DNA from: an uncultured Solimonas sp.
Lineage (GTDB): Bacteria > Pseudomonadota > Gammaproteobacteria > Nevskiales > Nevskiaceae
Length of the DNA stretch: 56,664 nucleotides
NCBI GenBank assembly: GCA_946478985.1
Contig: CAMLDZ010000007.1
Span: 1 to 56,664, forward strand
Reading direction: 5' to 3'
In this document: positions 1 to 56,664 of the stretch, one piece after another
Layout: every line of letters starts with the position of its first letter
How positions within the stretch are numbered: position 1 is the stretch's first letter
Position numbers and translations under genes: made by a program
The notes under the pieces: generated by a model
Seen by the model: the letters and a program-made list of their open reading frames with translations, nothing else
Database searches by the model: none
Told to the model about the DNA's origin: nothing

Positions 1-23
1 ACTTTCATCACCGGGGTCCGCTC

Positions 24-2072
24 ATGCAGAAACACAGGTACGGCGTGCTGGCCGCCGCCGTCGTCGCCGCCGCGCTGCTCGCCGCTTGCGGCAAGAAGAC
101 GGCGCCGGCGGAAGGCGCGGCGCTGGTATCCGGCGTCGACCAGCGCAACTTCGACGCGCAGATTGCCGCCAGCCAGGACTTCTACCGCCACGTCAACGGC
201 AGCTGGCTGAGCCAGACGGCGATCCCGGCCGACAAATCCAACTACGGCGCCTTCACCAAGCTCGCCGACGACGCACAGCAGCAGTTGCGCGAGATCATCG
301 AGACCGCAGCCAGTTCCTCCGACAAGAAGCCGGGCTCCGACGAACAGAAGGTCGGCGACTTCTACGCCTCGTTCATGAACGAGAGCCGCGCCGACGCGCT
401 GGGCCTCGAGCCGCTGGCCGAGGAGCGGGCGGCGATCGACGCGCTCGACGACAAGAAGGATCTGCCGGCGCTGCTGGCGCGCCTGTCGAAGCGCGGCGTC
501 GACGTGTTCGGCGGCTACATCGAGCCGGATGCCAAGAATTCCAGCCAGTACATCGTCTATCTCGAACAGGGCGGCACGCTGCTGCCCGACCGCGACTACT
601 ACCTGCTCGGCGACGACAAGTTCGTGGCGATCCGCAAGGCCTACCTGGCACATATCGAGAAGATGCTGGCGCTGGCCGGCGCCAAGGACGCCGCCGTGCA
701 ATCCCGGGCGGTGCTCGCCTTCGAGACTGCGCTGGCCGAGGCGCAGTGGACGCGCGTGGACTCGCGCGACGCCGACAAGACCTACAACAAGTACGAGTTC
801 GGCGAGCTCGCCAAGCTGACGCCGGGCTTCGACTGGCAGCCGTACATCGCCGGCAGCGGCATCGCCAAGACGCCCGGGCTGGTGATCGGCCAGCCGAGCT
901 TCTTCACCGCCTTCGACAAGCTGGTGCAGAAGACCCCGCTGGCCACGCTCAAGGTCTATCTGCAGTGGCAGCTGCTGTCGACCTACGCGCCGTACCTGTC
1001 CAAGCCCTACGTCGACGAGAACTTCGCGTTCTTCAGCGCCACGCTCAACGGCGTGCAGGAGAACAAGCCGCGCTGGAAGCGCGGTGTCGAGACCACCGAA
1101 GGCGCGCTCGGCGAAGTGCTGGGCCGCCTGTACGTGGCCAGGCACTTCCCGCCGGAAGCCAAGGCGCGGATGGAAACGCTGGTGCAGAACCTGCTCGCGG
1201 CCTACAAGCAGAGCATCGAATCGCTGGACTGGATGACGCCGGAAACCAAGCAGAAGGCGCTGGAGAAGCTGGCCAGCTTCGATCCCAAGATCGGCTATCC
1301 GAAGAAGTGGAAGGATTACTCGGCGCTGCAGGTGAAGCCGGATGATCTGGTCGGCAACCTGATGCGCTCGGCGGCCGTCGAGCATGAGCGCGAGACCGCC
1401 AAGCTCGGCGGCCCGATCGACCGTGACGAATGGGGCATGACGCCGCAGACCGTCAACGCCTACTACAACCCGCTGAAGAACGAGATCGTCTTCCCGGCGG
1501 CGATCCTGCAGCCGCCGTTCTTCGACCTGAAGGCCGACGATGCGGTCAACTATGGCGGCATCGGTGCGGTGATCGGCCACGAGATCGGTCACGGCTTCGA
1601 CGACCAGGGCTCCAAGTTCGACGGCGCCGGCAACCTCAAGAGCTGGTGGACCGATGCCGACCGCAAGAACTTCGAGACGCGCACCAAGGCGCTGATCGCG
1701 CAGTACGACGGCTACGAGGCGCTGCCCGGCCAGCACGTCAGCGGCGCCTTCACGATCGGCGAGAACATCGGCGATCTCGGCGGCCTGTCGATCGCCTATC
1801 AGGCCTACCAGCTGGCGCTGGCCGGCAAGCCGGCGCCGGTGCTCGACGGCTTCACTGGCGACCAGCGCTTCTTCATCGGCTGGGCGCAGGTCTGGCGCCG
1901 CAAGTATCGCGACGAAAACCTGCTCAATCGCCTCAAGAGCGATCCGCACTCGCCGTCAGAGTTCCGCTGCAACGGCGTGGTCGTCAACGTGCCGGCGTTC
2001 TATACGGCCTTCGACATCAAGGAAGGCGACAAGATGTACCTGGCGCCGGAAAAGCGTGTGAAGATCTGGTGA
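24..2072 (+). CDS. M13-family zinc metalloendopeptidase, lipoprotein
   Basis: A 682-residue peptidase of the neprilysin/PepO (M13) family, which cuts short peptides outside the cytoplasm. The N-terminus is a lipoprotein signal with lipobox LLAAC (Cys22), so it is probably anchored in the envelope. The zinc site is HEIGH at residues 519-523 with the third ligand in ENIGD (Glu580, Asp584), and the substrate-binding motif NAYYNP lies upstream. Full length for the family, ending in the usual basic tail plus Trp. The ATG at 24 begins the signal peptide directly. It stands alone and is followed by a hairpin repeat. The family call is secure; the natural substrate is unknown. Confidence 0.95.
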   Translation: MQKHRYGVLAAAVVAAALLAACGKKTAPAEGAALVSGVDQRNFDAQIAASQDFYRHVNGSWLSQTAIPADKSNYGAFTKLADDAQQQLREIIETAASSSDKKPGSDEQKVGDFYASFMNESRADALGLEPLAEERAAIDALDDKKDLPALLARLSKRGVDVFGGYIEPDAKNSSQYIVYLEQGGTLLPDRDYYLLGDDKFVAIRKAYLAHIEKMLALAGAKDAAVQSRAVLAFETALAEAQWTRVDSRDADKTYNKYEFGELAKLTPGFDWQPYIAGSGIAKTPGLVIGQPSFFTAFDKLVQKTPLATLKVYLQWQLLSTYAPYLSKPYVDENFAFFSATLNGVQENKPRWKRGVETTEGALGEVLGRLYVARHFPPEAKARMETLVQNLLAAYKQSIESLDWMTPETKQKALEKLASFDPKIGYPKKWKDYSALQVKPDDLVGNLMRSAAVEHERETAKLGGPIDRDEWGMTPQTVNAYYNPLKNEIVFPAAILQPPFFDLKADDAVNYGGIGAVIGHEIGHGFDDQGSKFDGAGNLKSWWTDADRKNFETRTKALIAQYDGYEALPGQHVSGAFTIGENIGDLGGLSIAYQAYQLALAGKPAPVLDGFTGDQRFFIGWAQVWRRKYRDENLLNRLKSDPHSPSEFRCNGVVVNVPAFYTAFDIKEGDKMYLAPEKRVKIW

Positions 2073-2076
2073 CGGA

Positions 2077-2176
2077 CCCTCACCCCCAACCCCTCTCCCG
2101 CTGTGCGGGAGAGGGGCGCTGCTTTGTCCCTTCTCCCGCACCGCGGGAGAAGGTGCCCCGAAGGGGCGGATGAGGG
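2077..2176. repeat. Hairpin-rich intergenic repeat, copy 1
   Basis: A 100-bp palindromic unit between the M13 peptidase and the CNNM gene. It begins CCCTCACCCC and ends GGATGAGGG, so its ends can pair. Inside are three stems: CCTCTCCCGC/GCGGGAGAGG, CTTCTCCCGC/GCGGGAGAAG, and GCCCC-GAA-GGGGC. A second copy lies at 8359-8454 with matching stems. It resembles the REP-like intergenic palindromes common in GC-rich gammaproteobacteria. Whether it acts as a terminator, mRNA stabiliser or mobile REP is not shown. Confidence 0.85.
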
Positions 2177-2274
2177 CCGCGATTGGCGGCGCGCCGCGCG
2201 CCCCGTGATAATCGGCTGGTTATCCACTACCGGCGGCGGCGCGGACGGGAACCCGGACGCGCCGCCGCTTCTAC

Positions 2275-3594
2275 ATGAACGATCTTGCGCTGACGTTTTT
2301 TGCGGTCCTGCTGGTTTTCCTCAACGGCTTCTTCGTTGCCGCCGAATTCGCCATCGTCAAGCTGCGGCTGACGCACGCCGAAGAACTCGCCAAGGAGCGC
2401 GGCTTCATCGGCCGCACGCTGTTCAAGGTCCGTCGGCGTCTCGACGCCTACCTGTCCGCCTGCCAGCTCGGCATCACCCTGGCCTCGCTGGGCCTGGGCT
2501 GGCTCGGCGAACCGGCGTTCTCGCGGCTGATCGAGCCGCTGCTGGGCGCCGCCGGTGTCGATTCGCCGGAGCTGGTGCACAGCATCTCCTTCGCGATCGC
2601 CTTCGGCATCATCTCGTTCCTGCATATCGTGCTCGGCGAGCTGGCGCCCAAATCGGTGGCGATCCGCAAGACCGAGATCGTTTCGCTGTGGGCGGCGCTG
2701 CCGCTGTTTCTGTTCTACTGGCTGATGTACCCGTTCATCGCCGTCCTCAACGGCAGCGCCAACCTGTTGCTGAAGCTGTTCCGGCTGGAGCTGGCGGAGG
2801 AAGGCGAAGAGCCGCATTCCGCCGACGAGATCCGCAAGCTGCTGGTCGCCAGCCATCGCCACGGCGAACTGGCCACCGCGCAGGCGCAGGTGCTGTCGCG
2901 CACGCTCGATCTGCCGGACCTGACGGTGGGCGACCTGATGCGGCCGGCCTTCGATCTGGTCGCGCTCGACATCCGCGACGACGTGCGCACCAATCTCACG
3001 CTGGTCTCGCAGCACCGCTACTCGCGCTACGCCGTCTACGACAGCGAGCAGCACAATCACTACGTCGGCCTGCTGCACGTGCGCGACCTGTTCGCGGCAC
3101 TGCACGACAAGCCGGACCTGCAGGACCTGACGCCGCTGCTGCGCGAGGTGCCGATGGTGCTGCGCGACGAGCCGGCGCAGCGCCTGTTCCGCCGCTTCCG
3201 CCGCGGCCTGCCGCATCTGGCGCTGGTCACCGATGCGCTGGGCACGGTGATCGGCTTCATCACGCTGGAACACATCCTCGAAGCCATCTTCGGCAGCATG
3301 CAGGACGAGTTCCACCGCCAGAAGGAAAACTGGGTCGAGTCCGGCAACGGCGTCTACGAGGGCCCGGGCTGGCTGCCGATCTATACGCTGGAGCGGCGCC
3401 TGGAGCGCGACATCGAGTCCGGCCGCGCCGACACCATCGGCGGCCTGGTCATGCAGGCCCTGGATCGCTTGCCGCAGACCGGCGACGCGGTGACGGTGTC
3501 GGCGCTGGAGATCGAGGTGCTGGAGACCTCCGGGCCGCGCATCGAGCGCCTGCGTGTCCGCGACCTCAGCGGCCGCGAGGACGTCGACGGCTGA
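2275..3594 (+). CDS. CNNM/CorC-type membrane protein (hemolysin C family)
   Basis: A 439-residue inner-membrane protein with an N-terminal DUF21 transmembrane domain (about residues 1-190), a CBS-domain pair (about 200-320) and a C-terminal CorC/HlyC domain (about 345-430). Members are linked to magnesium/cobalt efflux or ion homeostasis; the old hemolysin name is historical. The conserved LSACQLGITLASLGLGW segment of DUF21 is present. The start at 2275 places the first membrane helix at the very N-terminus; I see no clear Shine-Dalgarno sequence. No other ion transporter adjoins it, so the ion is unknown. Confidence 0.92.
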   Translation: MNDLALTFFAVLLVFLNGFFVAAEFAIVKLRLTHAEELAKERGFIGRTLFKVRRRLDAYLSACQLGITLASLGLGWLGEPAFSRLIEPLLGAAGVDSPELVHSISFAIAFGIISFLHIVLGELAPKSVAIRKTEIVSLWAALPLFLFYWLMYPFIAVLNGSANLLLKLFRLELAEEGEEPHSADEIRKLLVASHRHGELATAQAQVLSRTLDLPDLTVGDLMRPAFDLVALDIRDDVRTNLTLVSQHRYSRYAVYDSEQHNHYVGLLHVRDLFAALHDKPDLQDLTPLLREVPMVLRDEPAQRLFRRFRRGLPHLALVTDALGTVIGFITLEHILEAIFGSMQDEFHRQKENWVESGNGVYEGPGWLPIYTLERRLERDIESGRADTIGGLVMQALDRLPQTGDAVTVSALEIEVLETSGPRIERLRVRDLSGREDVDG

Positions 3595-3676
3595 GTCCGC
3601 TGCCGCGGCCGGCGCAAGTCCGCCGCCGTTCATCTATACCCGCTAGCGTGCTCGGGCATCCCTCGCGGAGCCTTTC

Positions 3677-4066
3677 ATGCGTGTCCTGTTGCCGATGACG
3701 ATGGCGGTGGTGGTCCTGATCGCCGTCGGCTGCCGTGCCGCCGACGAAGCCGGCGTGTCCGCGCCCCCCGCGGCGGACCGCGCCGCCGAGCCCGCCGATG
3801 CCGCCAGCGTCGACCAGCTCGCCGCGCCGGTGGCGTACCTGTGCGGCGATCTGCTGTTCACCGCCCAGTTCGCCGCCGACCGGGTGCTGATCCAGACCCC
3901 CGAGGCGCTCTACACCCTGTTGCAGGTCGGCGGCGACGCCGGCGCGATCTACGAGAACGCTCAGGCGCGCTTCACGACGCGCGCCGGCACCGCCAGCCTG
4001 CGCATCGGCGAGGAGCGTCACGACGAGTGCCACGAACGCACGGTGGCCGAGGCGCCGCCGCCCTGA
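3677..4066 (+). CDS. MliC-like lysozyme-inhibitor lipoprotein
   Basis: A 129-residue lipoprotein: the lipobox ending at Cys19 (LIAVGC) is followed by an Ala/Pro-rich linker and a small domain from about residue 48. That domain has the MliC order: a YLC start, a YTLLQV segment, then G-x-IYEN, a short TTRAG stretch and a final DEC cysteine that could pair with the first. MliC proteins inhibit C-type lysozyme from the periplasm. Similarity is recognisable but weak, and the usual SASGA loop is altered (GGDAGAIYE), so inhibition is inferred. GGAG lies a suitable distance before the ATG. Confidence 0.65.
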   Translation: MRVLLPMTMAVVVLIAVGCRAADEAGVSAPPAADRAAEPADAASVDQLAAPVAYLCGDLLFTAQFAADRVLIQTPEALYTLLQVGGDAGAIYENAQARFTTRAGTASLRIGEERHDECHERTVAEAPPP

Positions 4067-4105
4067 ACGTGCGCCGCGGGCCGTCTGCAGCGCGCTCCGC
4101 CTGCC

Positions 4106-4495
4106 TCAATCCAGCAACGGCGCGTCGGCGTGCGTCTTCCAGCCGTAGCGCCGCAGATCGACGCGACCCCCCAGCAGCGGCACGCCCTCGGCCTCCAGCC
4201 GCGCCTGCTGCCGGCGATACGGCTCGCTGTCCGCGGCAAACGACAGCCGGCCCTGGGCATTGATGACACGGTGCCACGGCAGCCCGGCGTCGCCGGCATG
4301 GTGCAGCGCATAACCGGCCAGCCGCGCCTGGCGCGGAAACCCGGCGAGCGCGGCGATCTGTCCGTAGGTGGCGACGCGGCCCGGCGGAATGCGCCGCACC
4401 ACGGCGAGAATGCGCGCGTAGCGGTCGATGCCGCCGGCGGCGGCCTGGGGCGATGGGAGAGCGGGCGGGCGGGAGCGCGGCATCGGCCGCAGCAT
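4106..4495 (-). CDS. Alkyltransferase-like (ATL) DNA-binding protein
   Basis: A 129-residue protein of the O6-alkylguanine-DNA alkyltransferase fold. The active-site motif PCHRV reads PWHRV (Trp74), so it cannot accept an alkyl group. That is the hallmark of ATL proteins, which bind O6-alkylguanine and hand it to nucleotide excision repair. The DNA-binding segment RVATYGQIAALAG is intact. An in-frame ATG four codons downstream (start at 4483) would be equally good; neither has a clear ribosome site. It lies 11 bases after the unknown gene on the same strand and is probably co-transcribed. Function is family knowledge; the Trp is seen directly. Confidence 0.9.
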   Translation of the reverse strand: MLRPMPRSRPPALPSPQAAAGGIDRYARILAVVRRIPPGRVATYGQIAALAGFPRQARLAGYALHHAGDAGLPWHRVINAQGRLSFAADSEPYRRQQARLEAEGVPLLGGRVDLRRYGWKTHADAPLLD

Positions 4496-4506
4496 AGCCC
4501 AGGGTC

Positions 4507-4848
4507 TCAGGCGGCCAGCGGCAGCGCCGCGGCGCGCAGGCTCCATTCGATATTCCAGCCCTCGCGCTCCCAGCGCGTGATCCAGGCCTGGGCCAGCGCT
4601 TCGCCATAGCTGGCGCCGCACTGCATGCGCAGGCGGCGCTGCTCGGACCAGCGCATCCAGCGTTCGTCGCCGCCCTCGCAGACGCGCAGCCAGCACTGGC
4701 CCTCGGCGTCGCGGCTGAGCAGCACCGCGCGGGCACCGTAGCCGTCGCGGGTCATCAGCAGGGTGTTGAAGAGCAGGGACTCGCTGCGCTCGATCGCGTC
4801 GCTGAGATCGTCGTGCGAGCCGTAGGCCGGAAGGATGTTGGTGTTCAT
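4507..4848 (-). CDS. Hypothetical protein, 113 aa
   Basis: I do not recognise this family. It is a soluble-looking 113-residue protein with no signal peptide or membrane segment, an acidic N-terminal half with many Ser/Glu/Asp residues, and several tryptophans in the C-terminal half. The ATG at 4848 is preceded by AGGA. It sits between the PhzF-like gene (102 bases upstream on the same strand) and the ATL gene (11 bases downstream). Codon use matches its neighbours and no overlapping frame is better, so I take it as real. Confidence 0.7.
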   Translation of the reverse strand: MNTNILPAYGSHDDLSDAIERSESLLFNTLLMTRDGYGARAVLLSRDAEGQCWLRVCEGGDERWMRWSEQRRLRMQCGASYGEALAQAWITRWEREGWNIEWSLRAAALPLAA

Positions 4849-4950
4849 GTCCTGGTTTTCGGCCGCGGCCAGGGCGGTCTGAGCAGGTAATCCTCGGCAG
4901 CGTTTGTAGGATTTTGATCAGTACTTGCGTCCGCAAAACGGGTGGCGGAC

Positions 4951-5859
4951 TCAGATGGCGCCCCAGGTGCCTTCCGCGATACGCACGCTGTGGCCGCCGA
5001 CGCGAACCGCCGTGACCTGCCCCGCGCTGCGCTCGGCGGCAACGTGCAACAGGCTCGGACGGCCCATTTCCAGGCCCTGATGGATGCGCCATTCGTAGAG
5101 GCCGTCGGCGCTGGCCTCGGCCGCCAGCGCAGCGCCCAGTGCCACCGCGGCGGAGCCGGTCGCCGGGTCTTCGGGCACCCCGAGTTCCGGCGCGAACATG
5201 CGCGTGCGCAACTCGCCCTCATAGCCACGCGCGTAGACGTAGAGCGCGCGCGCGGCAGCGCCAGCCAGGGCCTTGCGCGCGCCGCTGGGGTCGAAGTCGA
5301 TAGCCGCCAGCAGCTCCGGCGAGCGCAGCGGCACCAGGATGAAGGGATTGCCGCAGGACGCGATGCGCGGCTGCTCGCGGCCGCCGTCGGCACTGGTGCC
5401 GGCCAGGTCTTGGCTGTCCAGCCCGAGCAGCGGCGCAAGAGTCGCCGCGTCGGGGCCGGGCGCGAACTGCGGGGGCTGTGCGGTGCTGAGTTCGGCGTAG
5501 CTGGCCTCGCCCGGCGTCATCCGTACCAGTACCGGCACCAGGCCGACGCCCTCCTCCAGCGTGAAGCGGATGTCGGCTCCCTTCGGCGTCAGGCCCAGCT
5601 CGGCGAGCAACGTCGCCGCGCCGATGGTGGGGTGGCCGGCGAACGGCAGCTCCTTGAACGGGGTGAAGATGCGCAGGCGATGCAAGGCCTCGCTCTGCGT
5701 CGGCGCCAGCACGAACACCGTTTCCGAAAGATTGAACTCGCGGGCGATGCGCTGCATCTGCGCGGTCTGGAGCTGATCACCGCCGAGCACCACCGCCAGC
5801 GGATTGCCGCCGTAGGCGGACTGGGTGAACACATCCAGGGTGTGAAAACGCAGGCTCAT
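4951..5859 (-). CDS. PhzF-family epimerase/isomerase
   Basis: A 302-residue enzyme with the diaminopimelate-epimerase-like PhzF fold. The catalytic Glu sits in LSETVF (Glu46), the PFAGHPT motif follows, and the second domain carries DPATGSAAVALG. Members isomerise varied substrates, and only some make phenazine; no other phenazine gene is present, so a housekeeping or unknown substrate is more likely. Its start overlaps the stop of the upstream glycosylase gene in an ATGA (5856-5859), which implies translational coupling. Confidence 0.92.
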   Translation of the reverse strand: MSLRFHTLDVFTQSAYGGNPLAVVLGGDQLQTAQMQRIAREFNLSETVFVLAPTQSEALHRLRIFTPFKELPFAGHPTIGAATLLAELGLTPKGADIRFTLEEGVGLVPVLVRMTPGEASYAELSTAQPPQFAPGPDAATLAPLLGLDSQDLAGTSADGGREQPRIASCGNPFILVPLRSPELLAAIDFDPSGARKALAGAAARALYVYARGYEGELRTRMFAPELGVPEDPATGSAAVALGAALAAEASADGLYEWRIHQGLEMGRPSLLHVAAERSAGQVTAVRVGGHSVRIAEGTWGAI

Positions 5860-6395
5860 GACGCGATCTCCGGAACGGGTGTCACGAATACGGCAGCTTG
5901 CAGCGCCGCCCGCCAGCTCGCGAGCTTGGTCGCCGCCGGCTGGCCGGCGTTGGCGGGGCTGGTCGACGGCAGCGCGACCACGCGCAGGCCGTCGGTGAAA
6001 TCCGGCTGCGATTTCATCACATGCCGTGTGAAGGCCTCGGCGGCCTTGCCGCCATTGAGGCAGATCAGCTGCAACTGCGGATGCAGGGCGCGGAAGGTGG
6101 CGAGATCGTTGGCGACCTCGCTGAGGCGGACGATGGCGCCATCGAGACTGCCGGGCCGCTCGCAGTACGCGAGCACGTCCCAGACGGCCACGCCACGCGC
6201 ATGCAGCCGCCGCAGGCGCTCGGCATAGGGATATTCGGGGCCGGCGCCCAGCAGCGTGCCCATGAACGACCAGAACAGATTGCGCGGATGCGCGTAATAC
6301 TGCTGCGCACGCAGCGAGGCTTCGCCCGGCATCGAGCCGAGAATCAGCACGCGCGCATCAGCGCGGGCGGCGGGCGGAAAGCTGTGTCTTTGCAT
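5856..6395 (-). CDS. DNA-deoxyinosine (family 6-type) DNA glycosylase
   Basis: A 179-residue member of the uracil-DNA glycosylase superfamily, most like the hypoxanthine/deoxyinosine glycosylases. It has motif GSMPGEASL near residue 20, the following YYAHPRNLFW segment, and the C-terminal motif PSTSPANAG. These enzymes remove deaminated adenine from DNA. I chose the ATG at 6395, where homology begins, and not the longer frame to 6449. The ATGA overlap couples it to the PhzF-like gene. Nearness to the ATL gene hints at a base-damage theme, which is inference. Confidence 0.85.
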   Translation of the reverse strand: MQRHSFPPAARADARVLILGSMPGEASLRAQQYYAHPRNLFWSFMGTLLGAGPEYPYAERLRRLHARGVAVWDVLAYCERPGSLDGAIVRLSEVANDLATFRALHPQLQLICLNGGKAAEAFTRHVMKSQPDFTDGLRVVALPSTSPANAGQPAATKLASWRAALQAAVFVTPVPEIAS

Positions 6396-6568
6396 GCGTG
6401 ATCGCGGACGTTCTAGGCATCGTAATGGGGTCGGCGGCGACACTCGCAAGCCATGCCGGGCATCGCCACCATTGAACCCGGCTCGTGGAACGATTACGTT
6501 GCCTCGCCGACGGCAGGCTGAACACTGTGATCAGCGCCGCCGTGAAAAGATCCGCGCAAGGGGGAGAG

Positions 6569-7114
6569 ATGAGCCAGGCCCAAGCAGGCTATTCGGCGCC
6601 CGCCAAATGGGCGCACTGGTTGATCGCGCTGCTGATCGCCGGCGCCTTCACGCTCGGCTTCGTGATGGTCGACATGAAGATGTCACCGGACAAGCTGAAA
6701 TTCTTCGCGTACCACAAGTGGCTCGGCGTCACCGTGTTCCTGCTGGCGCTGCTGCGCCTCGGCTGGCGCCTGTACCGGCCGCCGCCGGCGTTGCCGGCGA
6801 CGATGCGGCGCTGGGAGCGGCAGGCCGCCGAGATCACCCACCGCCTGCTATATCTACTGATGTTCGCGATGCCGCTGTCCGGCTGGCTGATGAGTTCCGC
6901 CAAGGGCTTTCAGACCGTTTACCTCAAGCTGATCCCGATTCCGGATCTGCTGGACAAGAACGCCGCGCTCGGCGCGGCGCTGGAGGCGGTGCACGAGGCG
7001 CTGGCCTGGCTGCTGCTGGCGGCGCTGGCGCTGCACGCCGCCGCCGCGCTCAAGCATCATTTCGTCGAGCGCGACGACGTGCTCAGGCGCATGCTGCCGC
7101 AGTGGCGGCGCTGA
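6569..7114 (+). CDS. Cytochrome b561 family protein
   Basis: A 181-residue inner-membrane diheme cytochrome with four predicted helices. Candidate heme-ligand histidines are seen in KWAHWLIA, YHKWLG, THRLLY and VHEALAW, one per helix as in the family. It likely passes electrons between quinol and a periplasmic acceptor. The start at 6569 has a strong GGGGAGAG ribosome site; an upstream ATG at 6485 lacks one. It is followed after 23 bases by the first of two YceI genes, a pairing often seen in proteobacteria. Confidence 0.92.
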   Translation: MSQAQAGYSAPAKWAHWLIALLIAGAFTLGFVMVDMKMSPDKLKFFAYHKWLGVTVFLLALLRLGWRLYRPPPALPATMRRWERQAAEITHRLLYLLMFAMPLSGWLMSSAKGFQTVYLKLIPIPDLLDKNAALGAALEAVHEALAWLLLAALALHAAAALKHHFVERDDVLRRMLPQWRR

Positions 7115-7137
7115 AGATCATGCCAACAGGAGTCGCG

Positions 7138-7701
7138 ATGAACGCTGCATGGAAACTGTCGCTGTCGGCGCTGCTGCTGGCCAGCGGCACTGCACTGGCC
7201 GCGCCGCGGCCGCTGCTCGCCGACAAGAGCCGCATCGAGTTCAGCGTCAAGCAGATGGGCGTCGCCGTCTCCGGCCAGTTCAAGCGCTTTACCGCGACGA
7301 TCGATCTGGATCCGGCCAAGCCGGAAGCGTCGAGCGCCGAGGTGACGGTCGACACGGCCAGCCTCAGCACCGGCGACGCCGATGCCGACCAGATCGCCAT
7401 CGACAAGCCCTGGCTCGCCGCCGCGCAGTTCCCCAAGGCCGTGTTCAAGAGCACCGCGGTCAAGGCCACGGCCAAGGATCGCTACGAGGTCAAAGGCACG
7501 CTGACGCTGCGCGGTGCCACGCGGCCGCTGACAGTGCCGCTGAGCACGCAGACGCAGGCCGACGGCAGTACCGTCGTCAGCGGCGAGTTCAGCCTCAAGC
7601 GCGCCGATTTCAATATCGGCGGCGGCGAATGGAACGAGGGCGACATCGTCGGCGCCGAAGTGCCGGTGAAGTTCCGGCTGACGCTGGCGCCGGCCAAGTG
7701 A
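7138..7701 (+). CDS. YceI-family periplasmic protein 1
   Basis: A 187-residue protein with a cleavable signal peptide (ending ALA-AP near residue 22) and a YceI lipocalin-like beta barrel. The family motifs include SRIEFSVKQMG at the start of the mature chain, the central LTLRGATRPLTVPL, and FNIGGGEWNEG near the end. YceI proteins bind polyisoprenoids or quinone-like lipids in the periplasm. It follows the cytochrome b561 gene by 23 bases and is the same length as the second YceI. The two differ in sequence, so any duplication is old. Confidence 0.93.
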   Translation: MNAAWKLSLSALLLASGTALAAPRPLLADKSRIEFSVKQMGVAVSGQFKRFTATIDLDPAKPEASSAEVTVDTASLSTGDADADQIAIDKPWLAAAQFPKAVFKSTAVKATAKDRYEVKGTLTLRGATRPLTVPLSTQTQADGSTVVSGEFSLKRADFNIGGGEWNEGDIVGAEVPVKFRLTLAPAK

Positions 7702-7786
7702 AGACATGCTGCACAGACCCTGCTGCACAGACATTGAGCCCAGGCACGCACCCAGGCTCGCATCGACCGACCCGAGGAGTTTGACC

Positions 7787-8350
7787 ATGAAGAAGCTGGC
7801 CATCGCCGTCCTGCTGGGCACCGCCGCGTTCAACGCCGCTGCCGCCGACACTTACGAGCTGGACCCCACGCATACCTTCCCGTACTTCGAACTGGAGCAT
7901 CTGGGCCTGTCGAAATTCACCGGCCGCTTCGACAAGACCAGCGGCACCGCGACGCTCGACACCGCCAAGAAGACCGGCAGCGTCGAGGTGACGATCGATG
8001 TCGATTCCGTATCGACCGGCGTCGCCAAGCTCGACGAGCATCTGCAGGCCGAGGAATTCTTCGACGCCAAGAAATTCCCGACCATCAGCTTCAAGTCCAG
8101 CGCCTTCAAGTTCAGCGGCGACAAGCCGAGCGAGGTCAAGGGCGATCTGACGATCCACGGCGTTACCAAGCCGGTCACGCTCAGCGTCACGCACTTCGCC
8201 TGCAAGGAACACCCGATGAAGAAAGTGCCGGCCTGCGGCATCAACCTTGAAGGCAAGATCAAGCGCTCCGAGTTCGGCATCTCGACCTATGTGCCGATGG
8301 TCGGCGACGAGGTGAAGCTGCGTATCGAGGCGGAAGCGGCGAAGAAGTAG
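7787..8350 (+). CDS. YceI-family periplasmic protein 2
   Basis: A second 187-residue YceI protein with signal peptide (cleavage after AAA, near residue 20) and family motifs DPTHTFPYFELEHLG, TIHGVTKPVTL and KRSEFGISTYVP. Unlike the first copy it has two cysteines, in FACKEHP and PACGIN, which may form a disulfide. GAGGAG lies upstream of the chosen ATG; a longer frame from 7706 has no support. It ends the b561-YceI-YceI set and is followed by the second hairpin repeat. Confidence 0.93.
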   Translation: MKKLAIAVLLGTAAFNAAAADTYELDPTHTFPYFELEHLGLSKFTGRFDKTSGTATLDTAKKTGSVEVTIDVDSVSTGVAKLDEHLQAEEFFDAKKFPTISFKSSAFKFSGDKPSEVKGDLTIHGVTKPVTLSVTHFACKEHPMKKVPACGINLEGKIKRSEFGISTYVPMVGDEVKLRIEAEAAKK

Positions 8351-8358
8351 AAAGCCTT

Positions 8359-8454
8359 CCCTCACCCCCAACCCCTCTCCCGCTTGCGGGAGAGGGGCTT
8401 GTTTGTGCCTTCTCCCGCCTGCGGGAGAAGGTGGCGCGAAGCGCCGGATGAGGG
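8359..8454. repeat. Hairpin-rich intergenic repeat, copy 2
   Basis: A 96-bp unit matching the repeat at 2077-2176: CCCTCACCCC start, two long CTCCCGC/GCGGGAG stems, and a TGAGGG end that can pair with the start. The third stem is GGCGC-GAA-GCGCC where copy 1 has GCCCC-GAA-GGGGC, so paired bases changed together. It lies between convergent genes (YceI 2 and a small lipoprotein). Confidence 0.85.
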
Positions 8455-8461
8455 CTGCGGC

Positions 8462-8755
8462 CTACATGAACTTGCCGCCGCTGATGCGGCCGTCGCCGTC
8501 GAGCTCGGCGAAGTAGCGGCTGTTGTTCATGCGGAACTCGCGCGTCGCGATCTGGCCCGGCAATACCAGCACCACGTGCGGATACGCGGCCCTGAACTGC
8601 TCCGGCGTCGGCTTGCCGGTGATGAAGCGCGCAAACGCGTGCAGATCGGTGACATTGCCAGCCACTGGCGGCGGCGGTGAATCGCTCTGCGGCGAGTTCT
8701 GCTGGCAGGCGATGGCGGCGAGCGGCAGCAGCAGGATGATCGGCCAGCGGCGCAT
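8462..8755 (-). CDS. Small lipoprotein of unknown function
   Basis: A 97-residue protein with a lipoprotein signal and lipobox ending at Cys17 (LAAIAC), then a Gln/Ser/Pro-rich linker and a compact domain of about 60 residues. The domain ends ELDGDGRISGGKFM; this resembles a single EF-hand-like D-x-D-G-x-I loop, but it is too short and close to the end to claim calcium binding. AGGAG precedes the ATG. I do not recognise the family. Confidence 0.75.
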   Translation of the reverse strand: MRRWPIILLLPLAAIACQQNSPQSDSPPPPVAGNVTDLHAFARFITGKPTPEQFRAAYPHVVLVLPGQIATREFRMNNSRYFAELDGDGRISGGKFM

Positions 8756-8893
8756 GGCGTTCTCCTTCCAAAGTCGAGTGCGCAGTATGCACCTCAGGCG
8801 CGCGCCGCCCGCACAGGGTCTGGGTAGCTTTCCGGACGCGGTGCGCGGCGTGCTTCGCTAAGATCGTTCGCCTTCCCACGAACCTTCCGAGCC

Positions 8894-10747
8894 ATGCCGC
8901 GCAAGTCCTCGACGTCTTCCCTGATCGTGATCGGCGGCTTGCTGATCGGCAATGCCGCGCAGGCGGCCGGCGGCGATCCGCACTCCTACGCCAACATTCA
9001 GGACTTCCGCACCCGCGAGCTGGCGATCGAGCTGACCGTCGACTTCGACAAGAAGCAGCTGCGCGGCGAGGCCGAGCTGCAGTTGCAGCGGCTCAATCCC
9101 AAGGCGCGGCAGCTGGTGCTCGACACGCGCGATCTGGATATCGAAGCGGTCGAGGCCGGCAGCGGCAGCACGTTGAAGAGTGCTGCCTTCAAGCTCGCCA
9201 AGGCAGACCCGATCCTCGGCAGCGCGCTGAGCATCGAGCTGCCGGCCAGCGCCGACCGCGTGCGCATCCGCTATGCGACGCGCCCCAGCGCTTCGGGCCT
9301 GCAATGGTTGGCGCCGGCGCAAACGGCCGGCGGCAAGCTGCCGTTCCTGTTCACGCAATCGCAGGCGATCCACGCGCGCAGCTGGATTCCGCTGCAGGAC
9401 ACGCCGTCGGTGCGCGCGCCGTACCGCGCGCGCATCCACACGCCGAAGGAACTGCGCGCGGTGATGAGCGCGGACAACGATCCCAAGGCGGCGCAGGACG
9501 GCGACTACGCGTTCTCGATGCCGCAACCGATCCCCTCGTACCTGATCGCGCTGGCCGTCGGCGATCTGCAGTTCCGCGAGCTCGGCGCACGCACTGGCGT
9601 CTATGCCGAGCCGGCGACGATCGAAGCCGCTGCGAAAGAATTCGACGACACCGAGCAGATGCTGGTGCGCTGCGAGGCGGTGTTCGGTCCGTACCGCTGG
9701 GGCCGCTACGACCTGCTGATCCTGCCGCCGAGCTTTCCGTACGGCGGCATGGAGAATCCGCGGCTGACGTTTGCGACGCCGACGGTGATCGCCGGTGATA
9801 AATCGCTGGTCTCGCTGGTCGCGCACGAGCTGGCGCATTCCTGGTCCGGCAACCTGGTCACCAACGCCGTCTGGGGCGACTTCTGGCTCAACGAGGGTTT
9901 CACCAATCATCTGACCTTCCGCATCATGGAAGAGGTCTACGGCAAGGACGTCGCGCAGCAGGAGCGCGTGCTCGACGCCACCGAACTCAAGCAGACCCTG
10001 GAGCGGCTCGACAACGACGGCGACAAGACCCTGGTGCCCGATCTCGTCGGCCGCGATCCGGACGACGGCGTCACCGATGTGCCGTACGCGCGCGGCGCGC
10101 TATTCCTCGCCTATCTGGAAGCCCGGTTCACGCGGCCGGTGTTCGATCAGTTCCTGCGCGGCTGGTTCGACAGCCATGCGTTCCAGAGCGTGCGCACCGA
10201 GGATTTCCTCAAGTACCTGCACGCCGAACTGCTCGACAAGAAGCCGGGCGTGGTCTCCGAGGCGGAGCTGAATGCCTGGCTGCGCGTGCCGGCGATGCCG
10301 GCCGACACGATCTGGCCGCAGTCGGATGCCTTCGCCAAGGTCGATGCCCAGCGCCAGGCCTGGCAGTCCGGCGCGCGCAAGGCCGCCAGGCTCGACACCA
10401 AGGGCTGGGACACCCGGCAATGGGTGTACTTCCTCGACGCGCTGCCGCCTCTGAAATCGCAGCAGCTCGCGGAGCTCGACCAGGCTTTCGCCTTCTCGAA
10501 GACCGGCAACGCCATCATTGCCAGCCAGTGGTGGCAGCTGTGCGCCAAGAGCCACTACGCCGCCGCCGATGCCGGGATCGGCGCGTACCTGGGTCAGGTC
10601 GGCCGCATGAAGCTGATCGTGCCGATCTACCGCGAACTGGCGAAGACAGCGCAAGGCCGCGCCCAGGCGCAGGCGCTGTTCGAGCGCTGGCGTGAGCGCT
10701 ACCACCCGATCGCCCAGGACGCCATCGCCAAGGTGATCAAGGGATGA
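8894..10747 (+). CDS. M1-family zinc aminopeptidase (LTA4-hydrolase-like)
   Basis: A 617-residue exported M1 peptidase. After a signal peptide (about residues 1-25) comes a beta-rich N-domain, then the exopeptidase motif GGMENP and the zinc site HELAHSW (His311, Glu312, His315) with Glu334 as third ligand. The C-terminal half resembles the helical leukotriene-A4-hydrolase domain. Such enzymes remove N-terminal residues from peptides. Its stop overlaps the next start in ATGA (10744-10747), so the DUF3465 gene is probably co-translated. Confidence 0.93.
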   Translation: MPRKSSTSSLIVIGGLLIGNAAQAAGGDPHSYANIQDFRTRELAIELTVDFDKKQLRGEAELQLQRLNPKARQLVLDTRDLDIEAVEAGSGSTLKSAAFKLAKADPILGSALSIELPASADRVRIRYATRPSASGLQWLAPAQTAGGKLPFLFTQSQAIHARSWIPLQDTPSVRAPYRARIHTPKELRAVMSADNDPKAAQDGDYAFSMPQPIPSYLIALAVGDLQFRELGARTGVYAEPATIEAAAKEFDDTEQMLVRCEAVFGPYRWGRYDLLILPPSFPYGGMENPRLTFATPTVIAGDKSLVSLVAHELAHSWSGNLVTNAVWGDFWLNEGFTNHLTFRIMEEVYGKDVAQQERVLDATELKQTLERLDNDGDKTLVPDLVGRDPDDGVTDVPYARGALFLAYLEARFTRPVFDQFLRGWFDSHAFQSVRTEDFLKYLHAELLDKKPGVVSEAELNAWLRVPAMPADTIWPQSDAFAKVDAQRQAWQSGARKAARLDTKGWDTRQWVYFLDALPPLKSQQLAELDQAFAFSKTGNAIIASQWWQLCAKSHYAAADAGIGAYLGQVGRMKLIVPIYRELAKTAQGRAQAQALFERWRERYHPIAQDAIAKVIKG

Positions 10748-11184
10748 AGCGGCTGCTGCTGCTGGGCCTGATCGTCGGCGCGGCGCTGGCGTATCAGCGC
10801 TACGAAGCCGCGCCCGCTGCGCATGCCGATGTGGCGCAGACCGCGCCTGCCGACAACGGCGCGCTGGAAGCGGCGATCGACCGTCAGGCGCAGGACGTCC
10901 AGGTCAGCGGCAGCGGCACCGTCATCAAGGTCCTGCCGGATGACAACGACGGCAGCCGTCACCAGCGGTTCATCCTGGAGCTGGAATCCGGCCGCACGCT
11001 GCTGATCGCCCACAACATCGATCTGGCGCCACGGCTGGAGCCGCTGCGCCGCGGCGATCTCGTCAGCTTTCACGGCGAATACGTGTGGAACAACAAGGGC
11101 GGCGTCGTGCACTGGACGCATCACGATCCGCGCGGCCGCCATCCGGACGGCTGGCTGCGCAAGGGCGCGCAGCAGGTGCAGTAA
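10744..11184 (+). CDS. DUF3465-domain exported protein
   Basis: A 146-residue protein with an N-terminal signal or anchor helix and a DUF3465 domain from about residue 40. The domain has VSGSGTVIKVLPDDNDGSRH, the LIAHNIDLAPR stretch, and the closing WTHHDPRGRHPDGW. The pattern is that of a small OB-like fold of unknown function. The start overlaps the M1 peptidase stop by four bases and a clear terminator follows, so the two genes form an operon. Confidence 0.9.
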   Translation: MKRLLLLGLIVGAALAYQRYEAAPAAHADVAQTAPADNGALEAAIDRQAQDVQVSGSGTVIKVLPDDNDGSRHQRFILELESGRTLLIAHNIDLAPRLEPLRRGDLVSFHGEYVWNNKGGVVHWTHHDPRGRHPDGWLRKGAQQVQ

Positions 11185-11187
11185 AAG

Positions 11188-11213
11188 AAAAGGCCGCCCG
11201 GAGGCGGCCTTTT
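11188..11213. terminator. Bidirectional rho-independent terminator
   Basis: A perfect 11-bp stem, AAAAGGCCGCC with GGCGGCCTTTT, around a four-base loop. It lies between the convergent DUF3465 and mdh genes, and its A and T runs serve both directions. The terminator at 27288-27315 has the same stem sequence. Confidence 0.93.
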
Positions 11214-11228
11214 CGATACACGGACGGC

Positions 11229-12218
11229 TTACTTCAGCAGCTCTTCGATCGCGGCGCGCTCTTCGCGCAGTTCCTGCTCGGTCGCGTTGATGCGCGACTG
11301 CGAGAACTCGTCGACCGACAGGCCCTGCACGATCTCGTACTGGCCGTTCTTGCAGATGCAGGGGTAGCCGAACACGACGCCCGGCTTGATGCCGTAGCTG
11401 CCGTCGCTGGGCACGCCCATGCTGACCCACTTGCCGTTGCTGCCCAGCGCCCAGTCGCGCATGTGATCGACGGCGGCCGAGGCGGCCGAAGCGGCCGACG
11501 ACAGGCCGCGCGCCTTGATGATGGCGGCGCCGCGCTGCTGCACGGTCGGGATGAAGTCCTTCTCGACCCAGGCCTGGTCGACCAGGCTCCTGGCCGGCTT
11601 GCCGGCCACCGTGCAGTGGCTGATGTCCGGGTACTGCGTCGAGCTGTGGTTGCCCCAGATGATCATCTTCTCGATGTCATTGAAGTGCGTGCCGGTCTTG
11701 GCCGACAGCTGCGACAGCGCGCGGTTGTGGTCCAGACGCACCATGGCGTGGATCTGCTTCGGGTCCAGGCCACCCTTGACCGCGGCCGAGGCGGCGATCA
11801 GCGCATTGGTGTTGGCCGGATTGCCGACCACCAGCGCGCGCACGTCCTTGCTGGCCTTGGCGGCGAGCGCCTTGCCCTGCGGGCCGAAGATGCCGCCGTT
11901 GGCGGTCAGCAGGTCCTTGCGCTCCATGCCCGGGCCGCGCGGACGGGCGCCGACGAACAGCGCGTAGTCGGTACCGTCGAAGGCTTCCATCGCGTCGCCA
12001 TGGGCCTCAATGCCGGCGACCAGCGGGAACGCGCAGTCATCGACTTCCATGATCGTGCCCTTGAGCTTCTCCTGAACTTCCGGCACCGGCACTTCGAGCA
12101 GCTGCAGGATCACCGGCTGGTCCGGGCCGAGCATCGAGCCGCTGGCGACGCGGAAGATCAGCGAGTAGGCAATCTGGCCGGCGGCGCCAGTGATGGCGAC
12201 CTTGACGGGCTTCTTCAT
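11229..12218 (-). CDS. mdh: Malate dehydrogenase
   Basis: A 329-residue NAD-dependent malate dehydrogenase of the TCA cycle. The Rossmann motif GAAGQIAY is at residues 11-18, the substrate arginines lie in [16 protein letters not shown] follows, and the catalytic Asp/His pair lies in RLDHNR and [11 protein letters not shown]. It is the longer type found in many GC-rich proteobacteria. The ATG at 12218 follows CGGAG. The open frame runs on upstream to 13103, antisense-free but within priA in another frame, and is spurious there. Downstream of priA on the same strand with a 119-base gap. Confidence 0.96.
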
Positions 12219-12337
12219 GAGCACGGACTCCGAATGAGAGCGGGACGGGTTAAGGGGGCGCAATTCTAGCTGCTTGGCGGGCTGGCGGGAAAATGGCCGG
12301 GTTTGCGAGGCGATGCCCGATGTTTGCGCCTCAGCCG

Positions 12338-14509
12338 TCAGAACAGATCCGCCGGATCGACATCCATCGACCACCTCAGCCCGCGCGCCTCGGGCAATTC
12401 GCCGAGGCGTGGCACGGTGGCGGCCAGCGCCTGCTGCAGCGCGGCGCGGCTTTTGGCCTGCAGCAGCAGCTGCGCGCGGCTGTAGCCGGCGCGGCGTTCC
12501 ATGCCGGAGGGGATCGGCTCCATCGCCTCCACCTGCATGAAGGGCTGGTAGAGCTGTCGGGCGGCGACCAGGAAGCGCATGGCCAGCGCCGGCTGCTGCG
12601 ACTCGGCGCGCAGCAGCGCCAGATGCGTGTACGGCGGCAGCAGCGCCATCTCGCGTTCGGCCAGCAGGGCGTCCGTCAGTGCGCGATAGCCGTCGCGGAC
12701 CAAGGTCTGCAGCAGCGGGTGGTCCGGCTCGTGGGTCTGCAGCCAGACTTCGCCGGCGCCGCCGCTGCGGCCGGCGCGGCCGGCGACCTGGGTGACCAGC
12801 TGGCCCATGCGTTCGATGGCGCGGAAGTCGGCGCCGTACAGCGCCTGATCGGCGGAGACGATGCCGACCATCGCCAGATTCGGGAAGTCGTGGCCCTTGG
12901 CGAGGATCTGCGTGCCGACCAGCACGTCGATCCTGCGGGCGCGGATGTCGGCCAGCAGCGTTTGCAGCTCGCTGCGCTTCTGGATGCGGTCCGAATCGAT
13001 GCGCTCGACGCGCTGGCGCGGATAGCGGTTGGCCAGCGCCTGCTCGATGCGCTCGGTGCCCTGGCCCAGCGGCATCAGCTCGGCGGCACCGCATGACGGG
13101 CATTCGCGCGGCGCCGGCTGCTGCGCGCCGCAGTGGTGGCAGATCAGGCGGTTGCGGCCGCGGTGCAGGGTCAGCCGCGCATCGCAGTGGGTGCAGGCGG
13201 CGCGCCAGCCGCAGCTGTGGCAGAGCAGCATCGGCGCGTAGCCGCGGCGGTTGATGAACAGCAGCGCCTGGTCGCCGCGCTCCAGGCAGCGGTCCAGCGC
13301 CTGCAGCAGCGGCGCCGAGAGACCATGTTCCAGATGCTGGCCGCGCACATCGATGACACCGAGCTTCGGCGGCGGCGCGGCGTGCACGCGGTGATCGAGA
13401 CGGACGTGGCGGTAGCGGCCGGCGCGGGCATTGAACAGGCTTTCCAGCGAGGGCGTGGCACTGCCGAGAATCAGCTCGGCGCGCAGCCGCTGCGCGCGCA
13501 CCACCGCCAGATCACGCGCCGAATAGCGGAAGTTGTCCTGCTGCTTGAACGAGGCGTCGTGCTCCTCGTCGACGACGATCAGCGCCAGCTTCGCGAACGG
13601 CACGAAGATCGCCGAGCGCGTGCCGATCACCACCTGCGCGTAACCGGCGCGCGCCGCCAGCCAGCTGTCCTCGCGCTCGCGTTCGCTCATGCCGGAGTGG
13701 AAGGCGAACACGCGGCTGCCGAAGCGCTCGGTCAGCCGCGCCTGCAGCTGCGGCGTCAGGCTGATTTCCGGCACCAGCACCAGGGCCTGGCCGCCGGCCG
13801 CCAGCACCGCGGCGATGCGCCGCAGGTACAGCTCGGTCTTGCCGCTGCCGGTCACGCCTTCGAGCAGGCTGACGGCGAAACCGGCCTGCGCCGCCTCGTC
13901 CAGCGCGGCGAGCGCCGCCGCCTGCTCGGCGGTCAGCGCCGGGCCGCTGGCGACGGTCGGGGCGGCGGCATCGGCGGCGATGGCTTCGACCCAGCCGAGT
14001 TCGCCCAGCCGCCGCCGCATGGCCGCCGGCACCGCCCAGTCGGCGGCGCTCTGCGGCCCGGCCAGCAGCGCCTGCAGCGCCGCGCGCTGCGCGGCGGCGC
14101 GCGCCGGCAGGGTATCGAGGGCGGCGCGGCCGGCCGCGCTGAGTTGCCAGACCTCCGGCGCGGCCCATTGCGGCGCCTCGCCGTGCTTGAGCCGGCCCGG
14201 CAGCGCGGCGGTGAACACCTCGCCGATCGGGTGGCGGTAGTACTCGGCGGCCCATTCGCACAGCGACACCAGTTCGGCCGGCAGCAGCGGCTCGGCGTCG
14301 AGCAGGGCGTCGAGCGGCCGGTAGTCCTGGCCGTCGCCGGCGGCCTCGAACGCGGCGCGGACGATCACGCCCTGCAGCTTGCGTCGGCCGAACGGCACGC
14401 GCACGCGCAGGCCGGGCCGCGCTTGCGCGGCCCGGCCTGCGTCGATGCGGTAATCGAAGCTCCGGTACAGCGGCACCGGCACCGCCACGCTGATCAGCAG
14501 CTCGTTCAC
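12338..14509 (-). CDS. priA: Primosomal protein N' (replication restart helicase PriA)
   Basis: A 723-residue PriA. The order is an N-terminal 3'-end-binding domain, a helicase core with Walker [10 protein letters not shown] (Lys224), Walker B DEEHD, and between the helicase lobes the zinc module with CHSCGW, CTHC, CHHCG and CPSCG. PriA reloads the replisome at stalled forks. The start [14 protein letters not shown] is the usual family start. A DnaA-box-like TGTGGATAA lies a few bases upstream (14514-14522). Confidence 0.97.
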
Positions 14510-14910
14510 AGCCTGTGGATAAGTATGTGCATGGCGAGGAGCGCTAGCGCGGCGAAGTGCTCAAGGCGCACCGGTAAACCTTGGCGACGGCCACTTTCTT
14601 GATTAACAAATTCATATAAATCAGAAGGATGCATCCATGTTAACAGAAGATGAACGAAGCGCGGCTTGCTTCAGGCGCGGTTCCATGGTGCTCCCCTCTT
14701 GTGCATAAGGACCGGCGACGGGCCGGTGAAGAGCAGGATTGCACGGTATCGCAACACCGTTGTCATGGTCGCAGGGCGTCGCGGCCAGCATGGTGCATGG
14801 CTTGCGTGATCACACAAAAATGTATGGCAAGCCTGCGCCGTGCCAGCCGATTTCGCCGCTCGCCACCGCCGCGCCTAGCGCCCCGGTGGCCGGCAGCGGC
14901 GGCCCGCCGT
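14510..14910. other. 401-base gap upstream of priA
   Basis: No gene that I can support. Next to priA is TGTGGATAA (14514-14522), an exact DnaA-box match in reverse. At about 14600-14650 the sequence is unusually AT-rich for this genome. On the minus strand this stretch holds TTAACA (14638-14643) and TATATG (14613-14618), 19 bases apart, a weak promoter candidate for priA. The rest (14660-14910) has short open frames on both strands without ribosome sites or recognisable proteins. Confidence 0.5.
14514..14522 (-). promoter_or_regulatory. Possible DnaA box beside priA
   Basis: TGTGGATAA, the reverse complement of the consensus TTATCCACA, five bases before the priA start codon. It is a single box with no cluster around it, so chance occurrence is possible. 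If used, it would tie priA expression to DnaA level. Confidence 0.25.
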
Positions 14911-15456
14911 TCAACGACCGTAGAGCGCGGTGATCCGTGCGCTGCCCAGGGCATGCGCGTGAATCATGAAGCCGGCCAGTGCCGGGGTGGCGTTGGGCGG
15001 CAGCTCCAGCACGGTGTCGAGTGCATAGACGGTGAAGTGGTAGCGGTGCGGCTTGTCGCCCGGCGGCGGGCAGGCGCCGCCGAAGCCGGGCGTGCCGAAG
15101 TCGGTGCCGAGCTGGCGGCTGCCCTCGGGCAGTCTCTTGCCGTCGGCGCTGCCGGCGCCGGCCGGCAGGCCGCGCGCCTCGGCCGGCAGGTTGACCACCA
15201 CCCAGTGCCACCAGCCGCTGCCGGTCGGTGCGTCCGGATCGTAGACCGTCAGCGCGTAGCTCTTGGTGCCGGCCGGGCCGGCGGTCCAGCTCAGCGCCGG
15301 CGAGCGGTTGCCACCGCTGCAGCCGAAGCCGGCGTAGACCTGCGCCTCGGCGAGCGGCTTCTGCTCGGCGATCTCGGTGCTGCTCAGCCTGAAGTCGGCG
15401 GCCAGCGCGGCGAACGAGCAGCCCAGCAGTGCGGCGGCGAAAGCGGTCTTGAACAT
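14911..15456 (-). CDS. YbhB/YbcL family PEBP-like protein, exported
   Basis: A 181-residue phosphatidylethanolamine-binding-protein homologue of the bacterial YbhB/YbcL type. A signal peptide ends near residue 20 (FAALA-AD). Core motifs are NRSPALSWTAGPAGT, the anion-binding YDPDAPTGSGWWHWVVVNLP, and the C-terminal PHRYHFTVYALD. The ligand and role are not established for the family. AGGAG lies eight bases before the ATG. It is alone on its strand between priA and an AraC-type regulator. Confidence 0.93.
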   Translation of the reverse strand: MFKTAFAAALLGCSFAALAADFRLSSTEIAEQKPLAEAQVYAGFGCSGGNRSPALSWTAGPAGTKSYALTVYDPDAPTGSGWWHWVVVNLPAEARGLPAGAGSADGKRLPEGSRQLGTDFGTPGFGGACPPPGDKPHRYHFTVYALDTVLELPPNATPALAGFMIHAHALGSARITALYGR

Positions 15457-15576
15457 CGGCGGACTCCTGTCTGGTTGGGGCGACGGCGCGCAGTGTCGCC
15501 AATTGCGTCGGCGCCCGGTATGCCGAAACGCGCAAGATCGAGGCAGAGCCGCTCAGGGCGCGTGGGCCCGGCGGGC

Positions 15577-16374
15577 TCAGCCGCGAATCGCCGAGGGTGC
15601 CACGCCGAAGCGCCGCCGGAACGCCGCCGAGAAGCGCGAGGCGGACTGGTAGCCGGCGTCATGGGCGATCCGCTCGATCGCTCGTGTCGTGCTCTGCAGC
15701 TGCGCCAGCGCCTGGCCCAGGCGCAGATCGCCGAGCAGCTCGCGCAGCGTGGTGCCATCGGCGGCGAGGCGGCGGCGCAGGGTGGCCTCGCTGAGCGCCA
15801 GCTGCGCGGCGATTTCGGCGCTGCGCCAGGCCCGCTGCGGATCGCCGGCGAGCAGCGCATGGACGCGCTCGCGGGCGCCGGGCTCGGCGCGCAGGCCGGC
15901 ATGGAAACCCTGCTCGGCCAGGGCCAGCCAGACCTCCTCGAAACGGTGGCGCAGCAGGGCCTCGGCCAGCGCCGGTTCGGCCAGGCCGTCGCGCAGATGG
16001 GTCACCGCCTGCGTCAGTGCCGGTCCGGCCTGCAGCGGCAGCCATGGCGGCGGCGTGCGCGGCGCGGCGGCACGGGCGCGCAACAGCTGCGGATCGAACT
16101 CGATGCACAGCGCCGCATACGGCGTCTGCGCGTCGGCCGGAATGTTCTCGACGTCGAGCTGCACGCCGGCCGGCACCGCGAACCACTGGCCGGCATCGAA
16201 GACGATCTGGTCATCGCCGCGGCGCAGTCGCTTGCGACCGGACTGCACGGCGATCAGCGCCGGCGCGCTGAAGCGCAGGCTGCGCAGCCGATGGCGGCCG
16301 GCACTGTTGATCTGCAGATAGCCGCCGAGCCCGGCGCGTGCGGCGTACGGCGGCAGGATCGGCCCGCGGTTCAC
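15577..16374 (-). CDS. AraC-family transcriptional regulator
   Basis: A 265-residue regulator with an N-terminal cupin-like sensing region (about 1-110, including FDAGQWFAVPAGVQ) and a C-terminal double helix-turn-helix (about 165-262) ending IAHDAGYQSASRFSAAFRR and FGVAPS. The start is GTG, overlapping the stop of the upstream transporter gene as GTGA (16371-16374), so it is translated with that gene. The inducer is unknown. Coupling to a YhhQ-type transporter suggests, but does not show, a shared substrate. Confidence 0.9.
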   Translation of the reverse strand: MNRGPILPPYAARAGLGGYLQINSAGRHRLRSLRFSAPALIAVQSGRKRLRRGDDQIVFDAGQWFAVPAGVQLDVENIPADAQTPYAALCIEFDPQLLRARAAAPRTPPPWLPLQAGPALTQAVTHLRDGLAEPALAEALLRHRFEEVWLALAEQGFHAGLRAEPGARERVHALLAGDPQRAWRSAEIAAQLALSEATLRRRLAADGTTLRELLGDLRLGQALAQLQSTTRAIERIAHDAGYQSASRFSAAFRRRFGVAPSAIRG

Positions 16375-17114
16375 GGGCCGCGGCGGACCTCGCCGTCATC
16401 GCGCAGGCTGAACGGCGTGAAGCGCGTCTGCGTGTCGTAGACATCGACGCCCTCGGCGCGCTTGAGCAGGCCGACCACCTTGTAGGTCACCGGCGTCAGC
16501 ACGATCTCGACGCAGACCTTGAAGACGAAGTTGAACAGCACCGCGCCGATCATCGCCTGCGTGGTCCACAGCCCGCCGAAAGCGATCGGATAGAACAGCG
16601 CGGAGTCGGCGAACTGGCCGCAGATGGTCGAGCCGATCGTGCGCATCCACAAGTGCCGGCCCTGCGTCCACACCTTCATCCGCGCCATCACGTAGGAGTT
16701 GAGGAAGTCGCCGACCCAGTAGGCGACCATACTGCCGAGGACGATGCGCCAGGTGTTGCCGAACGCCACTTCCAGCGCCGGCTGCAGCTTGAGGTTGTAC
16801 GGGTCCTGCGCCACCGGCATCGCCAGCACCGCGTAGGTCATGAAGGTGGCGAACAGCATCGCCGCGAAGCCGGCCCAGATCGCGCGGCGCGCGCGGGCGT
16901 AGCCATACACCTCGGTCAGCACGTCGCCGAAGATATAGCCGATCGGGAAGAACAGATTGCCGGCCGAGAACACGAACGTGCCGAAGTACGGCAGGTCCAG
17001 TTCACAGAGCTTGCCGGGGCCGATCAGGTTGGAGCACAGCAGAACGGCGACCGTGCCGCCAAGCAGGAAGTCGTAATAGCGGAAGCCGGTCGAGGCCGGC
17101 GCGGCGACGGACAT
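16371..17114 (-). CDS. yhhQ: Queuosine-precursor transporter (YhhQ/VUT family)
   Basis: A 247-residue inner-membrane protein with about six helices. Recognisable segments are the N-terminal LLGGTVAVLLCSNLIGPGK, the FPIGYIFGDVLTEVYGYARAR loop and the late STICGQFADSALFY. YhhQ proteins import queuosine precursors (preQ0/preQ1) for tRNA modification; older names are VUT or DUF165. I use the ATG at 17114, just before the first conserved segment, not the longer frame to 17177. It is followed without a gap by the AraC regulator. Confidence 0.9.
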   Translation of the reverse strand: MSVAAPASTGFRYYDFLLGGTVAVLLCSNLIGPGKLCELDLPYFGTFVFSAGNLFFPIGYIFGDVLTEVYGYARARRAIWAGFAAMLFATFMTYAVLAMPVAQDPYNLKLQPALEVAFGNTWRIVLGSMVAYWVGDFLNSYVMARMKVWTQGRHLWMRTIGSTICGQFADSALFYPIAFGGLWTTQAMIGAVLFNFVFKVCVEIVLTPVTYKVVGLLKRAEGVDVYDTQTRFTPFSLRDDGEVRRGP

Positions 17115-17189
17115 GGGCGGGCGTGGACTGGAGTGGACGCGGTGCGCCGCAGCATACGCCAAGGCGCCCGCCTTCATCCGCCGCCGTCT

Positions 17190-18872
17190 TCAGTGCCGCG
17201 CCAGCAGCAGGCTCTCGGCGATGGCCTCGCGGTCCCAGGCTGCCGCCTGCGGCAGCCGCAGGCGCAGGTCGCCGGCTTCCGGGCGGCGCAGCCATGGGGC
17301 CTGTTCGAGGCGCTCGACCAAGGCCGGGATATCGCTGCGCGGTTCGATGCGCTCGTTCCACAGTGCCAGCAGCTGGCGCACCGCCGCTTCGCGCTGCGCC
17401 GGGCGGTCCGGCGTCGCCAGCGTCAGCGGCAGCGTCGGCGTGACCAGGATGATCAGCGACTCCTGCCGCCGCGCGTCGACGCTGCGCTGCGTGAACCAGT
17501 TGAGCACCGGCACCTCGCCGGCCACCGGCACCCTGGAGACGGTCTTGTCGGACACCTGTTCCGACAGCGCGCTGAGCACCAGCGTCTGGCCGAACTCGAT
17601 ATCGGCGGTCGCCGACACCGACTGGCGGAACGTGGTCAGCGAGGCCGGGAAGCTGCCGATCTGGTCCTGCGACAGGAATGAGCGCGCAGCGTCGACGCGG
17701 AACGTCACCTTGTTCTGGCTGATCGCCTCCGGAATCACCTTGAGCTGGACGCCGACGTCGATCGGCTGCAGCTGGCCGAGGTTGATACCGCTGACCGCGA
17801 CGCTGAGCGTGCGGCCGGCAAAGAACTGCGACTCGCGGCCGAGGTGGGCGGTGATCGACGGCCGCGCGACGACGCTGTAGTACTGGCCGGAGTCGTTGAA
17901 CAGGTTGAGGCTGTAGTCGAGCTGCGGCGTCGAGATCTGCGAGGTGATGGTGCGCGAGGTCTCGCGGCCGATGCCGCTGATGCTCTGCTGCGCCAGCGTG
18001 TTGCTGTAGCCGTACAGCACGCGCAGGCCGTCGAACAGGTTGATGCCGCGGCTGGCGCGGTCGAGCACCGAGTTGAGCAGGATCGTTACCTCGACGACGA
18101 CCTGATTCAGCGGATTTTCCGCCGCGGCCGGCGCCTGATCGCGGCCGCGTGTCTCGGCCTCGCCCAGCGGCGTCTGCCGCTGCGCCGGCGTCACGTCCAG
18201 ATACTCGTTGACGCGCTGCTGCGCATGGCGGGCCTCGGCGGCATTGCTGCCATCCAGCGCCAGCTGGCGGAGCAGATCGCGCGCCGCCGGGCGGCCCTCG
18301 GCGGCCAGCGCAAAGGCCTGCAGACGGATCACGTCGGCCTGTTCGGGTGCCAGCTCGCGGCTACGCTGAGCCGCCAGCTGCAGCATCGGCAGATCCTGCT
18401 GGTAGTACGAGGCGACGCCGAGTCCGTAGAACGCTTCCCAGCGTCGCGGCTGGTCGAGCGCGGCCTCGGCGAAGCGTGCCTGCGCCTGGCGGTGATCGCC
18501 GCGCTCCAGTTCCAGGAAGCCCAGCCGCAGCAGGGCCCAGTAGTGGCCGGGTGCGAAGCGCTCGGCATTGGCGTAGCCGACGGCGGCGAGGTCGAGCCGC
18601 GCGCGGTCGCGCTCGCGGCCGATCTGCTCCTCCGTCAGCGCATGCAGGAACTGCAGGGGGCCGTTGCGCAGATCCTGCTGCAGCAGCCGCGCCAGCGGCG
18701 CCTGCGCGGCGTCCCAGCGGCCGGCGTGCAGGGCCTGTTCGGCGAGCGACCAGTCGGATTCGGCGGAGCCGGTGCGGCTGCCGCTGCTGGCGCAGCCGCC
18801 GAGCGCGGCGCTCAGGGTCAGCGCCACGCTCAGCGCCGGCAGCCGGGCGCGCAGCAAGGTTTTGGCAAGCAT
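17190..18872 (-). CDS. TPR-containing secretin-like lipoprotein
   Basis: A 560-residue outer-membrane candidate. The lipobox is LGGC (Cys27). Residues about 40-220 are helical TPR-like repeats (for example WEAFYGLGVASYYQQDLP). From about 250 follows a secretin region: VVEVTILLNSVLDRASRG, then GVQLKVIPEAISQNKVTFRV, SVSATADIEFGQTLVLSAL and the terminal VPVAGEVPVLNWFTQRS with ESLIILVTP. Secretins form large outer-membrane channels in type II/III secretion and pilus systems. Here no ATPase, platform protein or pilin gene is in the window, so it is an orphan. AAGGA precedes the ATG. It is last in a three-gene run beside the kinase gene. Confidence 0.82.
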   Translation of the reverse strand: MLAKTLLRARLPALSVALTLSAALGGCASSGSRTGSAESDWSLAEQALHAGRWDAAQAPLARLLQQDLRNGPLQFLHALTEEQIGRERDRARLDLAAVGYANAERFAPGHYWALLRLGFLELERGDHRQAQARFAEAALDQPRRWEAFYGLGVASYYQQDLPMLQLAAQRSRELAPEQADVIRLQAFALAAEGRPAARDLLRQLALDGSNAAEARHAQQRVNEYLDVTPAQRQTPLGEAETRGRDQAPAAAENPLNQVVVEVTILLNSVLDRASRGINLFDGLRVLYGYSNTLAQQSISGIGRETSRTITSQISTPQLDYSLNLFNDSGQYYSVVARPSITAHLGRESQFFAGRTLSVAVSGINLGQLQPIDVGVQLKVIPEAISQNKVTFRVDAARSFLSQDQIGSFPASLTTFRQSVSATADIEFGQTLVLSALSEQVSDKTVSRVPVAGEVPVLNWFTQRSVDARRQESLIILVTPTLPLTLATPDRPAQREAAVRQLLALWNERIEPRSDIPALVERLEQAPWLRRPEAGDLRLRLPQAAAWDREAIAESLLLARH

Positions 18873-18953
18873 GGTGAAAGTCCTTGTCGGGCTCCGGCGC
18901 GGCCGGAACGCAAATGGCTTGGATGGGGGGCGGGTCTGGGAGAGGCCGGGTCG

Positions 18954-19424
18954 CTACTGGCAGCGCAGCTTGTTGACGCCTTGCGGATCGCGTTCGGCCA
19001 GCGCGCTGGCGGCGCGTGAGCAGCACCAGCGCTCGTCGCCGGCGGCGAGCACCGTGCCGGACGGCGCGCAGTAGGCGTTGAAATCGACGCCGCCGCTGCG
19101 CGGGTTCATCCGTCGCAGCCAGTACAGGCCCTGCGCGGTACGGTGCTGCGCTTTCTGCCACTCGTAGGCGCACTGCGCCGGCTGCTCGGGCGGCTGCCCG
19201 CAGCCACGGCCCTGTGGCGACTGCAGACAGCAGGTGTCGTGCTCGATGCTGCCGGCATGCACCACGCATTCCAGCTCGGTGCCGATCGCGCGGCAGTACG
19301 CCGCGCCGCCGGTAGCCGCCGTGCTGCAACCCGCGGCCAGCGCGCCGAAGCAGGCTGGCGCGGCGGCCGCCGCGCTGCAGGCCAGCAGCAGCGCGGCGGT
19401 GAGAGCGTGGACGAAGAAGGGCAT
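18954..19424 (-). CDS. Cysteine-rich exported protein, unknown
   Basis: A 156-residue protein with a signal peptide (cleavage near AAAAAPA, residue 23) and 12 cysteines in the mature chain, including two CC pairs (TCC and WCC). An even number of cysteines in an exported protein suggests disulfides. The C-terminal half has a conserved-looking FNAYCAPSGTVLAAGDERWCC. I do not recognise the family. It lies 28 bases downstream of the disordered secreted protein and 81 bases upstream of the secretin gene, all on the minus strand, so one operon is likely. Confidence 0.78.
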   Translation of the reverse strand: MPFFVHALTAALLLACSAAAAAPACFGALAAGCSTAATGGAAYCRAIGTELECVVHAGSIEHDTCCLQSPQGRGCGQPPEQPAQCAYEWQKAQHRTAQGLYWLRRMNPRSGGVDFNAYCAPSGTVLAAGDERWCCSRAASALAERDPQGVNKLRCQ

Positions 19425-19452
19425 CGACAGTCGGCCGGTGCGGTGGCGGGGA

Positions 19453-20829
19453 CTATTTGCCGCTGGAGGTGGTCGTGCTGCCGTCGTCCTCATCCTCGTC
19501 ATCGTCGGAGCTGCTGGCCGGGGCCTGCAGCGGCGGCCGCGAGGGACCTCTGTTGAGAGCGTCCTCGGCGCGGTTCTGCTCGGGACCGGTGGTGGTGTTG
19601 AAGGTGGCGTCGCGGCCCGGGTCGATCGCACCCATGTTCTTGTTGTTGAAGCCGGAGGTGCCGCTGCCACCGCCACTGTCGTTGAGACCCTGCGTCGGCT
19701 GCCCGAACAGGCCCTGGCCGACCTGGCTGGTGGTCGGCAGCGGCGCACTGCGGTCGATCGCGCTGTTGTCGTTGCGGTCCGGATTGATGTTGCCGCCGGT
19801 CTTGGCGGCCTGGATGATCTGGAAGTTGGGATCGTTGAGGCGGCGCTGCAGATCCTCGTTGGTCGGCCGGCCGCGGCCTTCCGGATCGGGGCGGCCGGCG
19901 TCGGCCTTTTCGACCGGCGTCGCCGTACCGTCCGGCGCCACGGTGCCGACCTTCTTGCCGTCGACGTAGACATGCTTGGTGCCGTCCTTGTCGGTGACCA
20001 CGGTGTTGCGGCCGTCCGACGAGGTCTTGGTGGTGCAGTCGGTGCAACCGCCACCTTCGCCGCCGGTCGCCGGGGCCGCGCCACCGCCAGCGGCACCGCC
20101 GCCGCCGGCATCCTCGCCGCGCGAGATGCGATCGAGCTCCTCGAAGCGGCCGCCGGTGACGGTGTTCATCACGCCTTTCTCATTGATGCCCAGCTCTTTG
20201 GCGAGCTGGCCCTTGCCGGTGGTCTTGACCTCGCCGTTCTCGAAGCGGGCGTTGGGCGTGGTGATGCCGGAGCCGGAACCGGGGCTGGAGATCATGTCGG
20301 TGGTCTTGCTGGTCGGCGTGCCGGCCTGTGAAGCGGCGGCGGCGCCGAGCGGGCCGCCGACGACCTGGCCGCCGGTCAGGCCGCCATTGATCGGGTTGCG
20401 GTTGCTGTCGCGCACGCGGTCGGCCTGCTCCTGCGTGATCTCTGGCTTGGCGCCGAAACCCTGGTCGAAGCCCGGTTTGGCGGTGCGTGAGGTGTCGGCG
20501 CCGAGCGTCGGCGCTGCGCCGCGCAGGCCGGTGGTGGCGCTGTCGAGCGCCTGGTCCTTGTCGGGCTTGGCACTGCTGATCGGTTGGCGCTCGATGCCCG
20601 GCAGCGTGCTGGCCGGTCCGCCGGGCGGCGGTGTTTCGGCGCGCTTGTCGTCGGTGCGGCCGGCCACCGGCGGCTGCACCTGCACGGTGGCGCTGGTCGG
20701 CACGCGCACGGTCTTGTTGGTGACGGCGGCTTTCTTGCTCTGGTCCTTGAGATCGGCGGCGCCGGCCGGCGCGGCCAGGCCAAGGCCGGCGGCGAGGACT
20801 GCGGGTATACACAGGTGCTTGATGTTCAC
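19453..20829 (-). CDS. Disordered exported protein, unknown
   Basis: A 458-residue protein with a signal peptide (to about residue 24, APAGA-AD) and a low-complexity mature chain rich in Gly, Pro, Asp, Asn and Thr. Near residue 255 is a Gly-rich run followed by CTDC, then an ordered-looking piece (VVTDKDGTKHVYVDGKKVGT). The end is an acidic tract (SSSDDDEDEDDG) and a Ser/Thr tail. The start is GTG at 20829, with GGAG nine bases before it; the longer frame upstream is antisense to the kinase gene and false. First gene of the run that ends in the secretin; divergent from the kinase. Confidence 0.78.
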   Translation of the reverse strand: MNIKHLCIPAVLAAGLGLAAPAGAADLKDQSKKAAVTNKTVRVPTSATVQVQPPVAGRTDDKRAETPPPGGPASTLPGIERQPISSAKPDKDQALDSATTGLRGAAPTLGADTSRTAKPGFDQGFGAKPEITQEQADRVRDSNRNPINGGLTGGQVVGGPLGAAAASQAGTPTSKTTDMISSPGSGSGITTPNARFENGEVKTTGKGQLAKELGINEKGVMNTVTGGRFEELDRISRGEDAGGGGAAGGGAAPATGGEGGGCTDCTTKTSSDGRNTVVTDKDGTKHVYVDGKKVGTVAPDGTATPVEKADAGRPDPEGRGRPTNEDLQRRLNDPNFQIIQAAKTGGNINPDRNDNSAIDRSAPLPTTSQVGQGLFGQPTQGLNDSGGGSGTSGFNNKNMGAIDPGRDATFNTTTGPEQNRAEDALNRGPSRPPLQAPASSSDDDEDEDDGSTTTSSGK

Positions 20830-21006
20830 GGGCGGACTCCGGTGTGGCGGAAGGTGACGCCACCCTGCGCCGCCAGCTGCCGCCGAGTCCGGACCGAATT
20901 CCGACGATTTCCCGACGATTGTGATTCGCGGCGGAAAAACCGCCGGCGCCGGCGTTCCGAGCCGCCCGCCTCGTCTATCCTCGCCGCCCTGGGGGAAGCA
21001 CCGACC
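20830..21006. promoter_or_regulatory. Divergent control region with 11-bp-spaced repeats
   Basis: This 177-base region must hold the promoters for both the secretin run (left) and the kinase gene (right). It contains two exact copies of CCGACGATT, at 20901-20909 and 20912-20920, one helical turn apart, with a related CCGAATT just before. A dyad CGGCGG-AAAAA-CCGCCG follows at 20929-20945. Tandem direct repeats spaced 10-11 bp are the usual target layout of OmpR-type winged helices, and the adjacent kinase protein starts with such a domain. The pairing is inference. Confidence 0.5.
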
Positions 21007-23709
21007 GTGAACGAGCCGCGCAGTCACACCGATGCCGTCGAGCCGCGCGCCCGCGCGCCGCGCTGGCGTTTCGGCGACTGCGTGCTCGACGGCGCGACGC
21101 TGGAGCTGCGCGTCGGCGGCCAGCTGGTCAAGCTGGAACCCAAGCCGCTCGACCTGCTGATGTTCCTGCTGCGCCATCCGGGCGAGGTGGTCACCAAGGA
21201 CGAGCTGCAGGACGGCGTCTGGCCGGGCCGCGTGCTGTCGGAGTCGGTGCTGACCAAGGCGGTCGCCAAGCTGCGCCAGGGCCTTGGCGACGAGCAGCAG
21301 GCCATCATCAAGACCGTGCACGGCTACGGCTACCGGCTGATCGCGCCGGTGACGCTGGAGGCGGCCGAGCCCGGCGCGCCACTGGCGCCGCTGCCGCTGC
21401 AGCCCGGCGACAGCCCGCCGCTGCGGCCGCTGTGGACCCTGCAGGCGCGGCTCGGCAGCGGCGGTTACGGCGAGGTCTGGCTGGCCGCGCACGCCAAGAC
21501 CCATGAGCGCCGTGTCTTCAAGTTCGCCCGCGACGCCGTCGGCCTGACCGCGCTCAAGCGCGAGATCACCCTGTTCCGCGTGCTCACCGACACCTACGGA
21601 CCGCGCCGCGACGTCGTTGCCCTGCTCGACTGGAATCTCGAAGAACTGCCGTATTTCGTCGAGGCCGAGCACGTCGCCGGCGGCGCGTTGCCGCAGTGGG
21701 CGCAGGCGCAGGGCGGCGTCGCCGCGCTGCCGCTGGCGACGCGGCTGGAGCTGGTCGCGCAGGCCGCCGAGGCGCTGTCGGCCGCGCACGCCGCCGGCGT
21801 GCTGCACAAGGACATCAAGCCGGCCAACCTGCTGGTCGCCAGCGGCGCCGACGGTGCGCCGCAGCTCAAGCTGGCCGATTTCGGCAGCGGCCGCATGCTC
21901 GATCTGGCGCGGCTGGAGCACCTGGAGATCACGCGGATCGGCTTCACGCAGGCGCTCGACGGCAGCGGTGACGACGGCGGCACGCCGCTGTATCTGGCGC
22001 CGGAGCTGCTGGCCGGCCAGCAGCCGACCGCGCAGTCCGATCTCTACGCGCTGGGCGTGATCCTCTACCAGCTGGTCGTCGCCGACCTGCGCCGGCCGGT
22101 CGCGCCGGGCTGGGAGCGCGAGATCGACGACGAATTGCTGCGCGAGGACATCGGCCTGGCCGCTGCCGGCAATCCGGCGGATCGCCTGGGCGATGCCGCC
22201 GAGCTGGCGCGGCGCCTGCGCACGCTGGACTCGCGGCGCTCGCGTCTGCAGGTGCAGCGACAGGCGCAGGCCGAGGCCAAGCGGCTGCGCGCCGCGCTGC
22301 AGCGCAGCCGTATCCGCCGCCGCTGGCAGCAGGCACTGGTGGCGACGCTGCTGGTCGGCCTGGGCCTGAGCAGCTGGGGCTTCTGGAGCGCGCGCCGCGC
22401 CGCCGACGAGGCCCGCGCCGCGGTGGAGTTCGTCAGCGAGGACCTGCTGGCGGCGACCGATCCTTTCGGCGGCGGCCGGCCGACGCTGAGCCTGCAGGCG
22501 CTGCTCAACGAGGCCGCACCGCGGCTGGACCAGCGGCTGGCCGCGCATCCGCTGGCGCGCGCCGAGATGGCTTACGCGATGGGCCGCGCCTACGAAGGTC
22601 TGGGCGACTGGACGCAGGCGCGCGCGCAGCTGGAGGCGGCGCTGCGCGACAGCGAGGCCGAAAAGGGCGCCGATGCCGAACTGAGCCTGCGCATCGCCGA
22701 CCGCCTGGCTCACGTGGCGATGCTGCAGACGCGCTACGACGAATCGGCGGCGATCTACCAGCGCAGCTACGCGCTGCGCCGTGCGCGGCTCGGCGAGCGG
22801 CATCCGGACACGCTGACCACGCGCGCCGGCCTGGCCTGGCTGGACTTCGAGCAAGGCCGCTACGCGCAGGCCGCCGCGCTCTATGAGGTCTTGCTCAAGG
22901 ACTATCGCGGGTCCGATCCGGACGGTGTCGTCGATACGCAGTGGAGCCTGGCCGACTGCTACCTGGAGCTGAACCGCGCTGCCGATGCGGAAGCGCTGAT
23001 GCGCCAGGTCGTGGCTGCGTCGGTAGCGCGGCGTGGCGCCAGGCATCCGCACACCCTGTGGCAGCAGATCACCCTCGGTGACACGGTGATGACGCAAGCC
23101 CGCTGGGACGAGGCGGCAGCGATCTTCGACGATGCCTACCAGCAGCTGTTGCACGGCGTCGGCGAGCTGCACCCGTACACGCTGACCGCGCTGCATTATC
23201 GCGGCCAGCTGCTGCTGGAGCGCGGCGAGGCGGTGGCGGCGCTGCCGCTGCTGCGCCGCGCCTACGACAACCGCATGCAGGTGCACGGTGCCGGCCACGT
23301 GTGGACGCGCTATTCGGCCAATCGCGTCGGCGAAACCCTGACCCGGCTCGGCCTCGCCGCCGAGGCGCTGCCGCTGCTGCAGGCCACCTACGAGCAGGGC
23401 CTGGCGGCGCAGGGCGCACGCCATCCCAATGTGCTGCTGATCCAGCGCAACCTGGCCGAGGCGCTGATCGCGCAGGGCCAGCTGGCGCGCGCCGAGACCC
23501 TGCTGCTGCAGGGCCTCGACGACGCCGGCCGCAGCCTGCCGGCCGGCAATGTGCGGATCGCCTACCTGCACGAGAGCCTGGGCCGGCTGCGCGCGCTGCA
23601 GCGTCGCCCTGACGAGGCGCAACGCGAGTACGCGCGGGCCGGCATGCTGTACCGCGCTGCTCTGGGCGAGGCGCATCCGCTGACGCAGCGCCTGCTGGCG
23701 CTGCGCTGA
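21007..23709 (+). CDS. Winged-helix / Ser-Thr kinase / TPR membrane protein
   Basis: A 900-residue fusion. Residues 20-114 are an OmpR/ToxR-type winged helix ending in HGYGYRLIAP. Residues about 145-415 are a protein kinase with Gly-rich loop LGSGGYGEVWLA, candidate Lys172 in VFKFAR, catalytic loop HKDIKPANLL (Asp269), DFG (Asp291) and GTPLYLAPE, so it looks active. One membrane helix spans about 443-461, and the rest is TPR-like repeats, presumably periplasmic. This puts DNA binding and kinase inside and a repeat sensor outside. The start is GTG at 21007 after GGGGGAAG. Divergent from the secretin run. Confidence 0.9.
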   Translation: MNEPRSHTDAVEPRARAPRWRFGDCVLDGATLELRVGGQLVKLEPKPLDLLMFLLRHPGEVVTKDELQDGVWPGRVLSESVLTKAVAKLRQGLGDEQQAIIKTVHGYGYRLIAPVTLEAAEPGAPLAPLPLQPGDSPPLRPLWTLQARLGSGGYGEVWLAAHAKTHERRVFKFARDAVGLTALKREITLFRVLTDTYGPRRDVVALLDWNLEELPYFVEAEHVAGGALPQWAQAQGGVAALPLATRLELVAQAAEALSAAHAAGVLHKDIKPANLLVASGADGAPQLKLADFGSGRMLDLARLEHLEITRIGFTQALDGSGDDGGTPLYLAPELLAGQQPTAQSDLYALGVILYQLVVADLRRPVAPGWEREIDDELLREDIGLAAAGNPADRLGDAAELARRLRTLDSRRSRLQVQRQAQAEAKRLRAALQRSRIRRRWQQALVATLLVGLGLSSWGFWSARRAADEARAAVEFVSEDLLAATDPFGGGRPTLSLQALLNEAAPRLDQRLAAHPLARAEMAYAMGRAYEGLGDWTQARAQLEAALRDSEAEKGADAELSLRIADRLAHVAMLQTRYDESAAIYQRSYALRRARLGERHPDTLTTRAGLAWLDFEQGRYAQAAALYEVLLKDYRGSDPDGVVDTQWSLADCYLELNRAADAEALMRQVVAASVARRGARHPHTLWQQITLGDTVMTQARWDEAAAIFDDAYQQLLHGVGELHPYTLTALHYRGQLLLERGEAVAALPLLRRAYDNRMQVHGAGHVWTRYSANRVGETLTRLGLAAEALPLLQATYEQGLAAQGARHPNVLLIQRNLAEALIAQGQLARAETLLLQGLDDAGRSLPAGNVRIAYLHESLGRLRALQRRPDEAQREYARAGMLYRAALGEAHPLTQRLLALR

Positions 23710-23870
23710 GGCCGTCGCCGCGGCGAGCCGCCCGCAAACGCGAAGCAGTTCTCAGCGCGTCAGCGAAAACGATGGCGACGTCCTTGCAGGTGTGAAGCGC
23801 TTCACCGGCGCGCCTTGATGGCGCGCCTATCGTGGCGGGCATCCGATCGCGGATGCGAGGGGGTGATGCC

Positions 23871-24671
23871 ATGCCAAGCCTGACGCCGGAGCTGCGCAGC
23901 GAGTACGAGCGGCTCTTTTCCCAATGCCAGATCCGCCCCGAGCGCCGCGCGGCGGTCGAGCGCATTGCCGACCGCGCGCAGGAAAACGCCGCGCGCTACC
24001 GCGCGGTGGCCGATCCGCTCGGCATCCCGTGGACGGTGATCGCCGCGATCCACAACCTGGAATCCAGCCAGTCGTTCACGCGCCATTTGCACAACGGCGA
24101 TCCGCTGACGGCGCGCACGCGGCAAGTGCCGGCGGGGCGTCCGCTCGACGGCCAGCCACCCTTCACCTGGGAGTTCAGCGCACGCGATGCGCTGACACTG
24201 CAGAAGCTCGACGGACTGGACGACTGGAGCCTGCCGGTCAGCTTGTACCGGCTGGAGGCCTACAACGGCTGGGGCTACCGCAACCATCATCCGGAAACGC
24301 TGTCGCCGTATCTGTGGAGCTTTTCCAGTCTCTACCGCAGCGGCAAGTACGTCGCCGACGGCCGCTGGGACGCGACCGCGGTATCCGGGCAATGCGGCGC
24401 GGCGGTGCTGCTGCGGCGATTCGCCGAGCGCGGCCTGCTCGACTTCCTGCCTGCGCCGCCGGCGGCACCGGAGATTCCGCAGCCGGTCCGTTACGCCCTG
24501 CGCAAGCCGCGCGAGCCGGCCGAATACGCGCGCGCCATCGCCCTGCAGGAGTGGCTCAACACCCAGCCCGGCATCTTCCTGCGCGTCGACGGCGTCTGCG
24601 GCGAGAAGACCTCCCGGGCCTGGAAGACCGTCACCGGCGCCTGGTTGCCGGGCGATCCGCGCGGCGCCTGA
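23871..24671 (+). CDS. Lysozyme-like peptidoglycan hydrolase with peptidoglycan-binding-like tail
   Basis: A 266-residue protein. The N-terminal 170 residues match the predicted-lysozyme type often found in GC-rich proteobacteria and phages: VIAAIHNLESSQSF with the likely catalytic Glu, HNGDPLTARTRQVPAGRP, and YRLEAYNGWGYR. The C-terminal part (about 215-260) has a peptidoglycan-binding-like pattern, LQEWLNTQPGIFLRVDG followed by G-x-KTSRAW. There is no signal peptide, so export would need another route. I chose the ATG at 23871 after GAGGGGG; ATGs at 23832, 23853 and 23865 are weaker. It follows the kinase gene by 161 bases on the same strand. Confidence 0.75.
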   Translation: MPSLTPELRSEYERLFSQCQIRPERRAAVERIADRAQENAARYRAVADPLGIPWTVIAAIHNLESSQSFTRHLHNGDPLTARTRQVPAGRPLDGQPPFTWEFSARDALTLQKLDGLDDWSLPVSLYRLEAYNGWGYRNHHPETLSPYLWSFSSLYRSGKYVADGRWDATAVSGQCGAAVLLRRFAERGLLDFLPAPPAAPEIPQPVRYALRKPREPAEYARAIALQEWLNTQPGIFLRVDGVCGEKTSRAWKTVTGAWLPGDPRGA

Positions 24672-24680
24672 GCGCTCGCC

Positions 24681-25322
24681 TCAGTGGGCCGCCGTGAAAC
24701 GACGGCGCAGGTGCCGGGGCTGCTCGATCTCGTCGAGCACGGCGACCGCCAGATCGGCGACGCTGATGCGCGCCGGCTGCTCACCGTCCATCAGCAGCTG
24801 CTCGCTGCCAAGCCGGTAGCGGCCGCTGCGCGCGCCCGGTTCCAGCAGCGCCGGCGGCGACAGGAAGCTCCAGTCCAGCTCCGTCTCGCCGCGCAACTGG
24901 TTCAGCGCCTCACGCGCGCCGCGCGCGCCGTCCTTGTATTCGGCCGGGAACTGCGGCGTATCGAGCAGCTGCAGGCCGGGCGCCACTTCCAGGCTGCCGG
25001 CGCCGCCGACCACCAGCAGGCGCTTCACGCCGGAACGTCTGACGCCGTCCAAGATGGTCTGCGAGACGCGCACCATCTTGTCGTAGATCTCGGGATCGCC
25101 CCAGCCGGGGTTGTAGGCGCTGAGCACGGCGTCGTGGCCGGCGACCGCGGCGGCCACCGTCGCCGCATCACCGAGATCGGCGGCGTGCAAGCGCAGGCCC
25201 GGCTGCGCGGCGAGTTTGTCCGGGTGACGCGCCACGGCGGTGACCTGGTGGTCGCGCTGCAAGGCTTCGCTGACCAGTGCCGTGCCGACGAAGCCGGTGG
25301 CGCCGAGGATGACGAGTTTCAT
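24681..25322 (-). CDS. NAD(P)-binding oxidoreductase, atypical SDR/NmrA-like
   Basis: A 213-residue Rossmann protein. The N-terminus KLVILGATGFVGTALVSEAL carries the GxxGxxG dinucleotide motif, and an atypical short-chain dehydrogenase fold follows. Members act as NAD(P)H sensors or reductases and often lie beside LysR or MarR regulators, as here. AAGGA precedes the ATG. It is divergent from the LysR gene with a 99-base shared region, so that regulator probably controls it. Confidence 0.9.
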   Translation of the reverse strand: MKLVILGATGFVGTALVSEALQRDHQVTAVARHPDKLAAQPGLRLHAADLGDAATVAAAVAGHDAVLSAYNPGWGDPEIYDKMVRVSQTILDGVRRSGVKRLLVVGGAGSLEVAPGLQLLDTPQFPAEYKDGARGAREALNQLRGETELDWSFLSPPALLEPGARSGRYRLGSEQLLMDGEQPARISVADLAVAVLDEIEQPRHLRRRFTAAH

Positions 25323-25403
25323 GAGCGTTCCTTGTGGTTTGCAGGGGCAATGACTCTATGGCCTTCACAATGACGCGATAAGCCCGCTAAATTGCCGTAC
25401 AAC

Positions 25404-25420
25404 TTGAAGTAGAACTTCAA
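25404..25420. promoter_or_regulatory. 17-bp palindrome, likely LysR operator
   Basis: TTGAAGT-AGA-ACTTCAA, a perfect inverted repeat with 7-bp arms and a T-N-A layout typical of LysR-type binding sites. It sits in the shared upstream region of the oxidoreductase and LysR genes and ends one base before the LysR ATG. Binding there would block LysR expression (autoregulation) and could act on the divergent oxidoreductase promoter. The palindrome is seen; the protein partner is inferred. Confidence 0.55.
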
Positions 25421-25421
25421 A

Positions 25422-26321
25422 ATGGACCGATTGCGGCGGATGGCGGTGTTTGCCCGCGTGGTGGAAGCCCGCTCGATCAGCGCGGCGGCACGCGAGTTGG
25501 GCATGAGCCCGTCCGCGGTCAGCCAGCAACTGCGCGCACTCGAGCGCGAACTCGCTGTCGTGCTGCTGCACCGCTCGACGCGGCGGCTGACGCTGAGCGA
25601 GGCAGGCCAGGTTTTCTACGAAGGCTGCGCGGCGATGACGCTGGCGGCGCGGCAGGCCGAGATCCGTCTGGCCGAACTGCGCGACGAACTGGTCGGAGAA
25701 CTGCGCGTCGCCGCGCCGGCCGGGCTGGCGGCGCGGCATCTGGCGGCGCTGGCGACCCTGCTGGAGGCACATCCGCGCCTGCGCCTGCGCCTGTTCGCCG
25801 ACGACGAGCGCATCGACCTGATCGAATCGCGCATCGACCTGGCGATTCGCGTCGCGCATCCGCAGCGCATGCTGGACTCCTCGCTGGTGGCACGGCCGCT
25901 CGCCGATCTGCAGGAGGTGCTGATCGCTGCGCCCGGCTATCTGGCGCAGCGCGGTACGCCGGCTGACGCCGAGGCGCTGGCGCGCCACGAATGGCTGCTG
26001 CTGACGCCGCTCGGCGAGCCGCAGTTTCTCGATCTGACGGGCCCACAAGAGCAGGTCGTGCGCATTCGCCTCGATGGCCGCGTTGCCGGCAACAGCGCCG
26101 AGGCGCTGGTCGAGCTGGCGCGCGCCGGACTCGGCATCTGCCGCACGATCATGAGCCGCGAACTGGCGGCCGATCTTGCCGCCGGCCGCCTGCAGCGGCT
26201 GTTGCCGGACTGGCGGCTGCCCGCCCTGACCGTCTACGCGATGACGCCGCGCCGCGATGCCCAGCCGGCCAAGGTGTTGCGCGCGATCGAAGCCTTGCAG
26301 GCATCGCTGCGGGCCGCCTGA
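25422..26321 (+). CDS. LysR-family transcriptional regulator
   Basis: A 299-residue LysR regulator: winged helix-turn-helix at about 1-60 (SISAAARELGMSPSAVSQQL) and a two-lobe periplasmic-binding-like effector domain from about 90. The ATG at 25422 gives the usual MDRLRRMAVFARVVE start. There is no ribosome site because a palindrome lies directly upstream, so leaderless translation or a start at the second Met (25440) is possible. Divergent from the NAD(P)-binding oxidoreductase. Confidence 0.93.
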   Translation: MDRLRRMAVFARVVEARSISAAARELGMSPSAVSQQLRALERELAVVLLHRSTRRLTLSEAGQVFYEGCAAMTLAARQAEIRLAELRDELVGELRVAAPAGLAARHLAALATLLEAHPRLRLRLFADDERIDLIESRIDLAIRVAHPQRMLDSSLVARPLADLQEVLIAAPGYLAQRGTPADAEALARHEWLLLTPLGEPQFLDLTGPQEQVVRIRLDGRVAGNSAEALVELARAGLGICRTIMSRELAADLAAGRLQRLLPDWRLPALTVYAMTPRRDAQPAKVLRAIEALQASLRAA

Positions 26322-26466
26322 GCCGGCCCGGCCCGGGCAATGACTAGCTCACTATCGATCGGCAAAATCCGTAAGATGCACCGGCACTTCCGGCGCATAC
26401 CAAGTGGTCAACGAGCCGCAGTCGCCGGCATCCGCAGCAACACTCGAATCCAAACGGGAGAGATTC

Positions 26467-26814
26467 ATGTCACTCAAGCATCTGGTCCTCATCGCCATCT
26501 CGCTGGTCGCCACCGGCTTCGCCTGGATGTACGGCTTCCAGTGGATGCAGAGCGGCGGCAACATCCTCAATCTGCCGTCGTTCTTCATCGAGCCGCTCAA
26601 GCTCGGCGGCGCCGCGGCCTTCCTGACGGTCGACATCCTCGCCGCCTGGTTCGCCTACATGATCTGGGTGGTCGGCGACGCGCAGCGCATCGGTCTGGGC
26701 GCCAAGGCCGGCTGGGGCTTCCTGGCGCTGTCGTTCATCGGCACCTGCTTCGCGTTCCCGATCTATCTGGTCGTGCGCGAGCGCCATCTCGACAAGCAGG
26801 GCAAGGTGGGCTGA
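26467..26814 (+). CDS. DUF2834 family small membrane protein
   Basis: A 115-residue membrane protein with three predicted helices (about 5-23, 45-70 and 80-100) and the family-like KAGWGFLALSFIGTCFAFPIYLVVRER. DUF2834 has no known activity. GGGAGAG lies before the ATG at 26467. The DUF3237 gene starts three bases after its stop, so the two are co-transcribed. Confidence 0.85.
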   Translation: MSLKHLVLIAISLVATGFAWMYGFQWMQSGGNILNLPSFFIEPLKLGGAAAFLTVDILAAWFAYMIWVVGDAQRIGLGAKAGWGFLALSFIGTCFAFPIYLVVRERHLDKQGKVG

Positions 26815-26817
26815 GCG

Positions 26818-27276
26818 ATGCTCGATTACCAGGTCGAACCGCTGTTCTCGTACCGTGTCGGCGTCACCCCGCCGACGGTGGTCGGTCCCGTGCCGGGCGG
26901 CATCCGCGTCGACTTCGGCTTCAGCGGCGGCACGGTCTTTGGCCCCAAGCTCAACGGCAAAGTGCTGCCGGGCGGTGGCGACTTCGCGCTGATCCGCGAC
27001 GACGGCGTGCTGATCGTCGACGTGCGCGGCCTGTTGCAGAGCGACGACGGCGCGGTGATCGAGGCCGCCTACACCGGCGTGCTCGATCTGGGGCCGGACG
27101 GCCACGGCAACTTCCTCAAGGGCGTGATGCCGCCGGCGCTGAACATCCGCGCCGCGCCGCGGTTTCGCACCGCGCACCCGGCGTACCAGTGGCTCAACCG
27201 CCTGCAGTGCTTCTCGGTCGGTACCGCCGATCTGGGCAAGCTCGAAGTGCTGTATGAGGTCTACGCGCTGCGTTGA
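26818..27276 (+). CDS. DUF3237 domain protein
   Basis: A 152-residue soluble protein with the DUF3237 pattern. It opens with a strand and G-PVPGGIRVDFGFSGGTV, then GKVLPGGGDFALIRDDGV, and ends with a long APRFRTAHPAYQWLNRLQCF segment. The family is a beta-barrel of unknown role, often near oxidoreductases. It is the second gene of a two-gene unit ended by a strong terminator. Confidence 0.9.
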   Translation: MLDYQVEPLFSYRVGVTPPTVVGPVPGGIRVDFGFSGGTVFGPKLNGKVLPGGGDFALIRDDGVLIVDVRGLLQSDDGAVIEAAYTGVLDLGPDGHGNFLKGVMPPALNIRAAPRFRTAHPAYQWLNRLQCFSVGTADLGKLEVLYEVYALR

Positions 27277-27287
27277 CCGGAACCGCG

Positions 27288-27315
27288 AAAAAGGCCGCCG
27301 GAAGGCGGCCTTTTT
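27288..27315. terminator. Bidirectional rho-independent terminator
   Basis: A perfect 12-bp stem AAAAAGGCCGCC/GGCGGCCTTTTT with a GGAA loop, between the convergent DUF3237 gene and the small gene behind the TIR protein. The stem core is the same as in the terminator at 11188-11213. Confidence 0.93.
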
Positions 27316-27331
27316 TGTGCCTGCGCGGCCC

Positions 27332-27676
27332 TCAGTTGGGGCGGCGGATGATCTTCGGATCGATCAGCACGCTGTCGCCCGTCTTCATGTTGCGGATCTT
27401 CAGGTCGACATCGTACGAGCCGGGCAGCAGTGCCGGCAGCACGAGTGCGCTGAGGAAAGGGCCGCCCGGCAGGCCCAGGGTCAGCGGCAGGCTGGCGCCT
27501 TCGCCCTTGGTCTTGAGGAACAGCTCGAACACCCAGCCGCTGATGTCGTCGCCGCTGCCGGCGGGTACCAGCTCATAGACGATCAGGTCCAGCGCCCGGG
27601 CGTCGGAGACGATGGCATCCGGGTCCGGGCAAATGCCCAGGCTATTGATCGGGACGTTGGTTGAGATGATGGCCAT
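27332..27676 (-). CDS. Small protein overlapping the TIR gene, unknown
   Basis: A 114-residue protein with no signal peptide or clear membrane helix. It reads as mostly beta strand, with a hydrophobic centre (FLSALVLPALLPGSYDVDL) and a basic C-terminus. I do not recognise it. It starts inside the 3' end of the TIR gene in another frame (35-base overlap), with AGGAG eight bases before the ATG, so its translation is tied to that gene. The pairing suggests a partner, substrate or immunity-like protein for the TIR protein; that is inference. Confidence 0.75.
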   Translation of the reverse strand: MAIISTNVPINSLGICPDPDAIVSDARALDLIVYELVPAGSGDDISGWVFELFLKTKGEGASLPLTLGLPGGPFLSALVLPALLPGSYDVDLKIRNMKTGDSVLIDPKIIRRPN

Positions 27677-29795
27677 TGGTGCGGCTCCTGGTCGATTCAC
27701 TTGGAAGGGGCTGCGGACAGCCCTCCGTGGCACGGTCCAGACCGTGGCGCTTCAGGAATCGCAGCAGGCGCTGCTGTGGCAATCCGCAGGCATCCAGCCT
27801 AGGGGCCAAGCCGGCCGCCGTCTGTGAGCCAGCCCTCAGTACGTCCCAACGCTGCTGCGCCAGGTCGGCGCTGGCGGGCGCCTGTCGCCGCAGGGCATCC
27901 ATCCACACCGCCCAGTCCGCGTCCGGCTTTTCATCCGCTGCCAGTTCGAGGCGCAGCAACTGGTGGTCGACTCGCACTTCCAGATCGGCGACGGCGGCCG
28001 GCTTGAACGCCCGTGCTGAATCTGCCCGCGCGGCGAGCGTCCGCGCCGCCTGTGCGGGCTCGCCCAGCTGCAGCTGCAGTTCGGCAAGCTGGTTGACTGC
28101 GCGCAACTGCTGCCGCAGCCAGAGGGTCTGGCCGGGATCGGACTGCTGGATGGCGTCCGCCTGCTCCAGCGAGAGCCGCGCTTCCTGCAGGGCTTGCGGC
28201 CATTGCTGTCGCAGCTCGTAGCCGAGCGCGCGCCACTCGTGGGCCTGCTGCAGCGCCGCGCGCCAGTCGAGATTGGCCGGATCGTGGGCCACCAGCGCCG
28301 TGGCCAGCTGTAGCGCCTCGTCGCTGCGCGCCGCGTAGCCCTGCAGATCGCCGCTGCGCGTCTGCAACGACAACAGCAGCAGCAAGGGTTGCAGATACTG
28401 GTAGCGCAGGGTCTGATCTTTCGGCTGCTGCAGCATCAGCGAGCGCAGCACCGCACCCTGTTCGAGCAGCAGCGCCTGCGCCGCGACATGCTGGCCGCGC
28501 TGCTCCTGCACCGCAGCCAGCCAGGACAGCGAGGTCGCGTAGTCGGTCTGGTAGCTGCTGCTGTCGGGGAAGCGCTGCGCCAGCGTCGCGGCGATCGCCT
28601 GCGCCGCCTGGAAGTGTCCGAGCGCCGTGTCCAGCTCGCCACGCGCCTCCGCCAGCGTGCCGAGATTGGACTCGCCGTAGGCCAGCTCCTGCAACCACTG
28701 CGGCCGCTCCGGCTGCAACTCCAGCAGGCGCTGCGCGCTGTCGCGGTAGGCGCGGAACTGCGTCTGCGCGGTGGTGAAATCGTTCTGCAGCCAGGCGGCG
28801 TAGCCGGACCAGTACTCGGCCTGTCCGCGTTCGAACAGGGCCTGCGGGTCCTGCGGTGCGCGCCGCGCCAGATCCTGCGCCAGGCTCAGCGCGGCGGCGA
28901 ACGACGGCGCAGCATCGGCCAGCCGGCCCTGCTGCACGCGGATTTCGCCGATCTGCCGCAGGGCCCTGGCGCGCGCCGCCAGCGTGGCATCGCCCGAGGT
29001 GCCGGCAGACTCGCTGGCGAAGTACTGCATGGCTTTTTCGCCGACGGCGTCGAGCACGTCGAGGCGGCCCACCGGTTCGAGTCGGGCGCGCAGGTCGCCG
29101 AGCATGAAGCCGATCAGATCCTCGGCCTGCTGGCGGCTGTGCTCGGCGGCCGCGCGTGCGAAGTAGGCGGCCACCGCCAGCGATACCGTCACCACCGAGG
29201 TGATCGTGGCGACACCGGCAAGCAGCGCCAGGCGCCGGTTGCGGGCGAGCAGATCGCGGCGGCGCAATTCGTCGTAGCCGACGCCGACCAGGCCGGCGAT
29301 CAGCTTGAGCCGCGCGCGCTCGCGGCCGTCGCCCTGCGCGCGCGCGTCGGCGGCGATCGGTTCGGACGGCGTGCCGTCCAGGCGCTGCAGCAGCGCCGAT
29401 GCGAAGCACTCCCGCGCGTCGCCGCGAAGCGGTTCGCCGTCGACGATGAAGCAGCGCACGCGGTCCTCGCGGCCCAGCGACTTGAAGTAGCGGATCTCCT
29501 CGTTGACCCAGTGCGATCGCGCCGAATGCGGCGAGCAGATCACCACCAGATAGCGCGAAGCCCGCAGTGCGCGTTCGACCTCGACGCCGAGTTCCGAGGA
29601 GCTGGCCAGTTCGTCGCGGTCGCGGAATACCGGAAACAGCCGGCGCGGCAGCGGACCGTCGCGCGTCTGCCGGCCGACCAGGGCCTGCGGCAGGCGATAG
29701 CCTTCGAGACGGCGCAGCAGCCATTCCGCCCAGCGGCGGTCGCGGTGGCTGTAGCTGATGAAGGCCCAGTATTTCAGCGGATCGCTGTCAGACAC
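27642..29795 (-). CDS. TIR-domain / TPR membrane protein
   Basis: A 717-residue protein. Residues 8-125 are a TIR domain: AFISYSHRD, LFPVFRDRDELASSS, then YLVVICSPHSARSHWVNEE. The W-x-x-E motif (Trp96-Glu99) includes the Glu that is catalytic in TIR NADases. A membrane helix spans about 189-211. The following FMLGDLRARLEPVGRLDVLD and TPR-like repeats presumably face the periplasm. The start is GTG at 29795 after GGGGAGG, right at the TIR domain. Such TIR-TM-TPR proteins are known in proteobacteria without a settled role. It overlaps the next small gene. Confidence 0.88.
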   Translation of the reverse strand: MSDSDPLKYWAFISYSHRDRRWAEWLLRRLEGYRLPQALVGRQTRDGPLPRRLFPVFRDRDELASSSELGVEVERALRASRYLVVICSPHSARSHWVNEEIRYFKSLGREDRVRCFIVDGEPLRGDARECFASALLQRLDGTPSEPIAADARAQGDGRERARLKLIAGLVGVGYDELRRRDLLARNRRLALLAGVATITSVVTVSLAVAAYFARAAAEHSRQQAEDLIGFMLGDLRARLEPVGRLDVLDAVGEKAMQYFASESAGTSGDATLAARARALRQIGEIRVQQGRLADAAPSFAAALSLAQDLARRAPQDPQALFERGQAEYWSGYAAWLQNDFTTAQTQFRAYRDSAQRLLELQPERPQWLQELAYGESNLGTLAEARGELDTALGHFQAAQAIAATLAQRFPDSSSYQTDYATSLSWLAAVQEQRGQHVAAQALLLEQGAVLRSLMLQQPKDQTLRYQYLQPLLLLLSLQTRSGDLQGYAARSDEALQLATALVAHDPANLDWRAALQQAHEWRALGYELRQQWPQALQEARLSLEQADAIQQSDPGQTLWLRQQLRAVNQLAELQLQLGEPAQAARTLAARADSARAFKPAAVADLEVRVDHQLLRLELAADEKPDADWAVWMDALRRQAPASADLAQQRWDVLRAGSQTAAGLAPRLDACGLPQQRLLRFLKRHGLDRATEGCPQPLPSESTRSRTNGHHLNQRPDQ

Positions 29796-29889
29796 GACGC
29801 CTCCCCTGGCGTCCTTATCGAGGGCGAGCCCCGATCCGGCGGAACATAGTCGAGCCTCGCGGCCGCGGCAACGCGTGCGGCGCAAAGCA

Positions 29890-29914
29890 AAAGCCCCTCG
29901 CGAGGAGGGGCTTT
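29890..29914 (-). terminator. Terminator after pntB
   Basis: A 10-bp stem AAAGCCCCTC/GAGGGGCTTT with a short loop. In the minus direction it ends in a short T run, 22 bases beyond the pntB stop, so it closes the transhydrogenase operon and separates it from the TIR gene. Confidence 0.85.
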
Positions 29915-29936
29915 GCGCACAGCTCGAAAAACAGCT

Positions 29937-31364
<1,428 letters not shown>

Positions 31365-31373
31365 GGGTGGTCC

Positions 31374-31667
31374 TTAGCCCTTCTTCTTGTCCGAAGGCTT
31401 GAACATTTCCAGCATGCGCTCGGTGACCACGTAGCCGCCGGCGGCGTTGCCGGCGCCGAGCAGCACGCCGAGGAAGCCGATGACCTGCTCGGTGACCGAG
31501 GTGGCGTTGAGCAGCGCGAACAGCGCGCCGACGACGACGATGCCGTGCACGAAGTTGGAGCCCGACATCAGCGGCGTGTGCAGGATCGACGGCACGCGGC
31601 CGATGATCTCGTAGCCGGTGAACGCGGCGAGCATGAAGATGTACAGCGCGACGAATCCAGTGAGCAT
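31374..31667 (-). CDS. pntAB: NAD(P) transhydrogenase subunit alpha, part 2
   Basis: A 97-residue membrane piece with three helices, matching the C-terminal membrane part of E. coli PntA. The split alpha subunit (PntAA plus PntAB) is the usual arrangement in many bacteria and is not a broken gene. The segment GRVPSILHTPLMSGSNFVHG is characteristic. I chose the ATG at 31667; the longer frame to 31733 overlaps pntAA. It sits 16 bases after pntAA and nine before pntB. Confidence 0.94.
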   Translation of the reverse strand: MLTGFVALYIFMLAAFTGYEIIGRVPSILHTPLMSGSNFVHGIVVVGALFALLNATSVTEQVIGFLGVLLGAGNAAGGYVVTERMLEMFKPSDKKKG

Positions 31668-31683
31668 GGCGTGCTTTCCTTTT

Positions 31684-32808
31684 TTAGGCCTCGATGGCCT
31701 TCTTGGCCGCTTCGTTCTTGATCTCGCCGGCATGCGTCAGCGCCGACTTGGCGAGCACTTCATCGTTCCAGTCGATGTTGATCGCGCCGTCCTTCACGAA
31801 CAGCTCGATCAGGTTGTACTGGTTCTTGGCGTACAGCTCCGAGGCGTGCTCGGCGAGCAGCGACGGCACGTTGAGCGGCGCGACGATGCTGACCTGGCCG
31901 ACCTGCACGGTCTGGCCCGGCTGCGTGTACTCGGTGTTGCCGCCGCCTTCGGCCGCCAGATCGATGATCACCGCGCCGTTCTTCATGCCGTCCACCTGCG
32001 CCTTGCTGATCAGCTTCGGCGACGGGCGGCCCGGGATGGCGGCGGTGGTGATGATGATGTCGGCCGCCTGGATGTGCTTGGTGACGACCGCGGCGATCTT
32101 GTCCTTCTCTTCCTGCGTCAGCTCGCGGGCGTAGCCGCCGGTGCCGCGCGCGTCGACGCCGGTGTCGATGAACTTGGCGCCCAGCGACTCGACCTGTTCC
32201 TTCACTTCCGGACGCACGTCGTAGCCCTCGACCTTGGCGCCGATGCGGCGCGCCGTGGCGATCGCCGACAGGCCGGCCACGCCGACGCCCATGACGAGGA
32301 TCGTGCCCGGCTTGATCGAGCCGGTGGCGAAGGTGGTCATCGGCATCATGCGCGAGATGCTGGTGGCGCCCAGCAGCGCGCCGTAATAGCCGGCCAGCGC
32401 CGCCTGCGAGGACAGCGCATCCATCGCCTGCGCGCGCGTGATGCGCGGCACCAGTTCCATCGCCAGCGTGGTGATCTTCTTGTCGCGCAGCGCCTTGACC
32501 AGCTCCGGCTCTTTGTGCGCGTAGACGAACGACAGCAGGATGCTGCCTTCCTTCATTGCATTGATCACCGACAAGTCCGGCGGCTGCACGCAGACGACAA
32601 TGTCGGCGTCCGAGACCAGGCCCTGTGGATTGGCGGCGAAGGTGACGTTCTTGTAGGCAGCGTCCGGAATGCGGCTCGCTACGCCGGCTTCGGTCTGCGA
32701 ATGAATCTCGCAGCCCAGCTTGACCAGTTTGTCGGCGACGACGGGAACGAGCGCGACGCGGCGTTCGTTCGCGCGAGTCTCCTTCAGCACGGCAATTTTG
32801 ACCGGCAT
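31684..32808 (-). CDS. pntAA: NAD(P) transhydrogenase subunit alpha, part 1
   Basis: A 374-residue soluble NAD-binding subunit of the AlaDH/PNT fold. The N-terminus KIAVLKETRANERRVALVP and the dinucleotide motif GVGVAGLSAIATARRIGAKV are seen, and the mobile-loop region TGGYARELT follows. With PntAB and PntB it makes the full enzyme in the cytoplasmic membrane. First gene of the operon; GGAG precedes the ATG. The 252-base gap upstream must hold the promoter, but I see no convincing sigma-70 site there. Confidence 0.95.
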   Translation of the reverse strand: MPVKIAVLKETRANERRVALVPVVADKLVKLGCEIHSQTEAGVASRIPDAAYKNVTFAANPQGLVSDADIVVCVQPPDLSVINAMKEGSILLSFVYAHKEPELVKALRDKKITTLAMELVPRITRAQAMDALSSQAALAGYYGALLGATSISRMMPMTTFATGSIKPGTILVMGVGVAGLSAIATARRIGAKVEGYDVRPEVKEQVESLGAKFIDTGVDARGTGGYARELTQEEKDKIAAVVTKHIQAADIIITTAAIPGRPSPKLISKAQVDGMKNGAVIIDLAAEGGGNTEYTQPGQTVQVGQVSIVAPLNVPSLLAEHASELYAKNQYNLIELFVKDGAINIDWNDEVLAKSALTHAGEIKNEAAKKAIEA

Positions 32809-33060
32809 AGGGCGATGCTCCGAAAGCGAAAAATGAGTGGTGACGATCGCGCCGGTGGCCGTCTAGAACACCGTGACAGCGGGCTTGCCGGGCGCGAAAG
32901 GGCGCCAAGTCTAGCGGAAGGCCCCTGCGAATTACACCGGATGGGGGGGCTTGCGATGGGGGGTTCGTGCGCCGGACTTGTCGATATCGTGCGGTTTTCG
33001 CCCGATCTGCCGCCTTTGCCGCCGCCGCCGCGATTCGAAGGGCGCAAACCCTTGTTTTAT

Positions 33061-33912
33061 CTACTGGCCCTGTCGGGCCAGCGTGTCGAAGTCCTCGGCC
33101 AGCGCCAGCAGGCGCTTGCGCAGGTGCTCGCGCTGCCCGGGCGTCGCGCTGGCGCCGGTCGCCATGAAGAAGTCGATCCAGCGCCGCCGGTTGTCGGCAG
33201 ACCGGGCGCGCTGCTCCGCCGTCTGCAGGGCGCCGCCGTCGACGAGCAGCGCCCGGAGCCGCGGACAGAACGCCTCGTGCCGGCGGTCGGCCAGCGTCTG
33301 CGCCAGTTCGTCGCGCCAGCGCTGGCGAAAGGCCAGCCAGTCCGCTGCCGTCAGCGGCCGTGCGGCGTTCCAGGCGCGCGCCTGGCTGCGCTGCTGCGGC
33401 GTCAGCTCGCCGAGCCAGCGGTGCATGCCCTTGATCAGCTCGCGCTCGGCTTGGGCACGCTGCTCGTCTTCCGGCGGCTCGACTTTCTCCCGCGCGTAGT
33501 CGCGAAGATCCTGGTCGGCGCCTTTGAGAATGCCGGCCACCTGCGCGTCGCTGAGCGTCGGGCCGATCTGGCAGCCGATCGGCAGCAGCCGTTCGAGCAG
33601 CGCCTGCCACTGTTCGCCGTACTGCAAGCCCAGCTGCTCCAGCTCGGCACGGTCCGGCGGCGTGCCCAGCCGCGCGGCGAACTGCCGCAGCGTCGCCGCG
33701 TACTGCGGCAGGGCCTGCCGGCGATGCCACTGCCAGGCCTCGGCGAAGCTGTTGTCGAAGACGCGCTGCTGCTCGCGGTCCAGCTCCACGTAATCGCCGA
33801 GCCGCCAGCGGGCGATGCTGTCGAGCCGGTTGTAGGCCAGCTGCGTGGCGCTGCAGGCGCTCAGCAGCAGCGCCGCAGCACCGCAACAAAGCCATCGCCA
33901 GCCTGCGCGCAT
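33061..33912 (-). CDS. DUF6279-type lipoprotein
   Basis: A 283-residue lipoprotein (lipobox LLSAC, Cys20) with a long helical mature chain. The start of the mature protein, ATQLAYNRLDSIARWRLGDYVELDREQQ, matches a proteobacterial lipoprotein family now called DUF6279; it is cited here in part only. The function is unknown. It is divergent from the nrdJa gene with 32 bases between them and is not obviously tied to its neighbours. Confidence 0.85.
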   Translation of the reverse strand: MRAGWRWLCCGAAALLLSACSATQLAYNRLDSIARWRLGDYVELDREQQRVFDNSFAEAWQWHRRQALPQYAATLRQFAARLGTPPDRAELEQLGLQYGEQWQALLERLLPIGCQIGPTLSDAQVAGILKGADQDLRDYAREKVEPPEDEQRAQAERELIKGMHRWLGELTPQQRSQARAWNAARPLTAADWLAFRQRWRDELAQTLADRRHEAFCPRLRALLVDGGALQTAEQRARSADNRRRWIDFFMATGASATPGQREHLRKRLLALAEDFDTLARQGQ

Positions 33913-33944
33913 CGGATGCCCTGGGACCGAACCGGGAGAGTCGC

Positions 33945-36900
33945 ATGGTAGACGCAGGCAAGGGTGCGGCGCAGGATGAATCCATGAACACGCTCGATGC
34001 CGGCGCGCCGGCGACGGACACGGCGCTGCCCTTGCAGGACGGCGCGGCGGCGATCGCCCGGGCCAAGTACTTTCTGCCGGGGGAGGACCTGGCCGGCATG
34101 CGCCGCCGGCTGGCCCGTGCGCTGGCGGCGCCGGAGGCCGATCCGGGCCGCTGGGAAGCGCGCTTCCTGCGCGTGCTCGATCACGCGTTTCCGGCCGGCC
34201 GCATCATGGCCAACGCCGGCGCCGAGGCGCACAAGCCGCGTGTTTCGACCATCAACTGCACGGTATCGCGGACTCTCGGCGATTCGATGGCCGACATCAT
34301 GCAGGCGGCATCCGAGGCGGCGCTGACGCTGAAGGCCGGCTGCGGCATCGGCTATGACTTCAGCACGCTGCGGCCACGCGGCGCGCCGGTGTCCGGCGCC
34401 GGCGCGACCACGTCCGGCCCGCTGCCGTTCATGGATGTGTTCGACGCGGTTTGCCGCACCGTCTCCAGCGCCGGCGGTCGCCGCGGCGCGCAGATGGGCT
34501 GCATCGAGATCAGCCATCCGGACATCGAGGACTTCATCACCGCCAAGCGCGAGGCCGGGCGCCTGCGCAACTTCAACCTGTCGTGCCTGGTCACGCGCGA
34601 TTTCCTCGAGGCCGTGCGCAGCGATGCGCAATGGCCGCTGGTGTTCCCGGCCTTCCCGCAGGAAATCGCCAGCTTACCGACGCTGTGGCGCCACTGGCCG
34701 GCGGCCGATCCGCTGCACACCGTTGACGAGCACGGCCGGACCTGCTGCCGCATCTACCGCCGCGTCCGCGCGCGTGCGCTGTGGGATCTGGTGATGCGCT
34801 CGACGTACTCGCACTCCGATCCGGGATTCATCCTGATCGACGAATGCAATCGCATGAACCCCCTGTGGTTCGCCGAGGACATCCGTGCGACCAACCCCTG
34901 TGTGACCGGCGATACGCGGCTGGCGACGCAGCACGGCCTGATTCCGATCGCCGAATTGCAGCAACGCGGCCTTGCTATCGACGCAACAGTGGATCGGCGC
35001 GCGCTCGGTGACACCCGCGGAGGCGTGTCGGTGCGGCCGGCCAGACCGGCTTTCATGACGGCAGCACGGGCGCGGGTTTATCGCGTCGTCACCGCCCACG
35101 GATACGAGATCAAGGCGACGGCCTGGCATGACTTCTATACCGAGCGCGGCAAGCTGAAACTGCGGGATCTGTGCATTGGCGATCGCGTGCTCGTGCAGTC
35201 CGGCAAGGGGCAGTTCGGTGTGGAAGGCTCGGAAGATCTCGGTCAGCTGCTGGGCCTGCTGACCGGCGACGGTCATTTCACGAACCGCGGCGACGACAAA
35301 GAAGCGGCCGTCATCAATCTCTGGGGTGAGGAGCGTGCACTGGCGCAACGCACGACTGCCTACGTCAACACCTTGATCGCCGGCGCGGCGCTGCATGGTG
35401 CCCGCGAGTACAGCGTTTCCGCGGTTGCCGTGCCTGACCGCCAGTTGGTGCTGATCCGCTCGATCGTACTGGCGCGGCTGCTCGAGCACTACGGGTTCAA
35501 CCGCGCGACCAAGCTGCGCGTGCCCGAGGTGGTCTGGCGCGGAAGTGAAGTCTGCGTGCGCGCTTACCTTCAGGCGCTGTTCCAGACCGACGGCACCGTC
35601 AACGTCTCGGAGCGCAGCCAGAGCTGTTCGATCCGGCTGGCGTCGAGCAAGCCTGACCTGCTGCAGGAGGTGCAGCGCCTGCTCGCCAACTTCGGCATTT
35701 TCTGCAGCGTTCGCGCCCGTCGCGCGGCTCGGATCAAAGCCATGCCGGATGGCCGGGATGGGCAACGCGACTACGTCTGCCGGGCCGATCACGAGCTGAT
35801 CATCGACGGCGAATCGCGCGAACGTTTCATGTGTGAGATCGGCTTTCTGTTACCGGCCAAGACGCAGCGCTATGAAGCCTGGGTCCGTGACAAGCGCTTG
35901 CTCAAAACCCAGCGCTTCTCGTCGCCGATCGTTCGCATCGAGCCGCTTGGCGAAGAACCGGTTTTCGACACGACGCAGCCCGATCACAACACGGTGATCT
36001 TCAACGGTCTGGTCACCGGGCAATGTGGCGAGCAACCATTGCCGCCGTATGGCGCCTGCCTGCTCGGCTCGATCAATCTCGCCAGCTTCGTGCAGGCGCC
36101 GTTCACCGCCAGGGCGCGCTTCGATTTCGCGGGCTACGAGGCGGTGATCGGCGACTTTGCGCGCATGCTCGACAACGTCTGCGAGCTCAGCGGCCTGCCG
36201 CTGGCCGAGCAGCGTGCCGAGATCCTGCGCAAGCGGCGGCACGGCATGGGCTACTTCGGACTCGGTTCGGCGCTGGTGATGCTGGGCGTGGCTTACGGTT
36301 CGAGCGAGTCGATCGACTTCACTGCCGAGGTCAGCAAGCGACTGGCGCTGGGCAACTGGCGCGCGGCGCTGGCCCTGGCGCGCGAGAAGGGCCCGGCACC
36401 GCTGCTGGCCGAGTCCGTCGAGCTGACGCCGGCACATCTGCTGCGCTGTCCGGATCTGGTCCGCGACGGCTATCAGGCCGGCAACAAGTTGCCGGCGCGG
36501 CTGCTGCATGCGCGCTATTCGACTTACATGCAGCGCATCGCCACGCTGGACGCCTCGCTGGTCGAAGCGCTGGGCGACATCGGCGCGCGCTACACGCACG
36601 CCACCTCGATCGCGCCGACCGGAACGATGGCCGCCTCGGTCGGCAACAACGCCAGCAACGGCATCGAACCCTCGTTCGCGCATCGCTACATCCGCAACAT
36701 GATCGTGCCCGGCGAGAAGGCCAAGCGCGCAGTGGCGATGGAGTCCTACGAGCTGTTGCGCTACCGGCAGGAAGTCGACGCCGCTGCCGACGCCGACGCC
36801 CTGCCGGCCCTCTTCGGCGCCGCCTCGGCGATTGCGCCGCGTGCGCATATCGACGTGCAGGCGGCCGCGCAGTACTGGATCGACGCGTCGATCTCCAAGA

Positions 36901-37187
36901 CCGTCAACGTGCCGACCGACATCGACTTCAGCGAATTCCAGCAGCTCTACCTCTACGCCGCCGAGCGCGGCCTCAAGGGCTGCACGACGTTCCGCTTCAA
37001 TCCTGAGGTCCATCAGGGCGTGCTCGTGCAGCAGGCCGATCTGGCCGGCACGCTGTACCGGTTCACACTTGCCGACGGCAGCACGGTACAGCTGGCCGGC
37101 GATGCCGAGGTCGAGTACGAGGGCGGCCGCTATACCGCCGCCAATCTCTATGACGCCCTCAAGGAAGGCTTTTACGGGAGGCTGTGA
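33945..37187 (+). CDS. nrdJ: B12-dependent ribonucleotide reductase, alpha part, with intein
   Basis: A 1080-residue precursor; the mature enzyme is about 705 residues after loss of a 375-residue intein (319-693). It reduces ribonucleotides using adenosylcobalamin and needs no oxygen. The first redox cysteine is in STINCTVSR. The radical cysteine of NPCGEQPL is the first residue after the intein (694), and the second redox cysteine is in GACLLGSINL. This is the NrdJa half; NrdJb follows. The ATG at 33945 has GGGAGAG before it; ATG 33984 is an alternative with AGGAT. Confidence 0.94.
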   Translation: MVDAGKGAAQDESMNTLDAGAPATDTALPLQDGAAAIARAKYFLPGEDLAGMRRRLARALAAPEADPGRWEARFLRVLDHAFPAGRIMANAGAEAHKPRVSTINCTVSRTLGDSMADIMQAASEAALTLKAGCGIGYDFSTLRPRGAPVSGAGATTSGPLPFMDVFDAVCRTVSSAGGRRGAQMGCIEISHPDIEDFITAKREAGRLRNFNLSCLVTRDFLEAVRSDAQWPLVFPAFPQEIASLPTLWRHWPAADPLHTVDEHGRTCCRIYRRVRARALWDLVMRSTYSHSDPGFILIDECNRMNPLWFAEDIRATNPCVTGDTRLATQHGLIPIAELQQRGLAIDATVDRRALGDTRGGVSVRPARPAFMTAARARVYRVVTAHGYEIKATAWHDFYTERGKLKLRDLCIGDRVLVQSGKGQFGVEGSEDLGQLLGLLTGDGHFTNRGDDKEAAVINLWGEERALAQRTTAYVNTLIAGAALHGAREYSVSAVAVPDRQLVLIRSIVLARLLEHYGFNRATKLRVPEVVWRGSEVCVRAYLQALFQTDGTVNVSERSQSCSIRLASSKPDLLQEVQRLLANFGIFCSVRARRAARIKAMPDGRDGQRDYVCRADHELIIDGESRERFMCEIGFLLPAKTQRYEAWVRDKRLLKTQRFSSPIVRIEPLGEEPVFDTTQPDHNTVIFNGLVTGQCGEQPLPPYGACLLGSINLASFVQAPFTARARFDFAGYEAVIGDFARMLDNVCELSGLPLAEQRAEILRKRRHGMGYFGLGSALVMLGVAYGSSESIDFTAEVSKRLALGNWRAALALAREKGPAPLLAESVELTPAHLLRCPDLVRDGYQAGNKLPARLLHARYSTYMQRIATLDASLVEALGDIGARYTHATSIAPTGTMAASVGNNASNGIEPSFAHRYIRNMIVPGEKAKRAVAMESYELLRYRQEVDAAADADALPALFGAASAIAPRAHIDVQAAAQYWIDASISKTVNVPTDIDFSEFQQLYLYAAERGLKGCTTFRFNPEVHQGVLVQQADLAGTLYRFTLADGSTVQLAGDAEVEYEGGRYTAANLYDALKEGFYGRL
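34899..36023 (+). mobile_element. LAGLIDADG intein within nrdJa
   Basis: In-frame insert of 375 codons between Pro and the catalytic Cys of NPCGEQ. Block A is CVTGDTRLAT, block B has the TxxH motif in ATAWHDFYT. Two LAGLIDADG-like motifs, LLGLLTGDG (residues 435-443) and LQALFQTDG (541-550 region), mark a homing endonuclease with both acidic residues kept. Block F is PVFDTTQPDHNTVIFNG and the end is VTGQ before Cys, so the last intein residue is Gln, not Asn. The inserted gene shows no frameshift. Confidence 0.93.
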
Positions 37188-37189
37188 CG

Positions 37190-37966
37190 ATGAGCGACCA
37201 GAAGACGGTGCCCGGGAAGCAGGAGCCGCTGCGGATCGATCAGCCGATCCGGGCCTGGAGCGTGCTGCGGCCACAGCCGGCCAATGATGCGCTCGGCGAG
37301 GCGGCAGACCTCGATCCGCTGCGCCTGCGCATCGATCGCCGTGACGAAGGCAGCTGGGAATCGGTGACGACGAAGATCCAGCTGACCTCGGCCAACGGCA
37401 GCAAGAAGCTTTATTTCGTGATCGGCTTCGGCGTGGTCTGCGGGCGGCGCAAGGGCGAGCGGGTCTGCATCGAGCGGCCGCTGGAGTTCTTCGTGCCGGC
37501 CGGACAGACCGCCGCCGAGCATCAATGGGTATCGGCGACGATGCGCACGCTGTCGCTGGCCGCGCGCGGCGGCTTCCTGGTCAAGGCCCTGGCCGACCTG
37601 CGCAAGGTGTCCTGGGATCGCGGTCCGGTCTGGTACGGCAAGAACAGCGCCGGCAAGGGCATGGTCCACGACTCCGAAGTCGCGGCGATCGCCTGGGCCA
37701 TCCAGCAGGAGCTGCAGCGGCGCGGCTTCCTCGATGCGCGCGGCGGGGAGCGCAGCGTCGATGAGCTGGCGGCGCGCTTCGAGCGCAGCCGTGCGCATCG
37801 GGAAAGCCTGGCGCTGCCGCTGAGCGAAGTCGGCGCGGCAGCGCCGCTGGAGCCGGCGCCGGTCGCCGCCATCGGCCGCTGTCCCGAGCCGCAGTGCGGC
37901 GGCGAGCTGGTGATGAAGGACGGTTGCCCGACCTGCCTGGACTGCGGCTACTCCAAGTGCGGCTGA
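37190..37966 (+). CDS. Ribonucleotide reductase C-terminal part NrdJb (TSCPD/Zn-ribbon)
   Basis: A 258-residue protein matching the NrdJb half of split B12-dependent reductases. The central region carries a TSCPD-like domain, and the C-terminus ends with a zinc-ribbon or redox tail: RCPEPQCGGEL, then GCPTCLDCGYSKCG. The tail cysteines are expected to re-reduce the NrdJa active site. I favour ATG 37190 after GGGAGG; a GTG at 37184 overlapping the nrdJa stop is possible. Same operon as nrdJa, so the two parts are made together. Confidence 0.92.
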   Translation: MSDQKTVPGKQEPLRIDQPIRAWSVLRPQPANDALGEAADLDPLRLRIDRRDEGSWESVTTKIQLTSANGSKKLYFVIGFGVVCGRRKGERVCIERPLEFFVPAGQTAAEHQWVSATMRTLSLAARGGFLVKALADLRKVSWDRGPVWYGKNSAGKGMVHDSEVAAIAWAIQQELQRRGFLDARGGERSVDELAARFERSRAHRESLALPLSEVGAAAPLEPAPVAAIGRCPEPQCGGELVMKDGCPTCLDCGYSKCG

Positions 37967-38094
37967 GCCGCCGCCGGGTCGCGGCCGTCTGAGGCACCGC
38001 AGCGGTTTCACCCGCGCGCCGGCGCGCATACCATTGCCCGCCACAGCGCCGGGCGCCGCGGACGCGCCGGCGCCTCACGACAGCGGGGGAATGC

Positions 38095-39438
38095 ATGCAG
38101 AACCAGGATATCGCGTCGGGCACAGCAGCCGGCCCGAGCGAAGACAGCGTCTACGCCAGAATCAACCTGCGCATCGTGCCGGTGATCCTGTTCGCCTACG
38201 TGCTGGCGTTTCTCGACCGCATCAACGTCGGCTACGCGCAGCTGCAGATGAAGCAGGACCTCGGCTTCTCCGACGCGGTCTACGGGCTCGGCGCCGGCAT
38301 CTTCTTCGTCACCTATTTCATCTTCGAGGTGCCGAGCAATCTGCTGCTCGAGAAGATCGGCGCGCGCCTGAGCTTCCTGCGCATCATGGTGCTGTGGGGC
38401 TTGTGCTCGGCGGCGACGATGTTCGTGGTGGAGCCCTGGCATTTCTATACGATCCGTCTGCTGCTCGGAGTATTCGAGGCCGGCTTCTTTCCCGGCGTGA
38501 TTCTCTATCTGACCTACTGGTATCCAAGCCATCGCCGCGCGCGCGTCACCGGCCTGTTCATGTTCGGCGTGCCGGTCACCGGCATGCTCGGCGGGCCGAT
38601 CTCGGGAATGATCATGGGCGGCATGGACGGACTGCACGGCCTGCATGGCTGGCAGTGGGTGTTCCTGCTCGAAGGTGTTCCCACCGCCTTCGTCGGCGTG
38701 CTCGTCTACCTGCTGCTGTCGAACACGCCGGACGATGCCGGCTGGCTCAGTGCCGCCGAGAAAGGCGTGGTGCGCCGGGTGATGGACGCCGATCACCGCG
38801 GCGGCGCGCCCAGCGCGCATCACGGCAAGCTGCGTGCGGCGCTCGCCGATCCGCGCACCTTCGTGCTCGCCTTCATCTACTTCGCATGGGCCTGCGCGGT
38901 GTACAGCTTCACCTTCTGGCTGCCGACGATGATCAAGGAGCTGGGCGTGGCGTCGATGGCCAGCATCGGCTGGTACACGGTGGCACCGTACGCCTGCGGC
39001 GGCCTGGGCGTGCTGCTGCTGAGCTGGAGTTCGGACCGTTACATGGAGCGGCGCTGGCATGTTGCCGCGGCACTGGTGCTCGGCTCGCTGGCCTTGTACG
39101 CGACGACCTTTCTCGGACACGCCTTCTGGCCGACGATGCTGACGCTGTGCGTCGCCGCGTTCTTCATCTTCGGCGGTGTGGTGTTCTGGTCGATCCCGCC
39201 GACGTACCTGAGCAGGGAAGCGGCGGCGACCGGCATCGCCGTGATCAGCTCGCTCGGCGTGCTCGGCGGCTTTGCCAGCCCGTCCATCGTCGGCTACGTC
39301 AAATCGCTGACCGGCAGCATCGACATGGGTCTGGCGGTGATGACGGCCATCATCATCGCCGGCGGTGTCGTCACGCTGCTGGCGGTGCCGGCCAGCGCGG
39401 TGAGGGTCGGGGCGACGCGTGCCGACGGTGGACACTGA
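38095..39438 (+). CDS. MFS transporter, anion:cation symporter type
   Basis: A 447-residue, 12-helix major-facilitator protein. The start of the membrane part, FAYVLAFLDRINVGYAQLQM, and the loop FIFEVPSNLLLEKIGAR are typical of the ACS family, which imports organic anions such as aromatic acids, tartrate or glucarate. GGGGGA lies before the ATG. It is followed after a terminator by an acyl-CoA ligase and a crotonase gene, so an aromatic or fatty acid import role is possible; no substrate can be read from the sequence. Confidence 0.9.
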   Translation: MQNQDIASGTAAGPSEDSVYARINLRIVPVILFAYVLAFLDRINVGYAQLQMKQDLGFSDAVYGLGAGIFFVTYFIFEVPSNLLLEKIGARLSFLRIMVLWGLCSAATMFVVEPWHFYTIRLLLGVFEAGFFPGVILYLTYWYPSHRRARVTGLFMFGVPVTGMLGGPISGMIMGGMDGLHGLHGWQWVFLLEGVPTAFVGVLVYLLLSNTPDDAGWLSAAEKGVVRRVMDADHRGGAPSAHHGKLRAALADPRTFVLAFIYFAWACAVYSFTFWLPTMIKELGVASMASIGWYTVAPYACGGLGVLLLSWSSDRYMERRWHVAAALVLGSLALYATTFLGHAFWPTMLTLCVAAFFIFGGVVFWSIPPTYLSREAAATGIAVISSLGVLGGFASPSIVGYVKSLTGSIDMGLAVMTAIIIAGGVVTLLAVPASAVRVGATRADGGH

Positions 39439-39460
39439 AAGCCTGTTGAAAGACCCTGCG

Positions 39461-39486
39461 AAGCCCGGCGTCGACCGGGCCTTTTT
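39461..39486 (+). terminator. Terminator after the MFS gene
   Basis: Stem GCCCGG/CCGGGC (39463-39468 and 39475-39480) with a six-base loop, followed by CTTTTT. It lies 24 bases after the MFS stop and separates that gene from the acyl-CoA ligase unit. Confidence 0.75.
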
Positions 39487-39606
39487 GTGCGCTCGACGTC
39501 GACTTCGTCGTCTCCCGCACTTATCGTATGAATGCATACGAAGTCGCTCACGATCATCAGGGCGACCACCAACTATTCCTGTCTGCCGCTGCACGAGGAG
39601 AGAACG

Positions 39607-41163
39607 ATGAGCGTGACCGACATCAGCAGCTGCGATCCGACCGGCATGGCTGAGTGCCTGCGCCGGCGCGCCTTCCGCGGCCCCGAGCAGCCGGCGGTCA
39701 GCTTCGAAGGCCAGACCTGGACCTACGGCGAGCTGCAGCGGCGCGCCGAACAGCTGTCGGCCGAGCTGGTCGCCGGCGGCGTGCAGAAAGGTGATCGCGT
39801 CGGCTATCTCGGCTTCAACCATCCGCAGCAACTCGTCGCCTTGTTCGCCGCCGCGCGGCTGGGCGCGATGCTGGTGCCGCTCAACTACCGGCTCGCCAGC
39901 GCCGAGCTCAAGACCATCATCGACGACGCCGACGTGCACACGATGATCGTCGACGCGCACCACGCGCCATTGATCAACGCCGTGCGCGAGTCGCTGGGCT
40001 GTAAACGTTATCTGGCGATGGAAGCCGGCGCCGGTGCCGGCTGGGAAGACCTGACGACGGCACTGCAGACGCCGCGCGAGATCCCGCCGGCGGTAAACGG
40101 CGAGCCGGACGATCCGGTGCTGCTGATCTACACCTCCGGCACCACCGGGCGCCCCAAGGGCGCGATGCTCAGCAACCGCAACCTGTGGACCAACAATCTC
40201 AACTGGGTGCTGACCTCGGACTTCACGTCCAAGGACGTCTCGCTGTGTATGGCGCCGATGTTCCACGTCGGCGGCCTGTGCGTAGTGCTGTACCCCACGC
40301 TGTTCAGCGGTGGCCACGTGGTGCTGCAGCGCGGCTTCGACGCACTGGAGTTCATGCGCGACGTCGAGCGCTACAGGATCACCGTCAGCTTCGGCGTGCC
40401 GGCGATGATGCTGTTCATCAGCCAGCATGAGTATTTCGCCCAGGCGGATCTGTCCAGCCTGCGGCTGATCGTCGCCGGCGGTGCGCCGGTGCCGGAGCCG
40501 CTGCTGGACCTCTACGGCAAGCGCAACATCCCGGTCAGCCAGTGCTACGGCCTTACCGAGGCCACCGCCGGCCTGACCTTCCTGGAAACGCATCGCGCCA
40601 CCGCCAAGCTCGGCTCCTGCGGGCGTCCGGGCCTGTTCAACGAAGTGCGGCTGCGCGGCTTCGACGGCCAGATCATCACCGAGCCCAACGTGCCGGGCGA
40701 GATCTGCGCGCGCGGCGGCAATGTCATTCAGGGCTACTGGAGGCTGCCGGAAGTCAGCGCCGCGGCGCGCGACGAGGACGGCTGGTTCCGCACCGGCGAC
40801 GTCGCCTACTTCGACGCCGACGGCTTCTATTACATCTGTGATCGCGTCAAGGACATGATCATCAGCGGCGGCGAGAACATCTACCCGGCCGAAGTGGAGA
40901 GCGTGATCTACGCGCATCCGGCGGTGGCCGAGACCGCCGTCATCGGCGCGCCGGACGAGCGCTGGGGCGAGCGCGTGGTCGCCATCGTCGTGGCCAAGGC
41001 CGGCCAGCAGATCGATCTGGATACGCTGCGCGACTTCGTCGAGAAGAGCTTGGCGCGCTACAAGCTGCCGCGCGAGCTGCACCTGATCGATGCGATGCCG
41101 CGCAATCCCAACGGCAAGGTCGACAAGATCGCCCTGCGCAAGCGCTTCAACGCCTCGCGCTGA
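39607..41163 (+). CDS. Acyl-CoA synthetase (AMP-forming)
   Basis: A 518-residue adenylate-forming ligase. Motifs are YTSGTTGRPKGAM (ATP binding), CYGLTEAT, GWFRTGDVAYFD, DRVKDMIISGGENIYPAEVE, and the C-terminal NPNGKVDKIALR with its catalytic Lys. It makes acyl-CoA from a carboxylic acid, ATP and CoA; the size and sequence fit the fatty-acyl/aryl-acid group. GAGGAG precedes the ATG at 39607. The crotonase gene follows after 19 bases, so both act in one acid-degradation route. Confidence 0.93.
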   Translation: MSVTDISSCDPTGMAECLRRRAFRGPEQPAVSFEGQTWTYGELQRRAEQLSAELVAGGVQKGDRVGYLGFNHPQQLVALFAAARLGAMLVPLNYRLASAELKTIIDDADVHTMIVDAHHAPLINAVRESLGCKRYLAMEAGAGAGWEDLTTALQTPREIPPAVNGEPDDPVLLIYTSGTTGRPKGAMLSNRNLWTNNLNWVLTSDFTSKDVSLCMAPMFHVGGLCVVLYPTLFSGGHVVLQRGFDALEFMRDVERYRITVSFGVPAMMLFISQHEYFAQADLSSLRLIVAGGAPVPEPLLDLYGKRNIPVSQCYGLTEATAGLTFLETHRATAKLGSCGRPGLFNEVRLRGFDGQIITEPNVPGEICARGGNVIQGYWRLPEVSAAARDEDGWFRTGDVAYFDADGFYYICDRVKDMIISGGENIYPAEVESVIYAHPAVAETAVIGAPDERWGERVVAIVVAKAGQQIDLDTLRDFVEKSLARYKLPRELHLIDAMPRNPNGKVDKIALRKRFNASR

Positions 41164-41182
41164 TCAACTCCCAGGAGCATTC

Positions 41183-41971
41183 ATGAGTCAGCGAGCCATA
41201 CAGCTCGATGTCGTCGACGGCGTTGGCCACGTAACCCTCTGCCAGCCGGAACGCGGCAACCCCTTCGATCAGCGCTTCTGCTCGGAGCTGTGCGAAGTCG
41301 CCATCGAATGCGACGAAAACCCCGCGGTGCGTGCGGTGCTGATCCGTGCGCAGGGCCGCTATTTCAGCGTCGGCGCCGATCTCAAATGGCTCGGCACCGA
41401 TCAGGCGCTGCTGCCGCGTCGGCTCAAGCAGGCCACCGCCGATCTGCACATGGCGGTGTCGCGCTTCGCGCGCAGCGACGCGCCGGTGGTGATCGGCATC
41501 CATGCGCTGGCGACCGGCGGCTCGGTATCGCTGACGGCGATGGCGGATTTCGCGATCGCCGCGAAGTCCGCGAAGTTCTACGCGGCTTTCAGCGCGATCG
41601 GTTTCGTCAGCGATGGCGGCGGCACCTACTACTTGCCGCGCCGCGTCGGCACGCGCAAGGCGGCGGACTTCGTGCTGCTCAACGAGACCTGGAGCGCCGA
41701 CGAGGCTTTGCGTTACGGGCTGGTGTCGCGCGTGGTGGCGGATGAAGAGCTGGAGTCGGCCTCACTGGCGCTGGCCACGCAACTCGCGCAGGGGCCGACG
41801 CGCACCTATGGCGCGCTCAAGCGTCTGCTGCTGGACAGCGGCGACACGACGCTGGAAGCACAGCTGGAGCAGGAAGCGCGCGCGATCGCCAGCTGTGCAC
41901 GCACGGAAGATTCCTGGAATGCGATCCAGGCCGTGATCGGCAAGCGGAAGCCGCAGTTCAGCGGCCGCTGA
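41183..41971 (+). CDS. Enoyl-CoA hydratase/isomerase family protein
   Basis: A 262-residue crotonase. The oxyanion hole residues lie in YFSVGADLKWL and GIHALATGGSVSL. The first catalytic Glu of hydratases (in GGGCEL) is replaced by Val in TGGSVSL, and the second site reads GFVSDGGGTYYLPR with Asp. That pattern fits an isomerase or other crotonase reaction better than classic hydration. CAGGAG lies before the ATG. Co-transcribed with the acyl-CoA ligase. Confidence 0.9.
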   Translation: MSQRAIQLDVVDGVGHVTLCQPERGNPFDQRFCSELCEVAIECDENPAVRAVLIRAQGRYFSVGADLKWLGTDQALLPRRLKQATADLHMAVSRFARSDAPVVIGIHALATGGSVSLTAMADFAIAAKSAKFYAAFSAIGFVSDGGGTYYLPRRVGTRKAADFVLLNETWSADEALRYGLVSRVVADEELESASLALATQLAQGPTRTYGALKRLLLDSGDTTLEAQLEQEARAIASCARTEDSWNAIQAVIGKRKPQFSGR

Positions 41972-42039
41972 AGGTGGGCCGCTGCAGCGGCGGGCGGGCT
42001 ATTTGAATTGTGATGGCTCGTCGCCGCTGCTGCGCCGGA

Positions 42040-42381
42040 TTACAGCAGGGCGTCGTCGTTGACGGCGCGGACGCCTTCGGTGCGACGGGCGATCGCCACG
42101 GCTTCATAGATCTGCGGCACCAGGTCGACCTGGCCGCTCAGCCGCACCACGCCGTTGATCGTGCTCACCTCGATCGTCTGGCCACGCAGACGCTCGCTGG
42201 CCTGCAGGGCGGCGGCGACCCGCGCGGTGGTGGCGCGGTCCTGCTCGCTGATCGACTGCGGATTGACGACGACGGTATCGGCCTGCACGTGCACGGTGGG
42301 CAGGGTCGTCGCGGTCTCGGCCAGCGCCGCGCCCGGCAGCAACACCAAGCTGCCGAGAACCATCAGGGCTTTGTTTTTCAT
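42040..42381 (-). CDS. BON-domain periplasmic protein
   Basis: A 113-residue protein with a signal peptide (ending ALAE, residue 21) and one BON domain (about 48-113): RVAAALQASERLRGQTIEV, then the TINGVVRLSGQVDL core. BON domains bind phospholipid or support envelope stress tolerance, as in OsmY. AAGGAGAG precedes the ATG. It is alone on this strand and faces the crotonase gene. Confidence 0.92.
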   Translation of the reverse strand: MKNKALMVLGSLVLLPGAALAETATTLPTVHVQADTVVVNPQSISEQDRATTARVAAALQASERLRGQTIEVSTINGVVRLSGQVDLVPQIYEAVAIARRTEGVRAVNDDALL

Positions 42382-42510
42382 CAGACTCTCCTTCCAGTGG
42401 TGGCGCCGCGCGGAACGCGCGACGCCTGAAGCTTCGAGCCTGATTACGGGGCAGCGTTCCCTGTGGATGCGCTGAGCCGACGAACGCGCGGCGCGGCCGC
42501 AGCCGAACGC

Positions 42511-42828
42511 TCAGCCGAAGTGGCAGACGTAATGCACGGTCTGCGTGGTCTCTATTTCAAATGAGGAGTTGCCGGGCACCTCGAACGAGCTGCCGCCGGC
42601 ATAGTCGATCCAGCCGCTGCCGCCGGCAAGCTTGACGCGGCACTGGCCGTCGAGCAGCTCCATGATCTCCGGGGCGCCGGTGTTGAACGTCAGCGTCGAC
42701 GGCAGGATCACGCCGACCGACTTGCGCGTGCCGTCGGCCAGCACCACGGTGTGGCTGACGCACTTGCCGTCGAAATAGACGTTGGCCTTCTTGACGACGG
42801 ATACCTGGTCGAACTGTTCGGCGGCCAT
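42511..42828 (-). CDS. ppnP: Pyrimidine/purine nucleoside phosphorylase PpnP
   Basis: A 105-residue cupin of the PpnP (formerly DUF1255/YaiE) family, which cleaves nucleosides with phosphate. Recognisable parts are the [18 protein letters not shown] start, [19 protein letters not shown] and VPGNSSFEI. The start overlaps the rubredoxin stop (ATGA at 42828), so the two genes are co-translated, an unexpected pairing. It is slightly longer than the E. coli protein. Confidence 0.92.
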
Positions 42829-43001
42829 CAGTCTGCTTCCACCATGTCGAAATCCGCCTTGGACGCACCGCAATCCGGGCAGGTCCAGTCTTCCGGCACA
42901 TCTTGCCAACGCGTGCCTGCGGGGATGCCGTCCTCCGGAGCGCCGAGCGCTTCGTCGTAAACGTAATCGCAGATCAGGCAACGCCACTTCTTGAACGGCA
43001 T
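42828..43001 (-). CDS. Rubredoxin
   Basis: A 57-residue rubredoxin with the two iron-binding CxxC pairs, [12 protein letters not shown] and [10 protein letters not shown]. It carries electrons to AlkB from a reductase. I chose ATG 43001; the longer frame starts at a TTG. It lies downstream of alkB on the same strand, but a terminator (43024-43060) sits between them, so it may have its own promoter or depend on read-through. No rubredoxin reductase gene is in the window. Confidence 0.95.
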
Positions 43002-43023
43002 GTCTTTACTCGTCTGGATAGGC

Positions 43024-43060
43024 AAAGAAAAAGGCGGCGCATCTTAGCCGATGCGTCGCC
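43024..43060 (-). terminator. Terminator between alkB and rubredoxin
   Basis: In the minus direction an 11-base stem (GGCGACGCATC with GATGCGCCGCC, one mismatch) around a six-base loop is followed by TTTTTCTTT. It lies 55 bases beyond the alkB stop and 23 bases before the rubredoxin ATG, so it should reduce rubredoxin transcription relative to alkB. Confidence 0.8.
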
Positions 43061-43114
43061 CCGGGCTAAAGCAGAGCTCGTGCCAATCCGGCGCAGATCC
43101 GCGGCGCGGCGCGC

Positions 43115-44287
43115 TCAGGCCGCCGGCGTGTTGGCCGGCGCCGGATAACGGGCCAGCACGGCTGCGCGCAGGTCCGGGCGGATATTGGCGCGGCTCATGT
43201 CGCCCCGGTAATGCGCCACCACGCGCGGGTTCATCACCCGGAACCACAGCGGCGGCAGGTAGGCCAGCAGGATCATGCCGGCGTAGCCGGACGGCAGCTG
43301 CGGGGCATCGGCGAAGTGGCGCAGGGCCTGGTAGGAGCGCGTTGGATTGGCGTGATGATCGGAATGGCGCTGCAGGTGGTACAGGAAAACATTGGTGACA
43401 ATGTGATTGCTGTTCCAGGAATGCTCCGGCCGGCAGCGCTCGTAGGAGCCGTCGGCACGCCGCGCGCGGCGCAGCCCGTAGTGTTCGAGATAGTTGACGA
43501 CCTCCAGCAGCGAGGCGCCGTAGAACGCCTGTGCCAGCAGGAATAACAGCACGATGGGGCCGAGCCAGACGGCCAGCGTGCCGAACAGCAGGACGGTGAT
43601 GGCCCAGGCTTGCAGGTTGTCGTTGCGCCATGACCAGACGCTGCGGCCCTGCCGCGCCAGGCGCTTGCGCTCCAGTTCCCAGGCCGAGCGCAGGCTGCCG
43701 AGCATGGTCCGCGGCAGGAAGGACCAGAAGCTTTCGCCGTAGCGTGAACTCGCCGGATCGTCCGGCGTCGCCACGCGGACGTGATGGCCGCGGTTGTGCT
43801 CGACGAAGAAATGGCCGTAGGCGACCGGCCCCAGCGCGAGCTTGGCCAGCCAGCGTTCGAGCCTGTCGGTCTTGTGCCCGAGTTCGTGCGCGGTATTGAT
43901 CGAGACGCCGGTGACGCCGCCGACCGAGATGATCAGGCCCAGCGCTTCATGCCAGGCCAGGTCGGTGGTCGCGAACAGCCAGGCCCCGACGATCAACGTG
44001 AGGTATTCCACCGGCACCGCCAGGTAGACCGCCCAGCGGTAATAGCGCTCCTTTTCCAGGGTCGCTACGCGTTCCTCCGGGGGATTGTTCTCGTCGGTCC
44101 CGATCAGCCAGTCGAATAAAGGGATCAGCAGATGGACGAGCAGCGGCGTCGTCCAGAAGAAGCCGGACCAGCCGGTCTGCCAGTGTGCGGCACAGCCGAG
44201 CAGCGGCAGGGCCATGACCAGTGCGCCGAGCGGCCACAGATAGCGCTTGCTGTCGCGCCAGGCCGGCGTGAGAGTGATCGTGGACAT
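43115..44287 (-). CDS. alkB: Alkane 1-monooxygenase AlkB
   Basis: A 390-residue membrane diiron hydroxylase that oxidises the end carbon of alkanes. The histidine boxes are HELGHK (134-139), EHNRGHH (163-169), NYLEHYGL (265-272) and LQRHSDHHAN (305-314), all complete. About six helices surround them. AGGAGAG precedes the ATG at 44287. Rubredoxin follows on the same strand after a terminator; no reductase or alkane regulator adjoins. A promoter-like site lies at 44343-44370. Confidence 0.96.
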   Translation of the reverse strand: MSTITLTPAWRDSKRYLWPLGALVMALPLLGCAAHWQTGWSGFFWTTPLLVHLLIPLFDWLIGTDENNPPEERVATLEKERYYRWAVYLAVPVEYLTLIVGAWLFATTDLAWHEALGLIISVGGVTGVSINTAHELGHKTDRLERWLAKLALGPVAYGHFFVEHNRGHHVRVATPDDPASSRYGESFWSFLPRTMLGSLRSAWELERKRLARQGRSVWSWRNDNLQAWAITVLLFGTLAVWLGPIVLLFLLAQAFYGASLLEVVNYLEHYGLRRARRADGSYERCRPEHSWNSNHIVTNVFLYHLQRHSDHHANPTRSYQALRHFADAPQLPSGYAGMILLAYLPPLWFRVMNPRVVAHYRGDMSRANIRPDLRAAVLARYPAPANTPAA

Positions 44288-44342
44288 CGGGTTCTCTCCT
44301 CTCGTGAAGCTGGATGCATCGGCGCTCTGCCGGTTAAGCGCA

Positions 44343-44370
44343 TAATTATCCGATCGTTTAATTGAGTCAA
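44343..44370 (-). promoter_or_regulatory. Candidate sigma-70 promoter for alkB
   Basis: Reading the minus strand, TTGACT (44365-44370) and TAATTA (44343-44348) are 16 bases apart, in a short AT-rich island unlike the surrounding GC-rich sequence, 56 bases before the alkB ATG. The -10 box is imperfect. Start site not shown. Confidence 0.4.
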
Positions 44371-44485
44371 AGGCCGCCCGGACAGTTCACGGTGGCGCGG
44401 CGGCCGAGGCGCGGCGTGGCGGCTGCGCAGGCGGTCAGGTGCTGCGGCTAGAATCGGCGGCCCCATTTCCATTGCGATATCGCCG

Positions 44486-45088
44486 ATGAAGCCGTCCCGC
44501 CCGTCCAGTCTTGGTCCGCTGCCCTCGCTGATCTTTTCGTCACGCTGGCTGCAGCTGCCGTTGTATCTGGGTCTGATCGCCGCGCAGGGCGTTTACGTGG
44601 TGCTGTTCGTCAAGGAGCTGTGGCACCTGATCCACGGCGCCTTCTCGATGCGCGAGCAGGAGGTCATGCTGATCGTGCTGGGCCTGATCGACGTGGTGAT
44701 GATCTCCAACCTGCTGGTGATGGTGATCGTCGGCGGTTACGAGACCTTCGTTTCGCGGCTGCGCCTGGAAAACCATCCGGACCAGCCGGAATGGCTCAGT
44801 CACGTCAACGCCTCGGTGCTCAAGGTCAAGCTGGCGCTGTCGATCATCGGCATCTCGTCGATCCATCTGCTGAAGACCTTCATCGAGGCCGGCCAGCTCG
44901 GGGCCTTGCCGAGTTGCGCCACGGTGGTCGAGGCCGGCATCAAGTGCAGCACCGCGACCGAGACCGGCGTGATGTGGCAGACCATCATCCACCTCGCCTT
45001 CATCATCTCGGCGATCGGCATTGCCTACACCGATCGCCTGATGGCCGGTGCCGGCGGCGCTCACGGCCACGACGAACTGCACGAGTAG
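44486..45088 (+). CDS. UPF0114 (YqhA-type) membrane protein
   Basis: A 200-residue inner-membrane protein of the UPF0114/TIGR00645 family, with four predicted helices. Typical segments are [15 protein letters not shown], the [12 protein letters not shown] loop and [20 protein letters not shown]. The function is unknown. It is divergent from alkB, 198 bases away. The HCCA-isomerase gene starts 22 bases downstream, so the two probably share a transcript. Confidence 0.92.
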
Positions 45089-45110
45089 ACCCCGGCAGCA
45101 GGAGGCTGGC

Positions 45111-45731
45111 ATGCGCACGCTCGACTGGTACTTCGATTTCGTCTCGCCGTACGCCTACTTCGGTCTGCTGCGGCTGCGCGAGCTGGGTGAGGTCGAGCTG
45201 CGGCTGCGGCCGGTACTGTTCGCCGGGCTGCTGCAGCACACCGGCCAGAAGGGGCCGGCGGAGATTCCCGCCAAGCGGATCTGGACCTACCGCGCCTGCA
45301 CCTTCCATGCGATGCAGCACGGCATCGACTTCCGGCTGCCGGCCGGCCACCCGTTCAACCCGCTGCCGTATCTGCGCCTGGCGATCGCCGCCGGCCTTGG
45401 AGAAGCGGCGGTGCGGCGCATTTTCACGGCGATCTGGACCAGCGGTGCCGATCCGGCGGACCCGGCGCGCATCGCCGCGCTGGCCGAGGCGCTGCAGGTC
45501 GATCCCGCGCGGCTGGCGGCGCCGGAGATCAAGGACCAGCTGCGCGCCTCGACCGACGAGGCCATCGCTCATGGCGTATTCGGGGTGCCGACGCTGCGCA
45601 TCGACGGTGAGCTGTTCTGGGGTGCGGACGCGATCGACTTCGCCAAGGCCGTCCTTGCCGATCCGGCGCTGCTGCAGCACGAGGCGATGCAAGCCTGCGC
45701 CAGCCTGCCGGTCAGCGCTGCGCGACGCTGA
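45111..45731 (+). CDS. 2-hydroxychromene-2-carboxylate isomerase (DsbA/kappa-GST fold)
   Basis: A 206-residue thioredoxin-fold protein. It starts LDWYFDFVSPYAYFGLLRL, where the F-x-SPY motif with the active Ser replaces the CxxC of DsbA. It continues GVFGVPTLRIDGELFWGAD, as in HCCA isomerases. HCCA isomerase acts with glutathione in naphthalene breakdown, but members are widespread without that route, and no other naphthalene gene is present here. The true substrate is unknown. GGAGG precedes the ATG. Confidence 0.9.
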   Translation: MRTLDWYFDFVSPYAYFGLLRLRELGEVELRLRPVLFAGLLQHTGQKGPAEIPAKRIWTYRACTFHAMQHGIDFRLPAGHPFNPLPYLRLAIAAGLGEAAVRRIFTAIWTSGADPADPARIAALAEALQVDPARLAAPEIKDQLRASTDEAIAHGVFGVPTLRIDGELFWGADAIDFAKAVLADPALLQHEAMQACASLPVSAARR

Positions 45732-45820
45732 AGCGGCAGGCCCGGCGGCTTGATCGAATCGCCGCCGCGGCTGCGGTAGATTGCGCGTGTACCCACGCAT
45801 TTCGCGCAAGGAAAGCCAAC

Positions 45821-46261
45821 ATGAATAACAAGAATCTGGTGCTTGCAACGGTCGTCGCATTGCTGCCGCTGGCTGCGCAGGCCGCCGACGTCGGCGTCTC
45901 GGTTAGCGTCGGCCAGCCGGGTTTCTACGGCCGCATCGACATCGGCAACTACCCGCGGCCGGACGTGATCTATGCCGAACCGATGATCATCGAGCGCGTC
46001 GCCGTGCGACCGGCGCCGGTCTACCTGCACGTGCCGCCCGGTCATGAGAAGAACTGGTCCAAGCACTGCGGCCGCTACAACGCCTGCGGTCGTCCGGTCT
46101 ACTTCGTTCGCGACAGCTGGTACAACGAGGTCTACGTGCCGGCTCATCGCGAGCGCCAGGGCGGCGGACGCGATCACGATGATCACGGTCACGACCATGG
46201 TCACGGCGGCGACCACGGCAAGGGTCACGGCAACAAAGGCAAGGGCAAGGGCAAGGATTAA
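45821..46261 (+). CDS. Exported protein with His/Gly/Lys-rich tail
   Basis: A 146-residue exported protein: signal peptide to about residue 21 (AQA-AD), a core of about 85 residues with RPAPVYLHVPPGHEKNWSKH and CGRYNACGRPVYFV, then a tail of repeated His, Asp, Gly and Lys (for example DHDDHGHDHGHGGDHG). The core is a common proteobacterial type without known function. The tail could bind metal ions, which is inference. AAGGA lies before the ATG. The gene is followed by the serine hydrolase after 26 bases. Confidence 0.82.
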   Translation: MNNKNLVLATVVALLPLAAQAADVGVSVSVGQPGFYGRIDIGNYPRPDVIYAEPMIIERVAVRPAPVYLHVPPGHEKNWSKHCGRYNACGRPVYFVRDSWYNEVYVPAHRERQGGGRDHDDHGHDHGHGGDHGKGHGNKGKGKGKD

Positions 46262-46287
46262 ACGTCCGCCCCGGCCACGGAGCGTCG

Positions 46288-46830
46288 ATGGCTGAGATCG
46301 CGCAGGCCCCGGTACTGATCGTGCCGGGGCTCGGTAGCTCCGGGCCGCAGCACTGGCAAAGCCGCTGGCAGGCGCGGCATCCGCATTTCGTCCGCGTCGC
46401 GCAGCGCAACTGGGACGCGCCGGACTGCGGCGACTGGATCGCCGTGCTCGAACAGGCGGTATTCACGGCGGGACCGCGCGCGGTGCTGGTGGCGCACAGC
46501 CTGGGCTGCCTGCTGGTGGCGCATTGGGCGCGGCAGACGCGGCAAACCATCGCGGCGGCGATGCTGGTGGCGGTGCCCGACCCGCAGCGGCCGGACTTCC
46601 CGGCCAGCGCACGCGGCTTTGCGCCGGTGCCGAGGCAGCGGCTGCCGTTCCGCACTCTGGTGGTCGCCAGCAGCAATGATCCCTACGGCAGTCTCGCGCA
46701 TGCCAATGCCTGCGCGAGTGCCTGGGGGAGCCGGCTCGCCGCGATCGGCGCGGTTGGCCACATCAATGCCGACAGCGATCTCGGCGACTGGCCCGCCGGC
46801 CTGGCGATGCTCGACGAGCTGATCGCCTGA
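46288..46830 (+). CDS. RBBP9/YdeN-family serine hydrolase
   Basis: A 180-residue alpha/beta hydrolase of the small RBBP9/YdeN type. The nucleophile motif is AHSLGC, the N-terminal motif is VPGLGSSGPQHWQSRW, and the catalytic Asp and His lie in SSNDPYGS and GHINADSD. The substrate is unknown. GGAG precedes the ATG. Convergent with prpE, with 16 bases between stops. Confidence 0.92.
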   Translation: MAEIAQAPVLIVPGLGSSGPQHWQSRWQARHPHFVRVAQRNWDAPDCGDWIAVLEQAVFTAGPRAVLVAHSLGCLLVAHWARQTRQTIAAAMLVAVPDPQRPDFPASARGFAPVPRQRLPFRTLVVASSNDPYGSLAHANACASAWGSRLAAIGAVGHINADSDLGDWPAGLAMLDELIA

Positions 46831-46846
46831 GCGGCAGACCGCGGGC

Positions 46847-48745
46847 TCAGGCCTTGGCCTTGAGCACTTCCAGCGCTTCGGCGATTTCCTCCAGCGCGCG
46901 CGGATCGTCGATCGTCGCCGGTGCCGTATAGGGCTTGCCGTCGGCGATCGCGCGCATCGTCGCGCGCAGCACCTTGCCGGAGCGCGTCTTCGGCAGCCGC
47001 GCCACCACCACCACCTGTTTGAAGGCGGCAACCGCGCCGATCTGCTCGCGCACGCGGCCGACCAGTTCACGGACGATGTCGGCATGCGGGCGGTCCACGC
47101 CGGACTTGAGCACCACCAGGCCGACGGGCAGCTGGCCCTTGAGCGCATCGGCGACGCCGATCACGGCGCACTCGGCGACGGCCTGATGGCCCGACAGCAC
47201 CTCCTCCATCTCGCCGGTCGAGAGGCGATGGCCGGCGACGTTGATGACGTCGTCGATGCGCGACATCACCCAGACGTAACCGTCGGCGTCGATGAAGCCG
47301 GCGTCGCCCGCCAGGTAGTAGCCCTCGTAGCGCTTCAGGTAGTTGTCGATGTAGCCCTGGTCGTTGCGCCACAGCGTCGGCAGGGTGCCCGGCGGCAGCG
47401 GCAGCTTGATGACGATATTGCCGATCTCGCCGGCCGGCATCTCGCCGCCGTCGGCATCCAGCACGCGCACGTCATAGCCCGGCAGCGGCAGCGCCGCCGA
47501 GCCCGGCTTGACCGGCTTGGGCTCGATGCCCCAGGGATTAGCGATCGCCGGTGCGCCCAGCTCGGTCTGCCACCAGTTGTCGACCACCGGCACCTTGAGC
47601 ATGCGCTCGGCCCAGGCGATGGTGTCCGGATCGCAGCGCTCGCCGGCGAGAAACAGCAGGCGGAAGTGGCTGAGGTCGTACTGCGCCAGCAGCTTGCCGT
47701 CCGGGTCTTCCTTCTTGATGGCGCGGAACGCCGTCGGCGCAGTCGAGAACGTCACCACCTTGTGCTGGGCGATCACCCGCCAGAACGCGCCGGCGTCCGG
47801 CGTGCCGACCGGCTTGCCTTCGTAGATGATCGAGGTGCAGCCGGCCAGCAGCGGGCCGTAGACGATGTAGCTGTGGCCGACCGCCCAGCCCATGTCGGAT
47901 GCCGCCCAGAAGGTCTCGCCCGGGTTGGTGTTGAACACCGCCTTCATCGAGTACTGCAGCATCACCGCGTGGCCGCCGTTGTCGCGGATCACGCCCTTGG
48001 GTTTGCCGGTGGTGCCCGAGGTGTAGAGGATGTACAGCGGGTGCGTGGCGTCGACCGGCACGCAGTCGGCCGGCGTGGCGGCAGCGACCGCCTCGACCCA
48101 GTCCAGATCGCGGCCGGCCTGCATCTGCGCGCGGCACTGCGGGCGCTGCAGGATCACGCAGGCCTTGGGCTGGTGCGTGGCGAGCTGCAGTGCCTGGTCG
48201 AGCAGCGGCTTGTACTCGACCAGCCGGCCCGGCTCGATGCCGCAGGACGCCGAGACGATCAGCGTCGGTTGCGCGTCGTCGACGCGCTTGGCCAGCTCCG
48301 GCGCGGCAAAGCCGCCGAACACCACCGAATGCACCGCGCCGATGCGCGCGCAGGCCAGCATCGCCACCGCCGCTTCCGGCACCATCGGCATGTAGATGAC
48401 CACGCGGTCCCCGACGCCGACGCCCTGCCCGCGCAGCACGCCGGCAAACGCCGCGACGCGGCTCTGCAGTTCGCGGTAAGTGAGGGTCTGGACGGTGCCG
48501 GTGGCCGGGCTGTCGTAGATCAGCGCGGCCTGATCGGCGCGGCCGCCCTCGACATGGCGGTCGACGGCGTTGTAGCAGGTATTGAGCTTGCCGCCGGTGA
48601 ACCAGCGGTACAGTGGCGCCTGCGAATCGTCGAGCACACGGCTGTAGGGCTGGTCCCAGTGCAGCGCCTTGGCCTGCTCGTCCCAGAATGCTTCGGGCTC
48701 GGCGAGCGAGCGTTGATGAATCTCGGCGTAGCGCGTGGCGCTCAT
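46847..48745 (-). CDS. prpE: Propionyl-CoA synthetase
   Basis: A 632-residue AMP-forming ligase of the acetyl/propionyl-CoA synthetase group. The start (YAEIHQRSLAEPEAFWDEQA) and the ADMGWAVGHSYIVYGPLLAG segment fit PrpE better than Acs. ATP motif YTSGTTGKPKG, and near the end KTRSGKVLRATMR with the Lys that is a known acetylation site in such enzymes. It activates propionate, for example from odd-chain acids. No methylcitrate genes are adjacent. GGAGGA precedes the ATG. Confidence 0.93.
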   Translation of the reverse strand: MSATRYAEIHQRSLAEPEAFWDEQAKALHWDQPYSRVLDDSQAPLYRWFTGGKLNTCYNAVDRHVEGGRADQAALIYDSPATGTVQTLTYRELQSRVAAFAGVLRGQGVGVGDRVVIYMPMVPEAAVAMLACARIGAVHSVVFGGFAAPELAKRVDDAQPTLIVSASCGIEPGRLVEYKPLLDQALQLATHQPKACVILQRPQCRAQMQAGRDLDWVEAVAAATPADCVPVDATHPLYILYTSGTTGKPKGVIRDNGGHAVMLQYSMKAVFNTNPGETFWAASDMGWAVGHSYIVYGPLLAGCTSIIYEGKPVGTPDAGAFWRVIAQHKVVTFSTAPTAFRAIKKEDPDGKLLAQYDLSHFRLLFLAGERCDPDTIAWAERMLKVPVVDNWWQTELGAPAIANPWGIEPKPVKPGSAALPLPGYDVRVLDADGGEMPAGEIGNIVIKLPLPPGTLPTLWRNDQGYIDNYLKRYEGYYLAGDAGFIDADGYVWVMSRIDDVINVAGHRLSTGEMEEVLSGHQAVAECAVIGVADALKGQLPVGLVVLKSGVDRPHADIVRELVGRVREQIGAVAAFKQVVVVARLPKTRSGKVLRATMRAIADGKPYTAPATIDDPRALEEIAEALEVLKAKA

Positions 48746-48766
48746 GGCAGCGTCCTCCAGACGTTC

Positions 48767-48776
48767 AACAATTGTT
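48767..48776. promoter_or_regulatory. Palindrome between prpE and acpH-like gene
   Basis: AACAATTGTT, a 10-bp perfect palindrome in the 79-base divergent gap. Nearby GATACT on the plus strand could be part of a -10 box. Both are weak; I list them because the region must contain two promoters. Confidence 0.25.
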
Positions 48777-48824
48777 CCAGGAAATGATACTAAAGCGAAC
48801 CATTTATTGCCTGGGCCCGCGCGC

Positions 48825-49418
48825 TTGAACTTCCTTGCGCATCTCTGGCTGGCCGATCGTACCGGAACCTCGCTGGCCGGGAGTGTACTGGGCGACGTGG
48901 TCCGCGGCGGCGACCTTTCCGCCTATCCGCCGCCGCTGGCGCTCGGCGTGCGCCTGCACCGTCGTATCGACGCCGTCACCGACCGCCATCCGCTGATCGC
49001 GGCGGCGCGTCAGGGCTTTGCCGCGGGCAGCCGGCGCTACGCCGGCATCGTCCTGGATCTGGTTTGCGATCACCTGCTGGCGCGCGACTGGCCAGCGCAT
49101 CACGAGCAGGCCTTTGCGGCGTTCTGCCGGCAGGCCGGCGCGGACATCGCCGCGGCCGCACCCTGGTTTCTTCAGGCCGGTGGCCGCCGCAGCGACGCTC
49201 GCGGCTTCAGCGAGCTGCTGATGTCGTACCGGCACGAGGCCGGCATCGACCGCGCCCTGCAGCGCGTCGCGCTGCGCTTGCGCCAGCCGCAGCCCTTGCT
49301 GGCGGCGGCACAGGGCTGGCAGGTGCATGGCGCTCGCCTGGCGCCGCTGCTGGGGCCGCTGCTGGCGGATCTGCAGGCGGCGGCGATGCGCGCCATCGGC
49401 GACACGCCCGCCGCCTGA
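48825..49418 (+). CDS. acpH: Acyl carrier protein phosphodiesterase (AcpH-like)
   Basis: A 197-residue HD-like hydrolase of the AcpH family, which removes the phosphopantetheine group from acyl carrier protein. The family start MNFLAHLWLADRTGTSLAGS appears here with a TTG codon at 48825; a longer frame from 48735 runs into the divergent prpE region. Other motifs are GVRLHRRIDAVTDRHP, and LDLVCDHLLARDW with metal-ligand type Asp/His. No good ribosome site, so expression may be low. Convergent with the large c-di-GMP gene. Confidence 0.87.
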   Translation: MNFLAHLWLADRTGTSLAGSVLGDVVRGGDLSAYPPPLALGVRLHRRIDAVTDRHPLIAAARQGFAAGSRRYAGIVLDLVCDHLLARDWPAHHEQAFAAFCRQAGADIAAAAPWFLQAGGRRSDARGFSELLMSYRHEAGIDRALQRVALRLRQPQPLLAAAQGWQVHGARLAPLLGPLLADLQAAAMRAIGDTPAA

Positions 49419-49456
49419 GGACGCGGTGCGCGGCGTCGCTCAATCGTCGCCGGCTG

Positions 49457-52400
49457 CTACCGTGTCGCGCAGCGCGCGCGCGCCGGGAAGTCGCGGGCGG
49501 CGACCGCCTGCGAGAAGTGAAAGCCCTGCACGACGAAGGCGTCGGCGCTGCCGCCGGAACCGAACAGATAGCCTTGTGCGCCATCGCAGGCGCGGCGGCG
49601 CAGATCGTCGAGCTGCGCCTGGGTTTCGACGCCTTCGGCGACGACGCGGATGTTGAGGCCATGGGCCATGGCGATGATCGCCTGGGCGATCGCGGCGTCG
49701 GCGGCATCGGTGCAGATGTCGCGGACGAAACTGCGATCGATCTTCAGCTGGTCGATCGGAAAGCGCGTGATGTAGGCCAGGCTGGAGTAGCCGACGCCGA
49801 AATCGTCGATGGCGATCGAGATGCCCATCGCGCGCAGTCGCTTCAGCATGGCGATGGCATCGTCGGACTTGTGCATCAGCGTGCCCTCGGTCAGCTCCAG
49901 CACCAGATGGCGCGGATCGAGGCCGCTGGCCTGGCAGGCGGCACTGACCTGCTCGACCAGATTCGGCTGCGCGAACTGGCGCGGCGACAGATTGACCGAC
50001 ACGCTCAGCGGCAGGCCCAGGCGCTGCTGGATCTCGCGCGCCTCGCGGCAGGCCGTGTGCAGCGTCCACTCGCCGATCGGCACGATCAGCCCGCTTTCTT
50101 CGGCGACCGGAATGAAGTCGCCCGGCGTGATCTCGCCGCGCTGCGGGTGCGACCAGCGGATCAGCGCCTCCATGCCGACCACGGCGCCGGTGGCGAGGCT
50201 GATCTGCGGCTCATAGTGCATGCGGAACTCGTTCTGCGTGAGCGCACGCCGCATCGCCCCTTCCAGCTCCAGCTTGCGACTGGCGGCGTGCAGCATTTCC
50301 TCGCTGAAGCGGCGGTGGCAGGCGCGGCCGGCGGCCTTGGCCTGGTACATCGCGGTATCGGCGTTCTTCAGCAGCGTGGTGCCGTCGATGCCGTCTTCGG
50401 GACAGACGCTGATGCCGATGCTCGCGGTGATCTGCAAATCGTGCGAGCCGACCACCAGCGGCGTCGCCAGCTCGTGCAACAGCTTCTGCGCCATCTCGGA
50501 AGCCTCGGCGGCCTGCTGCAGATCCGGCAGCAGCACGACGAACTCGTCGCCGCCCATCCGTGCCACCGAGTCGGAGGAACGCAACGCATTCTTCAGGCGT
50601 TCCGCGGCCGACAGCAGCAGGCGGTCGCCGACGTGGTGGCCCAGCGTGTCGTTGATGCGCTTGAAGTGATCCAGGTCGAGCATCAGCACCGCCACCAGGC
50701 GCGAATCGCGCCGCGCGCGCAGGATCGCCTGGTGCAGGCGGTCCTGCAGCAGCACCCGGTTGGGCAGGCCGGTCAGCGCGTCGTGGTGGGCGATGTGCTG
50801 GATGTACGCCTCGTGGCGCTTGCGTTCGACGATGTCGTAGGCAATGCCCAGATAGCCGGAGATCTGCCCCTGCGCGTCGTGCAGGGCGGTCATCGCCAGC
50901 TGTACCGGCACGCGCGAGCCATCGCGGCGCACGTAGCTCCACTCGTGCTCGTCGGTCAGGCCGCGTTCGGCCTTGGCGGTGAGCACGCGCAGGCCCGGCT
51001 CGATGCGCTCGTCCAGCTCCTGGCTGAGCGCCGCCGCGCGTTCGGCGAGTTCGCCGCGGTCGTGCAGCTGTAGGATGCCGACCTTGTCGATCAGATCCTC
51101 GTGCCGGTACCACAGCAGCCGCTCCGCGGCCGGATTGATCGAACGGATGCGGCCGTGGATGTCGGTGGCGATGATGCTGAACGCGGCGCTTTCGACGATC
51201 GACTGGCGCAGGCTGTTGGCTTCCGCCAGCTGTGCCTGCACATGGTGAATCTCGGTGAGGTCACGGATGATCTTGGAATAGCCGATCAGCTTGCCGTGCT
51301 CGTCGCGCACGGCCGTCAGCAGCGAGTGTGCCCAGAAGAGGCTGCCGTCCTTGCGCTGCCGCCAGCCCTCGTCGCGCCGTTGTCCTTCGTCGCGGGCGCG
51401 CTGCAGGTCGTCGGGCCGCTGCGCCCGGTCGGCAGGTGGATAAAACACCGAGAAGTGCCGGCCGATGATCTCGTCGCCGCTGTAGCCGATGATCCGCGTC
51501 GCGCCGGTGTTCCAGGTCGATACCCGGCCATCGGCGTCGAGCATGAAGATCGCGTAGTCGGCCACGCCTTCGATCGTCCGCCGCGAACGCTCCTCGGATT
51601 CGCGCAGCGCCCGCTCGATGGCCTTGGACTCGCTGATGTCGGCGATCACGCCGACGAAGCGGCGCGGGCCGTCGCCGTCGATGACATTGATCGCCAGCGA
51701 CATCGGGAATTCACGGCCGTCGCGGCGCAGCCCGGTGACTTCGCGACGCAGGCCGACGATACGGCCATGTTCGCGCGGACTGAATTCGGCGACATAGCCG
51801 TCGTGTCGCGCGCGGAAGCGCTCCGGCATCAGCATCGCCACATTGCGGCCGAGCACCTCGTCGGCGCCCACGCCGAACATGCGCTCGGCGGCGCGGTTGA
51901 AGCTGAGCACGATGCCGCGCATGTCGATGGTCAGGATGCCCTCGGCGCTGCTGTCGACGACGGCGCGCTGGCGCGCCTCGGCATCGCGGTAGGCCTGGCT
52001 CATGTCGTGCGCGAGCTGGTGCGCGCGCCGGGTCGCGCGCCGCTGCGCCCGCACTACGGCGAACAGCAGCAGCGTGATCATCAGGCCTCCGGCCAGCACC
52101 AGCTGCGACCACGGCATCGGGTCGGCGCCGAACTGCGGCGTGGCGTGGAACTGCAGGCGCCAGCGGCGGCCGTAGATCGAGAGTTCGCGCGTGGCCTGCA
52201 GCGGGGGTTCGTCGTGGTCGCTGACGGTGCCGCCGATGGCGCCGCTGACGTACAGCGCGGCCGGCGCAGCGTCGCTGATGTCGTCGACCCGCAGCGAGAT
52301 GTCGCCCGTGCCGCCGCCCAGCAGGCCGACCAGCAACTCCTCGGCCACCGATGCCGAGTAGACGTAGCCGACCAGCGCATCGCGGCGCGCCCCGACGCCG

Positions 52401-53047
52401 GCGCCGGGCAGCAGCGGCCGGTAGACCGGCATGAAGATCAGCATGCCGCGCCGCGCCGGTTGATGGCTGGCGTGCAGCAGCGTGACCGGCCCGCTCATCC
52501 GCACCTGGCCGCTGTCGCGCGCGGCGATCATCGCCGCCTGGCGCCCCGGGCTGGACGCCATGTCGTAACCGAAGGCCACTTCGGTCAGCTCATTGAGCGG
52601 TTCGATATAGGTGACCGCCGAGTAGCTGTCGCGTATCCCGGGCGGCCAGACGTGGAAGGCGCCCAGGCCCTGCCGGCGCTGCTCGGTCTCGTACTCGCCG
52701 ATCTCGGTGGCGCGCAACTGGCGGAGAAAGCCGAGGCCGAGGACGCCGGGGTAGTGTTGTGCCAGCTGCAGGGTATCGAAGTAGGCGCGCCACTCCTCAC
52801 GCGTCACCGTCTGGGAGGCCTCGAACAGGCCGCCGGCGCCGCGCAGGATCTGTTCATGCGCGCGCAGCCGCTCGGCGAGCGTTACCTCGGCGCGGCTGAT
52901 CGCCTCGCGAAAGCGAGCCTCGCGGATCGAGCTCTGATTCTGGTCGACGATGCGCATCGCCAGTGTCGACAGGCCGACACCCAGGACGATGACGCCCAGC
53001 AGCCGCAGGCGCGTGCCATACCGACCCTGAGTCCACCGAAACGGCAT
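49457..53047 (-). CDS. CHASE-PAS-GGDEF-EAL cyclic-di-GMP enzyme
   Basis: A 1196-residue membrane sensor. A helix at about 13-32 leads to a periplasmic CHASE domain (about 60-280) and a second helix near 305-325. Three PAS domains follow (about 355-480, 490-610 and 615-740), then a GGDEF domain (RMGGDEF, with inhibitory-site RSSD five residues before) and an EAL domain with MEALIRW, DDFGVGYSSL and EGVET. Both catalytic motifs look intact, so it may make or degrade c-di-GMP. I use ATG 53047; the longer frame starts with TTG at 53077. Confidence 0.93.
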   Translation of the reverse strand: MPFRWTQGRYGTRLRLLGVIVLGVGLSTLAMRIVDQNQSSIREARFREAISRAEVTLAERLRAHEQILRGAGGLFEASQTVTREEWRAYFDTLQLAQHYPGVLGLGFLRQLRATEIGEYETEQRRQGLGAFHVWPPGIRDSYSAVTYIEPLNELTEVAFGYDMASSPGRQAAMIAARDSGQVRMSGPVTLLHASHQPARRGMLIFMPVYRPLLPGAGVGARRDALVGYVYSASVAEELLVGLLGGGTGDISLRVDDISDAAPAALYVSGAIGGTVSDHDEPPLQATRELSIYGRRWRLQFHATPQFGADPMPWSQLVLAGGLMITLLLFAVVRAQRRATRRAHQLAHDMSQAYRDAEARQRAVVDSSAEGILTIDMRGIVLSFNRAAERMFGVGADEVLGRNVAMLMPERFRARHDGYVAEFSPREHGRIVGLRREVTGLRRDGREFPMSLAINVIDGDGPRRFVGVIADISESKAIERALRESEERSRRTIEGVADYAIFMLDADGRVSTWNTGATRIIGYSGDEIIGRHFSVFYPPADRAQRPDDLQRARDEGQRRDEGWRQRKDGSLFWAHSLLTAVRDEHGKLIGYSKIIRDLTEIHHVQAQLAEANSLRQSIVESAAFSIIATDIHGRIRSINPAAERLLWYRHEDLIDKVGILQLHDRGELAERAAALSQELDERIEPGLRVLTAKAERGLTDEHEWSYVRRDGSRVPVQLAMTALHDAQGQISGYLGIAYDIVERKRHEAYIQHIAHHDALTGLPNRVLLQDRLHQAILRARRDSRLVAVLMLDLDHFKRINDTLGHHVGDRLLLSAAERLKNALRSSDSVARMGGDEFVVLLPDLQQAAEASEMAQKLLHELATPLVVGSHDLQITASIGISVCPEDGIDGTTLLKNADTAMYQAKAAGRACHRRFSEEMLHAASRKLELEGAMRRALTQNEFRMHYEPQISLATGAVVGMEALIRWSHPQRGEITPGDFIPVAEESGLIVPIGEWTLHTACREAREIQQRLGLPLSVSVNLSPRQFAQPNLVEQVSAACQASGLDPRHLVLELTEGTLMHKSDDAIAMLKRLRAMGISIAIDDFGVGYSSLAYITRFPIDQLKIDRSFVRDICTDAADAAIAQAIIAMAHGLNIRVVAEGVETQAQLDDLRRRACDGAQGYLFGSGGSADAFVVQGFHFSQAVAARDFPARARCATR

Positions 53048-53177
53048 CGACCGAACACCCCGAGCACCCGGCAGCAAGGCCTGCCGGGCCGCTATCGTCG
53101 GTCGTTTCCCGAGCAGCGGCTATCGGTATGGCGAGGCTTTCAGGCGAGCGTCATCAGCGGGCCGACCGGCGGTCGGC

Positions 53178-54191
53178 TCATTCGAACCAGGCATGAATGG
53201 CGTTGCGGCCGCCGCGCTTGGCCTGGTACAGCGCCGCGTCGGCGTTGCGCAGCAGCTGCTGGGCGTCGCGGACGGTGGAGCGGATCGCCGCGACGCCACC
53301 GCTGACGGTCATGCCGAGCTGGCGGCCGCCGACGCCGAGGTTGATGCGCTGCTCGGCCAGCTTGAGGCGCAGCCGCTGCGCGGCTTCCAGCGCCGGCTCC
53401 TTGTCGGCGCGCGGCATCAGGATCGCAAACTCTTCGCCGCCGAGGCGCCCGACCGTGTCGATGCGCCGCGTGTTCTGCTGGCAGCAGCGCGCCAGCGTCA
53501 CCAGCGCGCGGTCGCCGGTGTCGTGGCCGTGTTCGTCGTTGATCTTCTTGAAGTGGTCGACGTCGATCAGCAACACCGACAGCGGCTCGGCAAAGCGCCG
53601 TGCACGCTCGATCTCCTGCGCCGCCAGCGCCATGAAATGGCCGCGGTTGGCGACGCCCGTGAGGGCGTCGCGGGTGGCGCGCTCGTACAGCTCCTGCTCG
53701 CGCTGCTTGCGCTCGGTGATGTCCTCGAAGACTTCCACATAACCGCTGAGTTCGCCGTCGGCGCGGCGCAGCGGATCGATGCTGCTGTCGACCAGCAGCG
53801 TGCGACCGTCGACGGTGCGGCGCCGGTGCTCGTCGCGGCAGTGGCCGTGCGAGCGGGCAAAGTCCAGCGCCCGCCCGGGCACGCCGTCGCGGACCGCCTC
53901 CTCGGTGAACAGCAGCGGATAGGCGCGGCCGAGCATCTGGTCCTCGCGCATGCCCGTGATCCGCTCGGCGCCGCGGTTCCAGCTGCGGATCACGCCCTGG
54001 CGATCCATCAACAGCACGCCGTGGCCGCTGATCGTGCGCACCATCTCCGCATAGCGCTGCGGCGAGTGCTGCAGCAATTGTTCGTGCTCGCCGGGGCGCA
54101 GGCCATTGAGGCCAAAGCCGCGCTCGTCGGTGTCGGGCCGAGTGAACATGCCGATCGGCGGCATCAGGAGGTCGGAATTCATGACATGCAT
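53178..54191 (-). CDS. PAS-GGDEF diguanylate cyclase
   Basis: A 337-residue soluble enzyme: one PAS domain (about 45-160) with ITERKQ linker, then GGDEF (about 165-335) with active motif RLGGEEF and inhibitory-site RRID five residues before it. It should make c-di-GMP from GTP and be feedback-inhibited. The start may be ATG 54191 or 54182; neither has a clear ribosome site. It lies 130 bases upstream of the CHASE-GGDEF-EAL gene on the same strand, so the two may be co-regulated. Confidence 0.93.
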   Translation of the reverse strand: MHVMNSDLLMPPIGMFTRPDTDERGFGLNGLRPGEHEQLLQHSPQRYAEMVRTISGHGVLLMDRQGVIRSWNRGAERITGMREDQMLGRAYPLLFTEEAVRDGVPGRALDFARSHGHCRDEHRRRTVDGRTLLVDSSIDPLRRADGELSGYVEVFEDITERKQREQELYERATRDALTGVANRGHFMALAAQEIERARRFAEPLSVLLIDVDHFKKINDEHGHDTGDRALVTLARCCQQNTRRIDTVGRLGGEEFAILMPRADKEPALEAAQRLRLKLAEQRINLGVGGRQLGMTVSGGVAAIRSTVRDAQQLLRNADAALYQAKRGGRNAIHAWFE

Positions 54192-54369
54192 TTTAGAAAC
54201 GGCCGCGGCCCTGGTGGGTAGGATTCGGGCGCGAGCCGCGCAGGCAGAAAGACCTACAGCGGTTCAGGGCTTGCCTGTGCGCCATCAGGCGCTATTCAGC
54301 CGGCCGCTGACACGCTGCCGGCAAGGTTCTTAAATGGGCCGCACAAACCGATCTGGAAGGAGACGCGAC

Positions 54370-54852
54370 ATGCAAATCAGGAAATGGGCCGGAGCCGGCA
54401 TGGGTGCGACCCTGCTGGCGCTGGCGTGGACGGGCCTCGCCGCGGCGGCCTCGCCGGTCGGCCTGTGGCAGACCATCGATGATGAGACCGGCAAGCCCAA
54501 GGCCCTGGTCGAGATCAAGAATAATGACGGTGTACTGAGCGGACGCATTGTCAGGCTGCTCAATCCGTCCAAGCCGAACCCGACCTGCGACAAGTGTGCA
54601 GGCGACAAGAAGGGCCAGCCGATCACCGGCATGGAAATCCTCTGGGGCCTGAAGAAAGACGGTGCCGACTGGAGCGGCGGCCAGATCCTCGACCCGCAGA
54701 AGGGCAAGGTCTATGGCGCCAAGCTCAAGCCCAGCGAGGATGGCAAGAGCCTGAGCGTGCGCGGCTTCATGGGCGTCTCGCTGCTGGGCCGCACCCAGAC
54801 CTGGCATCGCGCGCCGGACGGCGTGACCGCGGTGGCTCCCGAGGCGCCATAA
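54370..54852 (+). CDS. DUF2147 exported protein
   Basis: A 160-residue protein with a signal peptide (cleavage near AAA-SP, residue 27) and a DUF2147 domain. Characteristic parts are SPVGLWQTIDDETGKPKALV, the C-x-x-C pair in TCDKCAGDKKGQP, and VYGAKLKPSEDGKSLSVRGF. DUF2147 proteins are small beta-barrels of unknown role. AAGGAG precedes the ATG at 54370. Confidence 0.93.
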   Translation: MQIRKWAGAGMGATLLALAWTGLAAAASPVGLWQTIDDETGKPKALVEIKNNDGVLSGRIVRLLNPSKPNPTCDKCAGDKKGQPITGMEILWGLKKDGADWSGGQILDPQKGKVYGAKLKPSEDGKSLSVRGFMGVSLLGRTQTWHRAPDGVTAVAPEAP

Positions 54853-55042
54853 GGCCGGTTCTCTGACAGCGCGCCGCGGCGGCGCCCACGGCGCCCACGA
54901 CGCCCCTGGGGCGGCCGCGGGCATGCGTGGCCCGCGCGTCCGGCTTCTTGCGCACTGGTTGGCGCCGTGCGGCGTCGGCGGCTTGCCGACACGGCGTTCG
55001 GCGTAGACTGCCGGCCCTTTTCACCTGCGATAGCGTGCGGCG

Positions 55043-55918
55043 ATGCGCAATGGCCTGCTGGCGGCGGTCGGTGCCTACTTCATCTGGGGCCTGTTCCCGA
55101 TCTACTGGAAGCTGCTGCGGGAGATCCCCTCGCTGGAGATCGCCGCGCATCGCATCGTCTGGTGCGGGCTGTTCGTCGCGCTGTACTTAAGCGCCCGCGA
55201 CGGCTGGCGCTGGCTGCGCGAACTGAGCCCTCGGCTGCTCGCCATGCTCTGCGGCAGCGCGCTGTTGATCGGTTGCAACTGGTGGCTGTACATCTGGGCG
55301 GTCAACAGCGGCCATATCGTCGAAACCAGCCTCGGCTACTTCATCAATCCGCTGGTGTCGGTGCTGCTCGGTGTCTTCGTGCTGCGCGAGCGGCTCAACC
55401 GCTGGCAGTGGCTGGCGGTAGCCAGCGCCGCCGCCGGCGTGCTGTGGCTCAGCGTGCAGCTAGGCCAGCCGCCGTGGATCGCCCTGGCGCTGGCGATGAG
55501 CTTCGGCAGCTACGGGCTGATCCGCAAGCTGGCGGTGATCCCGGCCGTGCAGGGCCTGGCGATCGAAAGCGGCATCCTGCTGCTGCCGGCGCTGGTGTTG
55601 CTGGCGGTGCTGCACGGCCGCGGCGCCGACGTCTTCGGCAGCGCACCCGCACAGCTGCAGCTCTTGCTGGCCTTCGGCGGCGTCATCACCGCGCTGCCGC
55701 TGGTGATGTTTGCCTACGGCGCCCGGCGCATCCCGCTGAGCCTGGTCGGCATCCTCCAGTACATCGCGCCCAGCCTGCAGCTCGCCACCGGCGTGCTGCT
55801 CTACGGCGAGCCCTTCACGCGCGTGCAGGCCATCGGCTTCGCCTGCATCTGGGCGGCGCTGCTGATCTATGCCGGCGACAGCGTCTGGCGGACACGCCGC
55901 GCGCAGGCGGCGGGCTGA
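55043..55918 (+). CDS. rarD: RarD-type EamA transporter
   Basis: A 291-residue inner-membrane protein of ten helices, two EamA repeats. The start [20 protein letters not shown] and the [20 protein letters not shown] segment are characteristic of RarD, a drug/metabolite exporter linked historically to chloramphenicol sensitivity. No clear ribosome site before the ATG. The ClpP-like gene follows 79 bases downstream on the same strand. Confidence 0.93.
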
Positions 55919-55997
55919 ATCAAGGCGCTCTAGAATGCGCCAACCGGGACGGGCCGCAGGGCGCCGTCCGCAGCGATCACCACAGGACCCATCACGC

Positions 55998-56603
55998 ATG
56001 TTCGAATTTGCCCCGCGTTCCGCCAAGGACAAGGAAGAGGAAGCCGCCAAGCCGAAGCCGCCGGCGCTCGAGGAACGGCTGTTCAAGGCGCGCACGATCC
56101 TGATCTACGGCGGCATCAACCAGAAGCTGGCCGAGACCTTCAGCGCGCGCTTGCTGGCGCTGTCGGCAGACTCCGACGAGCCGATCACCGTCTACATCAA
56201 CAGCCAGGGCGGCCACGTCGAGTCCGGCGACACCATTCACGACATGATCAAGTTCGTGAAGCCGGAAGTGCGCGTCGTCGGCACTGGCTGGGTGGCCAGC
56301 GCCGGCGCGCTGATCTACGCCGCGGCCAAGCCGGAAAACCGTTACAGCCTGCCGAACACGCGCTACATGCTGCATCAGCCGTCCGGCGGCGCCGGCGGCA
56401 CCGCCTCGGACATCGCGATCATGGCCAGGGAGATCATCGCCATGCGCCTGCGCCTGAACGAGATCTTCGCCGCCGCCACCGGGCAGTCGCTGGAGCGCAT
56501 CAGCAATGACACCCAGCGCGATTACTGGATGAGCGCGCAGCAGGCCAAGGACTACGGCCTGGTCGGCAAGATCATCAGCAGCGCCGAGCAGATCGGCTCG
56601 TAA
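55998..56603 (+). CDS. ClpP-like serine protease
   Basis: A 201-residue ClpP-family peptidase. The catalytic triad is seen: Ser in [14 protein letters not shown], His in [12 protein letters not shown] and Asp in [27 protein letters not shown] forms the oxyanion/handle region. It differs from canonical ClpP (GQAASMGA), and there is no adjacent clpX or tig, so it is probably a second ClpP paralogue. An N-terminal charged tail ([13 protein letters not shown]) precedes the core. AGGA lies upstream of ATG 55998. The remaining 61 bases hold nothing I recognise. Confidence 0.88.
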
Positions 56604-56664
56604 GCCGTCCTAGGGCCTGTTAACGCTATGGCCGCCGCTGTGACGGAGACGGTTTTGGCGCAGC

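What the first reader, a model, noticed from the sequence alone, without database searches (positions are those of the whole stretch)
17190..23709. Winged-helix/kinase/TPR protein divergent from an orphan TPR-secretin and two unknown exported proteins
Seen: one polypeptide joins an OmpR-type DNA-binding domain, an apparently active Ser/Thr kinase, a membrane helix and TPR repeats. It is divergent from a run encoding a disordered exported protein, a 12-cysteine exported protein and a lipoprotein with TPR plus secretin domains. Known: secretins normally work with an ATPase, a platform protein and pseudopilins, none of which is here. Inference: a self-contained envelope sensing and export unit in which the kinase protein controls, and perhaps senses through its outer repeats, a secretin channel whose substrate may be one of the two exported proteins.
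Basis: partly seen in the sequence, partly recalled or inferred. Interest (0 to 1): 0.75.

Follow-up and report, generated by a model that had tools for sequence, protein, structure and literature searches.

The report
Kinase-controlled outer-membrane secretin gene locus
A bacterium carries a small gene set in which a membrane protein that is at once a DNA-binding switch and a kinase sits opposite genes for an unusual outer-membrane channel and two exported proteins; related bacteria keep the switch and its likely DNA target site but have a different outer sensing part where the exported genes differ.

Summary
All four genes are real. SEC is a lipoprotein with TPRs and a secretin core but no recognisable N-domains, like a TadD-type pilotin and a secretin in one chain. 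The 12-cysteine protein (CYS) was found in 9 of 555 genomes searched, all nine among the 24 with SEC, in two cases on another contig. That fits a client or partner of SEC.

The divergent promoter carries three 11-bp direct repeats (GTCGGRAAWYS), the form expected for an OmpR-type DNA-binding domain. The same repeats occur at six related SEC loci, and in SEC-less genomes at the best kinase homologue and at a nearby lipoprotein-like gene. The kinase's wHTH and kinase half is one clade over 14 such loci, while its periplasmic TPR half has another history: one version in 6 of 6 loci with CYS, others in 8 of 8 without.

Best reading: a membrane-bound, DNA-binding receptor kinase with an exchangeable sensor controls its own promoter and a self-piloted secretin operon. 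That SEC exports CYS, and does so without a type II or pilus motor, is inferred.

The parts
17190..18872 (-). SEC: lipoprotein with TPRs and a secretin core, 560 aa
   Evidence: Pfam Secretin E 3.5e-19; 125 matches among 7993 scored; model
18180..18767 (-). SEC TPR domain (residues 36-231)
   Evidence: AlphaFold2 model; fold like MamA, PilW, PilF, TadD and other TPR proteins
17433..18107 (-). SEC secretin beta domain (residues 256-480)
18954..19424 (-). CYS: exported protein with 12 cysteines in the mature part
   Evidence: family alignment A3
19453..20829 (-). DIS: exported low-complexity, probably disordered protein, 458 aa, GTG start
   Evidence: 6 database matches, the first being the same protein; homologues beside SEC
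20883..20920 (-). Operator: three 11-bp-period direct repeats GTCGGGAAATC / GTCGGAATTCG / GTCCGGA in the divergent promoter
   Evidence: shared block; exact pattern 20901-20916; leave-one-out matrix 52.1 bits; best non-overlapping window site 4.6
21007..23709 (+). KIN: OmpR-type wHTH, Ser/Thr kinase, TM helix, TPR repeats, 900 aa, GTG start
21118..21339 (+). KIN winged-helix DNA-binding domain (residues 38-111)
   Evidence: Trans_reg_C E 9.6e-16
21439..22083 (+). KIN protein kinase domain (residues 145-359)
   Evidence: Pkinase E 2.7e-25; catalytic residues
22333..22389 (+). KIN predicted membrane helix (about residues 443-461)
   Evidence: hydropathy only
22519..23676 (+). KIN TPR part (about residues 505-890), periplasmic if the helix spans the membrane; differs between loci

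Best explanation
The locus is an autoregulated surface/export module. Shown by sequence: KIN has an OmpR-type DNA-binding domain and a kinase with its catalytic residues, then one predicted membrane helix, then TPRs; three 11-bp direct repeats lie between KIN and the divergent operon. Inferred with good support: KIN binds these repeats and controls both its own gene and the operon (DIS-CYS-SEC), its kinase relaying a signal read by the periplasmic TPRs; this outer part is what differs when the controlled cassette differs. Inferred with moderate support: SEC reaches the outer membrane by its own lipid anchor and its own TPR domain (pilotin and secretin in one chain), forms a ring without the N-domains that normally dock to an inner-membrane motor, and is the outer-membrane exit or assembly platform for CYS and probably DIS, which cross the inner membrane by the Sec pathway. 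What drives the outer-membrane step is unknown.
For: Synteny: KIN divergent from the SEC operon in L001-L005 and L007. Operator: a 38-bp block shared by the window and six other loci. A pattern made from these seven sites, run on 58 genomes, gave 17 places in 14 genomes (reversed-pattern control: 4 places in 3 genomes). Six are the SEC loci that made the pattern; of the other 11, 5 lie just upstream of the best KIN homologue of a SEC-less genome, 3 upstream of a lipoprotein-like gene 6-9 kb from KIN, and 3 look like chance. At 20 KIN paralogues from other places the best upstream score is 24.9 bits, against 37.6-52.7 at six SEC loci. Module exchange: residues 20-360 of the 14 KINs at such loci are one clade (SH-aLRT 95); for residues 500-895 this is rejected (AU p 0.0026); TPR identity to the window is 60-67% in five other loci with CYS, 21-25% in eight without. 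CYS in 9 of 555 genomes, all within the 24 with SEC; in G475 and G011 on another contig and not in the search profile. No secretin N-domain family (STN, Secretin_N, BON) among the 9 Pfam families that matched any of 51 SEC relatives at E 0.001. TPR fold comparable to PilW/PilF/TadD; TadD is the TPR pilotin of RcpA (PMC10499894, abstract and two sections read).
Against: No experiment. Other TPR proteins (MamA, OGT, designed repeats) score as high as or higher than PilW/TadD in the fold comparison, so pilotin kinship is not shown. SEC occurs without CYS in 15 of 24 genomes. L007, L050 and L051 have SEC without CYS; L050 and L051 lack KIN. The site upstream of the SEC operon in G050 scores only 17.7 bits (60 shuffles: maximum 12.4), and 4 of 20 paralogues score 15.9-24.9 with variant repeats, so it is weak evidence; in G037 the KIN gene itself has no site. 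The full-length KIN tree does not join the 14 KINs, and the periplasmic-half tree has long branches. The CYS-TPR correlation rests on few independent events; the discriminating case is one locus, L007. The shared chromosomal neighbourhood was seen in 10 of 14 KIN loci only. No sigma-70-like promoter match in 17100-21100. All 19 SEC genomes examined have other secretins and ATPases that could serve it.
Confidence: 0.6

Rival explanations
1. SEC is an auxiliary outer-membrane exit of the Tad/Flp pilus or another standard type IV filament machine encoded elsewhere; the local exported proteins are pilus-associated factors.
For: All 19 genomes examined have further secretins and T2SSE-type ATPases. 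The five Asticcacaulis genomes with SEC have a second secretin near an ATPase of 221-223 bits. RcpA-TadD is a structural parallel (PMC10499894).
Against: No N-domain family match in 51 relatives. No ATPase, platform or pilin gene was noticed beside SEC in the loci read by eye. Many of the 58 genomes of the G001 family show secretins of CpaC size but only 8 have SEC.
Confidence: 0.2
2. SEC is not an export channel for CYS/DIS; it is an outer-membrane anchor or pore, and CYS and DIS form a surface or periplasmic matrix with it. KIN regulates a surface-coat cassette whose members vary.
For: In SEC-less genomes the KIN-operator unit faces, in 6 of 7 loci, a protein with DUF5122 propeller, Big_9 and outer-membrane-barrel matches, and 4 of 7 loci have a lipoprotein-like gene, with no SEC. 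A relative of that lipoprotein-like gene also sits beside SEC in L001 and L050.
Against: CYS was found only in SEC genomes, in three families and also unlinked, as expected of a client of SEC; a structural partner would look the same.
Confidence: 0.25
3. The divergent pairing is a neutral neighbourhood (a fixed place between pntAB and the queuosine-precursor transporter gene) and KIN does not control SEC.
For: pntB and/or the transporter gene lie near KIN in both SEC and SEC-less genomes (10 of 14 KIN loci).
Against: A conserved 11-bp direct-repeat operator lies in the promoter and recurs at the best KIN homologue of SEC-less genomes.
Confidence: 0.07

Closest known systems
Tad secretin-pilotin pair RcpA-TadD (P. 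aeruginosa)
   Same: A lipid-anchored TPR protein and a short secretin; TadD has five TPRs and SEC's model has a comparable TPR array.
   Different: Here both are one polypeptide, the VirB9-like N-domain described for RcpA has no counterpart in the model, and no Tad genes were seen in the locus.
HxcQ liposecretin (P. aeruginosa type II system)
   Same: A secretin that is itself a lipoprotein and reaches the outer membrane without a pilotin (seen as passages and a reference title; the original was not read).
   Different: HxcQ belongs to a complete type II system (recalled); SEC has TPRs instead of N-domains and no local motor.
GspD / PilQ / SctC secretins
   Same: Pfam Secretin domain and weak family matches.
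   Different: NCBIfam scores far below the cut-offs (45 against 351 bits for GspD); no N-domain match.
CadC/ToxR-type membrane-bound one-component regulators
   Same: N-terminal OmpR-type wHTH, one membrane helix, periplasmic sensor part (family traits recalled); CadC model E 1.9e-14 to the wHTH.
   Different: A kinase domain lies between wHTH and membrane, and the sensor is a TPR array.
Bacterial eukaryote-like Ser/Thr receptor kinases (PknB type)
   Same: Cytoplasmic kinase, one TM helix, extracytoplasmic sensor (recalled); PknB_PASTA E 5.2e-23 over the kinase.
   Different: Carries its own DNA-binding domain; TPRs instead of PASTA.

Membership tests
Type II secretion secretin GspD | N0-N3 periplasmic domains before the secretin core | tested here: not met
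   51 of 51 relatives match Secretin; none of the 9 matching families is an N-domain family at E 0.001; model goes from TPR via linker 232-255 to the beta region
Type II secretion secretin GspD | Score over the GspD equivalog cut-off | tested here: not met
   45.1 against 351.35 bits
Type II secretion secretin GspD | Encoded with ATPase, platform and pseudopilins | tested here: not met
   None among 37 window ORFs scanned; neighbourhoods of other loci read by eye only
Secretin superfamily (PF00263) | Secretin domain over the gathering score | tested here: met
   69.4 against 27.5 bits
Liposecretin (HxcQ-like, by mode of targeting) | N-terminal lipobox | tested here: met
   Lipobox LGGC27 read in the sequence; lipidation itself not tested
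Liposecretin (HxcQ-like, by mode of targeting) | Reaches the outer membrane without a separate pilotin | not testable with these tools
   needs fractionation
Tad secretin-pilotin pair | TadD/PilF-like TPR domain | tested here: inconclusive
Tad secretin-pilotin pair | Tad genes in the locus | tested here: not met
   none among the 37 window ORFs scanned
Hanks-type Ser/Thr kinase | VAIK-type lysine, HxD aspartate, DFG aspartate | tested here: met
   K172, HKD 267-269, DFG 291-293
OmpR/PhoB-type wHTH regulators | Trans_reg_C domain | tested here: met
   58.1 against 26.2 bits
OmpR/PhoB-type wHTH regulators | Direct-repeat operator, about 11-bp period (recalled for PhoB) | tested here: met
   repeats present; binding itself not tested
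Anti-phage kinases (PADLOC: MAD6, PD-T4-6, Stk2) | Match beyond the kinase domain | tested here: inconclusive
   The top matches (MAD6, PD-T4-6) cover the kinase domain; C3a189 and MkoA reach into the TPR part at weaker E-values; SEC, CYS, DIS have no match

The most novel reading that the evidence does not exclude
A dedicated outer-membrane export route made of one protein: a self-piloted TPR-secretin that needs no type II, type III or pilus motor, with cysteine-rich clients encoded beside it or elsewhere, switched on by a receptor that is kinase, DNA-binding transcription factor and periplasmic TPR sensor in one chain, whose sensor half is exchanged by recombination together with the cargo cassette while the wHTH and operator stay fixed.
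Probability: 0.28. Interest if true: 0.87.

Novelty: new variant of a known kind. Interest (0 to 1): 0.7.

Why it matters
Secretins are thought of as the outer half of motor-driven machines. A lipoprotein secretin without docking domains, found in two classes of Proteobacteria and followed by a cysteine-rich client, would show that the pore can be used on its own or be re-used. The kinase is a single-chain receptor joining kinase, DNA binding and an outer TPR sensor; a predicted operator makes its regulon directly testable, and the difference of the sensor with the cargo gives a natural experiment on what such receptors sense.

Tried and rejected

Gene calls in loci come from my own GC-frame script, which sometimes picks wrong frames or starts; regulators and other genes named from these lists were recognised by eye. 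'Ig-like' and 'lipoprotein-like' for that gene are by eye: the L050 copy has no Pfam match at E 0.1. DIS in L003 was recognised by eye. The operator matrix contains the sites it scores, except in the leave-one-out run for the window and for L050, L081 and the paralogues.

Full report
What is there. Four genes at 17190-23709: KIN (21007-23709, +), and on the other strand DIS (19453-20829), CYS (18954-19424) and SEC (17190-18872). KIN has an OmpR-type wHTH (38-111), a protein kinase (145-359) with its catalytic residues, a hydrophobic stretch near 442-462 and TPRs in the C-terminal part. SEC is a lipoprotein with a TPR array and a secretin domain. CYS and DIS have signal peptides (by eye) and match no Pfam or NCBIfam family; CYS has 12 cysteines after the signal peptide.

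SEC as a family. 125 proteins matched SEC at E 0.001 among the 7993 scored; names given by sources include Hydrocarboniphaga, Stagnimonas, Sinimarinibacterium, Solimonas and, more distantly, Sphingomonadaceae. A scan of genome contigs gave 19 loci: seven similar to the window's (L001-L007; one is titled Arenimonas) and twelve with alphaproteobacterial titles (L008-L019). With a profile, SEC is strong (728-905 bits; the next best match of any kind is 63) in 8 of 58 genomes of the family of G001, present at E 1e-50 in 3 of 298 of the family of G013 and in 13 of 199 of the family of G012. Of 51 aligned relatives, 51 match Pfam Secretin; the other eight matching families are all TPR families. The model places the secretin beta region directly after the TPRs and a short linker. 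Foldseek finds GspD, InvG, PilQ, RcpA and phage pIV for the beta part; VIA-align finds PilW, PilF and TadD, among many other TPR proteins that score as high, for the TPR part. In the Tad system TadD is a TPR lipoprotein that the secretin RcpA needs (PMC10499894: abstract, Discussion and the TadD section read); HxcQ is a lipoprotein secretin targeted without a pilotin (passages in PMC4311626 and PMC3542185). SEC looks like both ideas in one chain. This is an analogy, not a membership claim.

The exported partners. CYS lies next to SEC in L001-L005, twice in L001, L002 and L004; two of twelve alphaproteobacterial loci, L012 and L013, have a CYS relative near SEC. A CYS profile (A3, which contains rows from L001-L005, L012 and L013) found CYS in 5 of 58, 1 of 298 and 3 of 199 genomes. 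All nine also have SEC. The two that were not in the profile, G475 and G011, carry CYS on another contig than SEC, among genes that look unrelated; in G011, as in L013, CYS follows another domain in the same ORF (by eye). By my arithmetic two such hits would both fall in SEC genomes by chance about 3 times in 1000. I take this as evidence that CYS works with SEC. DIS has few relatives: 6 matches, the first being the same protein. Its C-terminal part recurs beside SEC in L004, L007 and L051, and a longer match lies beyond KIN in L005. Other exported genes fill the same place elsewhere: a 142-aa protein, a 168-aa protein, a lipoprotein-like gene (L001, L050), and in L050 a small repeat protein with a weak match to DUF2345, E 3.4e-4, below its cut-off.

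The regulator. KIN belongs to a large family: 37 of 58 genomes have matches at E 1e-100 or better, often several. The best five (62-70% identity) are those beside SEC and CYS. The promoter between KIN and the exported genes contains a block shared by the window and six other loci, near AATsGTCGGgAAAtsGTCGGaAwTCGGTCmGGA, three units with an 11-bp period. Lag-11 self-similarity reaches the threshold in 7 of 7 of these promoters against 0-2 of 7 for each other lag from 7 to 16. A strict pattern run on 58 genomes gave 17 places in 14 genomes against 4 places in 3 genomes for the reversed pattern. Besides the six SEC loci, it lies upstream of the best KIN homologue in G028, G030, G036, G043 and G056 (about 150-460 bp from the match start) and upstream of the lipoprotein-like gene in G028, G037 and G043, 6-9 kb from the KIN gene; three places (G005:C18, G041, G049) look like chance. 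G035, missed by the strict pattern, has both sites by the matrix (locus L081). In G037 the KIN gene itself has no site. None of twenty paralogues from elsewhere reaches the range of these loci (30.4-52.7 where a site is present), but four of them score 15.9-24.9 bits with variant repeats. The putative recognition helix (placed by eye) reads S/TESVLTK in all 14 KINs at these loci; most paralogues differ (TEASLTK, TDNVVAR and others), though a few (L103, L108, L116, L120) are close. In G050 the regulator keeps the wHTH (45% identical over residues 15-221) but continues into response-regulator-like sequence with a histidine-kinase-like gene next to it (by eye), and a degenerate site (17.7 bits; 60 shuffles, maximum 12.4) lies upstream of its SEC operon. 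As some paralogues score alike, I count this as weak.

A place with exchangeable parts. NAD(P) transhydrogenase genes and/or the queuosine-precursor transporter gene lie near KIN in 10 of 14 KIN loci (window, L001-L003, L005, L072-L076); they were not found in the held stretches of L004, L007, L077 and L081. In 6 of 7 SEC-less loci KIN faces a protein whose L073 copy has DUF5122 propeller, Big_9 and outer-membrane-barrel matches; 4 of 7 have the lipoprotein-like gene. Over residues 20-360 the 14 KINs form one clade (SH-aLRT 95); over residues 500-895 this is rejected (AU p 0.0026, with long branches in play), and the six KINs of CYS loci group with seven of the paralogues. Identity to the window KIN over the TPR part is 60-67% in L001-L005 but 21-25% in L007 and the seven SEC-less loci, although the wHTH of L005 (65%) is further from the window's than theirs (73-83%). 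So the periplasmic half has been exchanged, or evolved apart, while DNA-binding domain, kinase and operator stayed. The TPR type goes with presence of CYS in 14 of 14 loci; L007, with SEC but without CYS, is the one case that separates the two.

Does SEC need a motor? Each of 19 SEC genomes has 2-6 secretin matches, SEC included, and T2SSE-type ATPases. In G011, G012, G014, G015 and G016 the best ATPase match is 221-223 bits, about 3-4 kb from a second secretin on the same contig; the other 14 genomes have matches of 425 bits or more. The five have no GspE/PilB-strength match, so SEC does not generally depend on a type II or type IVa system; a Tad-type motor remains possible.

Regulators elsewhere. 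Reading ORF lists by eye, alphaproteobacterial SEC loci often have two-component genes nearby (L008, L011, L013, L099, L100; one such ORF in L010) or another HTH regulator just upstream (L012, L014, L016, L098); in L017 and L018 regulators lie a few kb away, in L019 I saw none, and L009 and L015 were not judged. So SEC often comes with signalling genes of changing type.

Verdict. The export role is likely but inferred. Independence from all motors is open. I found no description of this locus in the listings named under Tried and rejected.

Noticed in passing
33945-37187 (+): Ribonucleotide reductase (Ribonuc_red_lgC) with a LAGLIDADG_3 match at residues 537-633 inside it: probably an intein.
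   Followed up: no
27934-29724 (-): Lies in an ORF (27642-29885) with a TIR-like stretch (YWAFISYSHRDR, by eye); similar ORFs occur near KIN in L073-L075 and L081. No Pfam match at 1e-5 for the part given and no PADLOC match.
   Followed up: partly
15092-15192: ARAGORN reports overlapping tRNA-Ala (-) and tRNA-Gly (+) inside a phosphatidylethanolamine-binding-protein gene (14914-15456, -); at least one is probably spurious.
   Followed up: no
19453-23676 (-): A 1407-aa open frame runs antisense through most of the kinase gene into DIS; my own GC-frame gene finder chose it over the kinase.
   Followed up: yes
L101-L120, upstream of KIN paralogues: Several paralogues have variant 11-bp-period repeats (for example L105 and L109) at a similar place, hinting that the family autoregulates with paralogue-specific operators; not significant in the lag test (7 of 20 against 5 of 20 for lag 12).
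   Followed up: partly
L050 13838-16668: KIN-like wHTH with sequence resembling the kinase N-lobe, fused to response-regulator-like sequence, next to a histidine-kinase-like gene: a possible natural exchange of signalling type.
   Followed up: partly
L050 10580-11017 and L012 14013-14441: Small exported repeat proteins near SEC, similar by eye; the first has a weak match to DUF2345 (recalled as a VgrG tail domain), E 3.4e-4, below cut-off.
   Followed up: partly
49460-54191 (-): Two neighbouring c-di-GMP genes (CHASE-PAS-GGDEF-EAL, 1206 aa, and PAS-GGDEF).
   Followed up: no
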